DNA from: an uncultured bacterium
GTDB taxonomy: Bacteria > Bacillota > Clostridia > Lachnospirales > Lachnospiraceae
Direction of reading: 5' to 3'
Assembly: GCA_947643145.1 (NCBI GenBank)
Contig: CANRVD010000009.1
Coordinates: forward strand, 1 to 59,977
Length of the DNA stretch: 59,977 nt
Positions 1-59,977 of the stretch are shown here, in pieces (the stretch's first letter is position 1; each line of letters opens with the position of its first letter). The notes under the pieces are model-generated. The model worked only from the letters and a program-made list of their open reading frames with translations, had not been told where the DNA came from and did no database searches. The translations under genes were made by a program, and so were the position numbers.

Positions 1-72
1 TGGGCTATCGCCAAATGGTAAGGCACTGGACTCTGACTCCAGCATTTCAAGGTTCGAATCCTTGTAGCCCAG
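1..72 (+). tRNA. tRNA-Gln (anticodon CTG), copy 1
   Basis: The sequence folds as a complete cloverleaf. The acceptor stem is TGGGCTA paired with TAGCCCA, and the anticodon stem is CTGGA/TCCAG around the loop CTCTGAC, giving anticodon CTG for CAG codons. The T arm contains GGTTCGAATCC and the discriminator base is G. CCA is not encoded. The start with T and the discriminator G are typical of bacterial tRNA-Gln. The window begins exactly at its first base, so upstream signals are not visible. Confidence 0.95.
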
Positions 73-131
73 TTTACTGGTTTTCCAGTAGAGAGGGATA
101 GCAAGTGCTATCAGATAGAAATTTTATATAG

Positions 132-203
132 TGGGCTATCGCCAAATGGTAAGGCACTGGACTCTGACTCCAGCATTTCAAGGTTCGAATCCTTGTAGCC
201 CAG
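132..203 (+). tRNA. tRNA-Gln (anticodon CTG), copy 2
   Basis: This is a base-for-base identical second copy of the tRNA at 1-72, separated from it by 59 nt. It has the same CTG anticodon and no encoded CCA. The spacer holds a small ACTGG/CCAGT hairpin. The two are probably one tandem transcription unit, ending at the hairpin with a T-run at 209-243. Confidence 0.95.
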
Positions 204-208
204 TTTTA

Positions 209-243
209 GGAATCGCAGAGTGGATTGGCTTTGCGATTCTTTT
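209..243 (+). terminator. Rho-independent terminator of the tRNA-Gln pair
   Basis: An 11-bp stem (GAATCGCAGAG with CTTTGCGATTC, one G-U pair) carries an 8-nt loop and is followed by TTTTT. It starts 6 nt after the second tRNA. Confidence 0.8.
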
Positions 244-267
244 GTATAACCGATAGTCAAACAATAG

Positions 268-444
268 ATTGCAGGCTTGGCAGGTAAGCCTATTGTCATA
301 AATGAAACGAACATCTACCGGATGTTTCGTAATCCTTGGGTGCGCTTGGATGATGTAAATATTACTTCGGCGGTTGAATATCGCAGTAATAAATTTGCAC
401 ATCCTCACTCTGCTTTGCGCGAAGGAAATAAGAAAAGTGGATAG
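268..444 (+). pseudogene. relic of an unrecognised protein (C-terminal fragment)
   Basis: After a stop at 265-267 there is an open frame of 58 codons without a usable start. It reads like real protein, including the stretches NETNIYRMFRNPWVRL and NKFAHPHSALREG, and ends at TAG 442-444, just before the cobD ribosome binding site. I do not recognise the family. It may be the tail of a gene lost by a rearrangement next to the tRNA genes, which are common integration points. It could also be chance, because the segment is short. Confidence 0.3.
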
Positions 445-452
445 GGAGTAAG

Positions 453-1496
453 ATGCAGTATTTACATGGCGGAGATGTTTACCGGTATCCTGTGGAATAT
501 GATTTTTCAGTAAATATTAATCCACTGGGAATGCCAAAAAGCTGCATTGATGCAGCGAATCAGGGGATTTATTTAGCGGGATTACAGTATCCTGACTGGA
601 AGGGGGAAGCCCTTTGCAAAAAGCTGTCTGAGAAAACGGGTGTCGAAAGCGGACAGATAATACTTGGAAATGGAGCGGCAGAGCTGTTGTATACGGTATG
701 CCAGTTTCTACGGCCGCGTTTTGGAAAAATTGCAGTTCCCTGTTTTCAGGAATATGAGCAGGCACTAAAAAGTGTCGGGGCAAAAACTGTTTTTTGGAAG
801 CTTCGGGAGCAAGATGGTTTTGTATTGGGGAAGGATTTCAAGAAAACAATAGATGGAAGGGAAGATGTTATCTTTTTGTGTAATCCAGGCAATCCGACAG
901 GAAGGCTGATTGATATGGAAGTTCTTCAGGGGATCGCAGAGCAGTGTGAAAAAACAGAAACATATCTTTGTCTGGATGAGTGCTTTCTGTCTTTTCTAAA
1001 ACCAGAGGAGCAGAAAGAACGAAGTATGCTTTCAAAGCTTTCAAGGTATCCTCATGTTATTGTACTCCGGGCGTTCACAAAGATATATGGAATGCCGGGA
1101 CTGCGGTTAGGATATGCCTGCAGTGCAGATAAGAAGCTGCTTGCAGGGATGAGGGATGTGTTACAGCCATGGAATACTTCGATTCCAGCGCAGATGGCAG
1201 GACTTGCAGCATTGTCAGAGGATTCCTATCTGGAGCATACATACAGACTTTTAGAAAAAGAACGGATCTATTTACAGCAGGAGTTAGAAAAGGGACTGGC
1301 AAAAAAAGTTTTTCCGTCTTCTGCGAATTTTCTTTTCTTTCAGGCAGAACACGATTTATGGGAAAAATTGCTGGAAAAGGGGATTTTGATTCGTTCCTGT
1401 GAGAATTTTACAGGCTTGTCCAAAGGATATTTTCGAATTGCAGTAAGGACTCATAAGGAAAACGAGGAGTTAATACGCAGGTGGGGGGAGATTTAA
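453..1496 (+). CDS. cobD: L-threonine-O-3-phosphate decarboxylase (cobalamin biosynthesis)
   Basis: This 347-aa protein belongs to the fold-type I PLP aminotransferase family, in the branch shared by histidinol-phosphate aminotransferase and CobD. It opens with a CobD-like segment ([19 protein letters not shown]), then shows [17 protein letters not shown] and the PLP-lysine region [14 protein letters not shown]. CobD decarboxylates threonine phosphate to (R)-1-amino-2-propanol phosphate, the linker of the cobalamin nucleotide loop, in the cytoplasm. The start follows GGATAGGGAG. It ends one base before cobQ, which supports an operon and favours CobD over HisC. Histidinol-phosphate aminotransferase remains the alternative on sequence alone. 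Confidence 0.88.
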
Positions 1497-1497
1497 A

Positions 1498-3006
1498 ATG
1501 GCAAAAGCAATTATGATACAGGGGACCATGTCAAATGCAGGGAAAAGCCTGATTGCTGCGGGGTTATGCCGGATTTTTAAACAGGATGGTTACCTGGCTG
1601 CTCCGTTTAAATCACAAAATATGGCTTTAAATTCTTATATTACGAAGGAAGGGCTGGAAATGGGACGGGCACAGGTGGTACAGGCAGAAGCTTGTGGAAT
1701 TGAGCCGACGGTACAGATGAATCCGATTTTGCTTAAGCCAACAACAGATATGGGTTCTCAGGTGATTATTAACGGAGAAGTGGCCGGCAATATGAGGGCA
1801 GTAGATTACTTTAAAAAGAAGAGGGAATATATTCCCATAATTAAACAGGCGTATGAGGAACTTGCGGCAAAATATGATATTATAGTAATTGAGGGAGCAG
1901 GCAGTCCGGCGGAAATCAATCTGAAACAGGATGATATTGTAAATATGGGGATGGCAGAGATAGCAGACGCACCAGTGCTTTTAGTGGGAGATATTGACAG
2001 AGGAGGAGTCTTTGCTCAGTTAATTGGTACGGTTATGTTATTGGAGGCAAAAGAGCAGGATCGGATTAAAGGGCTGGTAATTAATAAATTCCGTGGAGAT
2101 GAAACAATCCTTAAGCCGGGACTTACGATGTTAGAGGAGCGATGCGGGAAAAAGGTGCTGGGAGTTGTTCCTTATATGAAGATAGATATCGAGGAAGAAG
2201 ATTCTCTGGCAGAAAGTCTTGTGGGAAGATGCAGGGAAGGAAGGATAGATATTGTAGTTATCAGACTGCCGCGTATTTCTAATTTTACGGATTTACAGGC
2301 ATTTGCTTTAGAAGAAGATGTTTCGGTAAGATACGTCAGTAAGGTCTCAGAGCTTGGACAGCCGGATGCTGTCCTGCTTCCGGGAACAAAGAATACAAGG
2401 AAGGATATGCGTTGGCTCAGGGAGAGTGGTATAGAAGCGGCGGTTCTTAGGTGCAGTCAGAGAGGAAGCATCATTTTTGGTATCTGCGGAGGCTATCAGA
2501 TGCTTGGAAAACGTATTTGTGACAGGTGCGGTGCAGAGGATAAGGGAGAAATCCGGGGAATGGGGCTGCTTCCAATGGAAACTTATTTTGAGGAAGAGAA
2601 GACGAGAACCAGAGTGGAAGGCTGTACAGAGAAATTATCAGGGGAATTAGAAGGATTATCGGGGAAGAGGGTAAGTGGCTATGAGATACATATGGGAAAT
2701 ACCCTTTTGGATAAAAAAGCTGCCAGTTTACAGCGCGTCTGGGAAATGAATGTGGAAACATCAGGAAAAGCAGACGGATGTTATCAGGGAAATGTCCTTG
2801 GGACTTATTTGCATGGGATATTTGATGAAGAGGAGTTTCGAAGTGCCTTTGTACAGCTCTTGTGTCAGAGAAAGGGAATCCCTTACCAGAAAGAGGAGAC
2901 GGTCACATATGAGGAGTACAAGCAGAGGCAGTTTGACAAGCTTGCGAAGGAATTGCGAAAGTGCCTGGATATGCAGGAAATTTACAGGATACTGGAAATC
3001 GGGTAA
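1498..3006 (+). CDS. cobQ: cobyric acid synthase
   Basis: The protein has 502 aa, the usual length for CobQ/CbiP. The N-terminal half is a dethiobiotin-synthetase-like ATPase opening with [20 protein letters not shown]. The C-terminal half is a class I glutamine amidotransferase with the nucleophile region [11 protein letters not shown] and the catalytic histidine in GTYLHGIFD. The enzyme amidates the b, d, e and g side chains of adenosylcobyrinic a,c-diamide using glutamine and ATP in the cytoplasm. A GGGGGGAG ribosome binding site lies in the end of cobD, so translation of the two genes is probably coupled. The family (also called cbiP) is unambiguous. Confidence 0.95.
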
Positions 3007-3016
3007 TATGTGAAAG

Positions 3017-3706
3017 ATGAATATCATCTATTATATGGAAAGGTTTGGTGGAAAAGTGGAGGAAAGAATCCGGCTAGAACAGGTACTGCCGGCAGAGATT
3101 GAGAAGAGAAGTTTTGAAATAATTTCGGAAGAGTTAGGAGATATTTTGTTGGACCCTTTACAGGAACCTGTCATTAAGAGAGTAATTCATACAACCGCAG
3201 ATTTTGATTATGTAAAAAATCTATGTTTTTCGGAGGATGCAGTTATCAGAATGCAGACAGCAATTAGAAATGGGGCCTGTATTGTAACGGATACCCAGAT
3301 GGCGAAATCAGGCATTAACAAGAAAGCGCTGTCAAGATATGGCGGGGAAGTCTATTGCTTTATGAGTGATAAGGATGTGGCAGAGAAAGCGAAGCAGCAA
3401 AACAGTACCAGAGCAGTTGCAAGCATGGATAAGGCCGCATTGCTTGATAAGAAACTGATTTTTGCGGTTGGAAATGCGCCAACGGCACTTGTAAGGCTGT
3501 ATGAACTGCTTTTGGAGGGGAAAATAGAGCCGGAGGGAATTATTGGAGTTCCGGTTGGTTTTGTAAATGTAGTGGAAGCGAAGGAGCTGATACTACGGGC
3601 AAAGGTTCCGTATATTGTTGCAAGGGGAAGAAAAGGCGGCAGCAATGTAGCAGCGGCAATTTGCAACGCACTCTTATATGGGATGAGTGAGGAAAAATAT
3701 GGTTAA
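3017..3706 (+). CDS. cbiC: precorrin-8X / cobalt-precorrin-8 methylmutase
   Basis: The 229-aa protein carries the CbiC/CobH hallmarks: VIHTTADFDY with the histidine that the family uses for the 1,5-methyl shift from C-11 to C-12, then RNGACIVTDTQMAKSGI and a glycine-rich C-terminal region (VPYIVARGRKGGSNVAAA). The product is (cobalt-)hydrogenobyrinate. It lies 10 nt after cobQ and 14 nt before the GH31 gene, so cobD-cobQ-cbiC form one transcription unit. The remaining corrin-ring genes are not in the window. Whether the substrate is the cobalt-free or cobalt form depends on the rest of the pathway; in an anaerobe the cobalt form is expected. Confidence 0.93.
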   Translation: MNIIYYMERFGGKVEERIRLEQVLPAEIEKRSFEIISEELGDILLDPLQEPVIKRVIHTTADFDYVKNLCFSEDAVIRMQTAIRNGACIVTDTQMAKSGINKKALSRYGGEVYCFMSDKDVAEKAKQQNSTRAVASMDKAALLDKKLIFAVGNAPTALVRLYELLLEGKIEPEGIIGVPVGFVNVVEAKELILRAKVPYIVARGRKGGSNVAAAICNALLYGMSEEKYG

Positions 3707-3720
3707 AGGGAGAGAAGGTT

Positions 3721-5730
3721 ATGGATTTTTTTCAGAAAAAAGAGAACAGGCTGATTTTTCGGTATGACGGAGAGTGCGTCATGTTTACTCCGTGGGGAAA
3801 GGATGCATTCAGGGTGCAGTCATCTATCTTGTCAGATATCAATGAGGAAAGTGTTGCCCTGCAAGAGCCGGAGAATTTTTCCGAAGACGTGGTGAAAATT
3901 GAGGTTTTGGATGAACGCCATGCGGTGATTCGAAATGGCCGTATTACAGCAGAACTTTTTGTACAGGAATGGGGAAATGCCCTGCAGATTATATATAAGA
4001 ATCAGAAAGGTGCAGTATTATTACGGGAAATTACAAATGGTGGCGCCCTTGCGAGAAAGGCGAGAAAATTTAAGGCACTTCCTGGTGGAAATTTCCGGTT
4101 GAAGGTTAGTTTTGAGTCTGATTCGGAAGAGAAGATTTTTGGTATGGGGCAATACCAGCAGGAAAAAATGAACCTCAAAGGATGCAATCTGGAACTGGCA
4201 CACCGCAATTCACAGGCGAGTATTCCTTTTTATATTTCAAGTTTTGGATATGGTTTTTTGTGGCATAATGCATCGATTGGTGAAGTGCATTTTGGTCTGA
4301 ATACGACAGAGTGGGTTGCTGAGGATACCAGGCAGATGGATTACTGGATTACGGCTGGAGATACCCCTGCGGAGATTGAAGAACAGTATGCGGCCTGTAC
4401 CGGTAAAGTTCCAATGATGCCGGAATATGGTCTTGGCTTCTGGCAGTGCAAACTGCGTTATTATAATCAGGAACAGGTTCTTCAGATAGCGAGAGAGTAT
4501 AAAAAAAGGCAGATTCCAGTTGACGTCATTGTAATTGATTATTACCATTGGCCAAGATGCGGTGACTGGCGTTTTGATGAAGAGTATTTTCCAGCTCCTG
4601 CGAAGATGGTGGAAGAACTTCATGAAATGGGAATAGAAACGATGGTATCCATTTGGCCTCAGGTAGACTGGCGGAGTGAGAATTTTGAAGAAATGAAGCA
4701 GCAGGGACTTTTGGTAAAAATAAATGCCGGAGTAGATGCCCAAATGATTTTTCACGGTAATAATGTTTTTATGGATGCGACAAATCCAAGGACAAGGGAA
4801 TATGTCTGGGAAAAGTGTAGAAAGAATTACGCAGACTTGGGAATTCATTTATTTTGGCTGGATGAGGCAGAGCCGGAGTTTACAACGTATGATTTTGATA
4901 TGTACCGCTATTATGCTGGTGCAGTATCTGAGACTGGAAATATTTATCCAAGAGAATATTCACGTCTCTTTTTTGAGGGGCAGCAGTCACTTGGTCAGAA
5001 GGATATTGTTAATCTAGTGCGTTGTGCATGGGTTGGCAGCCAAAAATATGGTGCACTGGTGTGGTCGGGTGATATCTGGTCAAGTTATGAGGATTTTCGG
5101 AAACAGATATGTGCCGGACTTCATATGGGATTGAGTGGGATTCCGTGGTGGACGACTGATATTGGCGGTTTTCATGGTGGAAATATCCACGACCCGGAAT
5201 TTGTGGAGTTATTGCTCCGCTGGTTCCAGTTTGGTACATTTTGTCCGGTGATGCGTCTTCATGGACTGCGTATGCCTGGGGAAACAATTATTAACCAGGA
5301 TGGGGAAGAGCGTGAGTGGACAGGTGCTGATAATGAGATATGGAGTTATGGGGAAGAAGCATATCAGATTATGGTCAAATTTATCCGAATCCGTGAAATG
5401 ATGCGTGATTATACAAGGACGCTTATGAAAGAGGCACATGAGACAGGGACGCCTGTTATGAGAACGCTTTTTTATGAATTTCCAGAGGATGCGCCTTGTT
5501 GGGAGATAACCGATGAATATATGTATGGAGCAGATATTTTAGTTGCCCCGGTGTGTTATGAGAAGGCAGAAAGCCGCAAAGTATATCTTCCGGCCGGCAT
5601 CGAATGGGTTAGTGCCGGAACCGGGGAAAGATTTGCGGGCGGCGGCTGGCATGAAATATTAACGCCGATTGATACTCTTCCTGTATTTCTGAGGGAAGGA
5701 AGACAGGGATATTTAATTCATCGGGTATAA
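3721..5730 (+). CDS. GH31 family alpha-glycosidase (alpha-xylosidase or alpha-glucosidase type)
   Basis: The 669-aa protein has the GH31 layout: an N-terminal beta-sandwich, a (beta/alpha)8 barrel starting near VIVIDYYHWPRCGDW, and a C-terminal beta region. The predicted nucleophile is Asp381 in FWLDEAEPEF and the predicted acid/base is Asp451 in VWSGDIWSSYEDF. There is no signal peptide, so it should act on imported oligosaccharides. The DEAEP version of the nucleophile motif occurs in alpha-xylosidase-like members, but specificity cannot be read from this. It follows cbiC by 14 nt with its own GGGAGAGAAGG ribosome binding site, an odd operon partner for cobalamin genes. Confidence 0.88.
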   Translation: MDFFQKKENRLIFRYDGECVMFTPWGKDAFRVQSSILSDINEESVALQEPENFSEDVVKIEVLDERHAVIRNGRITAELFVQEWGNALQIIYKNQKGAVLLREITNGGALARKARKFKALPGGNFRLKVSFESDSEEKIFGMGQYQQEKMNLKGCNLELAHRNSQASIPFYISSFGYGFLWHNASIGEVHFGLNTTEWVAEDTRQMDYWITAGDTPAEIEEQYAACTGKVPMMPEYGLGFWQCKLRYYNQEQVLQIAREYKKRQIPVDVIVIDYYHWPRCGDWRFDEEYFPAPAKMVEELHEMGIETMVSIWPQVDWRSENFEEMKQQGLLVKINAGVDAQMIFHGNNVFMDATNPRTREYVWEKCRKNYADLGIHLFWLDEAEPEFTTYDFDMYRYYAGAVSETGNIYPREYSRLFFEGQQSLGQKDIVNLVRCAWVGSQKYGALVWSGDIWSSYEDFRKQICAGLHMGLSGIPWWTTDIGGFHGGNIHDPEFVELLLRWFQFGTFCPVMRLHGLRMPGETIINQDGEEREWTGADNEIWSYGEEAYQIMVKFIRIREMMRDYTRTLMKEAHETGTPVMRTLFYEFPEDAPCWEITDEYMYGADILVAPVCYEKAESRKVYLPAGIEWVSAGTGERFAGGGWHEILTPIDTLPVFLREGRQGYLIHRV

Positions 5731-5805
5731 AGGGTTTGGCATTTATTGACTTTAAAAGGAAAGTATTTATAATTATATACAACTGACAGCAGGAGGGCTC
5801 TCTAA

Positions 5806-7896
5806 ATGAATACAAGATATACGGAGGAGTTAGAATTGGAGTTAAATGAACATACAATCCCTGTTATAGAGCAGATATCGGAAGGTATGCCGGGAGGTTT
5901 TTTTATTTACCATGCGGATGACAACGAGGAATTAATATTTTTTAACAAGGCCATGCTTCGTATTTTCGGATGTGATTCGAAAGAGGAGTTTAGACAGTTT
6001 ACAGGGAATACATTTCGCGGAATTGTCCATCCAGAAGATTATGGGCAGGTAGAGAAAAGTATAGAAAAACAGGTCAGGAATAGTTTTTATCATCTGGATT
6101 ATGTGGAATACCGGATTATCAGGAAGGATGGTATGATACGCTGAGTGGAGGATTACGGACACTTTGTACATACCAGAAAGTATGGTGATATTTACTGTGT
6201 TTTTATAGAGGATGCTACGGAACGGCTGAAACAACGTATGGACGAACTGGAAGTCATAAATCAGAAGTTAATTAGTGCATATGCCAGGGAAATCCAGTAC
6301 CGGAAGGCAATTCTATTTGATGCAGTCAGCTTCTATGAGGTCAATCTGTCAAAAGATGTGTTTCTGACGGATGTATCACAGGTAGAAGGGGGCAGGATAG
6401 AGAGTGTATTTGATATTTTAGGAATTGAGCCATTTAAACATTTTTCCGATTTTATTGCATACCGTTCTGTCAATGTAGACCAGGACAAGATAGAAGCCTA
6501 TCGCAATTTTTTTGACATCAATCGTCTGGTCCGGTGTTATAGCAGAGGGGAGCTGGAACAGACTTGTGATATCTGGGTGATTGATATCTTTGGAAGAAAA
6601 AGACTGGCACATTATATTTTTTTGTTAGGAGAAAACGAGTATTCAGGGGATATTGTGGCGCTGTCTATTGCAAAAGATATTACGGAGCAGGTAGAAAGAC
6701 AGAGCCTGCTGCAGAATGCATTACAGCAGGCTAAGGCGGCGAGTGCGGCTAGGGAAGCTTTTCTTTCGAATATGTCCCATGATATTCGGACACCGCTAAA
6801 TGCGATTATTGGGTATACAGAGCTTGTCAGGCAGAACAAGGAGAAACAGGACAAGGTAGAAGAATATATAGAAAAAATCAGGCTTTCCAGTGAACAGCTT
6901 TTGTCCATTGTAACCGAGTCCCTGGAACTGACCCGCATGGAATCAGGGAGGGCAAATCTGATGGAGACGGATTGCCATTTGGATGATTTGCTGTCAGAGG
7001 TAGAAGAGAATGTGTGTTTGCAAATGAATATGAAATCCATTCATTTTCGGATTGATAAAACAAAGATTTGCAATTACGCAATAGTTGCAGATTTTATGCG
7101 GTTAAAGGAGATTTTGTGCCAACTGCTGGATAACGCGGCAAAGTACTCAAATCCATATGGAAATGTTTGTCTTACAGTTGTAGAGAAAGATATTCATTTA
7201 AAAGACTACAGACAGTATCGGTTTATTATTGAGGATGATGGAATCGGTATTTCTGAGCATTTTTTGGACAAATTATTTGAGCCGTTTATGCGTGCTGATA
7301 ATACGACACATAGCGGGGTGTTAGGAACCGGACTGGGACTTGCTGTTGTGAAAAGCCTTGTGGAAATGATGGAGGGAGAAATTACAGTAGAAAGTGAAGC
7401 CGGAAAGGGCAGTAAATTTATTGTTACAATACTGTTCAAACTTCAAAGGGAGCAGCAGGAGTCAAGGATTGCCAAAAGAGAAGATTTAGTCCGCCAGTAT
7501 TTACCACAGGAAATTCGTATTTTGCTGGTAGAAGATAATGAGATTAACCGGGAGATTGCGGTAGAGCTGCTATCTGCAAAAGGTTATATTATTGAAACGG
7601 CAGAGGATGGGAGCATAGGGGTGAATATGTTAAAGAATGCCGCCCCGGGGTATTATTCGCTAATTCTTATGGACATACAGATGCCGGTTATGGATGGTTA
7701 TGAAGCGACAAGAACCATTCGGAAGTTAGAAGACCCAAAGCTTTCGGGAATACCAATTATTGCATTGTCTGCCAATGCATTTGCAGAGGATTTTCAAAAA
7801 TCACTGGAAGTCGGAATGAATGCGCATGTTGCAAAGCCGATTGATATTAAAAATTTATGTATCCTGCTGGACCAGATTCTTCTGCCAACCTTATAA
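5806..7896 (+). pseudogene. hybrid sensor histidine kinase (PAS-HisKA-HATPase-REC) interrupted by in-frame TGA
   Basis: One reading frame of 697 codons encodes a cytoplasmic-looking hybrid kinase but has a TGA at 6142-6144 (codon 113). The N-terminal part is a PAS domain ending RKDGMIR. After the TGA the frame resumes with VEDYGHFVHT, and in related PAS domains a tryptophan sits exactly there (RWVEDYGH), so TGG to TGA is the simple explanation. Downstream come a second PAS-like region, HisKA with His325 (NMSHDIRTPLNA), the HATPase boxes (DNAAKYSNP, DGIGIS, GTGLGLAVV) and a receiver domain with Asp623 in LILMDIQMPVMDG. A GTG follows the stop directly, so a shorter product could be made by reinitiation. 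The start has AGGAGGG upstream. Confidence 0.8.
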
Positions 7897-7919
7897 AACC
7901 GGTATAATCCATAATCTTA

Positions 7920-8085
7920 CTAGTGTACTGACACGAATATATTTAGCTAAACTTCCTTGCCTATTTTCCTGATAGCACTATTCCCCAAGCCTCAGCGTAG
8001 CCCGCTACGCCTGCGTTTGTGAAACAGCACTCTCAGAAAAATATTCTGCGGAATTCAGCTAAATATAATGCGGTCAGTACACTAG
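7920..8085 (+). repeat. 166-bp palindromic MITE-like element
   Basis: The ends CTAGTGTACTGAC and GTCAGTACACTAG are 13-bp perfect inverted repeats, and the pairing continues with a few mismatches for about 29 bp. The interior also folds back, ending in the central GCGTAGC/GCTACGC hairpin. The whole element can form one long hairpin and has no ORF. It fills most of the gap between the kinase and the phosphoesterase; 8086-8271 shows nothing else I can support. An 11-bp copy of the end (CAGTACACTAG) recurs at 18948-18958. Confidence 0.6.
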
Positions 8086-8271
8086 GGCGGTTAAATGTCG
8101 GCGTTTTTACCCAGCGTAAAATACATCGATATTTCACTACCTTAGTATGAATTGCCGATATATATTAACTTGTGGACATTATACTGCTATTTTGGAAGTA
8201 ATGAGTTTGTTAAGCAGGGGGACGGGGCTGTTGGTTTGTAATAAGGGAAAGAAAGGCTGGTAAAGGATAAG

Positions 8272-9384
8272 ATGTGGACATTTATTTTTGGGGCTATTTT
8301 TTTGGGTGCGATTCTTGGGATGATTTATCTGGCAAGCAGATTTGGAAAGTTTGCCATGATTCGGAAAGCAGCAAAGGATAGAAAGGGATTTCGGTTTCTG
8401 ATTGGACTTGTTGCAGTGATGCTGATTGTTGCTGTGATATGGCTGACAATCGGCTCCATCAATGCGGCAATCAGTATGATACATTTAATGGTAATCTGGC
8501 TGTTGTGTGACGGGGTCAGTAAGCTTATAGAAAAGAAGCGTAAAAAAGAGTTAGGTCGATACTATGCTGGTGTTGCGGCCATAGGAATTACCGTGATTTA
8601 TCTGTTGTGCGGATGGTATCTGGCACATCATGTCTGGAGTAAGGAGTATGTACTGGAAACAGATAAGCAGGTAGGGAATCTGCGGATTGTACAGTTTGCC
8701 GATTCCCATGTAGGAACTACATTTGACGGAGAAGGATTTGCAAAACAGATGAAGAAAATCCAGTCTGAAAATCCGGATATCGTTGTGGTGACCGGAGATT
8801 ATGTGGACGATGATACGACAAAAGAAGATATGATTGCTGCCTGTAAAGCACTTGGTGCATTAAAGACAACATATGGTGTCTACTATGCATTTGGAAATCA
8901 TGACAAGGGATATTACGGCCCGGAATACCGTGGTTACAGCGGGGATGATTTGATTGCAGAGTTAGAGAAAAATAAGGTAAAGGTTTTGCAGGACGAAACA
9001 GTGTTGTTAGATGACCGCTTTTATCTGATTGGAAGGCAGGACCGTTCAGAGGAACAGCGGGGAAGTGGCAGGGCATCTATGGAAGAGCTGATGGATGGTC
9101 TGGATTTGGATAAGTATAGTATTGTGCTTGACCACCAGCCGCATGATTTTGATGCGCAGACGGCAGCAGGAGTGGATTTGGTATTGTCCGGGCATACGCA
9201 TGGGGGACAGTTATTTCCATTTAGCCGTATGGGTCAATGGACAGGGGTGGATGACAAAAGCTATGGACTGGAAAAACGGGAAAATACAAACTTTATTGTA
9301 ACTTCCGGTATTTCTGACTGGGCCATTAAATTTAAAACCGGATGTAAGTCGGAATATGTGGTGGTTGATGTGCAGGGAAAGTAG
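8272..9384 (+). CDS. membrane-anchored metallophosphoesterase (YkuE-like)
   Basis: The 370-aa protein begins with three to four hydrophobic segments (about residues 1-125). A calcineurin-like phosphoesterase domain follows. The metal-binding motifs are in order: QFADSHVG (D, H), VVTGDYVDD (GD), AFGNHDKG (GNHD), LDHQPHDF and LSGHTHGGQL. This arrangement is typical of YkuE-type membrane phosphoesterases, whose catalytic domain follows an N-terminal membrane region. The physiological substrate is not known. The start at 8272 has AAAGGA upstream. It stands alone between the MITE-like element and the accessory region. Confidence 0.88.
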   Translation: MWTFIFGAIFLGAILGMIYLASRFGKFAMIRKAAKDRKGFRFLIGLVAVMLIVAVIWLTIGSINAAISMIHLMVIWLLCDGVSKLIEKKRKKELGRYYAGVAAIGITVIYLLCGWYLAHHVWSKEYVLETDKQVGNLRIVQFADSHVGTTFDGEGFAKQMKKIQSENPDIVVVTGDYVDDDTTKEDMIAACKALGALKTTYGVYYAFGNHDKGYYGPEYRGYSGDDLIAELEKNKVKVLQDETVLLDDRFYLIGRQDRSEEQRGSGRASMEELMDGLDLDKYSIVLDHQPHDFDAQTAAGVDLVLSGHTHGGQLFPFSRMGQWTGVDDKSYGLEKRENTNFIVTSGISDWAIKFKTGCKSEYVVVDVQGK

Positions 9385-9745
9385 AAAAAATCGGAGAATA
9401 TGTCCCCGCATAATATCGATGCGCCATTTACATGCTTCCTATAGTATCTATCAGAAGTAAGGATGAAATACCAGTCTGGTATTGTGTACGAATTTTTGCT
9501 ATAGTATAAAGATAAAATCTAGAGATAAGGCAGGTATATGTCATATTGATTTTTGCATGTGGAAGAATGTGGTAATAAGCGTAATAACAAAAATTTAGCC
9601 GAAAAGGCTTTTGTTTTTTACCTGTTAACGCATTTTTTTGTATGCAAATCATGACACTGTTTTAAGATAGTTAGTCTTTTCTGGTATCTTTAAATGTAGT
9701 GTTTGTTTTGCTACATAAAATGATATGATATCAGAAAGGGACTAA
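9385..9745. other. intergenic, no gene seen
   Basis: This is AT-rich sequence without a credible ORF. It holds a weak hairpin (AGCC/GGCT at 9597-9609) followed by TTTGTTTTTT that may terminate transcription from the left. It then leads into the small ORF at 9746 through AAAGGG at 9736-9741. Confidence 0.4.
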
Positions 9746-9874
9746 ATGAATAAAAATAAATATCTTGCCAAAGGGACACTTCACATAAGGAAGTGTCCCT
9801 TTGGGCGTTTTAGAGAATTTGTAGAGATGGTCGGATATGATGAATTTGGCAGAAATCCATCGAACATACGTTAG
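9746..9874 (+). CDS. small ORF (42 aa), possible leader peptide with internal terminator
   Basis: ATG at 9746 follows CAGAAAGGGACTAA and opens a 42-codon frame ending at TAG 9872-9874. The peptide is basic at the start (MNKNKYLAKGT) and contains KCPFGRFREF and VGYDEFGRNP. A near-perfect 15-bp hairpin followed by GGCGTTTT lies inside the frame (9768-9810), so a transcript would be terminated within it unless ribosomes or another factor intervene. That is the layout of a transcription attenuator leader. No complete downstream target gene remains; the sequence ahead is transposon debris. It could also be a relic. Confidence 0.45.
   Translation: MNKNKYLAKGTLHIRKCPFGRFREFVEMVGYDEFGRNPSNIR
9768..9810 (+). 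terminator. hairpin/terminator inside the small ORF
   Basis: CCAAAGGGACACTTC (9768-9782) pairs perfectly with GAAGTGTCCCTTTGG (9790-9804) around a 7-nt loop, followed by GCGTTTT. Confidence 0.7.
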
Positions 9875-9915
9875 ATAAATTTCTGCCAGTGCATAACAAT
9901 AAGACGATATGGGAT

Positions 9916-10092
9916 TTAGAAGATATAAAAGCCTTCTCCGCCAAAATCGTCATTAAACGGGTCATCTTCATTTAAGAAATAATCCATATCGAGAAGGTCA
10001 TCCTCGCTCATGCGGCGAATGTCCTCCGATGTCATTCCTTCCGGTGGATTATCCATATATTTGATGCGTAGCTTCTCTGTGTTTGGTTTCAT
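9916..10092 (-). CDS. small acidic protein of unknown function (58 aa)
   Basis: This frame is too short for ordinary ORF lists but has a strong AAAGGAGG ribosome binding site 8 nt before its ATG at 10092. The product is acidic and coherent: it begins MKPNTEKLRIKYMDNPPEG, continues TSEDIRRMSEDDLLDMDYFL, and ends in an Asp/Glu/Gly-rich tail closing with GFYIF. I know no function. Proteins of this sort are common on clostridial mobile elements, in line with the transposase relic next door. The ribosome binding site lies in a palindrome (CCTCCTTT/AAAGGAGG, 10101-10117), and a GGGTAGT/ACTACCC hairpin precedes it at 10116-10137, so translation may be controlled. Confidence 0.65.
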   Translation of the reverse strand: MKPNTEKLRIKYMDNPPEGMTSEDIRRMSEDDLLDMDYFLNEDDPFNDDFGGEGFYIF

Positions 10093-10179
10093 ATGTGCAG
10101 CCTCCTTTAAAAGGAGGGTAGTGTCAAATAACTACCCTGTTTTTTGTTTCTAAACCTTTATTTTCAGGAAGTTTGCAAT

Positions 10180-11160
10180 AAAAAGAGCATTGACCTCCCT
10201 TTTTTGATATAATGTCCGTGACCAAACTTCAATTAAACCAAAAAGAAACAATGCTCATGGACATTATACTTTATTTACTTCAATACATCAAATACCAGCA
10301 CAAAATAATCTGCCAGCTTTTAAACTTTATTTGCAGATACATCCCTCTCAAACAGTGGGTTTTCGATGACTCACATTCCCCAAAATTCAAGGTCGACGGA
10401 CTCCCTAAAATCATTCACTATGAACCTTGGGATTACCGTGAATACATCCCTTACATACAATGGCGGTACGGTAAACAATACAGCCTGTCAAACGCCGTTC
10501 TGAATGCGATATAGACGATAACTGCACCTGTTCACGCTGCAACGCACCAAAACCATACCTGTATCAAAACAACGGTTCCAAAAACCAGGTCATGTGCAAA
10601 GTTTGCTCTACCCTGTTCAGTCCGGAACAGAGCCGTTTTACCAAAAACAACACCCTGCGATGCCCACACTGCCTTAATGCACTGGTTCCAAAGAAAAACA
10701 GAAAACATTTCATTGTCCATAAAGGTGTAACTCCAAAGTGCCCCTATTATCTCCACAATCTCCAAATATCACACTAGCAGGTTGCGAACTACTGCAGGAC
10801 AGCAGCACTCTGTGTAAAACCATTTGTTGACCAAATACCGTCCTTACAAGCAGATGATTGAACGGTTAAACAGAACCTACAAAGCATCCTGCCGCCCCAC
10901 AAACGGATTTGACAACATTGACGGGGCCAGCTATGATTTTAGCTCTTTGGGTTGCATACTATAACTTCCTGCGCCCGCATAAGCATAAAAACTACCATGT
11001 CCTTAACCGTGTTGAAATACTTGAAAACGCTGACAACATGCAGGGAAAATGGCAGCTCCTGATATATCTTGGACAATGCCAGATAAAGGAACTCCAAAAA
11101 CAGGGCGAAGCCCAAAACTGTTCCTGTGTTCTTCGCCGTCGGTAGTATTATCAGAGCATT
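10180..11160 (+). mobile_element. decayed insertion sequence: zinc-ribbon DDE transposase relic
   Basis: Fragments of one transposase lie in order but in different frames. An N-terminal piece (10212-10514) contains DIILYLLQYIKYQHK and KFKVDGLPKIIHYEPWDYRE. A zinc-ribbon piece (about 10515-10780) contains CSRCNAP, VMCKVC and LRCPHCLNALVPK. A catalytic piece (about 10850-10925) contains YKQMIERLNRTYKASC. The C-terminal piece (10921-11145) contains [15 protein letters not shown]. Several frameshifts and an internal deletion make it non-functional. GAGCATTG near 10185 and again near 11155 may mark the original ends. The right end abuts a truncated HxlR regulator. Confidence 0.75.
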
Positions 11161-11275
11161 GCTTTTCCCTAAATCAGTAAGGTTATACTCCACACGGGGA
11201 GGTACTTCTTTGTAGTCATAACGGGTAATGAGGCCGTCAGCTTCCAGTTCTCGAAGCTGTTTTGTCAGGAATCTT
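11160..11275 (-). pseudogene. HxlR-family transcriptional regulator fragment
   Basis: On the minus strand the stretch [20 protein letters not shown] followed by [17 protein letters not shown] is the recognition-helix and wing region of the MarR-like HxlR regulators. Both ends are lost. The C-terminal side runs into the transposase relic near 11160. The N-terminal side runs into the tail of an ABC transporter of opposite orientation near 11270. Confidence 0.65.
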
Positions 11276-11387
11276 TCTGTTGCAGGATGGAAGAATTGCA
11301 GAGGAAGGAAGCCATGAGGAATTAATGAAATTTGGAGGAGCATATGCAGATATGTTTCGGGTACAGAGTAAATATTATAGGAAATAA
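11268..11387 (+). pseudogene. C-terminal tail of an ABC exporter half-transporter
   Basis: The frame reads [19 protein letters not shown], then [18 protein letters not shown], then stop at 11385-11387. That is the last ~38 residues of an ABC exporter nucleotide-binding domain. It is very close to the tail of the intact gene at 15096-16967 ([17 protein letters not shown]). The rest of the gene is gone; the junction with the HxlR relic is near 11270. A hairpin at 11374-11404 and GGCACA/TGTGCC plus TTTT at 11413-11431 follow. Confidence 0.65.
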
Positions 11388-11412
11388 AACCGGTTTCCTA
11401 TAATCAATTTGC

Positions 11413-11431
11413 GGCACAAAATGTGCCTTTT
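11413..11431 (+). terminator. short terminator-like hairpin
   Basis: GGCACA and TGTGCC form a 6-bp stem around AAA, followed by TTTT, shortly after the ABC tail relic. A separate perfect 11-bp hairpin (ATTATAGGAAA/TTTCCTATAAT) sits just upstream at 11374-11404. Confidence 0.45.
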
Positions 11432-11436
11432 ATCGA

Positions 11437-11910
11437 AATAATAATGAGCATTTAATCAAGTTTTTCCACTATATGGATATGCCCGAAACAGAAAAGGAAG
11501 TGAATACAGGAAAAGCGCTGTCTTTTGAAGAACTGGAAATTAGAACTGTGAGTTTTCGGTATCCTGACAGTGATACATATGTATTAGAGAATGTGAATCT
11601 GAAACTTTACAAAGGAGAGAAACTTGCGATTGTAGGAGAAAATGGTTCTGGTAAAACAACATTGATTAAGCTGCTTTGTAGATTATACCAGCCAACATCC
11701 GGTGAGATTTATAACAATTTTAGTAAGATTTCAAAGCATAAAACTTTGGTTTCCATCAGCCACAGATTATCTTCCTGCCGCATGTATGACAGAGTGGTGG
11801 TCATGGGGGAAAGAGGCATTCTGCAGGATGGTTCCCACGACAAACTGGTAATGGATAAAGATGGAAAATATTTCGAATTTTGGACGGCACAGACGCAGTA
11901 TTATGTATAA
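11437..11910 (+). pseudogene. second ABC exporter half-transporter, internally deleted
   Basis: The open frame can be read from about 11437 (NNEHLIKFFHYMDMPE) into an ABC domain start (TVSFRYPDSDTYVLENVNL) with Walker A GENGSGKTT. After PTSGEIYNN it jumps to LVSISHRLSSCRMYDRV. The Q-loop, LSGGE signature and Walker B are therefore missing and the protein cannot hydrolyse ATP. The tail (KYFEFWTAQTQYYV) closely resembles that of the intact gene at 17055-18905 (KYFELWNAQAQYYQ). With the relic at 11268-11387 this appears to be the ruin of an exporter pair related to the intact pair downstream. Confidence 0.7.
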
Positions 11911-11960
11911 TATGTAATAATGCCAGAGTCGAAAGTAAACAGCAGTGTGCAGTATCAGTA

Positions 11961-11983
11961 AGGGGCAAAATATTTTTGCCCCT
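11961..11983 (+). terminator. hairpin after the ABC relic
   Basis: AGGGGCAAA and TTTGCCCCT form a 9-bp stem. The following sequence is AT-rich (AATATTATGT) rather than a pure T-run, so terminator activity is probable but not certain. Confidence 0.45.
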
Positions 11984-12029
11984 AATATTATGTAATATTT
12001 TCAAAGTTTACGCATAGGACAGATATTCC

Positions 12030-12137
12030 ATGAATACAGTTATCGTAATCGAATATCTGACGGCTAAAGGAAAGCGGACAGATTTGCAATCCGCAGAGGA
12101 ATTAGCCTGTAGGGAAGGAGACCTGCGGCATGGATGA
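12030..12137 (+). CDS. possible upstream ORF (35 aa) overlapping the subtilase start
   Basis: ATG at 12030 opens a 35-codon frame (MNTVIVIEYLTAKGKR at the start) whose TGA at 12135-12137 overlaps the first codons of the protease. Its ribosome binding site (AGGAC) is weak. The overlap suggests translational coupling. CCGCAG (about 12092) and CTGCGG (about 12123) flank the protease ribosome binding site and could pair when the uORF is not translated. Length and weak signals leave real doubt. Confidence 0.35.
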   Translation: MNTVIVIEYLTAKGKRTDLQSAEELACREGDLRHG

Positions 12138-13941
12138 AGGAATGGCATTGCAGGATGAAAAAATAGATAATAGTCTGAGTTTGTCGCTTCAGCTGCCAGA
12201 AGCGGAAAGAATGCAGAGTGAGTCTTTGCAATATGGATATAATCAGGAAACGAAACGATGGCAGATTATTGTAAAATATATTGGGGATATCAAACGATTT
12301 GAAGAGATTTTTCAGGATACAGAAGTTGTAGAACTTTTAAACCAGTATGCAATTATTACGACGAGGGAAGAATATATTGCTGCGATTGCTGCAATGCCGG
12401 AAATTGAATATGTAGAAAAACCCAAAAAGCTTTATTTTAATTTAGAGCAGGGGAGAAATGCATCCTGCATCAGCGGTGTGCAAAGAGTTCCAAATCTTTC
12501 GGGAGGGCAGGCAGGTATGAGTGGTGGAAGGCTGGGGCTTTCCGGAAAAGGGGTGCTTGTTGGAATCATTGATTCAGGGATTGATTATTTTCATGCAACA
12601 TTTCGTGATGAGGCAGGTCATACCAGAATCCGTTATTTATGGGACCAGTCTGCGAGTAAGGCACAGGCAGAGGGGAGAATTCCGGCAGGATATGGTTTTG
12701 GTGCACAGTATTCCAGTGAAGATATCAATGAAGCGTTACATGCAGAAAGTACTTTTGAGGGGGAAAGTATTGTTCCGGTGACGGACAGGGGAAGTGGTCA
12801 TGGAACAGCAGTTGCCGGAGTGGCAGCGGGAAATGGAGGCGGTTCGGAAGGATACCGTTATCGTGGAATCGCGGTAGAAAGTGAACTTCTGGTAGTAAAG
12901 CTTGGAAGGAGCGCACAGGATTTTGCAGGAACTACAGAGGTAATGGAAGGGCTTGATTATGTGATGAGAAAGGCGATTGAATTGCAAATGCCGGTAGCAA
13001 TTAATCTAAGCTTTGGCAATAATAATGGTGCACATGACGGACAGTCTCTTTTTGAAAATTATATTACCTCATTAAATGGTGTATGGAAAAATGCAATTAT
13101 TATTGCATCGGGAAATGAAGGAGATGCAAGGCACCATGCGCAGCTGCAATTATCAGAGCTGGAGGAAGCAGTATCCTTTGCCGTTGGCACGAATGAGAGG
13201 AGTCTGTCTCTGCAAATTTGGAAATCCTATCTTGATGATTTTGCAATATGGCTGGAATCTCCATCCGGGCAGAGGATTCAGGTAGTCAGAGAAGAGGGGA
13301 GTGCCATTACTTATAATATTGGTTCTGATAAGATTCTTATTTTTTATGGAGCGCCAAATCCTTATACGGTATCGCAGGAGATTTTTATTGAATGGATTCC
13401 AAGAAGGACAGGAGATACGGTTGGAAGCGGAATCTGGAAAGTTGGTTTTTTACCGGAGGAAATAAAGGATGGAAAGGTGGATTTGTGGCTTCCTACGATA
13501 GAGGCGATTGGGCTGTCGACCGGGTTTCTGAGTGCAGAACCTGATACGACGCTTACCATCCCCGCTACCGCAAGAGACGTAATAACGGTAGGGGCATATC
13601 AAAGTGCTAATAATAGTGTTGCGCCCTTTTCCGGAAGAGGAAATACAACCGATAGGAGAAATATGCCGACTTTGGTGGCTCCCGGGGTTGGAGTAGTCAC
13701 AGCATTGCCAAGGGGAGGCTATGGACCGAAGACAGGGACCTCAATAGCCGCGCCTTTTGTAACCGGAAGTGCAGCGCTTATGATGGAGTGGGGGATTGTA
13801 AAAGGAAATGACCCGTATTTGTATGGAGAAAAAATAAAAGCGTATCTGATGAAGGGTGCAAGACCTTTACCGGGGGAGAGCGTGCCTTCCGTTAGGCAGG
13901 GATGGGGGGCGCTCTGTCTGAGAGAGAGTCTGCCGGGATGA
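12130..13941 (+). CDS. subtilisin-like serine protease, S8 family (Csp-like)
   Basis: The 603-aa protein has the complete S8 triad: Asp148 in GIIDSGIDYFHATF, His224 in GSGHGTAVAG and Ser538 in GTSIAAPFVTGSAAL. The oxyanion region IIASGNEGDARHH is present. About 140 residues precede the catalytic domain, and a beta-rich insertion lies between the His and Ser regions. This is the layout of the clostridial Csp-type subtilases, which take part in spore germination. There is no obvious signal peptide, as in that group. AAGGAGA precedes the start. Many Lachnospiraceae carry several copies, so a germination role is only inference; the protease assignment is firm. Confidence 0.88.
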   Translation: MDEGMALQDEKIDNSLSLSLQLPEAERMQSESLQYGYNQETKRWQIIVKYIGDIKRFEEIFQDTEVVELLNQYAIITTREEYIAAIAAMPEIEYVEKPKKLYFNLEQGRNASCISGVQRVPNLSGGQAGMSGGRLGLSGKGVLVGIIDSGIDYFHATFRDEAGHTRIRYLWDQSASKAQAEGRIPAGYGFGAQYSSEDINEALHAESTFEGESIVPVTDRGSGHGTAVAGVAAGNGGGSEGYRYRGIAVESELLVVKLGRSAQDFAGTTEVMEGLDYVMRKAIELQMPVAINLSFGNNNGAHDGQSLFENYITSLNGVWKNAIIIASGNEGDARHHAQLQLSELEEAVSFAVGTNERSLSLQIWKSYLDDFAIWLESPSGQRIQVVREEGSAITYNIGSDKILIFYGAPNPYTVSQEIFIEWIPRRTGDTVGSGIWKVGFLPEEIKDGKVDLWLPTIEAIGLSTGFLSAEPDTTLTIPATARDVITVGAYQSANNSVAPFSGRGNTTDRRNMPTLVAPGVGVVTALPRGGYGPKTGTSIAAPFVTGSAALMMEWGIVKGNDPYLYGEKIKAYLMKGARPLPGESVPSVRQGWGALCLRESLPG

Positions 13942-14120
13942 TTTGATACAGATAAAAACGGAAAGCAGGGAAACGAAACAAAAACTGATGGCAGAACAGG
14001 AAGAAATAAAGCAAGATAACACTTACAGATGATGAAAGGTTTTGGAGGATTGGCAAAAAAGTAATGACAAAAATATAATGATTTGGTATATTATAGTTAT
14101 GAAGGGGAAGGGAGGTTCTT

Positions 14121-14324
14121 ATGTATACAGGAGACAGAGATACGGAAGTTATATTCCTGAAAAAATTATGGCGTGGCGAGATGGTTGTCTGTCCAAAATG
14201 CAAAAATGGGAATTTGATTCATCTTCATAAAAAGGCAAAGAAAAGTAATAATGACTGGAAATGTCCGCAGTGTGGTGAGATATACAGAACAATAACTATG
14301 TTACAGGAATTGCCGAATGATTAG
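14121..14324 (+). CDS. small zinc-ribbon protein (67 aa)
   Basis: This 67-aa protein has two CxxC pairs, VCPKCKNG and KCPQCGEI, spaced as a zinc ribbon, with a lysine-rich linker between them. GGGAGG lies 6 nt before the ATG. It is probably a cytoplasmic nucleic-acid-binding or structural protein; no specific function is known. It stands between the subtilase and a GNAT gene with no overlap. Confidence 0.65.
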   Translation: MYTGDRDTEVIFLKKLWRGEMVVCPKCKNGNLIHLHKKAKKSNNDWKCPQCGEIYRTITMLQELPND

Positions 14325-14359
14325 GAAGAGAAAGCTTGACATAATTTCGTTGTAAAAAG

Positions 14360-14401
14360 TGTAATCCCGAGATTTCTGTCGTACATCAATAAGGGATTAC
14401 A
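14360..14401 (+). other. inverted repeat in the intergenic region
   Basis: TGTAATCCC (14360-14368) and GGGATTACA (14393-14401) can pair around a 24-nt loop, downstream of the zinc-ribbon gene and upstream of the GNAT gene. No T-run follows. It could be an operator or a weak hairpin. Confidence 0.35.
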
Positions 14402-14523
14402 GAAAAGAGAAGTGGCTTATTAATCTTCCCTTGTATGCGGTAGAAGAAATCTGCAAATGTGGTAATGGTTAGGAGTGGCAGGTTAAATAGTATGAGTTTG
14501 CAGGAAGTAAAGGAGAAGAGGAG

Positions 14524-15015
14524 ATGAATATAAAAATAGTTCCCGCTTATGATTATCCAAAAGAAGTAGGTGCATTGTTTTCAGAATATACAGATATGTT
14601 AATAGCTGGTGACAGTTCTTTTCAGAAATACCTTGCTATTCAACATTATGATGAGGAAATAAAACATTTAGATGTAAAATATGGCATGCCTTATGGAAGA
14701 TTATATTTGGCTTACAGTGAAGGGGAATTGGCAGGATGTATAGGGCTGAGAAAGATAGATGAGCAAAATGGCGAGATGAAGCGTCTTTATGTCAGGCCGC
14801 AATTCAGAGGACAGCATATAGGAGACAAACTGGTCAAAAAAGTGATGGCAGATGCAAGAGAAATTGGTTATTCCTATATGTTGTTAGATACACTGCCATT
14901 TCTAAAGAGTGCGATTCATATGTATAAGAAATATGGATTTTATGAGATAGAGAGTTATAATGACAGTCCAATGAGTACTTCTATTTATATGAGATTGGAT
15001 TTACGGGATATTTGA
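14524..15015 (+). CDS. GNAT family N-acetyltransferase
   Basis: The 163-aa protein has the GNAT core. The beta4 strand region is GELAGCIGLRKI, motif A is MKRLYVRPQFRGQHIGDKLV with the acetyl-CoA pyrophosphate loop R-G-Q-H-I-G, and the C-terminal part is AIHMYKKYGFYEI. Such enzymes transfer an acetyl group from acetyl-CoA to an amine. The substrate cannot be inferred. GAGAAGAGGAG precedes the start. It is 80 nt upstream of the ABC exporter pair and could be transcribed with it. Confidence 0.85.
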   Translation: MNIKIVPAYDYPKEVGALFSEYTDMLIAGDSSFQKYLAIQHYDEEIKHLDVKYGMPYGRLYLAYSEGELAGCIGLRKIDEQNGEMKRLYVRPQFRGQHIGDKLVKKVMADAREIGYSYMLLDTLPFLKSAIHMYKKYGFYEIESYNDSPMSTSIYMRLDLRDI

Positions 15016-15095
15016 CTAAGTTTTATAAAGCAAAGTGGAGTTAGATTCGATATGATTATAGATAAGTAATGCAACAGCCGATAAGGGGGGAGAGC

Positions 15096-16967
15096 ATGGA
15101 AGGGAAACAAGAGCATACGACACATGGCATATTGAGTAATCTGGGGTTTATGCTCAGAGAACAATGGACATTTGAAAAAAAGCCGGTATGTGTCTGGTTC
15201 TTACGTATTTTGTCTGATTTAGTGGTTTCTTTATTAGGTATCTATTTTCCGAAAGTGGTATTGGACTTCATAGGAGAGTCTGTTTCTGACAGTGAATTTT
15301 TATTGCGAATCGGCAGCCTGACAGTGGTATTGATGATTTTCCAATATGTTAGTTTTTTTTCGGAACAAAGCGTGATGATTGGGGCAATTCGAATCTTAAA
15401 TATGCGTTTTTACCTAGGGAAGGACTGGAAGTCTTTGGACATGGATTATGGGCTCGCCACGTCGAAAGAGGGAAAGCTAAAGATTGAAAAAGCACATAGT
15501 TCCATAAACAGAAACGTACATGTCAACATGGCATCTTATTATATTAATCTTGTAGAATTTCTCAAAAGTATATTGGGGCTTATCTCATTTAGTACAGTTA
15601 TTCTATTATTAAATCCAATTGTAATCTTAATTCTGCTTGTTACATATCTGATAGACGGGCTTATTTCGCTTAGAATACAGCAATGGGAGACTGGCGTAAA
15701 AGAAGAGAGAGCGGTTGTAAACCGACGTCTTGGTTACGTGTTAGACGATATCAGCAATTCACTTATGGCAAAAGATATTAAGATTTACAAAATGATGGAT
15801 TGGATTAATGCGAATACAGGCAAATATATCAATGAATCCAGACAGTTGGAACAAAGGGTGCAGAGAAAATATACCGGACAGCGGTTGATTGAAGCTGTGT
15901 TGATTTTTGCGCGTAATGGAGGTGCATATTTTTATTTGATTTGGAAAATGCTCCATTCAAATATGGCAATTGGTGATTTTACACTGTATTTTGGAGCCAT
16001 TACAGGATTTGGACAATGGCTGGGTCAGGTGGTAGGAAAAATCAGCAGTTTATCAAATGCTAATTATTGTGTGGATGATTACCGCTATTTGATGGAGATG
16101 AAGGACCATATGAAGAGGGATGGGGGTGTTGCAATCCCGGATCTGAAAGCTCCATGCGAGTTACGGTTTGAGGATGTAAGTTTTTGGTATGAAGGCAGCG
16201 GGCATGTCATCCTGAATCATATCAATTTAACGATACATAAAGGTGAGAAACTTGCAGTTGTTGGTAATAACGGTGCGGGGAAAACGACACTGATTAAGCT
16301 GGCATGTGGTTTGTTAGAACCGACATCTGGAAGGATTCTGTTTAATGGAACGGATATCCGTAAGTTCAACCGTGACGATTATTACAAGCTGATGAGTGCG
16401 TCATTTCAAAATGTATGTCTTCTTCCAATGAGTATAGCAATGAACATTGGATATGGCAATGATAGCGGCATAGATAATGAAGCTTTGCATCATAATGAAG
16501 CTTCGTTTCAAAAGAAATTGAACGAAGCAGTCACTTTATCCGGACTTGGGGAAAAGATTGCATCTTTACCAAATGGCATGGACACAGAATTAGTACCTTC
16601 TGTTGTTGATGGTGGAATTAATCTGTCTGGTGGGGAAATGCAGAAGTTAATGTTAGCACGTGCAATCTATAAAGAAGCTCCTTTGATTATACTGGACGAG
16701 CCAACGGCTGCATTAGACCCAATTGCAGAACAGGAGATGTATTTGAAGTATAATGACTTAACGAAAAACCGTACGGCAATCTATATTTCGCATCGGTTGT
16801 CATCAACCAGGTTCTGTGACCGAATCATACTGTTAGATAAGGGGACGATTGCTGAGATTGGAAGCCATGAGGAATTAATGAAGTTATCAGGTAAATATAA
16901 AGAATTGTTTGATATACAGAGCCAATATTATAAGAACGGTATAGAGGGGGAGAAGAGTGAACAATAA
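15096..16967 (+). CDS. ABC exporter half-transporter (TMD-NBD), first of a pair
   Basis: The protein has about 623 aa. I chose the ATG at 15096 because AAGGGGGGAG lies just upstream; the earlier in-frame ATG at 15069 has no such site. An exporter-type membrane domain with about six helices fills residues 30-340. The nucleotide-binding domain follows with Walker A VGNNGAGKTTLIKL, signature LSGGEMQKLMLARA, Walker B LIILDEPTAALDP and H-loop ISHRLSS. It is followed 87 nt later by a second half-transporter, so the two probably form a heterodimer exporting a peptide or drug. The cargo is unknown; no precursor peptide gene was found beside it. Confidence 0.9.
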   Translation: MEGKQEHTTHGILSNLGFMLREQWTFEKKPVCVWFLRILSDLVVSLLGIYFPKVVLDFIGESVSDSEFLLRIGSLTVVLMIFQYVSFFSEQSVMIGAIRILNMRFYLGKDWKSLDMDYGLATSKEGKLKIEKAHSSINRNVHVNMASYYINLVEFLKSILGLISFSTVILLLNPIVILILLVTYLIDGLISLRIQQWETGVKEERAVVNRRLGYVLDDISNSLMAKDIKIYKMMDWINANTGKYINESRQLEQRVQRKYTGQRLIEAVLIFARNGGAYFYLIWKMLHSNMAIGDFTLYFGAITGFGQWLGQVVGKISSLSNANYCVDDYRYLMEMKDHMKRDGGVAIPDLKAPCELRFEDVSFWYEGSGHVILNHINLTIHKGEKLAVVGNNGAGKTTLIKLACGLLEPTSGRILFNGTDIRKFNRDDYYKLMSASFQNVCLLPMSIAMNIGYGNDSGIDNEALHHNEASFQKKLNEAVTLSGLGEKIASLPNGMDTELVPSVVDGGINLSGGEMQKLMLARAIYKEAPLIILDEPTAALDPIAEQEMYLKYNDLTKNRTAIYISHRLSSTRFCDRIILLDKGTIAEIGSHEELMKLSGKYKELFDIQSQYYKNGIEGEKSEQ

Positions 16968-16983
16968 ATTTTTCACTCGGCAA

Positions 16984-17050
16984 GTTTGTGGCTACGCGTT
17001 GCTTGCACAAACATTGTGTTATGCGCAGAAAGCAGCGCAGAAATGAGGTA
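16984..17050 (+). promoter_or_regulatory. predicted pseudoknot leader before the second exporter gene
   Basis: GTTTGTG (16984-16990) and CACAAAC (17006-17012) form a hairpin. Its loop segment GCGTTGCTT (16996-17004) is complementary to AAGCAGCGC (17030-17038), 9 bp with one G-U pair. The 3' strand lies directly before AGAAATGAGGT, which holds the ribosome binding site of the gene at 17055. The same arrangement with different paired bases occurs at 38941-39005. This is a prediction from two copies. Confidence 0.5.
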
Positions 17051-17054
17051 AAGC

Positions 17055-18905
17055 ATGAAAAGAGAAAAAGAGCGAAAAGGTAGTTGTTCAGAAAACATTA
17101 GCTTGCTTAAACGTGCACTATCCATCATATCGGAATTAACACCAAATAGGCTGAAAATCAATGTAATCAAAGCAATGATTGATGCCCTGACTCCTTATAT
17201 TGCAATCTGTATGTCTGCTCTGATTATTGATGAATTAACAGGAAGGAGAGAGCCTTCTGTGTTGATTTATTATGTACTGATTACAACGGGAGGAACGTTA
17301 TTTTGTCATATGATATCTGCTCTATTGCAGCAAAAGATTACGGTTACGGATGGGGTATTCCATCAGGAATTAAAAAAATATCTGAACAATATTAAGTTGA
17401 ATCTGGACTATGACAAAATGGAGAATCCAAAATGTAATGAGCTGCATTCCAAAATAGTAGGCTCTATGTTTATGACGAATGGTGGTATTACAAGTGTTGT
17501 GAGCTTAATTACAAGTCTGATAACCAGTAGTATTGCCTGTATTACAGCAGTGATTATTATTGCAAGAGTGTTTGTGAAAACGACGGGTGAAGCCAGTCGG
17601 CTATTTTCTCTTGGTATTGGTTTATTATATGCTGTAATTATTATTGCCTGTATTGCAGTAACAGTAAGAAATTCCAAAAAAGAAAGCAAGGAAGAGTTTG
17701 GGCTTTATCAAAACTGTGCGACGAACCGCTATATTGATTATTATCATTTTAATTATATGGAAGATGATAAGGCGGCGAAAGATATACGTATCTTTAATCA
17801 AAGAGATTTAATTATTGGTGAGATTCGCGATAAAGCACGAAAACCGTGGATGAATATCTTAATTAGAAGAGCCAGATTGTTTCAAATGTATTTTGGATCT
17901 AATGCAATCATTTCAACATTTATCGGAGGACTTACCTATGTTGTCATTGGGTTAAGGGCGCTGAAAGGCTACATCAGTTTAGGTGATGTATCACAAAGTT
18001 ATTCGTCGATTGTAATTCTGATTTCATCCATACAGAATTTTTTTGTCTCTATGTCACAAATCATCAGCAACAATGAGTATCTGAAAGTTTTATATGAATA
18101 TATTGATTTTGCAGGAGTATCTTCACAAGGGAATGTTATCCCTAAAAAGCAAAATGGCTTTACAATTGAGTTTCATAATGTGAGTTTTAAGTATCCTTCG
18201 TCAGAGGAATATGCATTAAAGAATGTATCTTTTAAAATCACATCGAACAGCCAGACTGCTATCGTAGGAGTAAATGGTTCTGGTAAGACGACAATGATTA
18301 AACTGCTATGTGGTTTTTACAAGCCGCAGGAAGGATATATCACTTTAAATGGGATTAAAATGGAAGAGTATGACAGAGATGCCTATCTTGAGCTATTTTC
18401 TGTTGTATTTCAGGATTTTAAAATCTTTGCATTTCCAGTAGGTGAAAATGTTGCTGCATCTGTCCAGTATGATGAAACGAGGGTATGGCAGGCGTTAAAG
18501 ACCGCGGGGCTTGAGAAAAAAATGAAACGTTTACCAAATCAGTTGAATCATTATCTATATAAGAATGTTGATGTGGAGGGTACAGATATATCTGGAGGGG
18601 AAGAACAAAAACTTGCAATTGCAAGAGCATTTTATAAGGATGCACCATTCATTATATTTGATGAACCAACCGCAGCACTTGACCCGGTTGCGGAAGCGGA
18701 GGTTTACACAAAATTTAATCAGATTGTCGGGGACAAGGCTGCTGTGTTTATTTCACACCGGCTCTCATCCTGTAGATTCTGTGAAAGGATATTTGTCTTT
18801 GATCAGGGAGAGATTGTTCAGCGGGGAACGCATGACGAGCTTTTGAAAGACAGTAATGGGAAGTATTTTGAATTGTGGAATGCCCAGGCACAATACTATC
18901 AGTAA
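17055..18905 (+). CDS. ABC exporter half-transporter (TMD-NBD), second of a pair
   Basis: The 616-aa protein repeats the exporter layout. Transmembrane helices lie within about residues 30-330. The ATPase domain has Walker A VGVNGSGKTTMIKL, Q-loop FQDFKIFAF, signature ISGGEEQKLAIARA, Walker B FIIFDEPTAALDP and H-loop ISHRLSSC. The signature reads ISGGE rather than LSGGE, a mild variation. The start follows ATGAGGTAAAGC. It very likely partners the gene at 15096-16967. The tail closely resembles that of the broken gene at 11437-11910, which points to an older, decayed copy of the same system. Confidence 0.9.
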   Translation: MKREKERKGSCSENISLLKRALSIISELTPNRLKINVIKAMIDALTPYIAICMSALIIDELTGRREPSVLIYYVLITTGGTLFCHMISALLQQKITVTDGVFHQELKKYLNNIKLNLDYDKMENPKCNELHSKIVGSMFMTNGGITSVVSLITSLITSSIACITAVIIIARVFVKTTGEASRLFSLGIGLLYAVIIIACIAVTVRNSKKESKEEFGLYQNCATNRYIDYYHFNYMEDDKAAKDIRIFNQRDLIIGEIRDKARKPWMNILIRRARLFQMYFGSNAIISTFIGGLTYVVIGLRALKGYISLGDVSQSYSSIVILISSIQNFFVSMSQIISNNEYLKVLYEYIDFAGVSSQGNVIPKKQNGFTIEFHNVSFKYPSSEEYALKNVSFKITSNSQTAIVGVNGSGKTTMIKLLCGFYKPQEGYITLNGIKMEEYDRDAYLELFSVVFQDFKIFAFPVGENVAASVQYDETRVWQALKTAGLEKKMKRLPNQLNHYLYKNVDVEGTDISGGEEQKLAIARAFYKDAPFIIFDEPTAALDPVAEAEVYTKFNQIVGDKAAVFISHRLSSCRFCERIFVFDQGEIVQRGTHDELLKDSNGKYFELWNAQAQYYQ

Positions 18906-19022
18906 TATAATGAATGATGTCAGGGGCAAAAGCAAATATCAATGGTACAGTACACTAGTTGATTATGAGATATGACAATCAGGAATAGGTAAAATGTGCC
19001 TTTAAAAAGGGAGAAAAATTAA

Positions 19023-19127
19023 ATACAGGAATATGGACAGGTTCATCGGATTGAGAAAGGATTAACAGAGGATGTATTTATACAGGATTATTATTGTTTT
19101 TTATGCGATAAGGGAGAATTGGTATGA
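19023..19127 (+). pseudogene. C-terminal relic of an unrecognised protein
   Basis: A stop-bounded frame reads QEYGQVHRIEKGLTEDVFI then DYYCFLCDKGELV and ends at TGA 19125-19127, overlapping the ATG of the cytidine deaminase relic. There is no start codon. It looks like the end of a gene that was translationally coupled to the deaminase. The segment 18906-19022 shows only the 11-bp CAGTACACTAG footprint at 18948. Confidence 0.3.
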
Positions 19128-19535
19128 GAGATTTCGAGATTGAAAAGGAAATGTATAAAAAAGCTGTCAAACTTATTGAAAAAAGTATCCTACAGGCTGG
19201 GGCGGAGCCGGAGTGGTGCATACAGCAAATGGAAATTATTATACGAGTGTTGCTATTGATACAGCCAATGAATCTGCTGCTTTGTGTATAGAAACAGGCG
19301 CAATGTTAGAAGCGCATAAGTATAATGAGAAAGTAACGCATTGCCTGTGTCTGGTCAGGGATGATGAAAATTCAAAGTTTAAGGTGTTATCTCCATGTGG
19401 AATCTGCCAGGAACGGTTACGTTATTGGGGAGAGGATGTGCAGGCTTCACCAGCAAACTTGTTCTCATAAATAAGTTGCCGTCATTCAACTATCAGATGA
19501 ATGATGGTGTTTTATCTATCCTTGAGTTATTGTGA
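19124..19535 (+). pseudogene. cytidine deaminase, two frameshifts
   Basis: Joining three frames reconstructs a cytidine/blasticidin-S-type deaminase. Frame 1 starts MRDFEIEKEMYKKAVKLIEK. Frame 2 carries WGGAGVVHTANGNYYTSVA, the zinc and catalytic region ALCIETGAM (Cys and Glu) and the second zinc motif SPCGICQERL. A last piece reads SKLVLINKLPSF and ends at 19533-19535. The first shift lies in the A6 run near 19180, where a seventh A would restore the frame. The second is near 19450. The key residues survive, so the decay is recent or the shifts are sequencing errors. A working enzyme would deaminate cytidine to uridine. Confidence 0.75.
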
Positions 19536-19609
19536 TAGCCGTTTGATTATATTAAGATAAGATTAATACAGCGCGGTATAATTTCTTAGATAAGGAGAAT
19601 GACAGTAGG

Positions 19610-20387
19610 AATGAATCATCTGAAAATAGTAGGAGTAATCAGTAAGAGGCGCAAAGAACTGGGATTGACCCAAAATCAGTTCGCCAAATCCTCAATATAT
19701 CATTTCAGGCAGTATCGAAATGGGAAAATGGTACTGCATATTCCAACATAGAAATGCTTCCAAAGCCGGCAGCGATACTTAATACAACAGTTGATGCGTT
19801 GCTCGGCTACAGAAGTGCGGTGACGGACTATGACAGGCGATATGATATGGAAGAATATTATTGGGGATTTTTACCAAATGATATTTGTTATGATATTATG
19901 AAAATTCTTTCGCCGATAAAGCCATATCGTGTACTGGATATTGGTTGTGGTGAAGAAAAGGATGCAGTTTTTTGGGGCTAAATGTGGTTATGCAGTAACC
20001 GTATTTGATATATCTGAACAGGGGATTGAAGAGGCAAAAAGACTTGCAAAGTACAATGAAGTTGAGGCTCCCTTTTTCAAGGCTAATACTTTGGATTACA
20101 GCTTTGATACAGAATATGATATTATATTCAGCAGTGGAGTGCTTCATTTTGTTCCATGGACTGAACGGAAGGAATTTTGTGACAGTCTGAAATCCCACAC
20201 TACAGACAGTGGAATAAATGTTTTGAATGTATTTGTACCAAAGCCTTTTATATCCCGTGCGCCGGATAGTACAGAGGAGGAAGAAAAAGTACAGCCGTGG
20301 CATTCAGGAGAGTTATTTGACTGCAATAGCAGTGGGATACCTCATAAGCATTGTATGGATACACTGATTGCACAAAAGGCAGGTTAA
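19610..20387 (+). pseudogene. XRE-type regulator fused to SAM methyltransferase, frameshifted
   Basis: The N-terminal helix-turn-helix starts MNHLKIVGVISKRRKELGLT. It loses frame near 19685 and continues as ILNISFQAVSKWENGTAYP. A class I methyltransferase follows with motif I VLDIGCGE, breaks again near 19960, and resumes as AKCGYAVTVFDISEQGIEEA. The C-terminal part appears to have lost residues between HSGELF and DCNSSGIPHKH. At least two frameshifts and a likely small deletion make it a pseudogene. An XRE domain joined to a methyltransferase is a known clostridial architecture; the target is unknown. Confidence 0.75.
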
Positions 20388-20505
20388 AAAATGGACTGTG
20401 AGAGGATATCTTCTTTTTAGGAAATGTCAAAGCAGATTTGCTGGAGTCTGAGATGAAGTGATAGTAGAATTGTAGAAGGATGAATACCTTTCCGATAACA
20501 TGTCA

Positions 20506-20549
20506 CTGGCTGTCCTCATAACATTTCAAATATGAGGGCAGTCAGTTTT
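20506..20549 (+). terminator. Rho-independent terminator
   Basis: CTGGCTGTCCTCATA (20506-20520) pairs with TATGAGGGCAGTCAG (20531-20545) around a 10-nt loop and is followed by TTTT. It ends the + strand pseudogene region; the rest of 20388-20650 shows no gene. Confidence 0.7.
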
Positions 20550-20650
20550 AAGTGATAAATATAATTGTTATGGTAATAGAAAAGCAAGTTATAATATGTA
20601 AAAATGTGGGAATGTATTGTTATCTGTTTTTGATCCTGACATCATATCAA

Positions 20651-20884
20651 TTATGCCGGAGTCCAGTGAGGTTCTTCCCATCTATTATATGTATATGACC
20701 AAAGCCTTTTCCAAAGTTTTCCGTCTTGATATGTATATTTATATCCAGTTCGATTGCTATAAGGCTGTATCCCTGAAGTTGCTGCAGAAACTGTGGCTGT
20801 GGCAGAGTTTCTAATCCCTAAAAGATTGATTGATGCAACAGATAACAGGAGTGATAGTATCATTATAATCATTTTTTTCTTCAT
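20651..20884 (-). CDS. small secreted protein (77 aa), candidate peptide effector
   Basis: The protein starts MKKKMIIMILSLLLSVAS, a clear signal peptide, with likely cleavage after an Ala-rich stretch (TVSAAT). The mature part is about 40-45 aa, rich in Tyr, Trp, Lys and Arg, with GKLWKRLWSYTYNRW and a C-terminal HWTPA. The ATG overlaps the stop of the M56 peptidase gene by 4 nt (ATGA), so the two are coupled. The composition suits a cationic secreted peptide (bacteriocin-like or signalling), but I recognise no named family. Confidence 0.65.
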   Translation of the reverse strand: MKKKMIIMILSLLLSVASINLLGIRNSATATVSAATSGIQPYSNRTGYKYTYQDGKLWKRLWSYTYNRWEEPHWTPA

Positions 20885-22035
20885 TTCTTGTTTGCCTCCT
20901 CTACACTATCATATATTCTTAATGCTTGTAAAGTATCTTGAATTTCTTCCATATGAATGATAAACCGTTTCGGATATTCATAAAGGTCATATCCATTTTT
21001 TGTTTTTATAAAATAATAGCCGCAGTCTGCATCAGGAAATTCCCTGCCATCGTAATCGGAAAGCTTTGGTTCACTATACGGCTGAATGACAACTATATAG
21101 GATAGCAGAAAAACAGCTAGAATAAACGGCAGTATGATAAAACGAATCTTTTTCTTATTCTGATAGTGATTCCCCAGTATCATATGGAAACGCTGTTGCA
21201 ATTTCTCATTGTCCATTTCTTCCACAAGGCTGCTGGAAAAAGATGGCATAATGCTGGAATATTTTTTATTCTCAATGACCTTCATAATTCCGGCAATATA
21301 CTTTTTTTGCCGGACAGCATCCAGTCTGGAACATACGACCTTATCCGAGTGCATTTCCAACGCATGTGCTGTCTCAGCCGCCAATGTCCGGAAAAATGGA
21401 TTCCACCAAAAGCATATGCTGATAAATTCTGCAATGAACTTAATAAGATGATGCTTATATCTATAATGCGAAATCTCATGAATCAGAATACCAAGTAGCT
21501 CATCATCCTCAAAGTCAATCTTTGGAAGAAGAACCACAGGGTGGGTACATCCCGCTATTGCGGGGGATTCCACTTCACTGTGAACTATAATTTTGACATT
21601 CCGGAGCCTGCTATGTATGTCTGCTTTTTCAAAAAGCTGATGTAGACGCTTATCTTCAGAAGGTGGAAGAAAATTTAAAAATCTTCTAAAATGATAGTAA
21701 GTCCAGATGCGCCGGAAGAGGATTATAACTGCGCCCAGTATCCAGACGATGCCGATAAGTAACAGCAGGCTGATATTTATGTAGCCAAATTGTAAAAATG
21801 GCGTTTCAAAAAAATCCCGCACCATTGGTACAATATTTTCTGATTCAACTACGATGGTGTAGGGCAGTTCCAGAGGTAAAATAATTCTCAAAATACAAAA
21901 CAGAAGTAAAATAAGCAGGGGATAAACCGAAAAATATTGCAGAACCGACATCTTTTTTCTTAAAATAGAGATAAGCTTTGCAAAAATTCCAGTCCATACT
22001 ACGGCCACAGTGAGCGAAAAAACAGTAAAATCCAT
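20881..22035 (-). CDS. M56 family metallopeptidase, BlaR1/MecR1-like sensor
   Basis: The 384-aa membrane protein has N-terminal helices, the zinc motif HEISH at residues 186-190, a further helix with FWWNPF and the third-ligand region EMHSDKVV, then a helix near residue 300 and a short extracellular tail. It lacks the roughly 250-residue penicillin-binding domain of BlaR1, so the signal is probably not a beta-lactam. In this family a signal triggers the cytoplasmic protease, which leads to removal of the BlaI repressor. It lies 3 nt after the blaI-like gene and overlaps the secreted peptide gene. Confidence 0.85.
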   Translation of the reverse strand: MDFTVFSLTVAVVWTGIFAKLISILRKKMSVLQYFSVYPLLILLLFCILRIILPLELPYTIVVESENIVPMVRDFFETPFLQFGYINISLLLLIGIVWILGAVIILFRRIWTYYHFRRFLNFLPPSEDKRLHQLFEKADIHSRLRNVKIIVHSEVESPAIAGCTHPVVLLPKIDFEDDELLGILIHEISHYRYKHHLIKFIAEFISICFWWNPFFRTLAAETAHALEMHSDKVVCSRLDAVRQKKYIAGIMKVIENKKYSSIMPSFSSSLVEEMDNEKLQQRFHMILGNHYQNKKKIRFIILPFILAVFLLSYIVVIQPYSEPKLSDYDGREFPDADCGYYFIKTKNGYDLYEYPKRFIIHMEEIQDTLQALRIYDSVEEANKK

Positions 22036-22038
22036 GTT

Positions 22039-22449
22039 CTAATTCCCTTCGTTCTCATATTCCTTTATAAGGTTCTGTAACGCCTCAAGAATTTCGTCAT
22101 TACCTGTGGAGATATTTCCTAAAAGAGATGACATCATGGAAAAACAATCTGCCTTGCCGTTCTGATAATATCTGCCAAACTGCATTGCTGCATATTCGTT
22201 GGCTGACAATACAGGACGGAACAGCCTGCCATATGACTTTCCTAATCTTGTAATAGAATCAACCCGAATGGCATTTTTCTTCACCAGATTACGCAATATT
22301 GCCTGAATGGATGATGCCGGCCAGTTCCGGTCCGGAATCCGTTCTGCAATTTCGGAAGCACTCAAAGCCTCCTCCGTGTCCCATAGTACCTTCATGGCAG
22401 CTTCCTCTTTTGGTGGTAAGTAGAAATACTTGTGGTTATTCGTTTTCAT
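22039..22449 (-). CDS. BlaI/MecI-type winged-helix repressor
   Basis: The 136-aa protein has the BlaI fold: EEAAMKVLWDTEEALSASEI and SIQAILRNLVKKNAIRV form the winged helix-turn-helix, and a C-terminal helical part (residues 90-136) would dimerise. It should repress its own operon, blaI-M56-secreted peptide, and perhaps the divergent protease gene at 22859. The site TATCTTCAGATA next to the minus-strand promoter -10 is a candidate operator. Release would follow signalling through the M56 protease. Confidence 0.85.
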   Translation of the reverse strand: MKTNNHKYFYLPPKEEAAMKVLWDTEEALSASEIAERIPDRNWPASSIQAILRNLVKKNAIRVDSITRLGKSYGRLFRPVLSANEYAAMQFGRYYQNGKADCFSMMSSLLGNISTGNDEILEALQNLIKEYENEGN

Positions 22450-22470
22450 GTAAATACCTATCCTCTTTTT

Positions 22471-22510
22471 TATCTTCAGATAGTATACAGTTTTTTATCT
22501 TTTATGTCAA
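22471..22510 (-). promoter_or_regulatory. promoter and candidate operator of the blaI operon
   Basis: On the minus strand TTGACA (22505-22510) and TATACT (22482-22487) are separated by exactly 17 nt. The near-palindrome TATCTTCAGATA (22471-22482) lies at the expected transcription start, a good place for BlaI binding. Confidence 0.7.
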
Positions 22511-22566
22511 TTTCTGATATTGAAATCTTTTTTTCTATAATACTGATTTAGAAATTAAAATCAATA

Positions 22567-22595
22567 TTGACATACTGGATTTTAAAATGTATAAT
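22567..22595 (+). promoter_or_regulatory. consensus promoter for the secreted protease gene
   Basis: TTGACA (22567-22572), a 17-nt spacer and TATAAT (22590-22595) match the housekeeping consensus exactly. Transcription should start near 22602, leaving a leader of about 257 nt before the ATG at 22859. Apart from the 20-codon ORF at 22719 nothing else is seen in 22450-22858. Confidence 0.8.
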
Positions 22596-22718
22596 ATTTT
22601 TAATAAGTAAAATCATTACATTATTGAATGACCTTACTTATTAGTGACATCACTATAGAGTAGGAGGTAGAAAAAGTATACTATAAAAAGCAAAAAATGA
22701 TGGGAGGAGAAGAGCATC

Positions 22719-22781
22719 ATGGAATATAATAATAAAGTATATTTAAACATTACAAATAAGAAACGTAGAAAGAATATATAG
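22719..22781 (+). CDS. possible leader peptide (20 aa)
   Basis: ATG at 22719 is preceded by GGGAGGAG and opens a 20-codon frame of lysine- and asparagine-rich sequence (MEYNNKVYLNI at the start, KKRRKNI at the end). It lies inside the transcribed leader of the protease gene. It could be a leader peptide or a short basic peptide; no family is recognised. Confidence 0.3.
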   Translation: MEYNNKVYLNITNKKRRKNI

Positions 22782-22858
22782 TGACAAATCCATAAAAGTA
22801 AATCCGTAGAATAACAATACTTTATCTTAAATATAATGAACGAAGGAGTGTACATATT

Positions 22859-24004
22859 ATGAAAAAAATTATATCAGGAATAGTAATTACGGCTTTAGCA
22901 TTTAGTGTTGTAGGAAACAGTGTTATTGTAACGGCAAAATCACCAGAGGTTACTGAAAATATTATCAGTCATGAAATATCAGATAGGATTCCTGAAGATG
23001 CAACACGTTTGGTTGAACAACAACTTGATTCTATCATAAAAGTTTCAAAGGATTTTAGTAAAGATTTGGATATTGATGAAACACAATTAGAAGAAGTATC
23101 AATTGGAACACCTTATATAATATATGATGTAGCAGATACAAAGCAGGATGAAATTTATCATTACCCTATTATAAATAATAAGAACGAAGAAGTTGTATTG
23201 ATGGTTAATGTAATGGGAACAACTGATGGATGGCATTATGATATATCCACAGAAAATACTTCTAAGTTAAATGTGTTAAATTATGCAAATGAAGAATATA
23301 TATTTTATGGAACAGAGGGGAATATAATAGCTGAAAATGACGAAACAAAAAAAACACTTATAGGTAACAATGAAAATGTGGCTATTCAGGAATTTGAGAA
23401 TTCTGATTTATCTAAAAAGGTTGATGCTATATCTGAAAGGATTGATAAATTACAGAAAACAGATGTGAATAGTTCCGTGAAGCGCAATTTGAAATTTGCA
23501 TACAGCCCTAAAGTTGTAGATGTAGAAGTCGGAACTGGTAAAAAATGTGAATTGTATAATAGACAAACACAAGGTAGCTATGGTTTATGCTGGGCTGCAT
23601 CTGTAGCGACAATATCGAATTACTTAAATGGAACAAATTATACAGCTTGTCAAATTGCAGACAAAGAAGGAATTGGTTATAATGATGGGGTATACGGTCC
23701 GGCTGCAGTATTAAAAGCAATGGAAGACTTTGGAGTACCATATCATATAGTTGCTGCTACACTATTATGGAGTGAAATAAAATCAAAAATTGTTTCGAAA
23801 ATTCCGATTTATATTGCAGCAAATTCAAATGATGGTGGACATTCCACAGTACTTTATGGTTATAAAAATAAAAATGGTACACAATATATTGTAATGTGGA
23901 ATCCTGGAAGTGCAGAAACACAAATAGTTGAATATGCTGGTTCATATACTACATATAGCTACGTTAATACAACATTTAAATGGACTGAAAGTATTTATAT
24001 GTAA
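22859..24004 (+). CDS. secreted papain-fold cysteine protease, C39-like
   Basis: The 381-aa protein has a signal peptide (KIISGIVITALAFSVVG), a pro-region of about 200 residues and a C-terminal C39-like domain. The likely catalytic residues are Cys244 in YGLCWAAS, His328 in GGHSTVLYGY and Asn348 in MWNPGS. The middle contains GTNYTACQIADKEG. Unlike the C39 domains of bacteriocin transporters it is free-standing and exported. Secreted proteins of this kind may process other extracellular proteins. The gene is divergent from the blaI-M56 operon and is markedly more AT-rich than the arabinan locus, which hints at transfer. Confidence 0.75.
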   Translation: MKKIISGIVITALAFSVVGNSVIVTAKSPEVTENIISHEISDRIPEDATRLVEQQLDSIIKVSKDFSKDLDIDETQLEEVSIGTPYIIYDVADTKQDEIYHYPIINNKNEEVVLMVNVMGTTDGWHYDISTENTSKLNVLNYANEEYIFYGTEGNIIAENDETKKTLIGNNENVAIQEFENSDLSKKVDAISERIDKLQKTDVNSSVKRNLKFAYSPKVVDVEVGTGKKCELYNRQTQGSYGLCWAASVATISNYLNGTNYTACQIADKEGIGYNDGVYGPAAVLKAMEDFGVPYHIVAATLLWSEIKSKIVSKIPIYIAANSNDGGHSTVLYGYKNKNGTQYIVMWNPGSAETQIVEYAGSYTTYSYVNTTFKWTESIYM

Positions 24005-24202
24005 AGAGATACTATTGAAAACTGAAAGCTTTCTAACTACTTAAGGTAATAAACATTTATTCTTGCAAAGTTATGAGCCGAGTGCGTGTTTACTCGCATT
24101 TAACTAATAAATGAGGTAAAAGGGCACAGATTTTTTCAGGATGCTCTGTTAAGCAATGGAAACTTTCTTATTTAAGAAAATTTGGAAAAAAGGGGGGATT
24201 TT

Positions 24203-24637
24203 ATGAAAACAAATTTGAAGAAAAAAGTATTATCTATAGTTATGGCAAGTACAATAGCAATAACATCCATACTGTCTGCTTCAACAGTAAATACAGCACA
24301 GGCTAAAGCTGATAAAATACAGTATAATAATACTGTTTTCACAAATAAGCTTTATAAGAAAACAGCAATGATTGAATTTGCAAATAAGAAAACAAAAGAT
24401 AAGAAAACAATCAAGAAAATTTATAAACTGCTGGCAAATATGAAGTTGGAAAAAAAAGAACCCGATGGGGAAATCAGGTATGGATTTGTCAGTGTTATTC
24501 TACAGACAAAAAAAGGTAAAAAGTTGCCATATTTTTTTCAAAATGGGGAAGTACACTTCAACTCAAAACAGTATATAGTCGTTGAAAATGACCCACTTGA
24601 TGGAATCCGGAAGATTTATAATTCAATAAAACGGTAG
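24203..24637 (+). CDS. small secreted protein of unknown function (144 aa)
   Basis: The ATG at 24203 follows AAGGGGGGATTTT, which makes it the better start than the in-frame TTG at 24182. The product begins with a signal peptide (KKKVLSIVMASTIAITS) and cleavage is likely after TAQA. The mature part is lysine-rich with one compact domain (VSVILQTKKGKKLPYFF, NSKQYIVVENDPLDGIRKIY). I recognise no family. It lies 198 nt after the cysteine protease and could be its partner or substrate, which is conjecture. A strong terminator follows. The gap 24005-24202 holds a small hairpin (24072-24096) and no ORF. Confidence 0.6.
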   Translation: MKTNLKKKVLSIVMASTIAITSILSASTVNTAQAKADKIQYNNTVFTNKLYKKTAMIEFANKKTKDKKTIKKIYKLLANMKLEKKEPDGEIRYGFVSVILQTKKGKKLPYFFQNGEVHFNSKQYIVVENDPLDGIRKIYNSIKR

Positions 24638-24644
24638 ACCATAG

Positions 24645-24688
24645 AAGCCAACAACCCTGCTGCAAGCAGCGGGGTTTGTTGGCTTTTT
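24645..24688 (+). terminator. Rho-independent terminator
   Basis: AAGCCAACAACCC pairs with GGGTTTGTTGGCTT, extended by CTGC/GCAG near the loop, and is followed by TTTTT. Confidence 0.85.
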
Positions 24689-24867
24689 AACAAGATAAGA
24701 CTAGGATTCTATATTGTCTAGGTGGATATTAATTTTGCATCTGGGAAATTTACAAATCAATTAAACGATAGGCTAAAAGAAATAATAAAATTTGTATGTA
24801 AGAGGAAAATGGAAAGTTATCGATGGAGGGAAATTTTGAAGATAGGCTTTAAAACTTAATATAGGCA

Positions 24868-24896
24868 TTGTCCGAAAAAGAAATGTGTGTTATATT
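24868..24896 (+). promoter_or_regulatory. promoter of the holin-like toxin
   Basis: TTGTCC (24868-24873), a 17-nt spacer and TATATT (24891-24896) precede the toxin leader. Transcription would start near 24903, about 94 nt upstream of the ATG. The sequence between the terminator at 24688 and this promoter shows no gene. Confidence 0.6.
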
Positions 24897-24950
24897 CTAT
24901 TCATGGGAAACCATAGAGCCAAAGGCGGCTTTACCCCTCTTGTTTTTTGA

Positions 24951-24990
24951 GGAGGGTTCAAGTAGCCCTCCAGACGAAAGAAAGGAGGGC
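24951..24990 (+). promoter_or_regulatory. switchable hairpins hiding the toxin ribosome binding site
   Basis: GCCCTCC (24965-24971) is perfectly complementary to GGAGGGC (24984-24990), which contains the toxin ribosome binding site. The same CCCTCC can instead pair with GGAGGG at 24951-24956. The two hairpins exclude each other, so the upstream arm decides whether the ribosome binding site is free. Confidence 0.6.
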
Positions 24991-24996
24991 GATACA

Positions 24997-25092
24997 ATGT
25001 ATGTTACATATCAGGACTTAATCCAGATTGGAATACTCATTGTTGCCCTTGGTAATTTGATTTATCAGATTTACAAGGGAAAAAAGAAATAG
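24997..25092 (+). CDS. putative holin-like toxin (type I toxin-antitoxin)
   Basis: The 31-aa peptide MYVTYQDLIQIGILIVALG followed by NLIYQIYKGKKK is one hydrophobic helix with a basic tail. That is the pattern of the small 'putative holin-like toxin' family of Firmicutes, whose members insert in the membrane and are normally silenced by an antisense RNA. The start at 24997 is chosen because AAAGGAGGG lies upstream; the same frame extends 43 codons further back without a ribosome binding site. A terminator hairpin directly follows the stop. The antitoxin RNA could not be located with confidence. Confidence 0.7.
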   Translation: MYVTYQDLIQIGILIVALGNLIYQIYKGKKK

Positions 25093-25130
25093 CCGCCACT
25101 ACTGCCGATAGTGACGGCTGACTGCATTTT
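25091..25130 (+). terminator. terminator of the toxin gene
   Basis: AGCCGCCACTA (25091-25101) and TAGTGACGGCT (25109-25119) form an 11-bp stem with one mismatch, followed after a few bases by TTTT. Confidence 0.6.
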
Positions 25131-26044
25131 AGCAGAGGTTTAAACTTGTTGTGTGGGTAGAGCCGCTTCTATGGCTTTCCCTTTTTCTATGCTTAATATA
25201 GCATATTTGGCAGCAGGATTCAAGAGCCAAACACACGTTTATTGTAATGTGATTGAAAAAGCTATCTGCTGCGCTCCTATTCTCCTATCAAGTGACTTTC
25301 CTTTTCAGATACCAATAGAAAAGAGCCACAAGCCCTTATTTCGCATTTTAACCGCATAGACGTTTTCATCATATAAGGCAGTACAAGCCCGATATGAGAC
25401 AAATTCTTTTGCCAGCGGGCGCATATACCACACCTTGCCTCAGGCTCGGAACGGCTCACCCTCCATTTGATGGCGTTCTCCGCAGTTGAGCATCGCCAAC
25501 GCTAGATTGTCCTTTTCGTGGGGAAACGTGCCCATGCTCACGGCCGTTGGGTGGAGTAATGCTTCAAGAAGTCCGGGCTCTGGGTTTCCACCTGCGTAAT
25601 ACTGGGCTGGTGCTCATAGTCAAAAACGCGGCGGCTACACAACATACAGCAGAGTTATGCAAAAGACAAGAACACATGGCAAATGATGTTCAATTTCGGT
25701 AAGAAATTATACAGAGGTGCATCCGGATATTATTTATAATCCGAATAAGTCAGCGTGAGTACCGGGGCGGTTCAATTGCAGTTCATCGGCAGTTTGCTTG
25801 TATATAAGCAGCCAATCAGGCATTATATGACATTCTCTATATCCGGAATAATTACCACTCTTTGTTTTTTATTGGAAAGGGTGCAGGAATGCGGAGTGTA
25901 TTAATTGTCTGCTGCAATAATGACATTTTATAGCCACACTTTACACAGGTTTTAAAGTCCTTTTTGAATTCGGTATAGTATCGTATATTGAGCGTAGGCT
26001 ATTCCGTCATCAATTCGGTAAATAGAGCTTCTTTGTTGCCAGTA
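25131..26044. other. decayed accessory DNA without an intact gene
   Basis: No intact gene is visible. On the minus strand broken frames look protein-like, for example PLAKEFVSYRACTALYDENV (about 25350-25450), LALAMLNCGERHQMEG (about 25455-25515) and DYEHQPSITQVETQSPDFL (about 25565-25630), interrupted by stops and frameshifts. These read like pieces of mobile-element genes, but I cannot name them. Confidence 0.4.
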
Positions 26045-26165
26045 AAAAAAGTACCGCCTCCATTTTCTAATTCGGCAAATGCTTCCAGGGTTTCTCTGAC
26101 GAGGGCTTTTATGAATACTTTTGGATGTACACCGGCTGCATATCGGAAGAATCCCGTTTCTATTG
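26045..26165 (+). pseudogene. AraC-family regulator fragment (end of the DNA-binding domain)
   Basis: The frame reads ANASRVSLTRAFMNTFGCTP then AAYRKNP, which resembles the second helix-turn-helix of AraC proteins (FTRAFKRxFGxTPxxYR). The rest of the gene is missing. The 26166-26424 segment that follows has no recognisable gene. Confidence 0.4.
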
Positions 26166-26424
26166 CACTTTCCAACTTAAAAGTCGTTTTCTTTCCTGAG
26201 CATTATATCAATAGGGGAGGAATAGTATTGGATTATCATTGGAAGGAATGGCTGTTTGTCGGTTCTTGATTTAAATTTAAAAGCAAAAAAATAATATTAA
26301 TTTTGCTTGAAATAAAAAGATGATTATGGTAATTTATCCATATTAAAAGTTTTAACAGAGTTTTTCAATACAGGCAAAATGTCTGATTGTATCGAATGGG
26401 AAGAAGAGTGGAGTTAGATTAGAT

Positions 26425-26955
26425 ATGATTTTATATAGAAACTTAGAGGCAGATGAAATTTGTCAGGAATTATTTAAAGATTTTGTACGTCATCAGGTTG
26501 TTACAAAGTGCTGGCGTAGGGAAAACGAGGAATGGCATATAAAAGACGATCCCTTTATCGATGACTGGACAGAAGCAGATTATCAATTTTTGGTTTCCTG
26601 TCTGAAAAATACAATTACTAAAGGGGGATTTGTGAATGCCGCCTTTTATAATGATGCTTTGAAAGGCTTTGTTTCTGTCGAGCCGGATTTCTTTGGTGGA
26701 GAAGAAAAATACCTTGATTTATCCAGTATTCATGTTTCAGAAGATATGCGGGGAACAGGGATTGGAACGGAACTTTTTCTCTCTGCAAAGGATTGGGCTG
26801 GAAAAATGGGGGCAAATAAGCTGTATATATCCGCTCATTCTGCTGTGGAAAGTCAGGCATTTTATAAAAGAATGGGATGTGTGGAGGCGAAGTTTTACCA
26901 TCAGGAACATGTTGAGAGAGAGCCATATGACTGTCAGTTGGAATGTAAATTATGA
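26425..26955 (+). CDS. GNAT family N-acetyltransferase
   Basis: The 176-aa protein ends in a GNAT fold. Strand beta4 is ALKGFVSVEPDFF, motif A is IHVSEDMRGTGIGTELFLSA with the R-G-T-G-I-G acetyl-CoA loop, and the last part is ESQAFYKRMGCVEA. An N-terminal region of about 60 residues precedes the core. The substrate is unknown. The start lies in a 22-nt sequence shared with 15035-15057. A strong hairpin terminator follows and separates it from a convergent GNAT gene. Confidence 0.85.
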   Translation: MILYRNLEADEICQELFKDFVRHQVVTKCWRRENEEWHIKDDPFIDDWTEADYQFLVSCLKNTITKGGFVNAAFYNDALKGFVSVEPDFFGGEEKYLDLSSIHVSEDMRGTGIGTELFLSAKDWAGKMGANKLYISAHSAVESQAFYKRMGCVEAKFYHQEHVEREPYDCQLECKL

Positions 26956-26970
26956 ATGTTTAGAGATAAT

Positions 26971-27029
26971 AAATAGCAGCAGGACGAGTAGTTGTGAAGA
27001 TGTTTTCTATTGTCCTGCTGCTATTTTTG
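26971..27029. terminator. bidirectional terminator between two convergent GNAT genes
   Basis: AAATAGCAGCAGGAC (26971-26985) pairs perfectly with GTCCTGCTGCTATTT (27012-27026). T-runs occur at the 3' side on both strands. Confidence 0.85.
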
Positions 27030-27035
27030 ATTATT

Positions 27036-27455
27036 TTAGATAGACTTTTTCATCCAGATATGAGGGCAGCCCTGCTCATCTTCTATCTTACCAAATTCTA
27101 CGAATCCTGATTTTTTATAAAAACCAGATGCCTGACACTGGGCGTGAAGAGTGATATCTGTTCCGCCCTTTTTTTGTACATATCGTTCTGCTTCCTTCAC
27201 AAGAAATGAACCCACATTTTTGCCACGATATTTTTTGACAACGGCGAATCTTCCAAGTGAATAGGAACTCATGTCTGCATTCCAAAACACGCGGCAGGTT
27301 GCAACAGGTATGTTATCTTCATCAAACAATACAATGTGCGTGGCCGTATTATCTATCTCATCAAATTCATCCTGAAATCCCTGTTCCTTTATAAATACTG
27401 CGTCTCTAATCTTTTTTGCACAGTCTGGAAATTTTTCATATATAGATACCTTCAT
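27036..27455 (-). CDS. GNAT family N-acetyltransferase, ElaA-like
   Basis: The 139-aa protein starts MKVSIYEKFPDCAKKIRDAV and continues FIKEQGFQDEFDEID, the opening typical of ElaA-like GNAT proteins. Motif A is FAVVKKYRGKNVGSFLV, followed by HAQCQASGFYKKSGFVEFG. I chose the start at 27455 because AGAGGA precedes it; the in-frame ATG at 27530 lacks such a site. The substrate is unknown. Confidence 0.82.
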   Translation of the reverse strand: MKVSIYEKFPDCAKKIRDAVFIKEQGFQDEFDEIDNTATHIVLFDEDNIPVATCRVFWNADMSSYSLGRFAVVKKYRGKNVGSFLVKEAERYVQKKGGTDITLHAQCQASGFYKKSGFVEFGKIEDEQGCPHIWMKKSI

Positions 27456-27526
27456 TATAAAATCCTCTTTTCCTTTTGGTGATGCATTAGGTAACTGTCT
27501 GCCTTTGCGGTGAGTGTATGTAAGAA

Positions 27527-27589
27527 TCAATTAGACCAGATACATAGTTTTTCATCCCTTTCAAGACCATCAAAATCAATCTTTGCCAT
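27527..27589 (-). CDS. short ORF with strong ribosome binding site (20 aa), possibly a truncated gene
   Basis: The ATG at 27589 follows AAGGAGG and encodes MAKIDFDGLERDEKLCIWSN before TGA. The site is too good for noise, but the peptide is not recognised. It may be the start of a gene lost by deletion or a small peptide upstream of the GNAT gene. 27590-27728 has nothing else. Confidence 0.3.
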   Translation of the reverse strand: MAKIDFDGLERDEKLCIWSN

Positions 27590-27728
27590 TGTATCCTCCT
27601 TATTTCCGCGAAGCATTGCGCTTGCCACGAGATTATATTTTGTGCTTGTACAAGCACTGGTTCGTGTATCAGTATATCATGCTTCATTATCAAAAACAAA
27701 TTTAAATATGTTATCTGCTATCAATAAA

Positions 27729-27757
27729 AGTTACTGTTCACGTAGTGAACAGTAACT
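27729..27757. other. perfect 13-bp inverted repeat
   Basis: AGTTACTGTTCAC and GTGAACAGTAACT surround GTA. On the minus strand it is followed by TTTTATT and could end transcripts from the right; it may also be an operator or an end of a lost element. It sits at the left edge of the broken ABC gene. Confidence 0.5.
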
Positions 27758-27758
27758 A

Positions 27759-28197
27759 ATGAATATGACGTACTGGTGTCATATTTTTCAGAAGATAATT
27801 TACCGGGCAAAGAAAGTTAAACTTAGTCAGTATGAATCACCGGAATTCTACGACAGCTTTTCCAGAGCAATGGATGAGGCATTGGAGCAGGGAATGGGAG
27901 GATTATCAAATATATGCGACAACAGTGCAGGAAAATGTTATGATGCACAGTGCAGAAGACGGAGATGAAAAAAGAGTGGAGGAAGCGTCAGGGCAGTCGG
28001 GGTTTTCTGGCGGGTTAAAAACACTGCCTGCAGGAATGAAAACAACATTGACGCGGGAATTTGATGAAAAAGGGGTACAGCTCTCTGGTGGGGAAGTGCA
28101 AAAAGTTGCTATCGCAAGGCTGTTTGCCAAAAAGGAACGGATACAGATAGCTATTTTGGATGAGCCGTCCAGTGCATTAGACCCAAGGGCAGAGTAA
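27759..28197 (+). pseudogene. ABC exporter gene with large internal deletion
   Basis: The first part (YRAKKVKLSQYESPEFYDSF, SRAMDEALEQG) is from the membrane domain of an ABC exporter. Near 27893 the sequence jumps, with a frame change, into the ATPase domain: DYQIYATTVQENV (Q-loop region), VQLSGGEVQKVAIARL (signature) and IAILDEPSSALDPRAE (Walker B). It stops at TAA 28195-28197. Walker A and most membrane helices are missing and the C-terminus is cut, so it cannot function. It belongs to the same general exporter class as the other relics in the window. Confidence 0.7.
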
Positions 28198-28265
28198 AGT
28201 TTGGAATACAAGAGTATTCCGGAATCATATAGATGAGAAAGGAAGAATAGATAAGAACAGACAGG

Positions 28266-28294
28266 TTGACAAAGTAAAACGCTTGCTGTAAACT
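28266..28294 (+). promoter_or_regulatory. promoter of the secreted protein gene at 28353
   Basis: TTGACA (28266-28271), 17 nt and TAAACT (28289-28294). The predicted start is near 28301, about 50 nt before the ATG. Confidence 0.65.
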
Positions 28295-28352
28295 GAACGG
28301 AAAGGAAGGCTTCATAAATAAGGAATTTTAGTGTAAGAAAGCAGGTGGAAAT

Positions 28353-29396
28353 ATGTTGAATGTCAAAAAATATGGCAGACGGGTTGGTGTGGCAGCGATT
28401 TTGCTTTTTGCAGCTGTAGGCGCAGTCTGTTTGACCAATGCAGGAGCAAGCAGCAAAGAATTTGATAATACAGGAGCTGAGGAGACAAAGGCAGAGAATA
28501 ACCAGAAAGCGGCGAAAAACAATCTGACTATGGCGCAGCTTACAGAATTATGTACTGCTGATAACTGGACGAAGGAAATTGAGAGTAAGGGTTTAAAGTT
28601 ATTTACGGATTATGATAATATACAAAAGGATAAGGAGAATATAGAGGAAAGTCTGACTGGCACATGCCATATTGCGCTGGATTACAATAGCCGGAGCTAT
28701 GATTTACAGATATATTACTGGCTTGCAGAAGCGGTAGAAGAATATGGAAATAAGGGTGAAATTGATTCTGTTCTTATTGTGGATACAGAAACCGGAGATG
28801 CGCAGTTATTATATAGTGTAGATGAAACGTATGAGGTTAATGTAGATTTAGATTCTTTTCTGTCTAAGGTGTATGACATACGAAGGGAGTTATCCTTTAC
28901 ATTACCGGAAGGATTAAAGCTTGGAAAATATGTGGCAGAGTTGACAGATACTTTTTCCGGGCATTTGTTTGAAAGCAATGGAAAGGATGATTTTTCAGGG
29001 GATTCTGTTTCTGTATTAAAGACAGAGTCTGGCGGTATTGGAGTGAACCGGTACAGGAATGACATTTTTGAATTTAAGGATGGTAAGGTTAAAACGTTCA
29101 ATGGTATCAGGCAGAATCATATGGGAATTATTTTGGAAGGGGAATGGATAGAAAATGATGATATGACCGCCTGCCTGTGCGAATATGAGTTTGAATTATT
29201 TACCGTTCCAGAGCAGGAGGAATATGAAAGAGAGCATAATGTAACATTGTCACGTAAGGAGAGTACCTCAAGATACTGGTATGCTTTTTTAGGAACGGAA
29301 GGGGAAGAGGAGACGTATGTGGTATATCTGAATGCCGACTTATTCAGTAAAAAAGATATGAAGGATTTTGTAAAGACAATACACAAAAATATATAA
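28353..29396 (+). CDS. secreted protein of unknown function (347 aa)
   Basis: The product has a signal peptide (RVGVAAILLFAAVGAVCLTNA) with cleavage probably after the GASS region. An acidic, low-complexity linker (ETKAENNQKAAKN) leads into a soluble domain of about 290 aa. There is no lipobox in the usual place, no membrane segment after the signal, and no family I recognise. AGCAGGTGGAAAT precedes the ATG. The gene has its own promoter and is followed by non-coding sequence, so it appears monocistronic. Confidence 0.65.
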   Translation: MLNVKKYGRRVGVAAILLFAAVGAVCLTNAGASSKEFDNTGAEETKAENNQKAAKNNLTMAQLTELCTADNWTKEIESKGLKLFTDYDNIQKDKENIEESLTGTCHIALDYNSRSYDLQIYYWLAEAVEEYGNKGEIDSVLIVDTETGDAQLLYSVDETYEVNVDLDSFLSKVYDIRRELSFTLPEGLKLGKYVAELTDTFSGHLFESNGKDDFSGDSVSVLKTESGGIGVNRYRNDIFEFKDGKVKTFNGIRQNHMGIILEGEWIENDDMTACLCEYEFELFTVPEQEEYEREHNVTLSRKESTSRYWYAFLGTEGEEETYVVYLNADLFSKKDMKDFVKTIHKNI

Positions 29397-29650
29397 TCGT
29401 TATAAAAGCTGGTGCACCAGCGAACAAAGGCGAATGACACTACAATTGACAGAAAATATGCACTATTACGTGCTTCGCAAAGCGAAAGCGTGTCCTGAAT
29501 GAAAATTATTATTCCGCTTTCTGCGTTATTGTATCATTGTGCAAATTGACGAAGTCGATATGTAAATTTACCTTTTGACCCTAACATCATGACATTGGGT
29601 GTGAATAGTAACACAAAAATCCAACACATTCCTTTGTTGGTAAAACATAA
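29397..29650. other. intergenic region with several hairpins
   Basis: No gene is seen. The palindrome GCTGGTGCACCAGC lies at 29408-29421. The stem GCTTCGC/GCGAAGC-like lies near 29472-29489, GAAAGCG/CGCTTTC near 29483-29517, and CCAACA/TGTTGG near 29623-29642. It may be a relic of a palindromic element. Confidence 0.4.
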
Positions 29651-29679
29651 TTGACTAAAATATGGTGATGCAGTATAGT
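29651..29679 (+). promoter_or_regulatory. promoter of the diguanylate cyclase gene
   Basis: TTGACT (29651-29656), 17 nt and TATAGT (29674-29679). The expected transcription start is near 29686, almost on the upstream ATG at 29689, which argues for translation from the ATG at 29761. Confidence 0.75.
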
Positions 29680-29760
29680 TAATATAGAATGGCAGTGATA
29701 GTAACGGAAAGAGGAATTTTTAATAGAAAAAAGGATTTACTTTGCAAATGGGGTGTCAGA

Positions 29761-31425
29761 ATGAAGAAATTGGCATATGCTTTATATGCAGCCGGGATGG
29801 CTGGTTTGTTGCTGTTTTTTTTCTTTCTTTGTTTTGTGACGAAAAATGAAACTTTTGAAACAAGGAAGGAAATTGGATATACGCAGATTCAAGCGGAAGA
29901 GGTACATAGCATAAAACAAAAGGGGCTTCCTGCAGGAATGAAAGTAGAGTATTCGTTTCTGGTAAGTGAACGTTCAGAGCGTGAAAGGTGTTTGATATTC
30001 TATACTGCGCATCAGGAAACGGCAGTATATATTGATAATAAATTAGTCTACTCCAAACATTTAAGTAGAAAAGTTCCTTTTGGAAAGACGCCGGGCAGTT
30101 GCTGGCATACGATTCCTGTTTATCCAGACGATTATAACAAAGTGATTCGTGTTGAAATCGTTCCAGTGTATGAAAATGTTGCAGATGTGGTACCGGATTT
30201 TTATTTAGGTTCCAAAATCAGCATATTCGAAGGGATTTTACGGGAAAATCTGTTACAGTTATTTTTAAGTGTGGCAGCAATTATAAGCGGCATTATATTT
30301 TTAGCATTTATTTTTTATAACCGTAAGAATACCGAGGTGGATAAAGGTCTTTTTATGATGGGAATGTTTTCTGTTCATGTGGGAATCTGGAAGCTTACGG
30401 ATATGGAAGCATTTTCGCTATTTACACAGAATCAGGCAGCGCTTGCGTATCTGCCATTTATTAGTTTACTTCTGGTTATTATTCCTTTTATATTGTTTGT
30501 TAAAGAGTTTTTTGCCGGCAAAGAACATATTGCATGGTATCTGCTTTGCTTTTTTGCATGTGCTGTTACTGTTTTTTCGATTTTTATGCAGGTCACCGGC
30601 AGGGCGGATTTGCGCCAGACTTTGTGGCTGACACATTTGGGAATGGCGGCAATGGTTGTTGTGGTTGTTACCATGATTATAAAAGAATTGCGTACCAGAG
30701 GATGGAATAAGCAGTTAAAAATTATGGCGGCCTGTATGGGGCTTTGTTTGGCAGGGCTGGTATCAGACCTTACTTTATATTACATTTCCGGCGGCAAATC
30801 TATTATGGTTCTTGGGATGTTCGGCTTTTTGTCTTATATTATTATTTTAGGCATTATGTCTGTTCGTGAGACGAAAAGACTGATGCAGATTGGAATGAAG
30901 GCAAAGCGGTATGAGAGAATGGCATATCATGATCAGCTTACAGGCTTGTATAACCGTACTGCTTATGCAGAACATACTGGTTCTGAAGAGTTTACTCCTA
31001 AGAATTGTATTGCAGTTATGTTTGATTTAAACAATTTAAAAAAGTGCAATGATACATGGGGGCACGAAGAAGGAGACCGCTATATTATGTCTGGCACAGA
31101 AATGATAAAGCAGGCATTTGAAGATATTGGAAGATGTTACCGGATGGGTGGGGATGAATTCTGTGTTCTGCTAAAGGATGTGCCTTTAAGGGATTGTGAA
31201 AAGCGTGTTCAGCAAATGAAAATACAGATGGATACATACAATCAGGAACATCCTGATTCTTTTCCGGTAAAGATTGCCTGTGGGTATGAGATATATAACG
31301 AGGAAGTAGATTTTGATTTTGGCGATACGCTGCGTCGTGCGGATAAGAAAATGTATCGTGAAAAATTTATGATGAAGACAAGGGAGAAGTCCGTCAGGGA
31401 ATCCCTGTCAGGAAATGCAGTGTGA
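29761..31425 (+). CDS. membrane diguanylate cyclase with extracellular sensor and 7TM region
   Basis: The protein has about 554 aa. Residues 1-30 are a first membrane segment. An extracellular domain of about 130 residues follows, then seven hydrophobic segments (about residues 165-375, 7TMR-DISM style). The C-terminus is a GGDEF domain with DLNNLKKCNDTWGHEEGDR and GGDEF at residues 463-467. It should make cyclic di-GMP from two GTP. Where an RxxD inhibitory site would be, the sequence reads AFED, so product feedback there is probably absent. The start at 29761 is preferred because the upstream ATG (29689) lies at the predicted transcription start. It converges with the S26 peptidase gene 4 nt away. 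Confidence 0.85.
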   Translation: MKKLAYALYAAGMAGLLLFFFFLCFVTKNETFETRKEIGYTQIQAEEVHSIKQKGLPAGMKVEYSFLVSERSERERCLIFYTAHQETAVYIDNKLVYSKHLSRKVPFGKTPGSCWHTIPVYPDDYNKVIRVEIVPVYENVADVVPDFYLGSKISIFEGILRENLLQLFLSVAAIISGIIFLAFIFYNRKNTEVDKGLFMMGMFSVHVGIWKLTDMEAFSLFTQNQAALAYLPFISLLLVIIPFILFVKEFFAGKEHIAWYLLCFFACAVTVFSIFMQVTGRADLRQTLWLTHLGMAAMVVVVVTMIIKELRTRGWNKQLKIMAACMGLCLAGLVSDLTLYYISGGKSIMVLGMFGFLSYIIILGIMSVRETKRLMQIGMKAKRYERMAYHDQLTGLYNRTAYAEHTGSEEFTPKNCIAVMFDLNNLKKCNDTWGHEEGDRYIMSGTEMIKQAFEDIGRCYRMGGDEFCVLLKDVPLRDCEKRVQQMKIQMDTYNQEHPDSFPVKIACGYEIYNEEVDFDFGDTLRRADKKMYREKFMMKTREKSVRESLSGNAV

Positions 31426-31429
31426 AGAA

Positions 31430-31918
31430 TTAACGGGATTTCCCAATTTTTCTTTGAAGCAGACGCCATACCTTTCCGATGGGACGGCTGATCAAGGGGC
31501 GGACAGGCCGCAAAATAAGCCAGATATAACTGCATATCCAATAGATTGGGTGTTTTATGCTAAAGGTGTGTCCTTTCCGTCTGATATATATTACTTTGGC
31601 CAAAAGCTGCTGTTCCGGCAGCGGGCCTTCTACTTCTGTCTGGTTGTCACCGGTAAAATAGAAGCCGTCTTTTTTTATACGGCAAATGCGGTGAAGAACC
31701 AAAAGTCCACTTGTGCGGCGGTATAAAATAATATCTCCTCTTTTTAATGTTTCTCCTGCGATTGGCTGAATAACAACGGAATCGGAAGGAGAAGTAATCA
31801 GCGGATACATACTAAACCCATGTGGATGAATCTCAATTGATTGTCCGTCTTCTAGAAGAGGCATAATCTTTTCATAAAGCAGTATGGATTTTTCTTCCTG
31901 TGTCATTCCTGTATTCAT
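31430..31918 (-). CDS. S26 (S24/S26-like) signal-peptidase family protein
   Basis: The 162-aa protein contains the serine box PHGFSMYPLI, a second box LLVLHRICRI and YFTGDNQT. A histidine replaces the lysine of typical bacterial type I signal peptidases, as in the ER/archaeal-type S26B group. The C-terminal third has a hydrophobic stretch (YWICSYIWLILRP) and a basic tail that could anchor it to the membrane. A strong GGAGG site precedes the ATG at 31918. Small proteins of this kind often process one exported peptide, but no substrate gene is evident here. 31919-32176 shows only a TATAAT-like -10 at 32073. Confidence 0.75.
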   Translation of the reverse strand: MNTGMTQEEKSILLYEKIMPLLEDGQSIEIHPHGFSMYPLITSPSDSVVIQPIAGETLKRGDIILYRRTSGLLVLHRICRIKKDGFYFTGDNQTEVEGPLPEQQLLAKVIYIRRKGHTFSIKHPIYWICSYIWLILRPVRPLISRPIGKVWRLLQRKIGKSR

Positions 31919-32176
31919 GCCGTGAGCCTCCTTTTTGTCTCAGAGCGTGTCTGAAAACTTATTCCTACGTTTGCATTCCCTAAGTATAGATTATTTGATT
32001 TGTAATATCAAGGGAAGATGGTTATTTAATCGTGGGAATAATACATTTGTGTTTCTGTTCACACTTCATTTGTATAATGAATGCCTATGTGGTAAAATAG
32101 TCCAATCACAGTAAGTATTGAAAAAAGAAAATAGTGAAATATAATATAAAAACAGACCTGGAGGTAATGAGGGATT

Positions 32177-33817
32177 ATGAAGAAATCTTTTTATGCCATT
32201 TTGGCATTGCTGTTTGTTGTTTTAGTTGGTGTATATTATTATGCGGTTTATCCTCCTGTCAATATTCATGAGCCGGCGCTTTGGGGAACATTGCTTATGA
32301 TTTGCCTTATACCGGCGATATTTTTTGCAATACGGAGCCTGCGGGGAATAACGGGAAATTATGTGATTCATCTTTCGGATATCAGAGGACTGCCGGTGGC
32401 TGCAAAGGTTTTTTTTGCGATGGCGGCAGTAGTTGCTGCCTGCTATTTTGTTGGAAGCATTGCAGGAAGTACTCTTCTGCGTGCAAGAACCTATGCATCC
32501 TTACTGCCGGTAAAGGAATATGATTTTAGCAGGGATATTGAGGAAACGGGTCAGGTGACGGATATTGCCCTGATGGACACCGCAAGTGCCAGAAAGTTTG
32601 GAAACCGTAAGATTGGTTCCCTGTCCGATGTGGTAAGCCAGTTTGAGGTGGAAGAGGATTATACTCAGATAAGCATTCAGGGACATCCAATGAAGGTGTC
32701 AGGGTTAAAGTATGCCAGCTTCTTCAAATGGTGGAACAACAAAGATAAGGGAATACCGGGTTATGTAAAGGTGAATCCGGTAAATTCCGAAGCGGAGTAT
32801 GTAGCATTGGAGCAGGGGATGAAATATGTGCCTTCAGGATATTTTAATTTTAATCTGCAGCGTCATGTACAGTTAAAATATCCTACAAAGATTATTTCTG
32901 GTTATCATTTTGAAATTGATGACGATGGAAAGCCTTTTTATATCTGTCCTACCATGAAGCCAAGAGTGGGATTGTTTGGCGGGATGGATGTAAATGGTGT
33001 TATTATATGCAATCCTGTTGATGGAACATGTAGTTATTATCCTGTTAATAAAATTCCGGCATGGGTAGACTGTGTCTATGACGGAAAACTGCTTACGAAG
33101 AAATATGACTGGTTTGGTACATTTTCTGGCGGTTTCTGGAACAGTATCATTGGCCAGAAGGGATGCAAAATCACCACAGACGACTTTGGCTATAAAATTA
33201 TTGGGGATGATGTATGGGCATATACTGGTGTTACTTCGGTAAATGGGGACCAGAGTAATATCGGGTTTGTACTGATGAACCAGCGGACCAGTGAAGCCAA
33301 ATATTATAAAGTGTCCGGTGCGGAGGAGCATTCTGCGATGGAGTCTGCGGAAGGCGCCGTACAGGAAAAGGGGTATAAAGCGTCTTTTCCAAGCCTGATT
33401 AATGTATCCGGCCAGCCGACTTATATCATGGTATTAAAGGACTCTGCTGGTCTGGTAAAAATGTATGCAATGGTAAATGTAGAGCAGTATAACATTGTCG
33501 CCACTGCTGTCAGCCAGTCAGAGGTATTTTCGAAGTACCGGAAAATGCTTGCAAGTGACGGGGATGTAAAAACAGACGAAGAGAGTTTGATAAAAAAGAC
33601 GGTTACGGTAAAGAGCGTTCAGTTTATAGATACCGAAGATGGTACAATGGTATATATAAAAGATATGGAAGGCGGGGTTTATAAGCAGGCATTTAAAGAA
33701 AATGAATCGTTAATCCGTATTTCTGAGGGTGATAGCCTTACTATTTACTATGAACAGATTACGGAAGATATAGATGAAATCCATCCGATACGAAAGTTTG
33801 AATTTTCACGGGAATAG
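32177..33817 (+). CDS. large membrane-anchored protein of unknown function (546 aa)
   Basis: Three hydrophobic segments lie at about residues 5-25, 37-52 and 80-100. A soluble domain of about 440 residues follows, rich in aromatic residues and Gly (GYFNFNLQRHVQLKYPTKII, FGGMDVNGVIICNP, GTFSGGFWNSIIGQKGC, GFVLMNQRTSEAKYY). The soluble part should lie outside the membrane. I do not recognise a family or active site. GGAGGTAATGAGGGATT precedes the ATG. It lies upstream of the arabinan locus but has no visible sugar-related motif. Confidence 0.65.
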   Translation: MKKSFYAILALLFVVLVGVYYYAVYPPVNIHEPALWGTLLMICLIPAIFFAIRSLRGITGNYVIHLSDIRGLPVAAKVFFAMAAVVAACYFVGSIAGSTLLRARTYASLLPVKEYDFSRDIEETGQVTDIALMDTASARKFGNRKIGSLSDVVSQFEVEEDYTQISIQGHPMKVSGLKYASFFKWWNNKDKGIPGYVKVNPVNSEAEYVALEQGMKYVPSGYFNFNLQRHVQLKYPTKIISGYHFEIDDDGKPFYICPTMKPRVGLFGGMDVNGVIICNPVDGTCSYYPVNKIPAWVDCVYDGKLLTKKYDWFGTFSGGFWNSIIGQKGCKITTDDFGYKIIGDDVWAYTGVTSVNGDQSNIGFVLMNQRTSEAKYYKVSGAEEHSAMESAEGAVQEKGYKASFPSLINVSGQPTYIMVLKDSAGLVKMYAMVNVEQYNIVATAVSQSEVFSKYRKMLASDGDVKTDEESLIKKTVTVKSVQFIDTEDGTMVYIKDMEGGVYKQAFKENESLIRISEGDSLTIYYEQITEDIDEIHPIRKFEFSRE

Positions 33818-33994
33818 TTACTGTGAATCGTAACTGGAATAACACAGATGAATTTAATTTCTTCGAAACGGTCTATAGAACTTTTGAAAAAGTAATGTTA
33901 TAATTGAAAGCAGGCAGGTAGGTCTGTGTCTTTGCACTGCCGGCACAAATCTACAGGGTTCAGTAAAGAAGGCGGTGCAGAAAAGAGGAGATGG

Positions 33995-36900
33995 ATGAAG
34001 AAAAAATTAGCAAAAGCTTGCGCATTGACTCTGTCTGCAGCAATGTCAGTGACCGGCGTACCTGCTGTCGGCCTGGTGTCCGTAAAGGTCAGTGCAGCGG
34101 AGAAAACAGATGATTCTGTTATCTATTTTGTAGACTGCGGTGACCAGGATACGTCTACTTTCCCAAAGGACGGGGCAGTCGGGGAGAAGACACGTAATTC
34201 TGTTACAGATCAGGTTTATGGAGCAGATGCAAAGACCGGATATAAGTGGGGAATTGTTGATACAGTCAGTGAACCGCTGAAAAATGGAAAGCCATCCGTT
34301 GGCGGCGCAGTGACCGACTGGACATGGCCTTTTGAGCAGATTACGGGAGACCAGACATCAAAGATATTGACAAACCGTTATACAAAGAACCAGACGGAAA
34401 ATAATATTGACCCAAGATATCTTGACTATAAGTTTGAAGTGGATAATGGCAGCTATCTGATTGAGGTTGGTTTCGCTGACCCGTGGGGCTGCTCCAAAAC
34501 ACCGACTGTATATGCAAATTATGAAAAGAAGGATGAGACACTGCTTGCAAAGGAGTTCGATGTGGCATCGAACGGCGGTGTTCTGACAGGAATGGCAGAA
34601 GTTATGGATGGAGAGCTTACCGTCAATGCAAGAGGAACCGGAAGTGAAAATCTGGCAATCAACATCACCTATATCACAATCAAAAGTGCAGGAGACAGTA
34701 CTATGGTACAGACGGATTATGATGCGCTTAGCATCCGTACGCAGGGTGTTACATCAAATTTGGACCTGCCATCAAAAGGCAGTGCAGGAAGTGCGATTAC
34801 ATGGTCTTCTTCCAATGAGACAGTTATATCGAAAGATGGAGTGGTTACGAGGCCGGAATCCGGGCAGGCAGATGCAAAGGTTACTTTGACGGCTACCATA
34901 ACATATGGGGAGGCTTCAAAGACAAAGGAATTTGTTGTGACCGTTTCAGCAATAAACGAAATGATGGGGCTTGCTGAGTTCAATAAGACAATGGTAGAAG
35001 TTACCGACACTTATTATGATGAGGCTTTGGAATTAGACGCTGAAAATCTGCTGAAACTGGATGCCGACAGGCTTTTAGCAGGCTTTCGTGAGACGGCAGG
35101 TTATGCTGCCGGAATGGATGCAGATGCAAGAAAAGAATTTATGAAGAAGAAAACGCGCTATGGCGGCAACTGGGAAAATTCCCTGATTGGCGGACATACA
35201 TTAGGCCATTACATTTCTGCGGTAGCCCAGGGCGTGGTTAATCCGGGACTTTCTAAGGAGAGACAGGCAGAATTGAAAGAAAGAATGGACTATCTTGTGA
35301 ATGCGCTGGCAGAGTGTCAGGATATGACAAAAAACAGTACAGTATGTAAGGAGGGCTATATCTTTGGTGCAACTCTTACCAGTCCGGCTACAAACCTTGA
35401 GATGCAGTTTGATAATGTAGAAAAAGGCATGGCGAATATCTCAACACAGGCGTGGGTTCCGTGGTATACCATGCACAAGATTCTTGCAGGACTGGTAGAT
35501 GCCTATGAGCTGACGGGAAGTGAGAAAGCGCTTACAGTAGCGAAGAAATTAGGTGACTGGACAGCAAACAGGGTAAACGGCTGGTCTGCTTCTGTCCAGA
35601 GGACAACACTTGGTATTGAATACGGCGGAATGAATGACGCACTGTATGAGTTATATAAGTGTACTGGTGAGGAGAATTATAAAACGGCTGCACATATGTT
35701 TGATGAAACAAGCCTTTTCGAAACGGTTCTTGCCGGTACGAAAAATGCGATGAATAATAAGCATGCCAATACAACAATTCCAAAGTTCCTAGGCGCGCTT
35801 GGCAGATATGAGGCTGATAACTCAGAGATACAGTATTTAGAGTATGCAAAGGCGTTCTGGCAGATGGTGATTGATAATCACACCTATGTAACAGGCGGAA
35901 ACAGCGAGGATGAGCATTTTGGTGCAGATAATATACTGGATGCGGAGAGGACAAATATTAATAATGAAACCTGCAATACTTATAATATGTTAAAGTTAAG
36001 CAGAAGATTATTTATGATTACCGGAGAGAAGAAATATGCGGATTATTATGAAAATACATTGATTAATGCAATTATGTCTTCCCAGAACCATGAAACGGGC
36101 ATGACGATGTACTTCCAGCCGATGGCAAGCGGTTATCATAAGGTGTTTGGTACGCTGGATACAAATTTCTGGTGCTGTACCGGTTCCGGTATGGAGAATT
36201 TTACAAAGCTTCAGGACAGTATCTATTTTAAACAGAACAATACGGTTATTGTAAACCAGTATCTTGCATCTACGCTTAGCGGAGATGGTTATGTCTTAGA
36301 GCAGACAGGTGATTTGAGCAAATCAGATACCATGAATTTTAAGCTTTCCGGAGAGAAGACAGGTATTTCCATGAAGCTTCGTATTCCTGACTGGGTTGCA
36401 GATGAAAAGGTGACAGTAACCTTTGGAGAAAAGGAATATGATTATACGAAAAAGGATGGATATATTATTATTCCGGCGGAAAAGCTGGAAGGCGGTGCAT
36501 CCTTTAGCGTTAAGCTGCCAATGGAGGTTGTGGCATATAACCTGCCGGACGCTGAAAATACATATGCATTTAAGTATGGTCCTTTTGTACTGAGTGCAAA
36601 GCTTGGAAGTAGTGCCCAGAATACAGCATCTCATGGTGTGGCGGTAACCGTGGCTTCACAGAAGGCTGTTACTAGTGATAATATCGGTATTATGGCAGAA
36701 GCAACAGTAGAAGACTTTATTGTAAATATTAATAAGTATCTGATAAAAGACAAGGATTCCATGAATTTTACCCTGAATGGAACGGATGTCAGCTATACCT
36801 TTACGACACATTATAACCAGTATAAGGAAAGTTATGGTATTTACTGGACCTACTTCATCAATGAGGATGGAAGAGGTGCAGAAGCTGTTCTTGCAGACAA

Positions 36901-38926
36901 GCGTGCAAAGCGTCTGGAGCGTGTCATCATTGATACAATGGCACAGGCAGGAAGAGGACAGTATGAATCAAGGTTTGTTCTTGCGGATGGTGATAAAACA
37001 GACGGCTTAGTAGACAACGGCTCCATCGGAGAAGATGCTCCAGCGCTTACAAGGCGTGCGGCAGCAGGCGGTTCTTTTGGTTACAAAATGGTAGTATCTG
37101 AAGGAGAGGATAATTATCTTCTGCTCACTTTTGCAAAAGAAGAGGATGGAAAGCCTGTGAAGATATCCGTTGGTGATACGGTTCTTTTTGATGGAAAGCT
37201 TAATAGCAGTACGGCAAAGGTGGATAATTTGACACTGGCAGAAGCTGATACGGCAGATTATTATCAGGTAATGTATCAGATTCCTTTGGATGTAGTAGCG
37301 AAGAATGTAGAAAGCCTTACCGTAAAGGAAAATGAACAGCAGGTTACAAAGAAGGTAATTACGGTAACATTTGCCGGAACAGAGACAGAAGAATCCGCAA
37401 GAATCTGCAAATCCGTATCCATGCTTAAGGCTCTTGGAACACAGAATTCTTTAACAAAGGTAACCTGTGATGGAGAAGAACTTCGTGCAGAGGGGGATAC
37501 TTATAGTATTACCGTTCCTTATACTGTAGTTCCGGAAGTAAAGTTTGAAATAGAAGATTCCTATGGATATATTACCGTAGATGGAAATGCAATTGATGAG
37601 ACAGAGGCAAGGAAGTTAAAGAAAGCAGCCGCAGGTGCAGAAGAAATTTATGAGGTCAAGGTATATGCAGAGGACTTTAAGACAGTGAAAACATATACCA
37701 TTAAAGTGAATAAGGATTATTCCGGTCTTGATTTGAAAGGAAATTACGTAAAAGGATTTTCTTTTGATGATGCGGCAGGAGGCGCAGTGGCTGTATCAAA
37801 AGCATTTCTTCCGCCGGAGGTGGCCGGTGCAGAGTACACATATCAGGAAGGTGTTGTTGGAAAAGCAATTACGTTGAACGGTACATACGGCCTTAAGCTT
37901 TTAGAAGATGCAAATATATTGGGCGAGAGCTACACCATCAGCTTCTGGATGAATCCTAAGGCGGTCGGGGCAACATTCGATCCTACGATTACAGGCGGGC
38001 TGTTTTCGCCGGAGTACTGGCTGAACCTGACACTGGACGGTAAAATCTGGTCTAAGGCAAATGATACATATATTGAGACAAAAGTATCGAATGCATATAA
38101 AGCAAATGAATGGCAGCAGGTAACTATAACCGTAGACGGACAGACATCCGGAAAGGCATCTGTAAGTGTTGTTGGAACGCTTTATGTAAATGGTGTACAG
38201 GTAAGTAAAGGAGATGTGCCACGGAGCATTATGATGCAGCCGGAAGCAAAACTTTACTTTGGTGTCAATGCATGGGATGCTTACTTTAGTGGTGCGCTGG
38301 ATGATGTCCTGTTATTTAACAAGGCACTGACAGCGGAAGAAATCAGCGGTATTGTAAGCAAGGCGGTTACCAGTGAGACTCTTGGTGATTCAAATGAGCC
38401 AGGACAAACAGAAGAGCCAAAGGGTGTAAAGGTGAAGGCAGCAGGTTATACGCTGGCAGGGAATAAACTGAATCTGGTAAAGGGAAACAAAGTAAAACTG
38501 GAAACGAGCGTAGCACCGGCAAAGGCAGATCAGAAGGTGACTTTTGCGTCCAGTAAAACGAGTGTTGCAACCATCTCTGCAAAAGGTGTAATAACGGCAA
38601 AGAAAGCGGGCAGTACAAAGATTACCGTTAAGACAACTAATAATAAGAAGAAAGTACTTAATGTGAAGGTAGTAAAGAAAGCAAAAGTAAATAAAGTGCT
38701 AACGCTGAAAAAGACAAAACTTTCCCTGAAAAAAGACAAGACTGCTGCGATTAAAATTCTGAAGCAAAGCAGTGGCACGACAAGTACATTAGTTTATAAG
38801 ACCGGCAATAAAAAGGTTGCAGTAGTAGATAAATATGGTGTTGTTACAGCTAAGAAAAAAGGAAATACTACGATTACCGTTATCTGCGGAAAAAAACGTG
38901 TAAAAGTAAAAGTTACCGTAAAGTAA
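33995..38926 (+). CDS. surface GH127/GH146-type beta-L-arabinofuranosidase with LamG and Big_2 domains
   Basis: The protein has about 1643 aa. The ATG at 33995 follows AGAGGAG and starts a signal peptide (KKKLAKACALTLSAAMSV). Then come a carbohydrate-binding-like beta-sandwich (about 35-225), an Ig-like domain (254-318), the catalytic (alpha/alpha)6 domain (about 325-880), further beta domains, a LamG domain (about 1248-1458) and two Big_2 repeats (1479-1643). The family's zinc site is present: Glu658 and Cys660 in NNETCNTYN, Cys727-Cys728 in WCCTGSG. Glu640 in EHFG fits the general acid. It should release arabinofuranose from plant arabinan or arabinose-rich glycoproteins at the cell surface. 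It heads the arabinan locus. A weak TATAAT lies at 33899. Confidence 0.88.
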   Translation: MKKKLAKACALTLSAAMSVTGVPAVGLVSVKVSAAEKTDDSVIYFVDCGDQDTSTFPKDGAVGEKTRNSVTDQVYGADAKTGYKWGIVDTVSEPLKNGKPSVGGAVTDWTWPFEQITGDQTSKILTNRYTKNQTENNIDPRYLDYKFEVDNGSYLIEVGFADPWGCSKTPTVYANYEKKDETLLAKEFDVASNGGVLTGMAEVMDGELTVNARGTGSENLAINITYITIKSAGDSTMVQTDYDALSIRTQGVTSNLDLPSKGSAGSAITWSSSNETVISKDGVVTRPESGQADAKVTLTATITYGEASKTKEFVVTVSAINEMMGLAEFNKTMVEVTDTYYDEALELDAENLLKLDADRLLAGFRETAGYAAGMDADARKEFMKKKTRYGGNWENSLIGGHTLGHYISAVAQGVVNPGLSKERQAELKERMDYLVNALAECQDMTKNSTVCKEGYIFGATLTSPATNLEMQFDNVEKGMANISTQAWVPWYTMHKILAGLVDAYELTGSEKALTVAKKLGDWTANRVNGWSASVQRTTLGIEYGGMNDALYELYKCTGEENYKTAAHMFDETSLFETVLAGTKNAMNNKHANTTIPKFLGALGRYEADNSEIQYLEYAKAFWQMVIDNHTYVTGGNSEDEHFGADNILDAERTNINNETCNTYNMLKLSRRLFMITGEKKYADYYENTLINAIMSSQNHETGMTMYFQPMASGYHKVFGTLDTNFWCCTGSGMENFTKLQDSIYFKQNNTVIVNQYLASTLSGDGYVLEQTGDLSKSDTMNFKLSGEKTGISMKLRIPDWVADEKVTVTFGEKEYDYTKKDGYIIIPAEKLEGGASFSVKLPMEVVAYNLPDAENTYAFKYGPFVLSAKLGSSAQNTASHGVAVTVASQKAVTSDNIGIMAEATVEDFIVNINKYLIKDKDSMNFTLNGTDVSYTFTTHYNQYKESYGIYWTYFINEDGRGAEAVLADKRAKRLERVIIDTMAQAGRGQYESRFVLADGDKTDGLVDNGSIGEDAPALTRRAAAGGSFGYKMVVSEGEDNYLLLTFAKEEDGKPVKISVGDTVLFDGKLNSSTAKVDNLTLAEADTADYYQVMYQIPLDVVAKNVESLTVKENEQQVTKKVITVTFAGTETEESARICKSVSMLKALGTQNSLTKVTCDGEELRAEGDTYSITVPYTVVPEVKFEIEDSYGYITVDGNAIDETEARKLKKAAAGAEEIYEVKVYAEDFKTVKTYTIKVNKDYSGLDLKGNYVKGFSFDDAAGGAVAVSKAFLPPEVAGAEYTYQEGVVGKAITLNGTYGLKLLEDANILGESYTISFWMNPKAVGATFDPTITGGLFSPEYWLNLTLDGKIWSKANDTYIETKVSNAYKANEWQQVTITVDGQTSGKASVSVVGTLYVNGVQVSKGDVPRSIMMQPEAKLYFGVNAWDAYFSGALDDVLLFNKALTAEEISGIVSKAVTSETLGDSNEPGQTEEPKGVKVKAAGYTLAGNKLNLVKGNKVKLETSVAPAKADQKVTFASSKTSVATISAKGVITAKKAGSTKITVKTTNNKKKVLNVKVVKKAKVNKVLTLKKTKLSLKKDKTAAIKILKQSSGTTSTLVYKTGNKKVAVVDKYGVVTAKKKGNTTITVICGKKRVKVKVTVK

Positions 38927-38940
38927 AAATGAAAAGAATG

Positions 38941-39005
38941 AATGTTTGTGTCTGCGCTGTGACACAAACATTACATAGGGGCAAAGGACAGCGCAGAAAT
39001 GAGGT
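38941..39005 (+). promoter_or_regulatory. predicted pseudoknot leader before the GH43 gene
   Basis: AATGTTTGTGTC (38941-38952) and GACACAAACATT (38961-38972) form a perfect 12-bp stem. The entire 8-nt loop TGCGCTGT is complementary to ACAGCGCA at 38988-38995, immediately before GAAATGAGGT with the ribosome binding site of the gene at 39008. Its 3' portion is identical to that of the element at 16984-17050. Confidence 0.55.
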
Positions 39006-39007
39006 GA

Positions 39008-40615
39008 ATGATGAAAAGAGGGAAAACAATAGCAATTGGCGTGGTTTTGGCAGTAATCGTTGTAATTGCAGTGGGAATTGTCATCGGCCAGCGTCTTTCG
39101 CTTTCTGATCAAGTGGAGGAGGGGGCGAAGGAAAAAGAAGGGAAGGAGAAGATCGACAGTGATTTTTCCGTGAGTTATGACGGAATCAAAACAGCCTCCA
39201 TTTCAGCAGGTGGGAGTGTACATGACCCTTCTATCTTGGAAGTGGATGGAACTTATTATATTTATGGTTCCCATATGGCAACTGCCAAGTCCGATGATTT
39301 GCGGAACTGGACAATGATTAGTGATGGTTATGAAACAGACAGTCCGGTATATGGAAACCTGATTACAAGAAAAGATGCTTTTAAGTATGCAGGAGCGTTA
39401 ACAAGTGCAATTCCGACGGATGATGGTACCTGTCATGTCTGGGCACCAGATGTAATCTATAATAAGAAAAAAGATATGTACTATATGTACTTTTGTACCT
39501 CCTCTACATGGAATGCTTCTAATCTGTGTTATGCAACTTCAAAGTCGCCAGAAGGGCCTTTTGAATGGCAGGGAATGTTAATCTGCTCGGGATTTACTTC
39601 TGAAACGCTTGAAGTTTCCAATGTACTTGATTACGTATCAGAAGATTACGCAAAAGAAACATATATCAAACAGGATAACAGCTACAATTTTGAAGAGTAT
39701 CCAAATGCAATCGACCCAACTATTTTTTATGATGAGGACGATAGGCTTTGGATGGTATACGGTTCCTGGTCAGGTGGTATCTTTTTGTTAGAGCTGGATG
39801 AAGAAACCGGAGAGGTGATTCATCCGGAAACGGATAAGGCAAATAATGTTGATGCTTACTATGGAAAGCGTCTGATAGGCGGCGGGCATACCTCTATGGA
39901 AGCACCGTATATTCTTTACGATAAGGAAAGCGGTTATTACTTCCTGTATGTTTCATATGGTTCCCTGACACGTGAAGGCGGTTATCAAATCAGAGTCTTC
40001 CGCTCCAAAACGGTAGAAGGTGATTATGTTGACATGACGGGAAAAACACCTGGTTTTGGAAAGGGAAACCCGGCTTACTTCGGTTTGAAGATGTCTGGAA
40101 ATTATATGCTTCCAAGTTTAGAAAAGGCATATATGGCAACAGGACATAATTCTGCTTTTATTGATACAAACGGTAAGCGCTATATTGTAAACCATACCCG
40201 TTTTGATGATGGATCGGAATATCATGAACCAAGAGTACACCAGTATTTCTTAAATGAAGAAGGCTGGCCTTGCATGCTTCCGTATGCTACCGGCGGAGAG
40301 ACCATCGAAAAGTCCGGTTATGATATGGAAAAGGTTGCAGGAGAATATTTTGTGATTAATCAGGGAATGGATATCAGTAAAGAGATTGCAGAACCTTTTA
40401 AACTTGTACTGACAGAAAAAGGAAATGTATATGGAAAAGGAATTACTGGAACATGGGAAGCAAAGAAAGACAGTTATTATGTTCATATTAATTATAAAGA
40501 TAAAGAGTACAGCGGCGTGTTCTGCGAAATGAATGATGAGGCAGGAACGCCTGTCATGACATTTACTGCAGCAGGCTCAAATGAAAGTATCTGGGGGGTG
40601 AAGTATATTGAGTAG
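39008..40615 (+). CDS. membrane-anchored GH43 arabinanase
   Basis: The 535-aa protein has one N-terminal membrane helix (IAIGVVLAVIVVIAVGIVIG) and then a five-bladed GH43 domain. The expected residues are Asp73 in VHDPSI (base), Asp236 in NAIDPTIFYD (pKa modulator) and Glu298 in MEAPYILYD (acid). A C-terminal beta domain (about 440-535) ends in SIWGVKYIE. The sequence is close to the GH43 at 56679-59747 and to endo-1,5-alpha-L-arabinanases; exo-activity cannot be excluded. It should cleave arabinan outside the membrane. The start lies behind the pseudoknot leader and the 3' end overlaps the next small gene. Confidence 0.87.
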   Translation: MMKRGKTIAIGVVLAVIVVIAVGIVIGQRLSLSDQVEEGAKEKEGKEKIDSDFSVSYDGIKTASISAGGSVHDPSILEVDGTYYIYGSHMATAKSDDLRNWTMISDGYETDSPVYGNLITRKDAFKYAGALTSAIPTDDGTCHVWAPDVIYNKKKDMYYMYFCTSSTWNASNLCYATSKSPEGPFEWQGMLICSGFTSETLEVSNVLDYVSEDYAKETYIKQDNSYNFEEYPNAIDPTIFYDEDDRLWMVYGSWSGGIFLLELDEETGEVIHPETDKANNVDAYYGKRLIGGGHTSMEAPYILYDKESGYYFLYVSYGSLTREGGYQIRVFRSKTVEGDYVDMTGKTPGFGKGNPAYFGLKMSGNYMLPSLEKAYMATGHNSAFIDTNGKRYIVNHTRFDDGSEYHEPRVHQYFLNEEGWPCMLPYATGGETIEKSGYDMEKVAGEYFVINQGMDISKEIAEPFKLVLTEKGNVYGKGITGTWEAKKDSYYVHINYKDKEYSGVFCEMNDEAGTPVMTFTAAGSNESIWGVKYIE

Positions 40616-40862
40616 GAAAGTGGCAGCGAAACATAGTAAGTTCAAAGAGCGTACCGTTGATGTTGTAAAAGAGATGTTTGCATGGATTATCATAACTGCA
40701 TTGGCATTTCTTTACTGGGTTGCTTTGTTATTAGTCTTTTCACTGATTCTTCTAAATGTGTGGAAGGTAACCTTTGACGAGATACTTAATTATTCCATTA
40801 TTTTGACGGTGATTACCTCAGTGGCATATCTGGGACGATTGATTTACCGTAAATTACATTGA
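40608..40862 (+). CDS. small membrane protein (84 aa), TTG start
   Basis: The frame starts at TTG 40608 with GGGGGG upstream, inside the end of the GH43 gene, so its translation is probably coupled. The protein has a basic N-terminus (SRKVAAKHSKFKERTVDVVK) and two membrane helices (AWIIITALAFLYWVALLLVF and a second near ILNYSIILTVITSVAY). No family is recognised. Its position suggests an accessory role for the arabinanase, which is inference only. Confidence 0.6.
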   Translation: MSRKVAAKHSKFKERTVDVVKEMFAWIIITALAFLYWVALLLVFSLILLNVWKVTFDEILNYSIILTVITSVAYLGRLIYRKLH

Positions 40863-40888
40863 TGTTTGCATATGTGACTTGATTTTTC

Positions 40889-40920
40889 GGGGCACCGGCT
40901 TAGGCTGGTGCCCTGGTTTT
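40889..40920 (+). terminator. terminator after the GH127-GH43 unit
   Basis: GGGCACCGGC pairs with GCTGGTGCCC (one G-U) around a TTAG loop and is followed by TGGTTTTG. Confidence 0.7.
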
Positions 40921-40940
40921 GTTAAGAAGAGTTCCCGAAT

Positions 40941-41040
40941 GTTCGGTATGAAGGACGCTGGTTTTGCGTTCTTTTGAGGTTTGATTTAGTTTCTGCAGCG
41001 CATGGTGTGTTCATGTGTTAGTAGAACTTCAAACCTTATT
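40941..41040 (+). repeat. structured repeat element, copy A
   Basis: Hairpin 1 is AAGGACGC (40951-40958) with GCGTTCTT (40966-40973). Stem 2 is AGGTTTGA (40977-40984) with TCAAACCT (41029-41036). Inside it is stem 3, AGTTTCTGC (40988-40996) with AGTAGAACT (41020-41028), containing one bulge, and then CGCATG/CATGTG. The element starts 20 nt after a terminator. Copies B (54581) and C (56570) share the layout and much of the sequence. Confidence 0.6.
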
Positions 41041-41192
41041 GTAAGAAATTACAGGGTTTCCAGGGGGATATTTGTGCTAGATGCAATAAACATTTTCAAG
41101 AAAATAAAAAAAACTGTACATTTTTTACGAAAAATACTAGAAAAAAGTGCCGTTTTATTATAAAATATAACTACAAGGCGGTGGAGGTCGTA

Positions 41193-41221
41193 TTGACTTT
41201 TTGATATTACCATAGTATTAT
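41193..41221 (+). promoter_or_regulatory. promoter of the transporter operon
   Basis: TTGACT (41193-41198), 17 nt and TATTAT (41216-41221). Transcription would start near 41228 and produce a leader of about 186 nt. Confidence 0.7.
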
Positions 41222-41227
41222 AGGATA

Positions 41228-41413
41228 AGCTAAACTATTTTACTAAATATTAAAAAGCGTACGGATAGGCCTGTTGCATACGCACAAGTCAATATCTCCC
41301 GCTGCAAGCAGCGGGAGATTAGACCCGCGCGCAGTCGCCAAATGCAAAGGAATTTTCAGTTCCTTTGCATTTGGTTCGTTGCGGATGCGAGAATAAACTG
41401 TAAGGAGGATGCT
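41228..41413 (+). promoter_or_regulatory. highly structured 5' leader of the binding-protein gene
   Basis: Three hairpins follow each other: GCGTA/TACGC (about 41257-41284), the 12-bp ATCTCCCGCTGC/GCAGCGGGAGAT (about 41293-41318), and a perfect 15-bp stem CCAAATGCAAAGGAA/TTCCTTTGCATTTGG (41338-41352 with 41360-41374). None is followed by a T-run. AAGGAGG at 41402-41408 is left free just after them. Confidence 0.55.
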
Positions 41414-44407
41414 ATGCGGTGTAAAAAAAGTGAAGGCAAAGTCAAAAAAACGGTCATACTGGGATTGACCGCTGCTTTGATCGTTGGTGGCGTTGGATTA
41501 AAGGTAGCTGCCACCGAAGTGTCAGATGATGCAGGGACCAGCAAGGCAGAAGCTGGAACTACATACGATTCTGAGGAGTATTCCAGTGAACGTATCGGAA
41601 CAAACTACACGGTTATCAGTAGTAAGTATACGTTGCAGGATTATACTGGTGAAGCGGTTAGTTTTGCCATGGGTGAGGCGGCGAAGGGGGATGCAAAGAA
41701 GCTGCTGACCAAAGAGACCAGAGAGTATCAGGAAAGTGCGGAAGTGCTTGGACTGAATACCGGAAGTAAGGTGGAGCTTGAAATTGATGTACCAAGTGAT
41801 GGCTTGTACAATTTAGATTTTGATTATCTCTCCTATGATGAATCTATATTGCCGATTTCCATGGCACTTAAGGTGGATGGGGAATATCCATTTTATGAAT
41901 GTCGTAACATGAAGTTTGAGACAACATGGAAACTCGGCGAAGAGCCTTCTTATGACCGGTATGATAATCAGGTTGTTACAGTACCGAAGAAGGAAATTCA
42001 GTGGGAGTCAAAGTACCTGATGGATTCCAGTTACCGTCATTCTGACCCGTTAAAGCTGGAGCTGAAGAAGGGTGTACATACATTAGAGGTTGAAATCAAA
42101 GAAGGAAATTTCCTGCTTGGAAATCTTACTTTGGAAGCACCTACAACAATAGAAAAGTACACTGGTTCAGAGAAGGCTGAGGGGTCTAAGAAAATTGAGA
42201 TTCAGGGTGAAGAATATTACACTACAAACGATTCTGCCGTTCATGCGGTTGTAGAGTATGACAGCAGTCTGGATCCATATGAGGTAAAAGACACGGTTCT
42301 GAATACTTTGGACTCTGATTCTTTTGGAACAGCAGGACAGAGGGTGACTTATAAGTTCAATGTGGAAGAAGCAGGAAATTACTATATTGCAATGAACTAT
42401 CGTCAGTCTGAAAAGACAGATTTCCCAGTGTTTGTTGACGTTGCAATTGACGGCAAGATTCCAAATGATGCATTTCGTTCATATGGAATGGCCTATTCCA
42501 CAAAGTACAGAACCAGTACCCTTGAAGATTCAAAAGGAGAGAAGTTAAGTGTTTATCTGGAAAAGGGAGAACATACTATTTCATATACGATTAGTATGGA
42601 TACCATCTGCTACATTATGGAACAGCTTGATGTGATTATGTCAAATGTAAATGACTTGTCACTTGAGATTACCAAAGTAGCAGGTACAAATGCAGATAAA
42701 TATCGTGATTTAAGACTTTCAAGGTATATTCCAGATTTGGAAGAAAAGTTACGTCAGTATGCAGAGGATCTTGAAAAACTGGAGCAGAGTGCAGTACAGT
42801 ATAGTGAAAGTGATACGAATGTTGCGGTAATGTCTTCTATGTTAATTGCTGCTGAGCAGTTAAAAAGTCTGGCAGACAACCCGGACGAAGTTCCATACCG
42901 TATCGCTGAGCTGTCAACAAGCACAAACTCCGTAAACCACCATTTGGCAACAACGATTGATAACCTGATTACCAATGGTCTTGCAATCGACAGAATCTGG
43001 ATTTATCAGGAGGGAGCGGAACTGCCAAAGAAGCCTGGATTCTTCAAGTCATGCTGGATGAGTATTCAGAGATTTACTGCTTCCTTTACGGAGCAGGCAT
43101 ATTCTGCAAACAATACAAACAAGGAACATCTGCAGGTATGGGTAAACCGTTCCAGCCAGTATGTACAGATTATGCAGAAAATGATTGATGAGTACTTTAC
43201 GCCGAAGACAGGAATTGAAGTAGATATCAGTATCATGCCGGATCAGAATAAACTGGTACTTGCGAATTCATCCGGTAATGCCCCGGATGTGGCGACGGGT
43301 ATTAACTATACAATTCCGTATGAGTTAGGTATTCGTGGAGCATTGGTTGATCTGGCGCAGTATGAGGACTTCAAAGAGGCGGCTAAGGCGTATGAGCCTG
43401 GATTTTTTATGACAGGAAGTGTTGATGATGGAATTTATTCTATGCCAGAGACAATGAACTTCTGGGTATTGTTCTACCGTACAGATGTTATGGAGAAACT
43501 TGGACTGGAAGTGCCGGAGACGATGGGCGAGGTAATTGATATGCTCCCGACTCTGCAGATGAAGGGACTTAACTTCTACTATCCGACAGCCGGAATGCTT
43601 CTGATGAGAAACTTCCACGGTACAACACCACTGATTATGCAGAATGGAGGTTCCATCTATAATCCAACAGCAGCAGAGGGAACAGCCCTTGGCAATGAGG
43701 AGACAGTTAACGGTTTTACGACACTGACCGATTTGTTTACAATTTACAACCTTCCGGTCAATGTAGATAACTTCTACCAGCATTTCAGAAATGGTGATAT
43801 GCCGATTGGAATTGCTGATTATGCTACTTACAATATGCTGACCAATGCAGCTCCAGAGCTGGAAGGATCATGGGAAGTATCTTTGGTTCCTGGTACAAAG
43901 CGTGCAGATGGAACAATTGACCGCTCTGTTTGTGGATGTGCAGAAAGTACTGTTATTTTCAAGAGCAATTCTGACAGAGAAGCAAAGGCATGGGAGTTCG
44001 TTAAGTGGTGGTCTTCTACAGAAGTACAGGCAGAATTTGGGCAGACAATCCAGATTACGTATGGTAGCGAATATATTTGGCCAACGGCTAATATGGAAGC
44101 TATGGGACGGCTTCCGCTGGAAGGGCAGGTATAGCAGGTGATTCAGGAAACAGCTAAGAATGTAGTTGATATAGCGAGAGTACCTGGAACTTATCTGTTA
44201 GAGCGTGAAGTAAGTAATACATTTAATGATATCGTGGTTAATGGCCAGAATGAGCGTACGCGAATTGATAAGGCGGTTAAGAGTGTTAACCATGAGTTTG
44301 AACGAAAGCTGGAGGAGTTTGGCTACAACAATAGCGATGGTTCGGTTATTAAGGATTATCATATTCCGACGCTGGAGTCGGTAACCAAGCTGCTTGAACG
44401 AGAATAA
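41414..44407 (+). pseudogene. large extracellular solute-binding protein with N-terminal CBM-like region, interrupted by in-frame TAG
   Basis: One frame of about 998 codons is broken by TAG at 44132-44134. The ATG at 41414 has AAGGAGG upstream; an in-frame ATG at 41342 lies inside a hairpin and is rejected. A signal-type helix (KKTVILGLTAALIVGGVGLK) lacks a lipobox cysteine. Residues about 40-440 look like two carbohydrate-binding beta-sandwiches, followed by a helical linker. From about residue 570 it is an ABC sugar-binding protein (HLQVWVNRSSQYVQIM, DVATGINYTIPYELGIRGAL). After the TAG the same frame runs 90 codons (ETAKNVVDIARVPGTYLLER to KLLERE), the conserved C-terminal helices of such proteins. 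It feeds the permeases at 44462 and 45432. Confidence 0.82.
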
Positions 44408-44461
44408 AAAGAGTAGCGATGAAAGATGCCGATTCAGCTTAAACGGAGGGATGAAAAAGAT

Positions 44462-45412
44462 ATGGCGAAAAATAATAGTAGTGTTGATATTGAGACAATC
44501 AACAAAAAGAAAAAGAATAATATCCGCAAGCGTGAGCGCAATAACTGGAATGGATATGCATTTATGGCACCATATGCCCTTATGTTTATTGCATTTATCC
44601 TCGTACCGGTTCTTATGGCGATCATATTATCCTTTACAAACTTTAACTCAATTCAGTTACCATCCTTTGTAGGATTTCTGAATTACATCACTTTGATTAC
44701 AAGTGATGAAGTGTTTATGCAATTCGTATTGCCAAATACGGTTGTATATGCACTTATTGTCGGTATCGGAGGGTATGCCTTATCCTTCGTACTGGCATGG
44801 GCGCTTTGTAACCTGACAAAGCTTCCAAGGACAGTATTTGCTTTGATACTGTATTCACCAAGTATGACAGCCGGTGTTGCCATGACCGTACTTTGGAAGG
44901 TTATCTTTTCGGGTGACCAGACAGGTCTTTTGAACAGCTGGCTCATGAGTCTTGGTTTAATTAATGAACCGATTATATGGCTGATAAGTACAAAGTATCT
45001 GCTTCCGATTGTTGTTATAATTGGTTTGTGGTCTTCCATGGGTGTAGGCTTCCTGTCAATGATTGCAGGTATCCTGAATTCAGATGAGGAGTTATACGAG
45101 GCAGCGGCAATCGATGGTATAAAGAACCGTTTCCAGGAAATGATTTATATCACGATTCCGCAGATGAAACCGCAGATGTTATTTGCAGCGGTTATGTCTA
45201 TCGTAAATGCATTCCAGAATGGTTTGATTTCAACACAGCTGACTGGTAATCCGTCACCGGGGTATGCGGCACAGTTGATTGTAAACCATATTGAGGATTA
45301 CGGTTTCCTGCGTTATGAGATGGGTTATGCAGCAGCAGTTTCCGTTGTATTGCTGTTGATTGTACAGTTATTCTCAAAGGCTTGTAATACGCTTTTGACG
45401 GAAAAAGATTAA
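44462..45412 (+). CDS. ABC sugar permease, MalF/UgpA-like
   Basis: The protein has about 316 aa. I prefer the ATG at 44462 because GGAGGG lies 11 nt upstream; the ATG at 44426 would translate that site. About six helices begin at [20 protein letters not shown]. The cytoplasmic EAA loop reads [10 protein letters not shown]-like as [18 protein letters not shown], where the ATPase docks. It imports sugars with the permease at 45432 and the binding protein upstream. No ATPase gene lies in the locus, so a shared MsmK-type ATPase elsewhere is expected. Confidence 0.88.
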
Positions 45413-45431
45413 TAAGAAGGAGGGAGAAGAA

Positions 45432-46301
45432 ATGGCATATAAGGGAAAAAGAATTAATCCCCAAAAATTTGAGAGAGGCCAGATAAAGCTTATTATCGTC
45501 TTGCTTCCATTAGTAATTTTTATGGCCTTGCCATTAGTATTCATTGCAAACCATGCGTTTAAACCGATGGAAGAGTTGTTTGCTTTCCCACCAACTTTCT
45601 TTGTAAAGAATGCTACCATGGAAAACTTCACAAAGCTGGTTAAGTTCAGTCGTACGGCAGGTGTACCAATCAGCCGTTACATATTTAACAGTGTAATTGT
45701 TACTGCATTGACGGTCGGTTTATCCTTGCTTTTTACCACCTTTGCAGCATTCGCATTAGCAAAGTTAAAGTTTAAGGGAAGAAGTTTGATGATGACAATC
45801 AACCAGTTGGCAATTATGTTTGTAGCAACTGCCGTATTGATTCCGAGATATTTGGTTATCTGTAATCTGGGCATGATTGACAGCATTTGGGCACATGTGC
45901 TTCCGCTGTTAGCTTATCCGGTTTCCCTGTTCCTGGTAAAACAGTTCGTTGAGCAGGTACCGGATGCCTTAATTGAGGCAGCTTACATAGACGGTGCTAC
46001 CGACATGACAATTTATCGTAAGATTATTCTTCCGATGACGAAGCCTGCGATTGCGACTGCAGCAATTCTTGCATTCCAGCAGGTATGGGCAAATATGGAG
46101 ACTTCAAACTACTATATTAATGATGATAGTATGAAGACACTGACCTTTTATATGAACTCGTTGGTGAATGTAAATAATACCGTATCTGGTCAGGGTATGG
46201 CAGCAGCGGCAACGCTGATTATGTTTATACCAAACCTGGTATTGTTCATCATTCTTCAGAATAATGTCATGAATACCATGGCACATTCTGGTATCAAGTA
46301 A
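45432..46301 (+). CDS. ABC sugar permease, MalG-like
   Basis: The 289-aa membrane protein has about six helices and the EAA loop ALIEAAYIDGATDMTIYRKI. Most relatives belong to the carbohydrate uptake 1 group. AAGGAGGGAG precedes the ATG, 19 nt after the partner permease, so the two are co-translated from one operon. The pair would carry arabino-oligosaccharides, inferred from the neighbouring enzymes. Confidence 0.88.
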   Translation: MAYKGKRINPQKFERGQIKLIIVLLPLVIFMALPLVFIANHAFKPMEELFAFPPTFFVKNATMENFTKLVKFSRTAGVPISRYIFNSVIVTALTVGLSLLFTTFAAFALAKLKFKGRSLMMTINQLAIMFVATAVLIPRYLVICNLGMIDSIWAHVLPLLAYPVSLFLVKQFVEQVPDALIEAAYIDGATDMTIYRKIILPMTKPAIATAAILAFQQVWANMETSNYYINDDSMKTLTFYMNSLVNVNNTVSGQGMAAAATLIMFIPNLVLFIILQNNVMNTMAHSGIK

Positions 46302-46322
46302 ACAATTGCAGAAGGAGAAGTT

Positions 46323-48392
46323 ATGAAGAGAAATAAAAAGTTTTTAAAACTGGCAGCTTTGTTCCTGATTGCAATGGTCCTTACTTCAGGAATCGGTGCT
46401 GCGACAGTATCCGCAGAGACACCATACCGGACATATACTGTGGATGGAAATAGCAGGATGGAGGAAACACAGACTGCGTATCTCGCACATGCGACCTTAA
46501 TAAAATTCGGTAATGAATTTTTAAGTGCTCCCAGTGATTTATGTGTAGCGGAGGATGGAAAACTCTATATTGCAGATACAGGGAATAGTAGAATCGTAGT
46601 AGGAACAGCAGAGGGCGAATTATTAAAAGTTATCGGTAAAGGTACTTTAAAGTCGCCAAGAGGTGTATTTGTCACGGAAAACGGTCATATCTATGTGGCT
46701 GACCGTGATGCCGAGGCAGTATTTGAGTTTGATGCCGATGGTAACGTATTAAATACATATAATAAACCGGATAACCCTTTATATGGTGGTGACCGAGTAC
46801 CATTTATGCCAATCAAGGTAGTTGTAAATGATGCAGGCATTATGTTTATTATATGTGAATCAAACACAAACGGTATTGTAGAGATTTCTCCTGCAGAGGG
46901 CGGGACATTCCTCGGATATTTCGGAACGAACTTTGCCTCTACAGACTTGCAGACCATTATTTACCGGGCGATTCTGACAGATGAGCAGAGAGCAAAGATG
47001 GCAAGTAATATTCCTGCAACACCGGATAATCTGGCAATTGATGAAAAGGGTCTGATTTATACGGTAACAAGAGGTGATGAGGCAAGTACATTAAAGAGGC
47101 TTAATATTGCAGGTATTAATCTGATTAATGGAGCAAACCTTCAGGATGTATATGATCTTTCACCGGCTGCTGTTGCAGTTGGAAACCATGATAACGTCTA
47201 TGTTGCTTCTGCTGCAGGTTATATCTATGAGTATAATAATCAGGGTGAACCGATTTATGTATTTGGTGGACGTGACGATGGTACGCAGCGTGTTGGTTTA
47301 TCTACTCAGGTAACCAGTATTCAGGTTGGATCCAATGATGAGATTTACATATTGGATTCCGACAAGGCACAGATTCAGGTATATGAGCCTTCTGAATTTA
47401 CGCAGAAGTTACATACGGCATTGTACCTCTATTCAAAGGGACGTTATACGGAAAGTAGAGAGCCTCTGACTGAAGTGTTGAAAATGAACAGTATGTTTGA
47501 CTATGCAAACAGGGCAATGGGCAGGGCTTATTTCCAGGAAGAGAATTATGATGCTGCTGTCAAATATGCAAAATTGTCAAAGGATAAGACAGGATACTCC
47601 GATGCATTCTGGGAAATCCGTAATATATGGCTGAAGCAGAATATCGTTGCAGCAATTTTAATTATAATCTTTCTCTTTATTGCATTTAAGGTGATTAAGG
47701 TTCTTGACAGGAAAAAGGGCATCTTAAATGGAATCAGGGCTGGTACAGCTAAGATTAAGGAGAATAAACTGGTATCCAACCTGTTATATTCGGGCTATTT
47801 TATGAAACATCCTTTTGATGGTTCTTATGGAATTGCAAGAGAAGGAAGAGCCTCCTGGAATGCGCCATCTATCATATTGGTAATCTTTATGGTGGAATAT
47901 GTTATTAATAAGTATTTGTGTGGATTCCTGCAGAAAACAGTGCGTGAAGGTAAATATGAGATTTTCTCTGATGTTGGAACAATCTTAGTGGTTATTGTTG
48001 GATTAACAGCTTGTAATTATCTTGTATGTACGATTAATGAAGGTGAAGGTACTGTAAAGAAGATATATACTTACTTCTGCTATAGTCTTCTTCCATATGT
48101 TGTATTGACTCCGGTAAGCTTTGTACTGTCTCATGTAGTAACGACAAATGAGCAGTTCCTGATTACACTGGTGCAGATTATTATTTATGCATGGGTAATT
48201 ATACTTGGCATTCTTGGGATTAAGGAAGTCAATAACTATACAGGAAAAGAAACTTTTAAAGTTATCTGCCTGACAGCATTTACAATTTTGATTGTTGCAC
48301 TCTTGATATTCATTATCTATGTACTTTGGGCTCAGGTATTTGAGTTTATCAGTGCAATTTACGGAGAGGTGGTGTATCGGCTTGGCTATTAA
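46323..48392 (+). CDS. exported NHL beta-propeller protein with C-terminal YIP1-type membrane domain
   Basis: The 689-aa protein has a signal peptide (LAALFLIAMVLTSGIGAATV) and a beta-propeller of NHL-type repeats (SDLCVAEDGKLYIADTGNSR, SPRGVFVTENGHIYVADRDA). A TPR-like helical part follows (YSKGRYTESREPLTEVLKMN). After a membrane helix near residue 445 comes a YIP1-like domain with about five helices. Such proteins recur in Lachnospiraceae next to sugar transporters and DUF5696 genes; their function is unknown. The position between permease pairs suggests a role in sensing or organising polysaccharide uptake. The 3' end overlaps the DUF5696 gene. Confidence 0.8.
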   Translation: MKRNKKFLKLAALFLIAMVLTSGIGAATVSAETPYRTYTVDGNSRMEETQTAYLAHATLIKFGNEFLSAPSDLCVAEDGKLYIADTGNSRIVVGTAEGELLKVIGKGTLKSPRGVFVTENGHIYVADRDAEAVFEFDADGNVLNTYNKPDNPLYGGDRVPFMPIKVVVNDAGIMFIICESNTNGIVEISPAEGGTFLGYFGTNFASTDLQTIIYRAILTDEQRAKMASNIPATPDNLAIDEKGLIYTVTRGDEASTLKRLNIAGINLINGANLQDVYDLSPAAVAVGNHDNVYVASAAGYIYEYNNQGEPIYVFGGRDDGTQRVGLSTQVTSIQVGSNDEIYILDSDKAQIQVYEPSEFTQKLHTALYLYSKGRYTESREPLTEVLKMNSMFDYANRAMGRAYFQEENYDAAVKYAKLSKDKTGYSDAFWEIRNIWLKQNIVAAILIIIFLFIAFKVIKVLDRKKGILNGIRAGTAKIKENKLVSNLLYSGYFMKHPFDGSYGIAREGRASWNAPSIILVIFMVEYVINKYLCGFLQKTVREGKYEIFSDVGTILVVIVGLTACNYLVCTINEGEGTVKKIYTYFCYSLLPYVVLTPVSFVLSHVVTTNEQFLITLVQIIIYAWVIILGILGIKEVNNYTGKETFKVICLTAFTILIVALLIFIIYVLWAQVFEFISAIYGEVVYRLGY

Positions 48393-50739
48393 AAACTGGA
48401 AAAAAATGGTCGCTCTCTTAGCAGCAGTTTCTGTTACAGCAGGAGTACCGGGAGTTTCCTATTATGCATCAGCAACCTCCGTAGATGACGCGGCGGCAGG
48501 CGATGCAGGTGCAGGAGATGCCGGGACAGAAGCAGAAGGTGAGGGAGAAAAAGAAGAAGAGAAGCAGGAAGTAATGGATAACGGCGAAGTAGTCATGAAA
48601 AATGCAGTCGGAAAGAAAGACAAATCCGAATGGATTACAATGAAAGACTACGAGGTGGTGGCAGAAAGTGATACCTATAAGATGTATCTGTATGAGCCTA
48701 CGCTTTCCATTATGTTAGAGAATAAGGAGACTGGAAAGATTCTGGAATCTACCCTTAGTGATGAAAAGGATGATGGTCTTAGTAATGTTGCATGGAACAG
48801 TTATATGAAATCAGGTATCGTTGTAAATGCGATTGCAGATGCCAGGAGCAGGAATACATATCAGCTTGATTTGGTAAACAGTGAGCATACTCTGGATGTT
48901 ACAAAGACAGATAACGGCTTTTCTGCAAAGGTCTACTTCAAGGAATATCAGCTTGGTTTAACTATGAATGTATCCTTGGAGAACGATGAACTGGTAGTCT
49001 GTATCCCGGATGATTCTTTTGTAGAGGACAAAGAAGGGGCTTATATTTCTACGGTGATACCTTATCCGTTAATGGGATATTCCTTCCTTGATGAAAAAGA
49101 GGGATATATGTTAATTCCAGATGGAAATGGAGCTTTGATTAATCTGGATAACAAGGAAGGCCGCTATGTAACCGGATTCTCCCAGATGGTTTACGGTTCT
49201 GATGTAGGTTTTGATGATTCCGTTGTCAAAGAATATCTTTGGGATATGCTTGATATGGTAAAAGAATCCAATAAGGTTCTTGCCCCAATCTTTGGAATGG
49301 TTCATACGGATGATCAGCTAGGCTATCTTGCAGTAATTGAGCAGGGAGATAAGCGTGCCAGAATTGAGGCGCAGCCAAACGGCGCTATGGTAAACTATAA
49401 CCGCTGTTATGCAAGTTTCCTTCTCAGGGATGTTTTTGTTCAGCCATTGAACAACTCAAATTCCGGTACCATGATAAAAGCAGAAGATGACCGTACCCAT
49501 TCGGATTTGCAGGTTCGTTATCTGTTGCTGTCCGGTGAGGATGCAAATTATTCTGCTATGGCTACAAGATACCGCAATTATCTTTTGGATAATAACATGC
49601 TTACCATTAAAGACAATTCCTATAATACGCGTGTTGACTTCCTTGGAACAGAAAGAGAGGATTTCCTTCTTTCCACAAGAGCGGTAACAATGACTACAAC
49701 AGAAAATATTGAAGAGATGTTTGCAGAACTTAAGGAAAATGGTGTATCCAGCCTGCTTAGTATCTATAAGGGCTGGCAGAAGGGCGGCCTCTATGATTTG
49801 CCAATTACAAAGTATAAGGCAGACAGCCATATTGGCGGCACCTCCAAACTGACTGATTTGATTAAGGAATCTGCAGAGGATAATTATAACATTTATCTGT
49901 ATGGTGATGCATTGCGGCTGAATCCAAGCACAAATGGCTTAAACTTCAATATGGCAAAGAAGGTTAATAAGAGAACCTATGAAGAGGAAATCTGGGCAGA
50001 GGTATATAACACATTCTATTACCTTGTACCGGAAAAGTCAGGGGATGCTATAAAGGATTTAGCAGATTCTTATCTGGACAAAGGTGTGGCGAATATGGCG
50101 GTAGCCGGCATTAGTAATAACGTATTCTCATATAGCTTCAAGAATAGTTTTTACAGCAGGCCGGATACGGCAAAGCGGTATTCTGAGATGCTTGATTCTA
50201 TCGATAAGGATACAAATCTAGTATTAGAACAGCCCGTTGCTTATCTGTGGAAAAATGCGGATGCATTTTTAGATATGCCACTTGGTTCTTCCGACTATAT
50301 GTATATAGATGAGGAAATCCCATTCCTGTCTATGGTATTAAAGGGTGTTATGCCAATGTATTCTGATTACGTTAACTTTGAGGCAAATAAGCAGGAATTC
50401 ATATTGCAGATGGTAGAATCCGGTGTATATCCTTCCTTCTATCTGACCTATGAAAACTCTGCAGATTTGATTAATACAAATTCTTCTGATTTATATAGTA
50501 CGGAATATAGTACCTATAAGGATGCAGTTGCCCAGTATGATAAAGAATTAAGAGAAGTTAACGAAGTAGTTAAGGATGCATTTATTACAAAGCATGAGAA
50601 GCTTGGAAGCGGTGTTGTTGTTGTAACATACAGCAATGGCGTACGGATTTATGTAAACTATACAAATAAAGCCAAAACAGTTGATGGAGTAACTGTTGAG
50701 GCAATGTCATATTCCTATAAGGTAGGTGAGGCCGAATGA
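48382..50739 (+). CDS. exported DUF5696 protein, possible uncharacterised glycosidase
   Basis: The protein has about 785 aa. TTG at 48382 is the likely start: GGAGAGGT lies before it and a signal peptide follows at once (KNWKKMVALLAAVSVTAG). It overlaps the YIP1 gene by 11 nt. An acidic Ala/Gly-rich linker leads to a large domain with LPDGNG-like MLIPDGNGALINLDN, then a region resembling a TIM barrel (SLLSIYKGWQKGGLYDLP, YLYGDALRLNPSTNG, MAVAGISNNVFSY, YMYIDEEIPFL). The DUF5696 name is from memory of the family. Catalytic residues are not established. Sugar-locus context supports carbohydrate binding or cleavage. Confidence 0.75.
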   Translation: MAIKNWKKMVALLAAVSVTAGVPGVSYYASATSVDDAAAGDAGAGDAGTEAEGEGEKEEEKQEVMDNGEVVMKNAVGKKDKSEWITMKDYEVVAESDTYKMYLYEPTLSIMLENKETGKILESTLSDEKDDGLSNVAWNSYMKSGIVVNAIADARSRNTYQLDLVNSEHTLDVTKTDNGFSAKVYFKEYQLGLTMNVSLENDELVVCIPDDSFVEDKEGAYISTVIPYPLMGYSFLDEKEGYMLIPDGNGALINLDNKEGRYVTGFSQMVYGSDVGFDDSVVKEYLWDMLDMVKESNKVLAPIFGMVHTDDQLGYLAVIEQGDKRARIEAQPNGAMVNYNRCYASFLLRDVFVQPLNNSNSGTMIKAEDDRTHSDLQVRYLLLSGEDANYSAMATRYRNYLLDNNMLTIKDNSYNTRVDFLGTEREDFLLSTRAVTMTTTENIEEMFAELKENGVSSLLSIYKGWQKGGLYDLPITKYKADSHIGGTSKLTDLIKESAEDNYNIYLYGDALRLNPSTNGLNFNMAKKVNKRTYEEEIWAEVYNTFYYLVPEKSGDAIKDLADSYLDKGVANMAVAGISNNVFSYSFKNSFYSRPDTAKRYSEMLDSIDKDTNLVLEQPVAYLWKNADAFLDMPLGSSDYMYIDEEIPFLSMVLKGVMPMYSDYVNFEANKQEFILQMVESGVYPSFYLTYENSADLINTNSSDLYSTEYSTYKDAVAQYDKELREVNEVVKDAFITKHEKLGSGVVVVTYSNGVRIYVNYTNKAKTVDGVTVEAMSYSYKVGEAE

Positions 50740-51767
50740 GTAAAATGAGCAAAGAAGAAAAGAAAAACCGAAAGAAGGTAAAACCGGGGCGTCTGGCAAA
50801 ACGTGATGCGTTAGTAGGAATTGCGTTTATCTCCCCCTGGATTGTCGGAGTTTTAGCGTTTTTAGCGTATCCATTGGCACAGTCGTTCTGGTACGCATTA
50901 AACAATATTCGTCCTACACCGTTAGGCATGAAGTTTACTTATGTAGGATATGGAAACTTTACAGAACTCCTTATGGCAACTCCGGAATTTCCGACAACAC
51001 TGATTGAATATGTCGTGTCAACTATCATATCAGTACCAATCATTGTAGTTTTTGCCTTGATTATTGCGATTATGCTGAATCAGGATGTCAAAGGAAAAGG
51101 GTTTTTCAGACTTATCTTTTTCCTGCCGGTTATCATTGTAAGTGGACCAATCCTTGGAATGTTAAACGGTGACGGTGCTGGAAGCATTACTGCTATTGAT
51201 ATTCAGGCAATTACAGATGCGATTAAGGAGGTACTGCCATCAGCATTTGCAGAACCAATTTCTGAATTGTTTGAAAATATGATTACCATTCTTTGGTATT
51301 CCGGTGTACAGATATTGATATTCCTGTCCAGTCTTCAGAAAATTGACCGTGCAATGTACGAGGCAGCAAAGATTGATGGTGGTTCAGGATGGGAGTGCTT
51401 CTGGAAGATTACACTTCCAACAATTAAGCCTATGATTCTTTTGAACTGTGTATATACGATTATATTTATTTCGAACAATGATCAGAATTCCATTATTGAG
51501 CTGATTAAGGTGTCGATGTTCTCTGGTACACAGGAGAAAGGTTATGGATTTGCTTCCGCGATGGCGTGGTTGTACTCAGTTGTCGTATTGTTGATTGTAG
51601 CCTTGTTCGCTGTACTGTTCCTTGCAAAGAAGGATGTATATGCAAAACAGGTTAAGAAGGCGAAGAAGGCCCGCAAGAAAGAACTTAGAGAAATTAAGAG
51701 AGTAGGAAGGAGGAGCGCTAGACATGCCAAAAAGAGAGAAAGAGAAAACAGAAAAGCAGGAAAATAA
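50736..51767 (+). CDS. ABC sugar permease (MalF-like), second transporter
   Basis: The 343-aa protein has a lysine-rich N-terminus and six helices, with the EAA loop RAMYEAAKIDGGSGWECFW. It overlaps the DUF5696 gene by 4 nt (ATGA) and the next permease by 44 nt, so the three are tightly coupled. The very basic C-terminal tail (KKARKKELREIKRVGRRSAR) is caused partly by the overlap. It belongs to a second importer, different in sequence from the pair at 44462-46301. Confidence 0.87.
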   Translation: MSKMSKEEKKNRKKVKPGRLAKRDALVGIAFISPWIVGVLAFLAYPLAQSFWYALNNIRPTPLGMKFTYVGYGNFTELLMATPEFPTTLIEYVVSTIISVPIIVVFALIIAIMLNQDVKGKGFFRLIFFLPVIIVSGPILGMLNGDGAGSITAIDIQAITDAIKEVLPSAFAEPISELFENMITILWYSGVQILIFLSSLQKIDRAMYEAAKIDGGSGWECFWKITLPTIKPMILLNCVYTIIFISNNDQNSIIELIKVSMFSGTQEKGYGFASAMAWLYSVVVLLIVALFAVLFLAKKDVYAKQVKKAKKARKKELREIKRVGRRSARHAKKRERENRKAGK

Positions 51768-52737
51768 GTCTGTGTCTAAAAAAGCAACTGGTGCAAGACC
51801 AAAGTTTAACAAAGACAAATTCCGGAAGTTTATGCTAGGCTCCAAAGAAAAGCAGGGATTTTTGAAGCTGTTCTGTATCTATGGTTTATTAATCTGTATC
51901 GGTTTCATCTATCTGAATCCGATTCTGCATATGATAAGCAGAAGTTTCATGACACTTGATGATTTGTTAGATTCATCCATTAACTGGATTCCAAGCTCCT
52001 TTAACCTGGACAATTATGCACAGGCAGCGAGAAGTATGGATTTTTGGAAGTCTCTTGGACTTAGTATCATTATTGCAGGTGTTCCAACGATTTGTAATCT
52101 GGTATCCTGTGCGGTTATTGGTTATGGTTTGGCACGTTTTGAATTTCCGGGCAGGAATGTAGTAATTGGGATTATTGTATTTACCTTTATTCTTCCAAGT
52201 CAGGTAACTATGATTCCTACCTATGTACTGTACTCTAATATGGGAATCCTCAGTACGCTTTGGGCATTTGTACTGCCATCACTTTTAGGTATGGGAATTA
52301 ATGCACCAATCTTTATATTGATTTTCTGGCAGTTCTTCAGGCAGGTGCCAAAGGTATTAATTGAAGCAGCACAGATTGACGGTGCAGGTTATCTGAAATC
52401 GTTCTTCCGTATTTCCTTACCTTCTGCTGCACCGGCAATTATTACGGTATCGCTGTTCTCCTTTGTGTGGTACTGGAATGAGTCTTACCTGACATCAATG
52501 TATGTAGCAGGTGTTAATGTAAAATCCGGCTGGACTTCACTGGTTATTCAGTTAGACAGCTTTGCGTCAAACTATTCGAAGTATGCCCAGACAGCATCAT
52601 CGGGTGCCGTTACTCTGAATGAGTCAATTAATATGGCGGGTACCATGTTAAGTATTCTGCCGTTGCTGCTGATGTACTTTGTATTACAGCGGTACTTTGT
52701 AGAGAGTATTGACCGTACAGGTATTACAGGAGAATAA
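51724..52737 (+). CDS. ABC sugar permease (MalG-like), second transporter
   Basis: The 337-aa protein begins with about 50 hydrophilic, lysine-rich residues, then a first helix (FCIYGLLICIGFIYLNPILH) and the usual membrane domain. The EAA loop is VLIEAAQIDGAGYLKSFF. GGAAGGAGG precedes the ATG, inside the end of the partner gene. It should form the channel of the second importer together with the gene at 50736 and use the lipoprotein at 52934. Confidence 0.87.
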   Translation: MPKREKEKTEKQENKSVSKKATGARPKFNKDKFRKFMLGSKEKQGFLKLFCIYGLLICIGFIYLNPILHMISRSFMTLDDLLDSSINWIPSSFNLDNYAQAARSMDFWKSLGLSIIIAGVPTICNLVSCAVIGYGLARFEFPGRNVVIGIIVFTFILPSQVTMIPTYVLYSNMGILSTLWAFVLPSLLGMGINAPIFILIFWQFFRQVPKVLIEAAQIDGAGYLKSFFRISLPSAAPAIITVSLFSFVWYWNESYLTSMYVAGVNVKSGWTSLVIQLDSFASNYSKYAQTASSGAVTLNESINMAGTMLSILPLLLMYFVLQRYFVESIDRTGITGE

Positions 52738-52933
52738 TTTTTATCTGCTGTGCAGGATTTCGTCATGGGGTGGCGGGGGTATAAAGTATAACCATATTAT
52801 TCTAAAGTATTTCACAAAAAACTATAGAATTTTTGGTGAAAATATGTTACAATTTACTATAGCTATTACGTAGGCTGTGGTATACTGACAGTCCTGCAAG
52901 GATTGTCATAATAGATTTAAAAGGAGGAAGATT
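52738..52933 (+). promoter_or_regulatory. intergenic leader with hairpin before the lipoprotein gene
   Basis: TGACAGTCCT (52886-52895) and AGGATTGTCA (52899-52908) form a 10-bp hairpin with a 3-nt loop, 26 nt before the ATG. TATACT at 52881-52886 may be a -10 element. The hairpin could also act as a processing or stabilising site that raises expression of the binding protein. Confidence 0.4.
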
Positions 52934-54508
52934 ATGAGAAAAAAATTATTAGCTATGATGCTGGCTGCGTCTATGACAATTGGATTGGCTGGTTGTGGTG
53001 GCGGTAAGCAAACAGCGGTAGACTCTGGTAAGACCAAAATTACAAATGAAGTGGAAGAGGTAGAGATTGATGGAATTACCTACAGTAAGGCAAAAGATAT
53101 GACAAAGGATGATATTGAGCTTGTTTATTTCCACTTTGATCAGGATGAGACAGTTCAGTATCTGGCAAAACGTTTCATGGAAATTTATCCAAATATTACA
53201 GTAAGGCCTGTTTATGAAAATGTTGCAACATATAATGATACCTTGCTGACACTGGTATCAGACAGCAATACACCGGATGTTATTATGTATTCGGATGCAG
53301 ACTTTGCATTAAGTAATTCGTTGCTGGCAGATATCACAGAGCTTTGGGATTCTGACCCTGAGACGAAAGAAGTTGCAGATACCATTAATGACTGTGGAAT
53401 CGGCTGCTTTGGTACAGACAGAAGATTTGCCGTACCGGTTAAGTTCTTCCCTGGTGTTATGTATATCGACTTAAATGTATTAAAGAAGCTTAATGTAGAA
53501 GCTCCTTCCAGAAACTGGACATGGGATGACATGATTCAGTTAATCAAAGACTGTACTGTTGATAATGGAGACGGTATGCAGTATTATGGATGTGGTTACT
53601 ACAACAGACTGGATTCTTACTATGGAATTGCAGCAGCACAGACTGTACAGGGCGAGTTCGGTTTCGATGGAAAGAAATTTGACCTGAGTGCATGGGCAAT
53701 CGGTGAGCAGCAGTTTGCAGAGTTAAAGCAGGGTAATTACATTGCGCCTTTGCAGAATACAGTTGCTATGGAAACATGGATGGGTGACTTTGAAGGATGG
53801 TGTGGTGCATCTTCTCATGTAGCATTATTTACCGAAGCATTTTGGACCTATCAGGGAACATGGGCAACGGAGAACTGGAAGCAGTACAATATGGATATTA
53901 TCCCTTATGTTGTTCCTGCTGTCAGCGAAGAGGATGCATCTTCAGAGCATCACTCTATTGCAACAATTGACTTTGGTGGTCTGACAACAGCCTGCCAGCA
54001 TCCTCGTGAGGCATATGAGTTATTGAAGTTCATGAGCTTTGGTAAGGATGGATGGAAGACAAGAATCCAGTTATATAATAACGAAGAAATCGTTAATTCC
54101 AGCAAGCTGGCACTTAAGTATGATGTTATGCCTGCTCCTATCACAAAGAATCAAGAGGTTTGGGATCAGTATATTGATATGTACTGCAAGGGTCTGGATG
54201 ATGAACATATTGGATACTGGAAAGAGTTCTTCTCAAGCTGCTTACAGCCAATTCCATATGGCTGGACCAGTATCGCAGGTTACTGGAACTACTGTGATGA
54301 GTACTTCAATAAGCTTGGTATCCATGACTTGGTAGATGGTGGTACCGCTAAGGCTGCTGACTACGTAGATGAAGCAACAGAAAAGGCAAATTATTACCAT
54401 GCTACAGCCATGCTTCAGTACTTCGGTAAGGAAGGATATAATGTTCTTTCTGATGAGGACGTTAAGTTCTATGAAGATATGGTTGAGGAAAATAAGGGTG
54501 ATAAATAA
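52934..54508 (+). CDS. sugar-binding lipoprotein of an ABC importer
   Basis: The 524-aa protein has a lipoprotein signal (MLAASMTIGLAGCGGG with lipobox LAGC), so it should be anchored to the outer face of the membrane. The rest is an extracellular solute-binding protein, group 1: ELVYFHFDQDETVQYLAKRF, NTPDVIMYSDADFALSNSLL and YEGWCGASSHVALFTE-like as FEGWCGASSHVALFTEAFW. It follows the second permease pair and is probably their binding protein. AAAGGAGGAAG precedes the start. Confidence 0.9.
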   Translation: MRKKLLAMMLAASMTIGLAGCGGGKQTAVDSGKTKITNEVEEVEIDGITYSKAKDMTKDDIELVYFHFDQDETVQYLAKRFMEIYPNITVRPVYENVATYNDTLLTLVSDSNTPDVIMYSDADFALSNSLLADITELWDSDPETKEVADTINDCGIGCFGTDRRFAVPVKFFPGVMYIDLNVLKKLNVEAPSRNWTWDDMIQLIKDCTVDNGDGMQYYGCGYYNRLDSYYGIAAAQTVQGEFGFDGKKFDLSAWAIGEQQFAELKQGNYIAPLQNTVAMETWMGDFEGWCGASSHVALFTEAFWTYQGTWATENWKQYNMDIIPYVVPAVSEEDASSEHHSIATIDFGGLTTACQHPREAYELLKFMSFGKDGWKTRIQLYNNEEIVNSSKLALKYDVMPAPITKNQEVWDQYIDMYCKGLDDEHIGYWKEFFSSCLQPIPYGWTSIAGYWNYCDEYFNKLGIHDLVDGGTAKAADYVDEATEKANYYHATAMLQYFGKEGYNVLSDEDVKFYEDMVEENKGDK

Positions 54509-54534
54509 AAGTAAGTTATCATGACTCAGTAGGA

Positions 54535-54565
54535 GGGGCAAGGCAATACGCCTTGCCCCTTCTTA
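54535..54565 (+). terminator. terminator of the transporter operon
   Basis: GGGGCAAGGC (54535-54544) pairs perfectly with GCCTTGCCCC (54550-54559), followed by TTCTT. Confidence 0.8.
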
Positions 54566-54580
54566 TGTTATAGGAAAGTT

Positions 54581-54690
54581 CCTAAGATATGCAGTGTGAA
54601 GAACACTGGTTTTGCGTTCTTCTTAGGTTTGGCTTAGCTTTACTTGCTATGGTTCTTTCATGCGTTAGTGAAGCTTTAAACCTTTTATAT
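54581..54690 (+). repeat. structured repeat element, copy B (5' leader of the GH51 gene)
   Basis: Hairpin 1 is AAGAACAC (54599-54606) with GCGTTCTT (54614-54621), one mismatch. Stem 2 is AGGTTT (54625-54630) with AAACCT (54678-54683). Stem 3 is AGCTTTACT (54636-54644) with AGTGAAGCT (54667-54675), 9 bp. It begins about 15 nt after a terminator and ends 20 nt before the GH51 start codon. CCTAAG (54581-54586) could pair with CTTAGG (54622-54627) and compete with stem 2. Confidence 0.6.
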
Positions 54691-54702
54691 GGAGGGAGAT
54701 AA

Positions 54703-56208
54703 ATGGTTAAGTTAATTATTAATGAGGAAAACAAGCAGGGAAAAATTGAACCAGAAGTATATGGTCATTTTTCAGAGCATCTTGGAAGATGTATTTATGA
54801 AGGAATTTATGTTGGTGAAAATTCAGAGATTCCAAATGTAAACGGAATGCGCACAGATGTTGTGGAAGCATTAAAGGAGTTGAAAGTACCGGTACTTCGA
54901 TGGCCGGGCGGTTGTTTTGCAGATGAGTACCACTGGAAAGACGGAATCGGCCCAAAGGAAAACAGAAAGAGAATGATTAATACACACTGGGGTGGTGTCG
55001 TAGAGGATAACAGCTTTGGTACGCATGAATATATGGAACTGTGTCATCAGTTAGGATGTAAAACATATATTAATGGAAATCTGGGAAGCGGAACCGTACA
55101 GGAGATGTCAGAATGGGTAGAATATATGACATTTAACGGGGTATCTCCAATGGCTGATTTACGAAAAGAGAATGGCAGGGAAAAGCCATGGAAGGTTGAT
55201 TTCTTTGGTGTAGGCAATGAAAACTGGGGCTGCGGTGGAAATATGACACCAGAATTTTATGCCAATGAATACCGCCGTTATCAGACGTATGTCAGGGACT
55301 ATGATAAAAAGAAACCAATTAAAAAGGTGTGCTGTGGGGCAAATGTATCAGATTATTACTGGACAGAGGGGGTTCTTGAGACAGCTTTTGACCACGCAGA
55401 AAAGTTCCACGGTTTTATGGATTACTTATCCCTGCATTATTATGTTCATCCGGAAGGCTGGAAGATTAAGGGAAGTGCTACTGACTTTGATGAAGATGTA
55501 TGGTACAAGACGTTAAGTAAGGCACTGTATATGGATGAACTGATTCGCCGTCATGGAGCGATTATGGACAGGTATGATCCGGGTAAGAAGATTGGTATGT
55601 GCGTAGATGAATGGGGCGCATGGTATACCAACGAGCCTGGAACGAATCCGGGATTTTTGTATCAGCAGAATACGGTTCGTGATGCGTTGATTGCCGGAAT
55701 TACGTTAAATATCTTTAATAAGCACTGTGACAGAGTAAAAATAGCTGCCCTCGCACAGATGGTGAATGTATTGCAGGCGGTACTTCTGACAGAAGGAGAG
55801 AAGATGATAAAGACTCCTACCTATCATGTTATGCATATGTACCGTCACCATCAGGGAGCGGAGCTGTTAGAGAGTTCGATTACCGGTGTGGAAAAAATTG
55901 GCACGAAAAAGTGGATGGTTCCAAAGGTGACCGAGTCTGTTTCTCTGGGTGAGGATGGTATTATTACGGTTACAATGAATAATCTTTCAGCAGATTCCTC
56001 AGAGAAAGTTGAGATTCAGCTTGCAGGAGCGGGCTATCAGATAACAGAGGCGCGTGTTGTGACAAATAATGATATGCATGCCTATAATACGTTTGATGCA
56101 CCAGAAGAGGTAATAGAAGCGGACTTTACGGATTATACAGCAACAGAAAATGGATTTACTGTTACATTGCCAAAGAACAGCGTTGTCGCTTTGCGGATGA
56201 AAAAGTAG
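54703..56208 (+). CDS. abfA: GH51 alpha-L-arabinofuranosidase
   Basis: The 501-aa protein has the usual length and fold of bacterial GH51 enzymes: a (beta/alpha)8 barrel and a C-terminal beta-sandwich. The acid/base is Glu173 in [11 protein letters not shown] and the nucleophile is Glu303 in [30 protein letters not shown] is the conserved substrate-binding segment. There is no signal peptide, so it removes terminal arabinofuranose from imported arabino-oligosaccharides in the cytoplasm. GGAGGGAGATAA precedes the start. Element B forms its 5' leader. The gene symbol is the common one for this enzyme. Confidence 0.95.
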
Positions 56209-56219
56209 GAATACAGCGT

Positions 56220-56477
56220 ATGGCAACTATTTGTAAAAAGTGTCTCCTTCGGGAAATGGCAGAAGCCGACATGGCAATGATTACCAAATATAAGGAGGCA
56301 ATTAAGGAAAATGACAGAGTAAGTGAAGAAGTTTATGAAGCAAGGCTGTCAGTCTGTAAATCCTGTGAATTTCTGAATGCAGGTACCTGCGGGGCCTGCG
56401 GCTGCTATGTGGAACTGCGGGCAGTCGCTAAAACAGGAAAGTGTCCGTATAAGAAATGGAAAAGTGGAATGTCTTGA
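56220..56477 (+). CDS. small cysteine-rich protein (85 aa), DUF6171-like
   Basis: The protein has two cysteine clusters, ICKKCLLREM at the start and CKSCEFLNAGTCGACGC in the second half, then GKCPYKKW. This suggests zinc or iron-sulfur binding. A helical acidic stretch lies between. It resembles small DUF6171 proteins of Clostridia (name from memory). It starts 11 nt after the GH51 stop, without a strong ribosome binding site, and is probably co-transcribed. Function unknown. Confidence 0.65.
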   Translation: MATICKKCLLREMAEADMAMITKYKEAIKENDRVSEEVYEARLSVCKSCEFLNAGTCGACGCYVELRAVAKTGKCPYKKWKSGMS

Positions 56478-56554
56478 CATTCCACTGAAAAAAGCTAAGG
56501 AACTTTAGTTCCTTAGCTTTTTTGTTAGCGCACCGATTTTGATGGTGCTTTTTT
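56463..56554 (+). terminator. tandem hairpins and terminators
   Basis: Three hairpins follow each other. AGTGGAATGTC/GACATTCCACT (56463-56486) overlaps the stop codon. AAAGCTAAGGAACT/AGTTCCTTAGCTTT (56491-56520) is followed by TTT. GCACC/GGTGC (56530-56548) is followed by TTTTTT. The second is a textbook Rho-independent terminator. Confidence 0.85.
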
Positions 56555-56569
56555 CCTGCCTTATGGAAA

Positions 56570-56675
56570 AACGTTTGGTATGCCAATGTGAAGAACGCTG
56601 AAACAGCGTTCTTCTTAGGTTTAACTTAGTCTCCACTGCGCATGGTATTTTCGCGTTAGTGGAACTTTAACCCTT
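56570..56675 (+). repeat. structured repeat element, copy C
   Basis: Hairpin 1 is AAGAACGCTG (56591-56600) with CAGCGTTCTT (56604-56613), perfect. Stem 3 is AGTCTCCACT (56628-56637, one bulged C) with AGTGGAACT (56658-56666). Stem 2 (GGTTT with TTAACC) is weaker than in copies A and B. The element lies directly after the terminators of the GH51 unit and ends at the stop codon of the convergent GH43 gene. Confidence 0.6.
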
Positions 56676-56678
56676 TTC

Positions 56679-59600
56679 TTATTTCTTGACCTTAACAGAA
56701 ACATTTACTTTAAAGCTCTTATACTTAGCAGTAACTTTAGCAGTACCAGCTTTTTTCGCGGTTGCTTTTCCGGTCTTTTTATTGATGGAAAGGACAGATT
56801 TCTTAGAAGAGCTCCAGGTTAGAGGAGATGCCTTCAGTCCATAACCTTTTGCTTTAAAAGTAAAGGTTTTCTTTACCTTTAAGCTGGTCTTTTTCTTGGA
56901 AATCTGTAAGTATGCTTTCTTTACCGTAATTTTCTTTGTGATTTTCTGTGTCTTTCCTTCGCTGTTTGTAAGTGCAGCAGTAATGGTAGCAGTACCAGCC
57001 TTTTTCGCAGTTACTGTACCTGTGCTGTTTACAGAAGCGATGGAAGAGTTGGAAGAACTGTAAGCTGTATCGAAGGTGAATGTTGCATCACTTTCTATGG
57101 AAAGCTTTGCTGTCTTATCCTTGTCGCCGCCGAAATAGATTGTACTTCTGCTTGCCTTAAGGGAAAGGTTTGGATAGGAAGCTTTTTCGGCTTGATATTT
57201 TTCGGCAATTTCATCTGCGCTTAATGCGGCAGAATAGAATTCAATATTGTCAATACTTGTATTGACAACGTCTTCCGAGCCAAGTAATGTAGTGCCTCCA
57301 ATGCGGATATCATCTATCATGGCAAGGAAATCAGAAACTAACACATCTGTTAAGCTGCCATTCTGTGAGGTTAATGGAGAACCATTCACATAGGTAGTAA
57401 TACCAAAAGGAGTAACGGTAAAGGTGACAAGATTCCAGTTGCTTACATCTGGTGTAATTCCAACCATGCCATTGATACTTCCCTGATTGCTTAGTACTGA
57501 ACCATAGCCTCCTACAAATAATCCAATGGCTGGAAGGTTACCGATACCCTTGGAAGATTTTGCTTCCAGAAGGAGGGAATCGTCAGCGGTTGAACTGCTG
57601 TGTTTTTCCCACATACTGATTGTAAAGCCGGAATTGCCTACATTCTTAAAAAGGTTAGAAGGCAGTGCCAGATAATTTTTGCCTTTTGTACCAGAAGTGC
57701 TTTTGATTGTCAGAACATTTCCCGCAAAAGAATCGTTTGTCACGGCTGCAGTACCATTTAATGTTGCTTCGGTTGTTTCTGCACCGCTTCCGGAAACCTT
57801 TTTATCAGATACGCTTTCAAAATCATAGCGGAAATCCGGTATTGGGTTTTTAGCAAGAACAGTCGTCGTATAAGTTTTTGTTTCAGATTCGCTTCCTCTT
57901 GTAAGAGTTGCAGTCAGAGTAACCTCTGTGTCTGCTTCTGGACGTGTTACCTTGCCATCATTCGCGATAATATTTGTGTCACTGGAACTCCAGCTAATCG
58001 TTGTAGAGTTGAGTCCTGCCGTTGGAAGGGTAAGCGCTCCGGTGGTCTTTTCGCTGATTCTAAGATCTGCATCCAGATTGCTGCCTGCGATGTCTAAGGC
58101 TTCCTTGTCAGTATAGGTATAAGCAGTCTTTCTGACACCCCATATCGTAGTATTGTTTGTACCAATAGCAGTAAAGGTCATAACCTTCTCTGTAGCTTCA
58201 GCATTGTTTGATTCGTTATGCTGCAGGAAGAAAACACCGCTGTAAGTTACCTTATCAATGACTGCGTTCATATAATAGGTGCCGTTTTTGGCTTCCCAGG
58301 TACCTTTTATGTCACCGGAAATTGTTCCGTCTGCATTTAATGTAATATTCTGGGCTTTCCTTACATTTGCCAGATCAGCATTTGTACCATGGTTGATAAA
58401 TTCATAGTCACCTGTAATAGACGCTGTATCGTAACCCGATTCAGAAATCTCATCGCCTTTGTTCTCAAATACTGCTGTTACCGGCCAGCCTTCTTCATTC
58501 AGGAACTGCTGGTGTACACGTACCTGATGGATTTCTCCCCAGTTATCGAAACGGGTATGGTAGAATAAGTAACGTTGGCCGTCAGCATCGATAAAAGCAG
58601 AGTTATGCCCCGGTGCTTTATATCCTCTTGTCTGGCAGGAGAATTGGTGGTTACCCATTACCTTAATTCCGAGGCTGTTAGATTCTGTGGTGCTTTCATG
58701 TAATGCTTTATTGTCTGCAGCATCGTAATATGGCCCGTCAGGATTCTTGGAGCGGAACAGACGCATATTGTATCCGCCGTCTGCATTTAATGCATTGTTT
58801 GTTATGTAGAGGTAATAGTAGTCGCTCTCTTTATCATAAAGAATATAAGGAGCTTCACCAGAGTGATGATAACCGCCGGATATGCGTGTACCAAAGTATT
58901 CATCTACAACAAGGCCGTCTTCAGTAACAGAGTTCTGGCCGGGATGGATAACATAACCTGTCGCAGGATCAACCGATAATACGAATATACCGCCTGACCA
59001 GGAGCCGTAAGTCAACCAAAGTTTTCCGTCCTTGTCATAAAAAGCGGTCGGGTCAATCGCATTTGGCGCGTAGCGGGAATTATAAGAAGAATTATCAAAC
59101 CAGCTGCTATTCAGTCCATCCTTTAATGTTCCGTCAGCAATTAATTCATCGATATTTGTCTTGTTGTAATCATAGGTTCCGCCTTTACCAAACCCGGAAT
59201 AAATCAGTGTATCAACAAAAGTAAATGGTCCGGAAATGTCTTTTGATGTGGCAAAACAAACAACAGAACGGTTCCAGGTAGAGGTTGTACAGAAATACAT
59301 CATATAGGCTCCGGTCGTACCGTCTGCGTTGACATATTCTTCATTCCAAAAGACATCAGGGGCCCAGACATGATATGTACCGTCATCTGTATCCTTTATG
59401 TCACCGGCCCATGCCAGAGGTTTTTTCAGGTTTTCAGTTACATTACCGAAAATGGAATTATTTTTTGTCTGAGAAGAATTTGGACCGGTTGCTGCAAGTA
59501 TATCTGTACCAAAAGAAGTCCAGTTCACCAGATCCTTTGATTTGGCAGCCGAAGTATGGGAACCATATACATAATAATAACCGTCTTTGGCTTCCACAAT

Positions 59601-59747
59601 CGACGGGTCATGTACGGAAACGCGTGCAGGCGAAACCGTTACGGTAGCTGCTTTCGCTGTATCTGTATTCATTGGGATGGTAACAGAGGTTGTTACCAAT
59701 GCCAGTGTCAGAAGACAGGACGCAAGCTGCTTTGTGCTTTTTCTCAT
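56679..59747 (-). CDS. large secreted GH43 arabinanase with Ig-like, LamG and Big_2 domains
   Basis: The 1022-aa protein has a signal peptide (KQLASCLLTLALVTTSVTIP). The GH43 domain shows Asp47 in VHDPSI, then NAIDPTAFYD and GEAPYILYD. It is followed by the accessory beta domain also found in the protein at 39008 (about 440-545), an Ig-like domain (about 548-632), a LamG domain (about 634-852) and two Big_2 repeats to the end. The Big_2 repeats suggest attachment to the cell wall. It is probably an endo-acting arabinanase working with the GH127 enzyme. TAGGAGG precedes the ATG at 59747. It is the only gene of the locus on the minus strand. Confidence 0.88.
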   Translation of the reverse strand: MRKSTKQLASCLLTLALVTTSVTIPMNTDTAKAATVTVSPARVSVHDPSIVEAKDGYYYVYGSHTSAAKSKDLVNWTSFGTDILAATGPNSSQTKNNSIFGNVTENLKKPLAWAGDIKDTDDGTYHVWAPDVFWNEEYVNADGTTGAYMMYFCTTSTWNRSVVCFATSKDISGPFTFVDTLIYSGFGKGGTYDYNKTNIDELIADGTLKDGLNSSWFDNSSYNSRYAPNAIDPTAFYDKDGKLWLTYGSWSGGIFVLSVDPATGYVIHPGQNSVTEDGLVVDEYFGTRISGGYHHSGEAPYILYDKESDYYYLYITNNALNADGGYNMRLFRSKNPDGPYYDAADNKALHESTTESNSLGIKVMGNHQFSCQTRGYKAPGHNSAFIDADGQRYLFYHTRFDNWGEIHQVRVHQQFLNEEGWPVTAVFENKGDEISESGYDTASITGDYEFINHGTNADLANVRKAQNITLNADGTISGDIKGTWEAKNGTYYMNAVIDKVTYSGVFFLQHNESNNAEATEKVMTFTAIGTNNTTIWGVRKTAYTYTDKEALDIAGSNLDADLRISEKTTGALTLPTAGLNSTTISWSSSDTNIIANDGKVTRPEADTEVTLTATLTRGSESETKTYTTTVLAKNPIPDFRYDFESVSDKKVSGSGAETTEATLNGTAAVTNDSFAGNVLTIKSTSGTKGKNYLALPSNLFKNVGNSGFTISMWEKHSSSTADDSLLLEAKSSKGIGNLPAIGLFVGGYGSVLSNQGSINGMVGITPDVSNWNLVTFTVTPFGITTYVNGSPLTSQNGSLTDVLVSDFLAMIDDIRIGGTTLLGSEDVVNTSIDNIEFYSAALSADEIAEKYQAEKASYPNLSLKASRSTIYFGGDKDKTAKLSIESDATFTFDTAYSSSNSSIASVNSTGTVTAKKAGTATITAALTNSEGKTQKITKKITVKKAYLQISKKKTSLKVKKTFTFKAKGYGLKASPLTWSSSKKSVLSINKKTGKATAKKAGTAKVTAKYKSFKVNVSVKVKK

Positions 59748-59977
59748 AAATCATACCTCCTAAAGATAATTGTGTCAGGATATGTCAGAATATCCTAATA
59801 ATGCTACCATAAGGGTAGCATATTTGTGCAAATTTTACAATAGGCTACAGTAAGTGATGGGTTAATAAATTGTGAACAAATTGTAAATCTTTGTAAAATC
59901 TGTCTTTAATAAACATAACAGAAAGTCCAGCTAATAAATGTCAATAGGTAAATGAAAAATATTTTTCTTCTAAAAAA
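59748..59977 (-). promoter_or_regulatory. upstream region of the GH43 gene with two inverted repeats
   Basis: Two dyads lie close to the start: AGGATA/TATCCT (59777-59796) and ATGCTACC/GGTAGCAT (59801-59821, 8 bp with a 5-nt loop). The rest is AT-rich. Either dyad could bind a regulator of the arabinan genes. No clear -35/-10 pair was assigned and no further gene is seen before the window ends. Confidence 0.4.

Follow-up and report, generated by a model that had tools for sequence, protein, structure and literature searches.

The three structured elements in the window, the 59,977-nucleotide stretch of DNA analysed here, belong to a family of folded repeats scattered through the genome, which we regard, with a probability of roughly 0.6, as a new REP/BOX/MITE-like family of interspersed palindromic repeats spread in trans by some enzyme. 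The preliminary description of the window had placed three copies of an RNA-like element in its arabinan locus, and covariance models of the repeat (R1 and R2) matched three cores near those places, all on the + strand (Table 1). The unit is about 100–125 bp long and, when full, consists of two hairpins: H1, which is short and conserved in sequence, and H2, a long hairpin whose stacked stems S2, S3 and S4 are split by two mirror-image internal loops, with TTAG opposite CTT. Copies A, B and C aligned with a mean column identity of 81%, and their fold z-scores ranged from −3.4 to −7.4 on both strands, with at most 1 of 200 shuffles folding as well, in agreement with the common sequence and fold described earlier. 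The inner-stem changes reported there (C-G/T-A, and T-A/T-G/C-G) were also read in our alignment when counted from the starting point used in that description.

Table 1. Positions of the three repeat copies, their parts and the adjoining terminator-like hairpins in the window
Feature	Position	Strand	Basis
Copy A core (H1 + H2)	40940..41040	+	R1 86.7 bits, R2 79.6 bits
Copy A hairpin H1 (GAAGGACGC...GCGTTCTTT)	40950..40974	+	sequence, fold
Copy A hairpin H2 (S2-S3-S4, TTAG/CTT internal loops)	40977..41036	+	sequence, fold, pair counts
Terminator-like G+C-rich hairpin (GGGCACCGGC..GCTGGTGCCC) just 5′ of copy A	40890..40913	+	sequence reading
Copy B core	54588..54687	+	R1 95.4 bits, R2 84.2 bits
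Copy B left end ATAGGAAA, common to many copies	54570..54577	+	sequence, flank comparison
Copy B hairpin H1	54598..54622	+	sequence, fold
Copy B hairpin H2	54625..54683	+	sequence, fold, pair counts
Terminator-like hairpin GGGGCAAGG..CCTTGCCCC 5′ of copy B	54535..54559	+	sequence reading
Copy C core	56580..56678	+	R1 78.7 bits
Copy C hairpin H1	56590..56614	+	sequence, fold
Copy C hairpin H2	56617..56674	+	sequence, fold
Terminator-like hairpin GCACCGATTTTGATGGTGC + T-run 5′ of copy C	56530..56554	+	sequence reading

The element had been thought to be confined to the arabinan locus, but it was found genome-wide, with 42 matches in the own genome by blastn, 97 by R1 (E ≤ 0.01) and 104 by R2 (E ≤ 0.001). 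The covariance-model search, which had been proposed in the preliminary description, returned many further copies, with covariation, and R2 matches at E ≤ 1e-3 numbered 83 in genome G006, 79 in G130, 57 in G008, 55 in G001 and 24 in G085. Some units are arranged in tandem, head to tail, with a period of about 122 nt, and a scan of the genome contigs gave at least 109 stretches, of which 80 were listed. Some copies sit at contig ends. Among a capped number of candidates scored per genome, the repeat was present in 16 of 25 genus genomes, the own one included, and matched nothing in the other 9; it was found in none of 16 genomes of other families, and a class-wide draw of 148 genomes contained it in the own genome and in 0 of the 147 others. 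At least 11 of 120 sampled genomes of the host's family (probably Lachnospiraceae), each of a different genus and again with the own genome included, carried it. The repeat is patchily present across its bacterial family. In line with the earlier remark that no class was recognised, Rfam 15 gave nothing at the gathering score for the window copies, nor for copies in 7 more loci (E up to 5), by which a known RNA family was set aside; a literature search judged by titles and the beginnings of abstracts found no such repeat in Lachnospiraceae, and an origin from plasmids or phages was set aside for one consensus, which had no blastn match in either a plasmid or a phage collection. The two findings named beforehand as speaking against the preliminary description, a lack of more copies and a match to a known MITE/REP family with random mutation patterns, did not emerge.

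In an alignment of 94 copies from many genomes, itself fitted to the model, standard pairs occupied 95.9% of the 2769 pair cells, change on both sides was seen at 28 of the 30 pairs, and the covariation score was 0.667, versus 0.204 for shuffled and at most 0.134 when the partners were slid. This covariation pattern is far beyond chance. Between sub-families the stem letters are unrelated, yet the pairing and the loop motifs stay the same, the letters of TTAG being conserved at 71/100/95/85% and those of the mirror loop at 74/98/92/91%. The compensatory changes in the window had been taken to argue for a selected RNA structure rather than a decaying DNA repeat; the doubly changed pairs do argue for a selected secondary structure, but not against a DNA repeat.

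Which molecule is constrained was approached by comparing the two strands. Mismatches of the G-T type numbered 55 versus 36 of the A-C type in alignment A6 (p 0.06), and 113 versus 74 in A4 and A5 together, with 6 duplicate rows included; a rough control on 7 distinct tRNAs contained 13 G-U and 0 A-C in 148 pairs. For 93 of the 94 copies, one with an N being left out, the fold z-scores were balanced between the strands (+ favoured in 45 of 93), and the raw fold energy was lower on + in 73 of 93. Since the pairing is hardly strand-biased, the constraint may act on DNA hairpins and not on RNA, and the near strand-symmetric pairing suits a palindrome in DNA no less well than an RNA; the slight G-T excess and the lower + strand energy leave room for + strand RNA selection. 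Of the earlier proposal of a constrained RNA, the kept fold stands, while its assignment to RNA is weakened by this near symmetry, and the wobble counts, the tRNA control and the fold z-scores are compatible with DNA as well as RNA.

Mobility is indicated by a comparison of the close relatives G006 and G020. Sites of 21 of the 34 G006 copies were mapped in G020. By R2, 6 of these have a full copy there, one (L377) has a weak match to H1 only and the remaining 14 gave no match, some of the absences falling in diverged flanks. A second weak G020 match (L385) overlaps its full copy. By eye, the stems differed at 2 of the 6 common sites (L341/L389 and L359/L388), and G020 kept H1 without H2 at two sites, L365/L379 and L344/L377, in the latter with a T-run directly after the lone H1. 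Because only 6 of 21 orthologous sites carry a full copy, and two of these have been re-stemmed, the repeat moves or recombines; insertion polymorphism of this kind between close relatives is a trait of MITEs. At the ends of 30 single copies, the longest common word of the left and right flanks was 5.87 versus 5.20 permuted (0 of 5000 as high), and for the letters after the T-run, in 22 of the 30, p was 0.0004, with the flank-word test confounded by non-independent T-run lineages. In many copies the left flank has TTTTTTATGNN ahead of ATAGGAAA. These end repeats may belong to the repeat itself and not be target-site duplications; copies L459 and L464 do not fit the end-repeat pattern.

The position of the repeat relative to genes was also compared with random placement. 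Of 125 mapped copies, 107 had their right end towards the 3′ end of a gene on the other strand, where chance placement within the same gaps would give 55%, and 77 of the 125 had the stop codon within −23 to +11 nt of the repeat as well (14% expected). In the window, the right end of copy C adjoins the stop codon of a GH43 gene (56679–59747, − strand). Neighbour genes, which come from our own uncurated ORF calling, were mutS/mutL, folD, trk-, lon- and guaB-like genes and many others, all but MutL and FolD being named by eye. The commonest setting, with 80 of 133 copies, was between two genes both read on the opposite strand, the 133 being fetched matches (60 from the own genome), a subset of all, with tandem units counted singly.

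This arrangement bears on two host-centred explanations. Read on the strand opposite to +, the element runs from a stop codon to a point ahead of the following gene's ribosome site, so it could be a host-selected intercistronic mRNA element, either a 3′ exonuclease shield for the upstream mRNA or a processing site uncoupling the expression of neighbour genes. The commonest setting and the stop-codon junction of most copies agree with this, as do the extra G+C hairpin that some sub-families carry directly 5′ of the ribosome-binding sequence, and the gaps between mutS and mutL (G003 and G008) and before folD (G000, G018 and G006), in which copies with different letters have the same fold across species. 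The model, however, matched in the mutL gap of just 2 of 23 genus genomes and before folD in 3 of 25, presence differs between close relatives, the genus includes the 9 genomes without any match, and that strand has no advantage in fold z-scores, which together make the reading unlikely. Still less probable is a + strand intrinsic terminator or attenuator, formed by H2 or H1 and then a T-run and kept as a genome-wide module. Many H2 hairpins do end in CCTTTTT, and the lone H1 with its T-run at L344/L377 has the expected form, but the T-run is absent from several sub-families (CACACTAT), several copies already come after a terminator-like hairpin, and in the commonest orientation the element is antisense to both neighbours and would terminate neither.

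Two further explanations fared worse. A REP proper, moved by a transposase of the RAYT type (REP-associated tyrosine transposase), would account for hairpin repeats that share a conserved motif containing TAG and are dispersed, in tandem and patchy in range, but the TAG, mostly as TTAG, is internal, between S2 and S3, with no GTAG tag at one end. Moreover, PF01797 (Y1_Tnp) occurred in 5 of the 9 genomes that have ≥10 copies, in 4 of the 7 that have 1–3 and in 5 of the 9 that have none, so that no link with copy number appeared (28 genus genomes searched, copy numbers for 25), and it was not found in the high-copy genomes G000 (84% complete) or G008 (97% complete). RAYT/IS200-type mobilisation was accordingly rejected, and a REP proper is very improbable. 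Some Y1 matches were fragments or interrupted by stops. Among the genes beside or between copies at six loci, read by eye, none looked like a transposase, and potassium-uptake-like and other ordinary genes were seen; a left-end pattern search for a parent element in G000, G006 and G008 gave 41 matches, and 30 such loci read by eye showed copies of the repeat, remnants and another family of repeats, with no transposon. A leader or riboswitch-like regulator of arabinan genes, for which copy B had been put forward, is suggested by the 15 nt between the end of copy B and the start of the arabinofuranosidase gene 3′ of it, but copies adjoin many other genes, and copy B has the minority orientation, a gene start being faced by only 18 of the 125 right ends. 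With copies genome-wide, an arabinose-specific leader was ruled out as a general reading, and the chance of it is close to nil.

The preferred reading, a palindromic repeat family spread in trans, was compared with known systems. BOX, RUP and SPRITE of pneumococcus are described as small intergenic repeats with strong folds, BOX being modular and SPRITE bearing a terminator-like T-tract (PMC3049150), and the present repeat resembles what is described there in being small, interspersed, strongly folded and intergenic beside genes; by that description it is set apart by its other host group, by a fold kept with unrelated stem letters and by the locking of most copies to stop codons. REP elements, as outlined in PMC3733652, are GTAG/CGTC palindromes of 20–40 bp for which recognition in the form of a folded single strand is proposed; dispersed hairpins, arrays and a short conserved TAG-bearing motif are shared with that outline, whereas a length of about 100 nt, two hairpins, an internal motif and no Y1 association depart from it. 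With ERIC, intergenic repeat units and MITEs, as far as the account of ERIC goes (PMC3049150), it shares intergenic palindromes of about 100–130 bp and insertion polymorphism. Unlike these, it had no terminal inverted repeats noticed by eye in the alignments, and its T-run-type terminal direct repeat is only suggestive. The attC sites of integrons resemble the repeat as folded single strands that carry extrahelical bases, conserve little sequence and lie directly after stop codons; the repeat differs in its two hairpins, and no cassette arrays were noticed.

From these features, we infer that the repeat would spread as a non-autonomous mobile element. A trans-acting enzyme would read the folded single strand, recognising the stems by shape and TTAG, CTT and H1 by letter, and insertion would occur within or beside short runs of T, for instance terminator T-tracts or the sequence TTTTTTA, which is complementary to a TAA-A-rich gene end. 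Stems could then be swapped as whole matching pairs by recombination between copies, and insertions would persist mainly at gene ends because they do least harm there; as a side effect, the hairpins may stabilise the preceding gene's mRNA or serve in its processing. More tentatively, and at clearly less than even odds, the repeat could represent a new class of mobile nucleic-acid element, probably of Lachnospiraceae, in which the thing replicated is a shape, with a fixed motif frame (TTAG/CTT mirrored around S3, and the H1 loop) read by a non-Y1 recombinase, whole stems exchanged between copies and insertion directed to gene-ending stop codons and T-tracts.

If the preferred reading is true, some genomes of the family, probably Lachnospiraceae, carry as many as roughly a hundred folded repeats that have no family in Rfam 15 and are placed where ordinary genes end, among them mutS and the genes before folD. 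With the covariance models and the presence/absence sites, this reading can be tested directly. Such repeats could alter operon expression between strains, could break assemblies, and could point to a new recombinase that reads hairpins by shape.

The three elements of the preliminary description (copies A, B and C) proved real and alignable with one another. Using copy B as a query, 42 places in its own genome were matched, and covariance models found more: R1, built from 25 copies, gave 97 matches at E<=0.01, and the broader R2, built from 94 copies, gave 104 at E<=0.001. The repeat is genome-wide in this genome. The earlier reader did not recognise a known class, in agreement with Rfam 15, in which copies A–C were unmatched at the gathering score over the whole window and copies in seven further loci had no match even at E values as high as 5. 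The window starts with two equally scoring tRNA genes (1-72, tRNA-Gln(ctg), and 132-203).

Cores of the repeat copies in the window
Feature	Position	Strand	Basis
Copy A core	40940-41040	+	model match
Copy B core	54588-54687	+	model match
Copy C core	56580-56678	+	model match

The repeat comprises a short hairpin H1 (about GAARAACGC-TGNTTTT-GCGTTYTTC), a short linker and a long hairpin H2, in which stem S2 (8 bp), the loop TTAG/CTT, stem S3, the mirror loop CTT/TTAG and stem S4 with loop GTNNTTT follow one another; some copies lack S4, S3, H1 or H2. Letter conservation was 71/100/95/85% in TTAG, 74/98/92/91% in the mirror TTAG, and 87/93/80% and 85/98/87% in the two CTT motifs, the outer letters of these motifs being modelled as closing pairs; in contrast, the letters of S2–S4 were variable. 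In alignment A4, with 78 copies, standard pairs filled 94.4% of the 2221 pair cells and double changes occurred at 29 of 30 pairs; in A6 (94 copies, a wider choice) standard pairs filled 95.9% of 2769. Double changes, of the compensatory kind noted earlier in the stems, occurred at 28 of 30 pairs in A6, where covariation was 0.667 vs 0.204 for shuffles and at most 0.134 for slid partners; both alignments are model-fitted and lean towards structure, yet the contrast with shuffles and slid partners is still large. The fold of the repeat is under selection.

The preliminary description had further read the element as a selected RNA structure rather than a decaying DNA repeat. G-T plus T-G cells outnumbered A-C plus C-A cells in A6 (55 vs 36, p 0.06) and A4 (79 vs 41) and stood at 34 vs 33 in alignment A5, and a small tRNA control gave 13 G-U and 0 A-C among 148 pairs. 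Raw fold energy favoured the + strand in 73 of 93 copies (p 1.6e-8), and fold z-scores were equal on both strands (+ favoured in 45 of 93, Wilcoxon p 0.30). The selected fold stands; a preference for RNA over DNA is not supported. We read these counts and folds as a constraint nearly alike on both strands, as for a DNA palindrome, with which an RNA function is compatible.

To describe placement, 133 fetched copies (after removal of 6 duplicates) were set against genes from our own ORF caller. Among the 125 copies with a right neighbour, 107 had their right end pointing at the 3′-end of a gene on the opposite strand, vs 55% expected from random placement in the same gaps, and in 77 of these 107 the stop codon lay from 23 nt inside to 11 nt outside the repeat end; both conditions together held for 62% (77/125) vs 14% at random. 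In a further 9 copies the stop codon was 121-125 nt away, as expected of a second tandem unit. Within an unselected 400 kb of genome G006 (321 gaps: 222 co-directional, 50 convergent, 49 divergent), 10 of 13 matches faced an opposite-strand 3′-end, four of the 13 being weak (E>0.003) and one lying within a called ORF. Since right ends are mostly at opposite-strand stop codons, the repeat in the genes' direction is the reverse complement of the form first drawn: it usually starts at the stop codon and stops before the next ribosome site or the convergent gene's terminator. Copy C alone in the window fits this placement, its right end abutting the stop of a GH43 gene; the other two have the minority orientation, copy B preceding an arabinofuranosidase gene and copy A lying some 300 nt upstream of a gene for a solute-binding protein. 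Other sub-families (loci L174, L166, L181, L165, L140, L144, L347 and others) carry a third hairpin, about GCCRGC..GCYGGC with CAT before it on the + strand, between H1 and the neighbouring gene's ribosome-binding site; a similar hairpin precedes mutL in genome G024 without the repeat.

In G020, a close relative, the sites of 21 of 34 G006 copies could be located. There, R2 found full copies at six sites, the orthologues of L341, L347, L361, L359, L346 and L131, a weak H1-only match at L344 and no match at 14; another weak match falls across the copy at the L346 site. On visual comparison, the stems at L341 and L359 differ between the two genomes (2 of six shared), L344 and L365 keep H1 without H2 in G020, and L135's site holds a short remnant linking left and right end. 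Some flanks in G020 have diverged, and at those sites the lack of a copy may reflect an earlier loss. A match lies in the gap before mutL in G008 and G003 (2 of 23 genus genomes) and in that before folD in G000, G018 and G006 (3 of 25). Therefore, both sides of a stem change together and sites are gained and lost: the repeat moves or recombines. Short remnants reading ATAGGAAACTTCGCACCTTT and similar, with the left end joined directly to the right, were also seen at G008 C56:33576 and C182:96144, G006 C4:40897 and the G020 site of L393; they look like deletions of H1 and H2 between short repeats.

Counting its own genome, R1 matched 16 of 25 from the genus, none of 16 genomes of other families and, at E<=1e-4, 14 of 299 from the family, where only 13 candidates were scored in each. 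R2 matched 11 of 120 family genomes, own included and all in separate genera (34 candidates scored each), and 1 of 148 drawn from the class, its own genome alone (27 candidates each); among the 21 of these 148 that were listed (127 were not), four besides its own were marked as the same family. Among the pattern-scan matches listed, records were mostly labelled Lachnospiraceae, others Clostridiaceae, Roseburia, Lachnoclostridium or only "bacterium". From these labels and the placement of Lachnospiraceae bacterium 3-1 in Lachnospiraceae, the family carrying the repeat is most probably Lachnospiraceae. Plasmid and phage records gave no match to one repeat consensus.

Where the left end reads ATAGGAAA, a hairpin resembling a terminator and a T-run often come before the copy, and the two flanks of such copies have letters in common beyond permutation. 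The common piece, a T-run followed by two to three further letters (TTTTTTACT, TTTTTCAT, TTTTTTAT, TTTTTTAA; exceptions L459 and L464), would be compatible with duplication of an 8-bp target within T-tracts, or could be a conserved end of the repeat. This left end is shared by a second folded repeat, also dispersed (ATAGGAAATTGC...GTAGTGG...CAAGAATT..AATTCTTG..GGGCACCAGCG..GGTGCCC-TTTTTT), which occurs at G008 L458, L459, L462 and L471, G000 L444 and possibly window 56480-56554. In several loci it lies immediately on one side or the other of the repeat described here, so that what looks like a terminator hairpin ahead of some copies may belong to a repeat of its own. Nested palindromes were also observed (L446/L358, L390, L128 at 1870-2035): an unrelated one of ~60 nt (...CAGACATCCACTGGATGTCTAGC...) within the H1 loop of several copies, and GGTGCTGTTCCAGCACC within S2 of others.

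Collectively, the repeat was shown to be dispersed, structured, mostly locked to stop codons and polymorphic. Its mobilisation would occur in trans, by way of the folded strand, with insertions presumably tolerated at gene ends; a mobilising enzyme was not found, and presence of Pfam Y1_Tnp was not associated with repeat copy number. We place it with the small interspersed palindromic repeats and do not assign it to REP, MITE or BOX, because no full set of their defining features was established for it. Several copies occupy contig ends, and in the draft genome G001 (JAAWKM01 contigs, e.g. L233, L241, L246) the repeat stands at the start or end of many contigs, so that its copy number there is probably underestimated; as these contigs illustrate, the repeat probably breaks assemblies.
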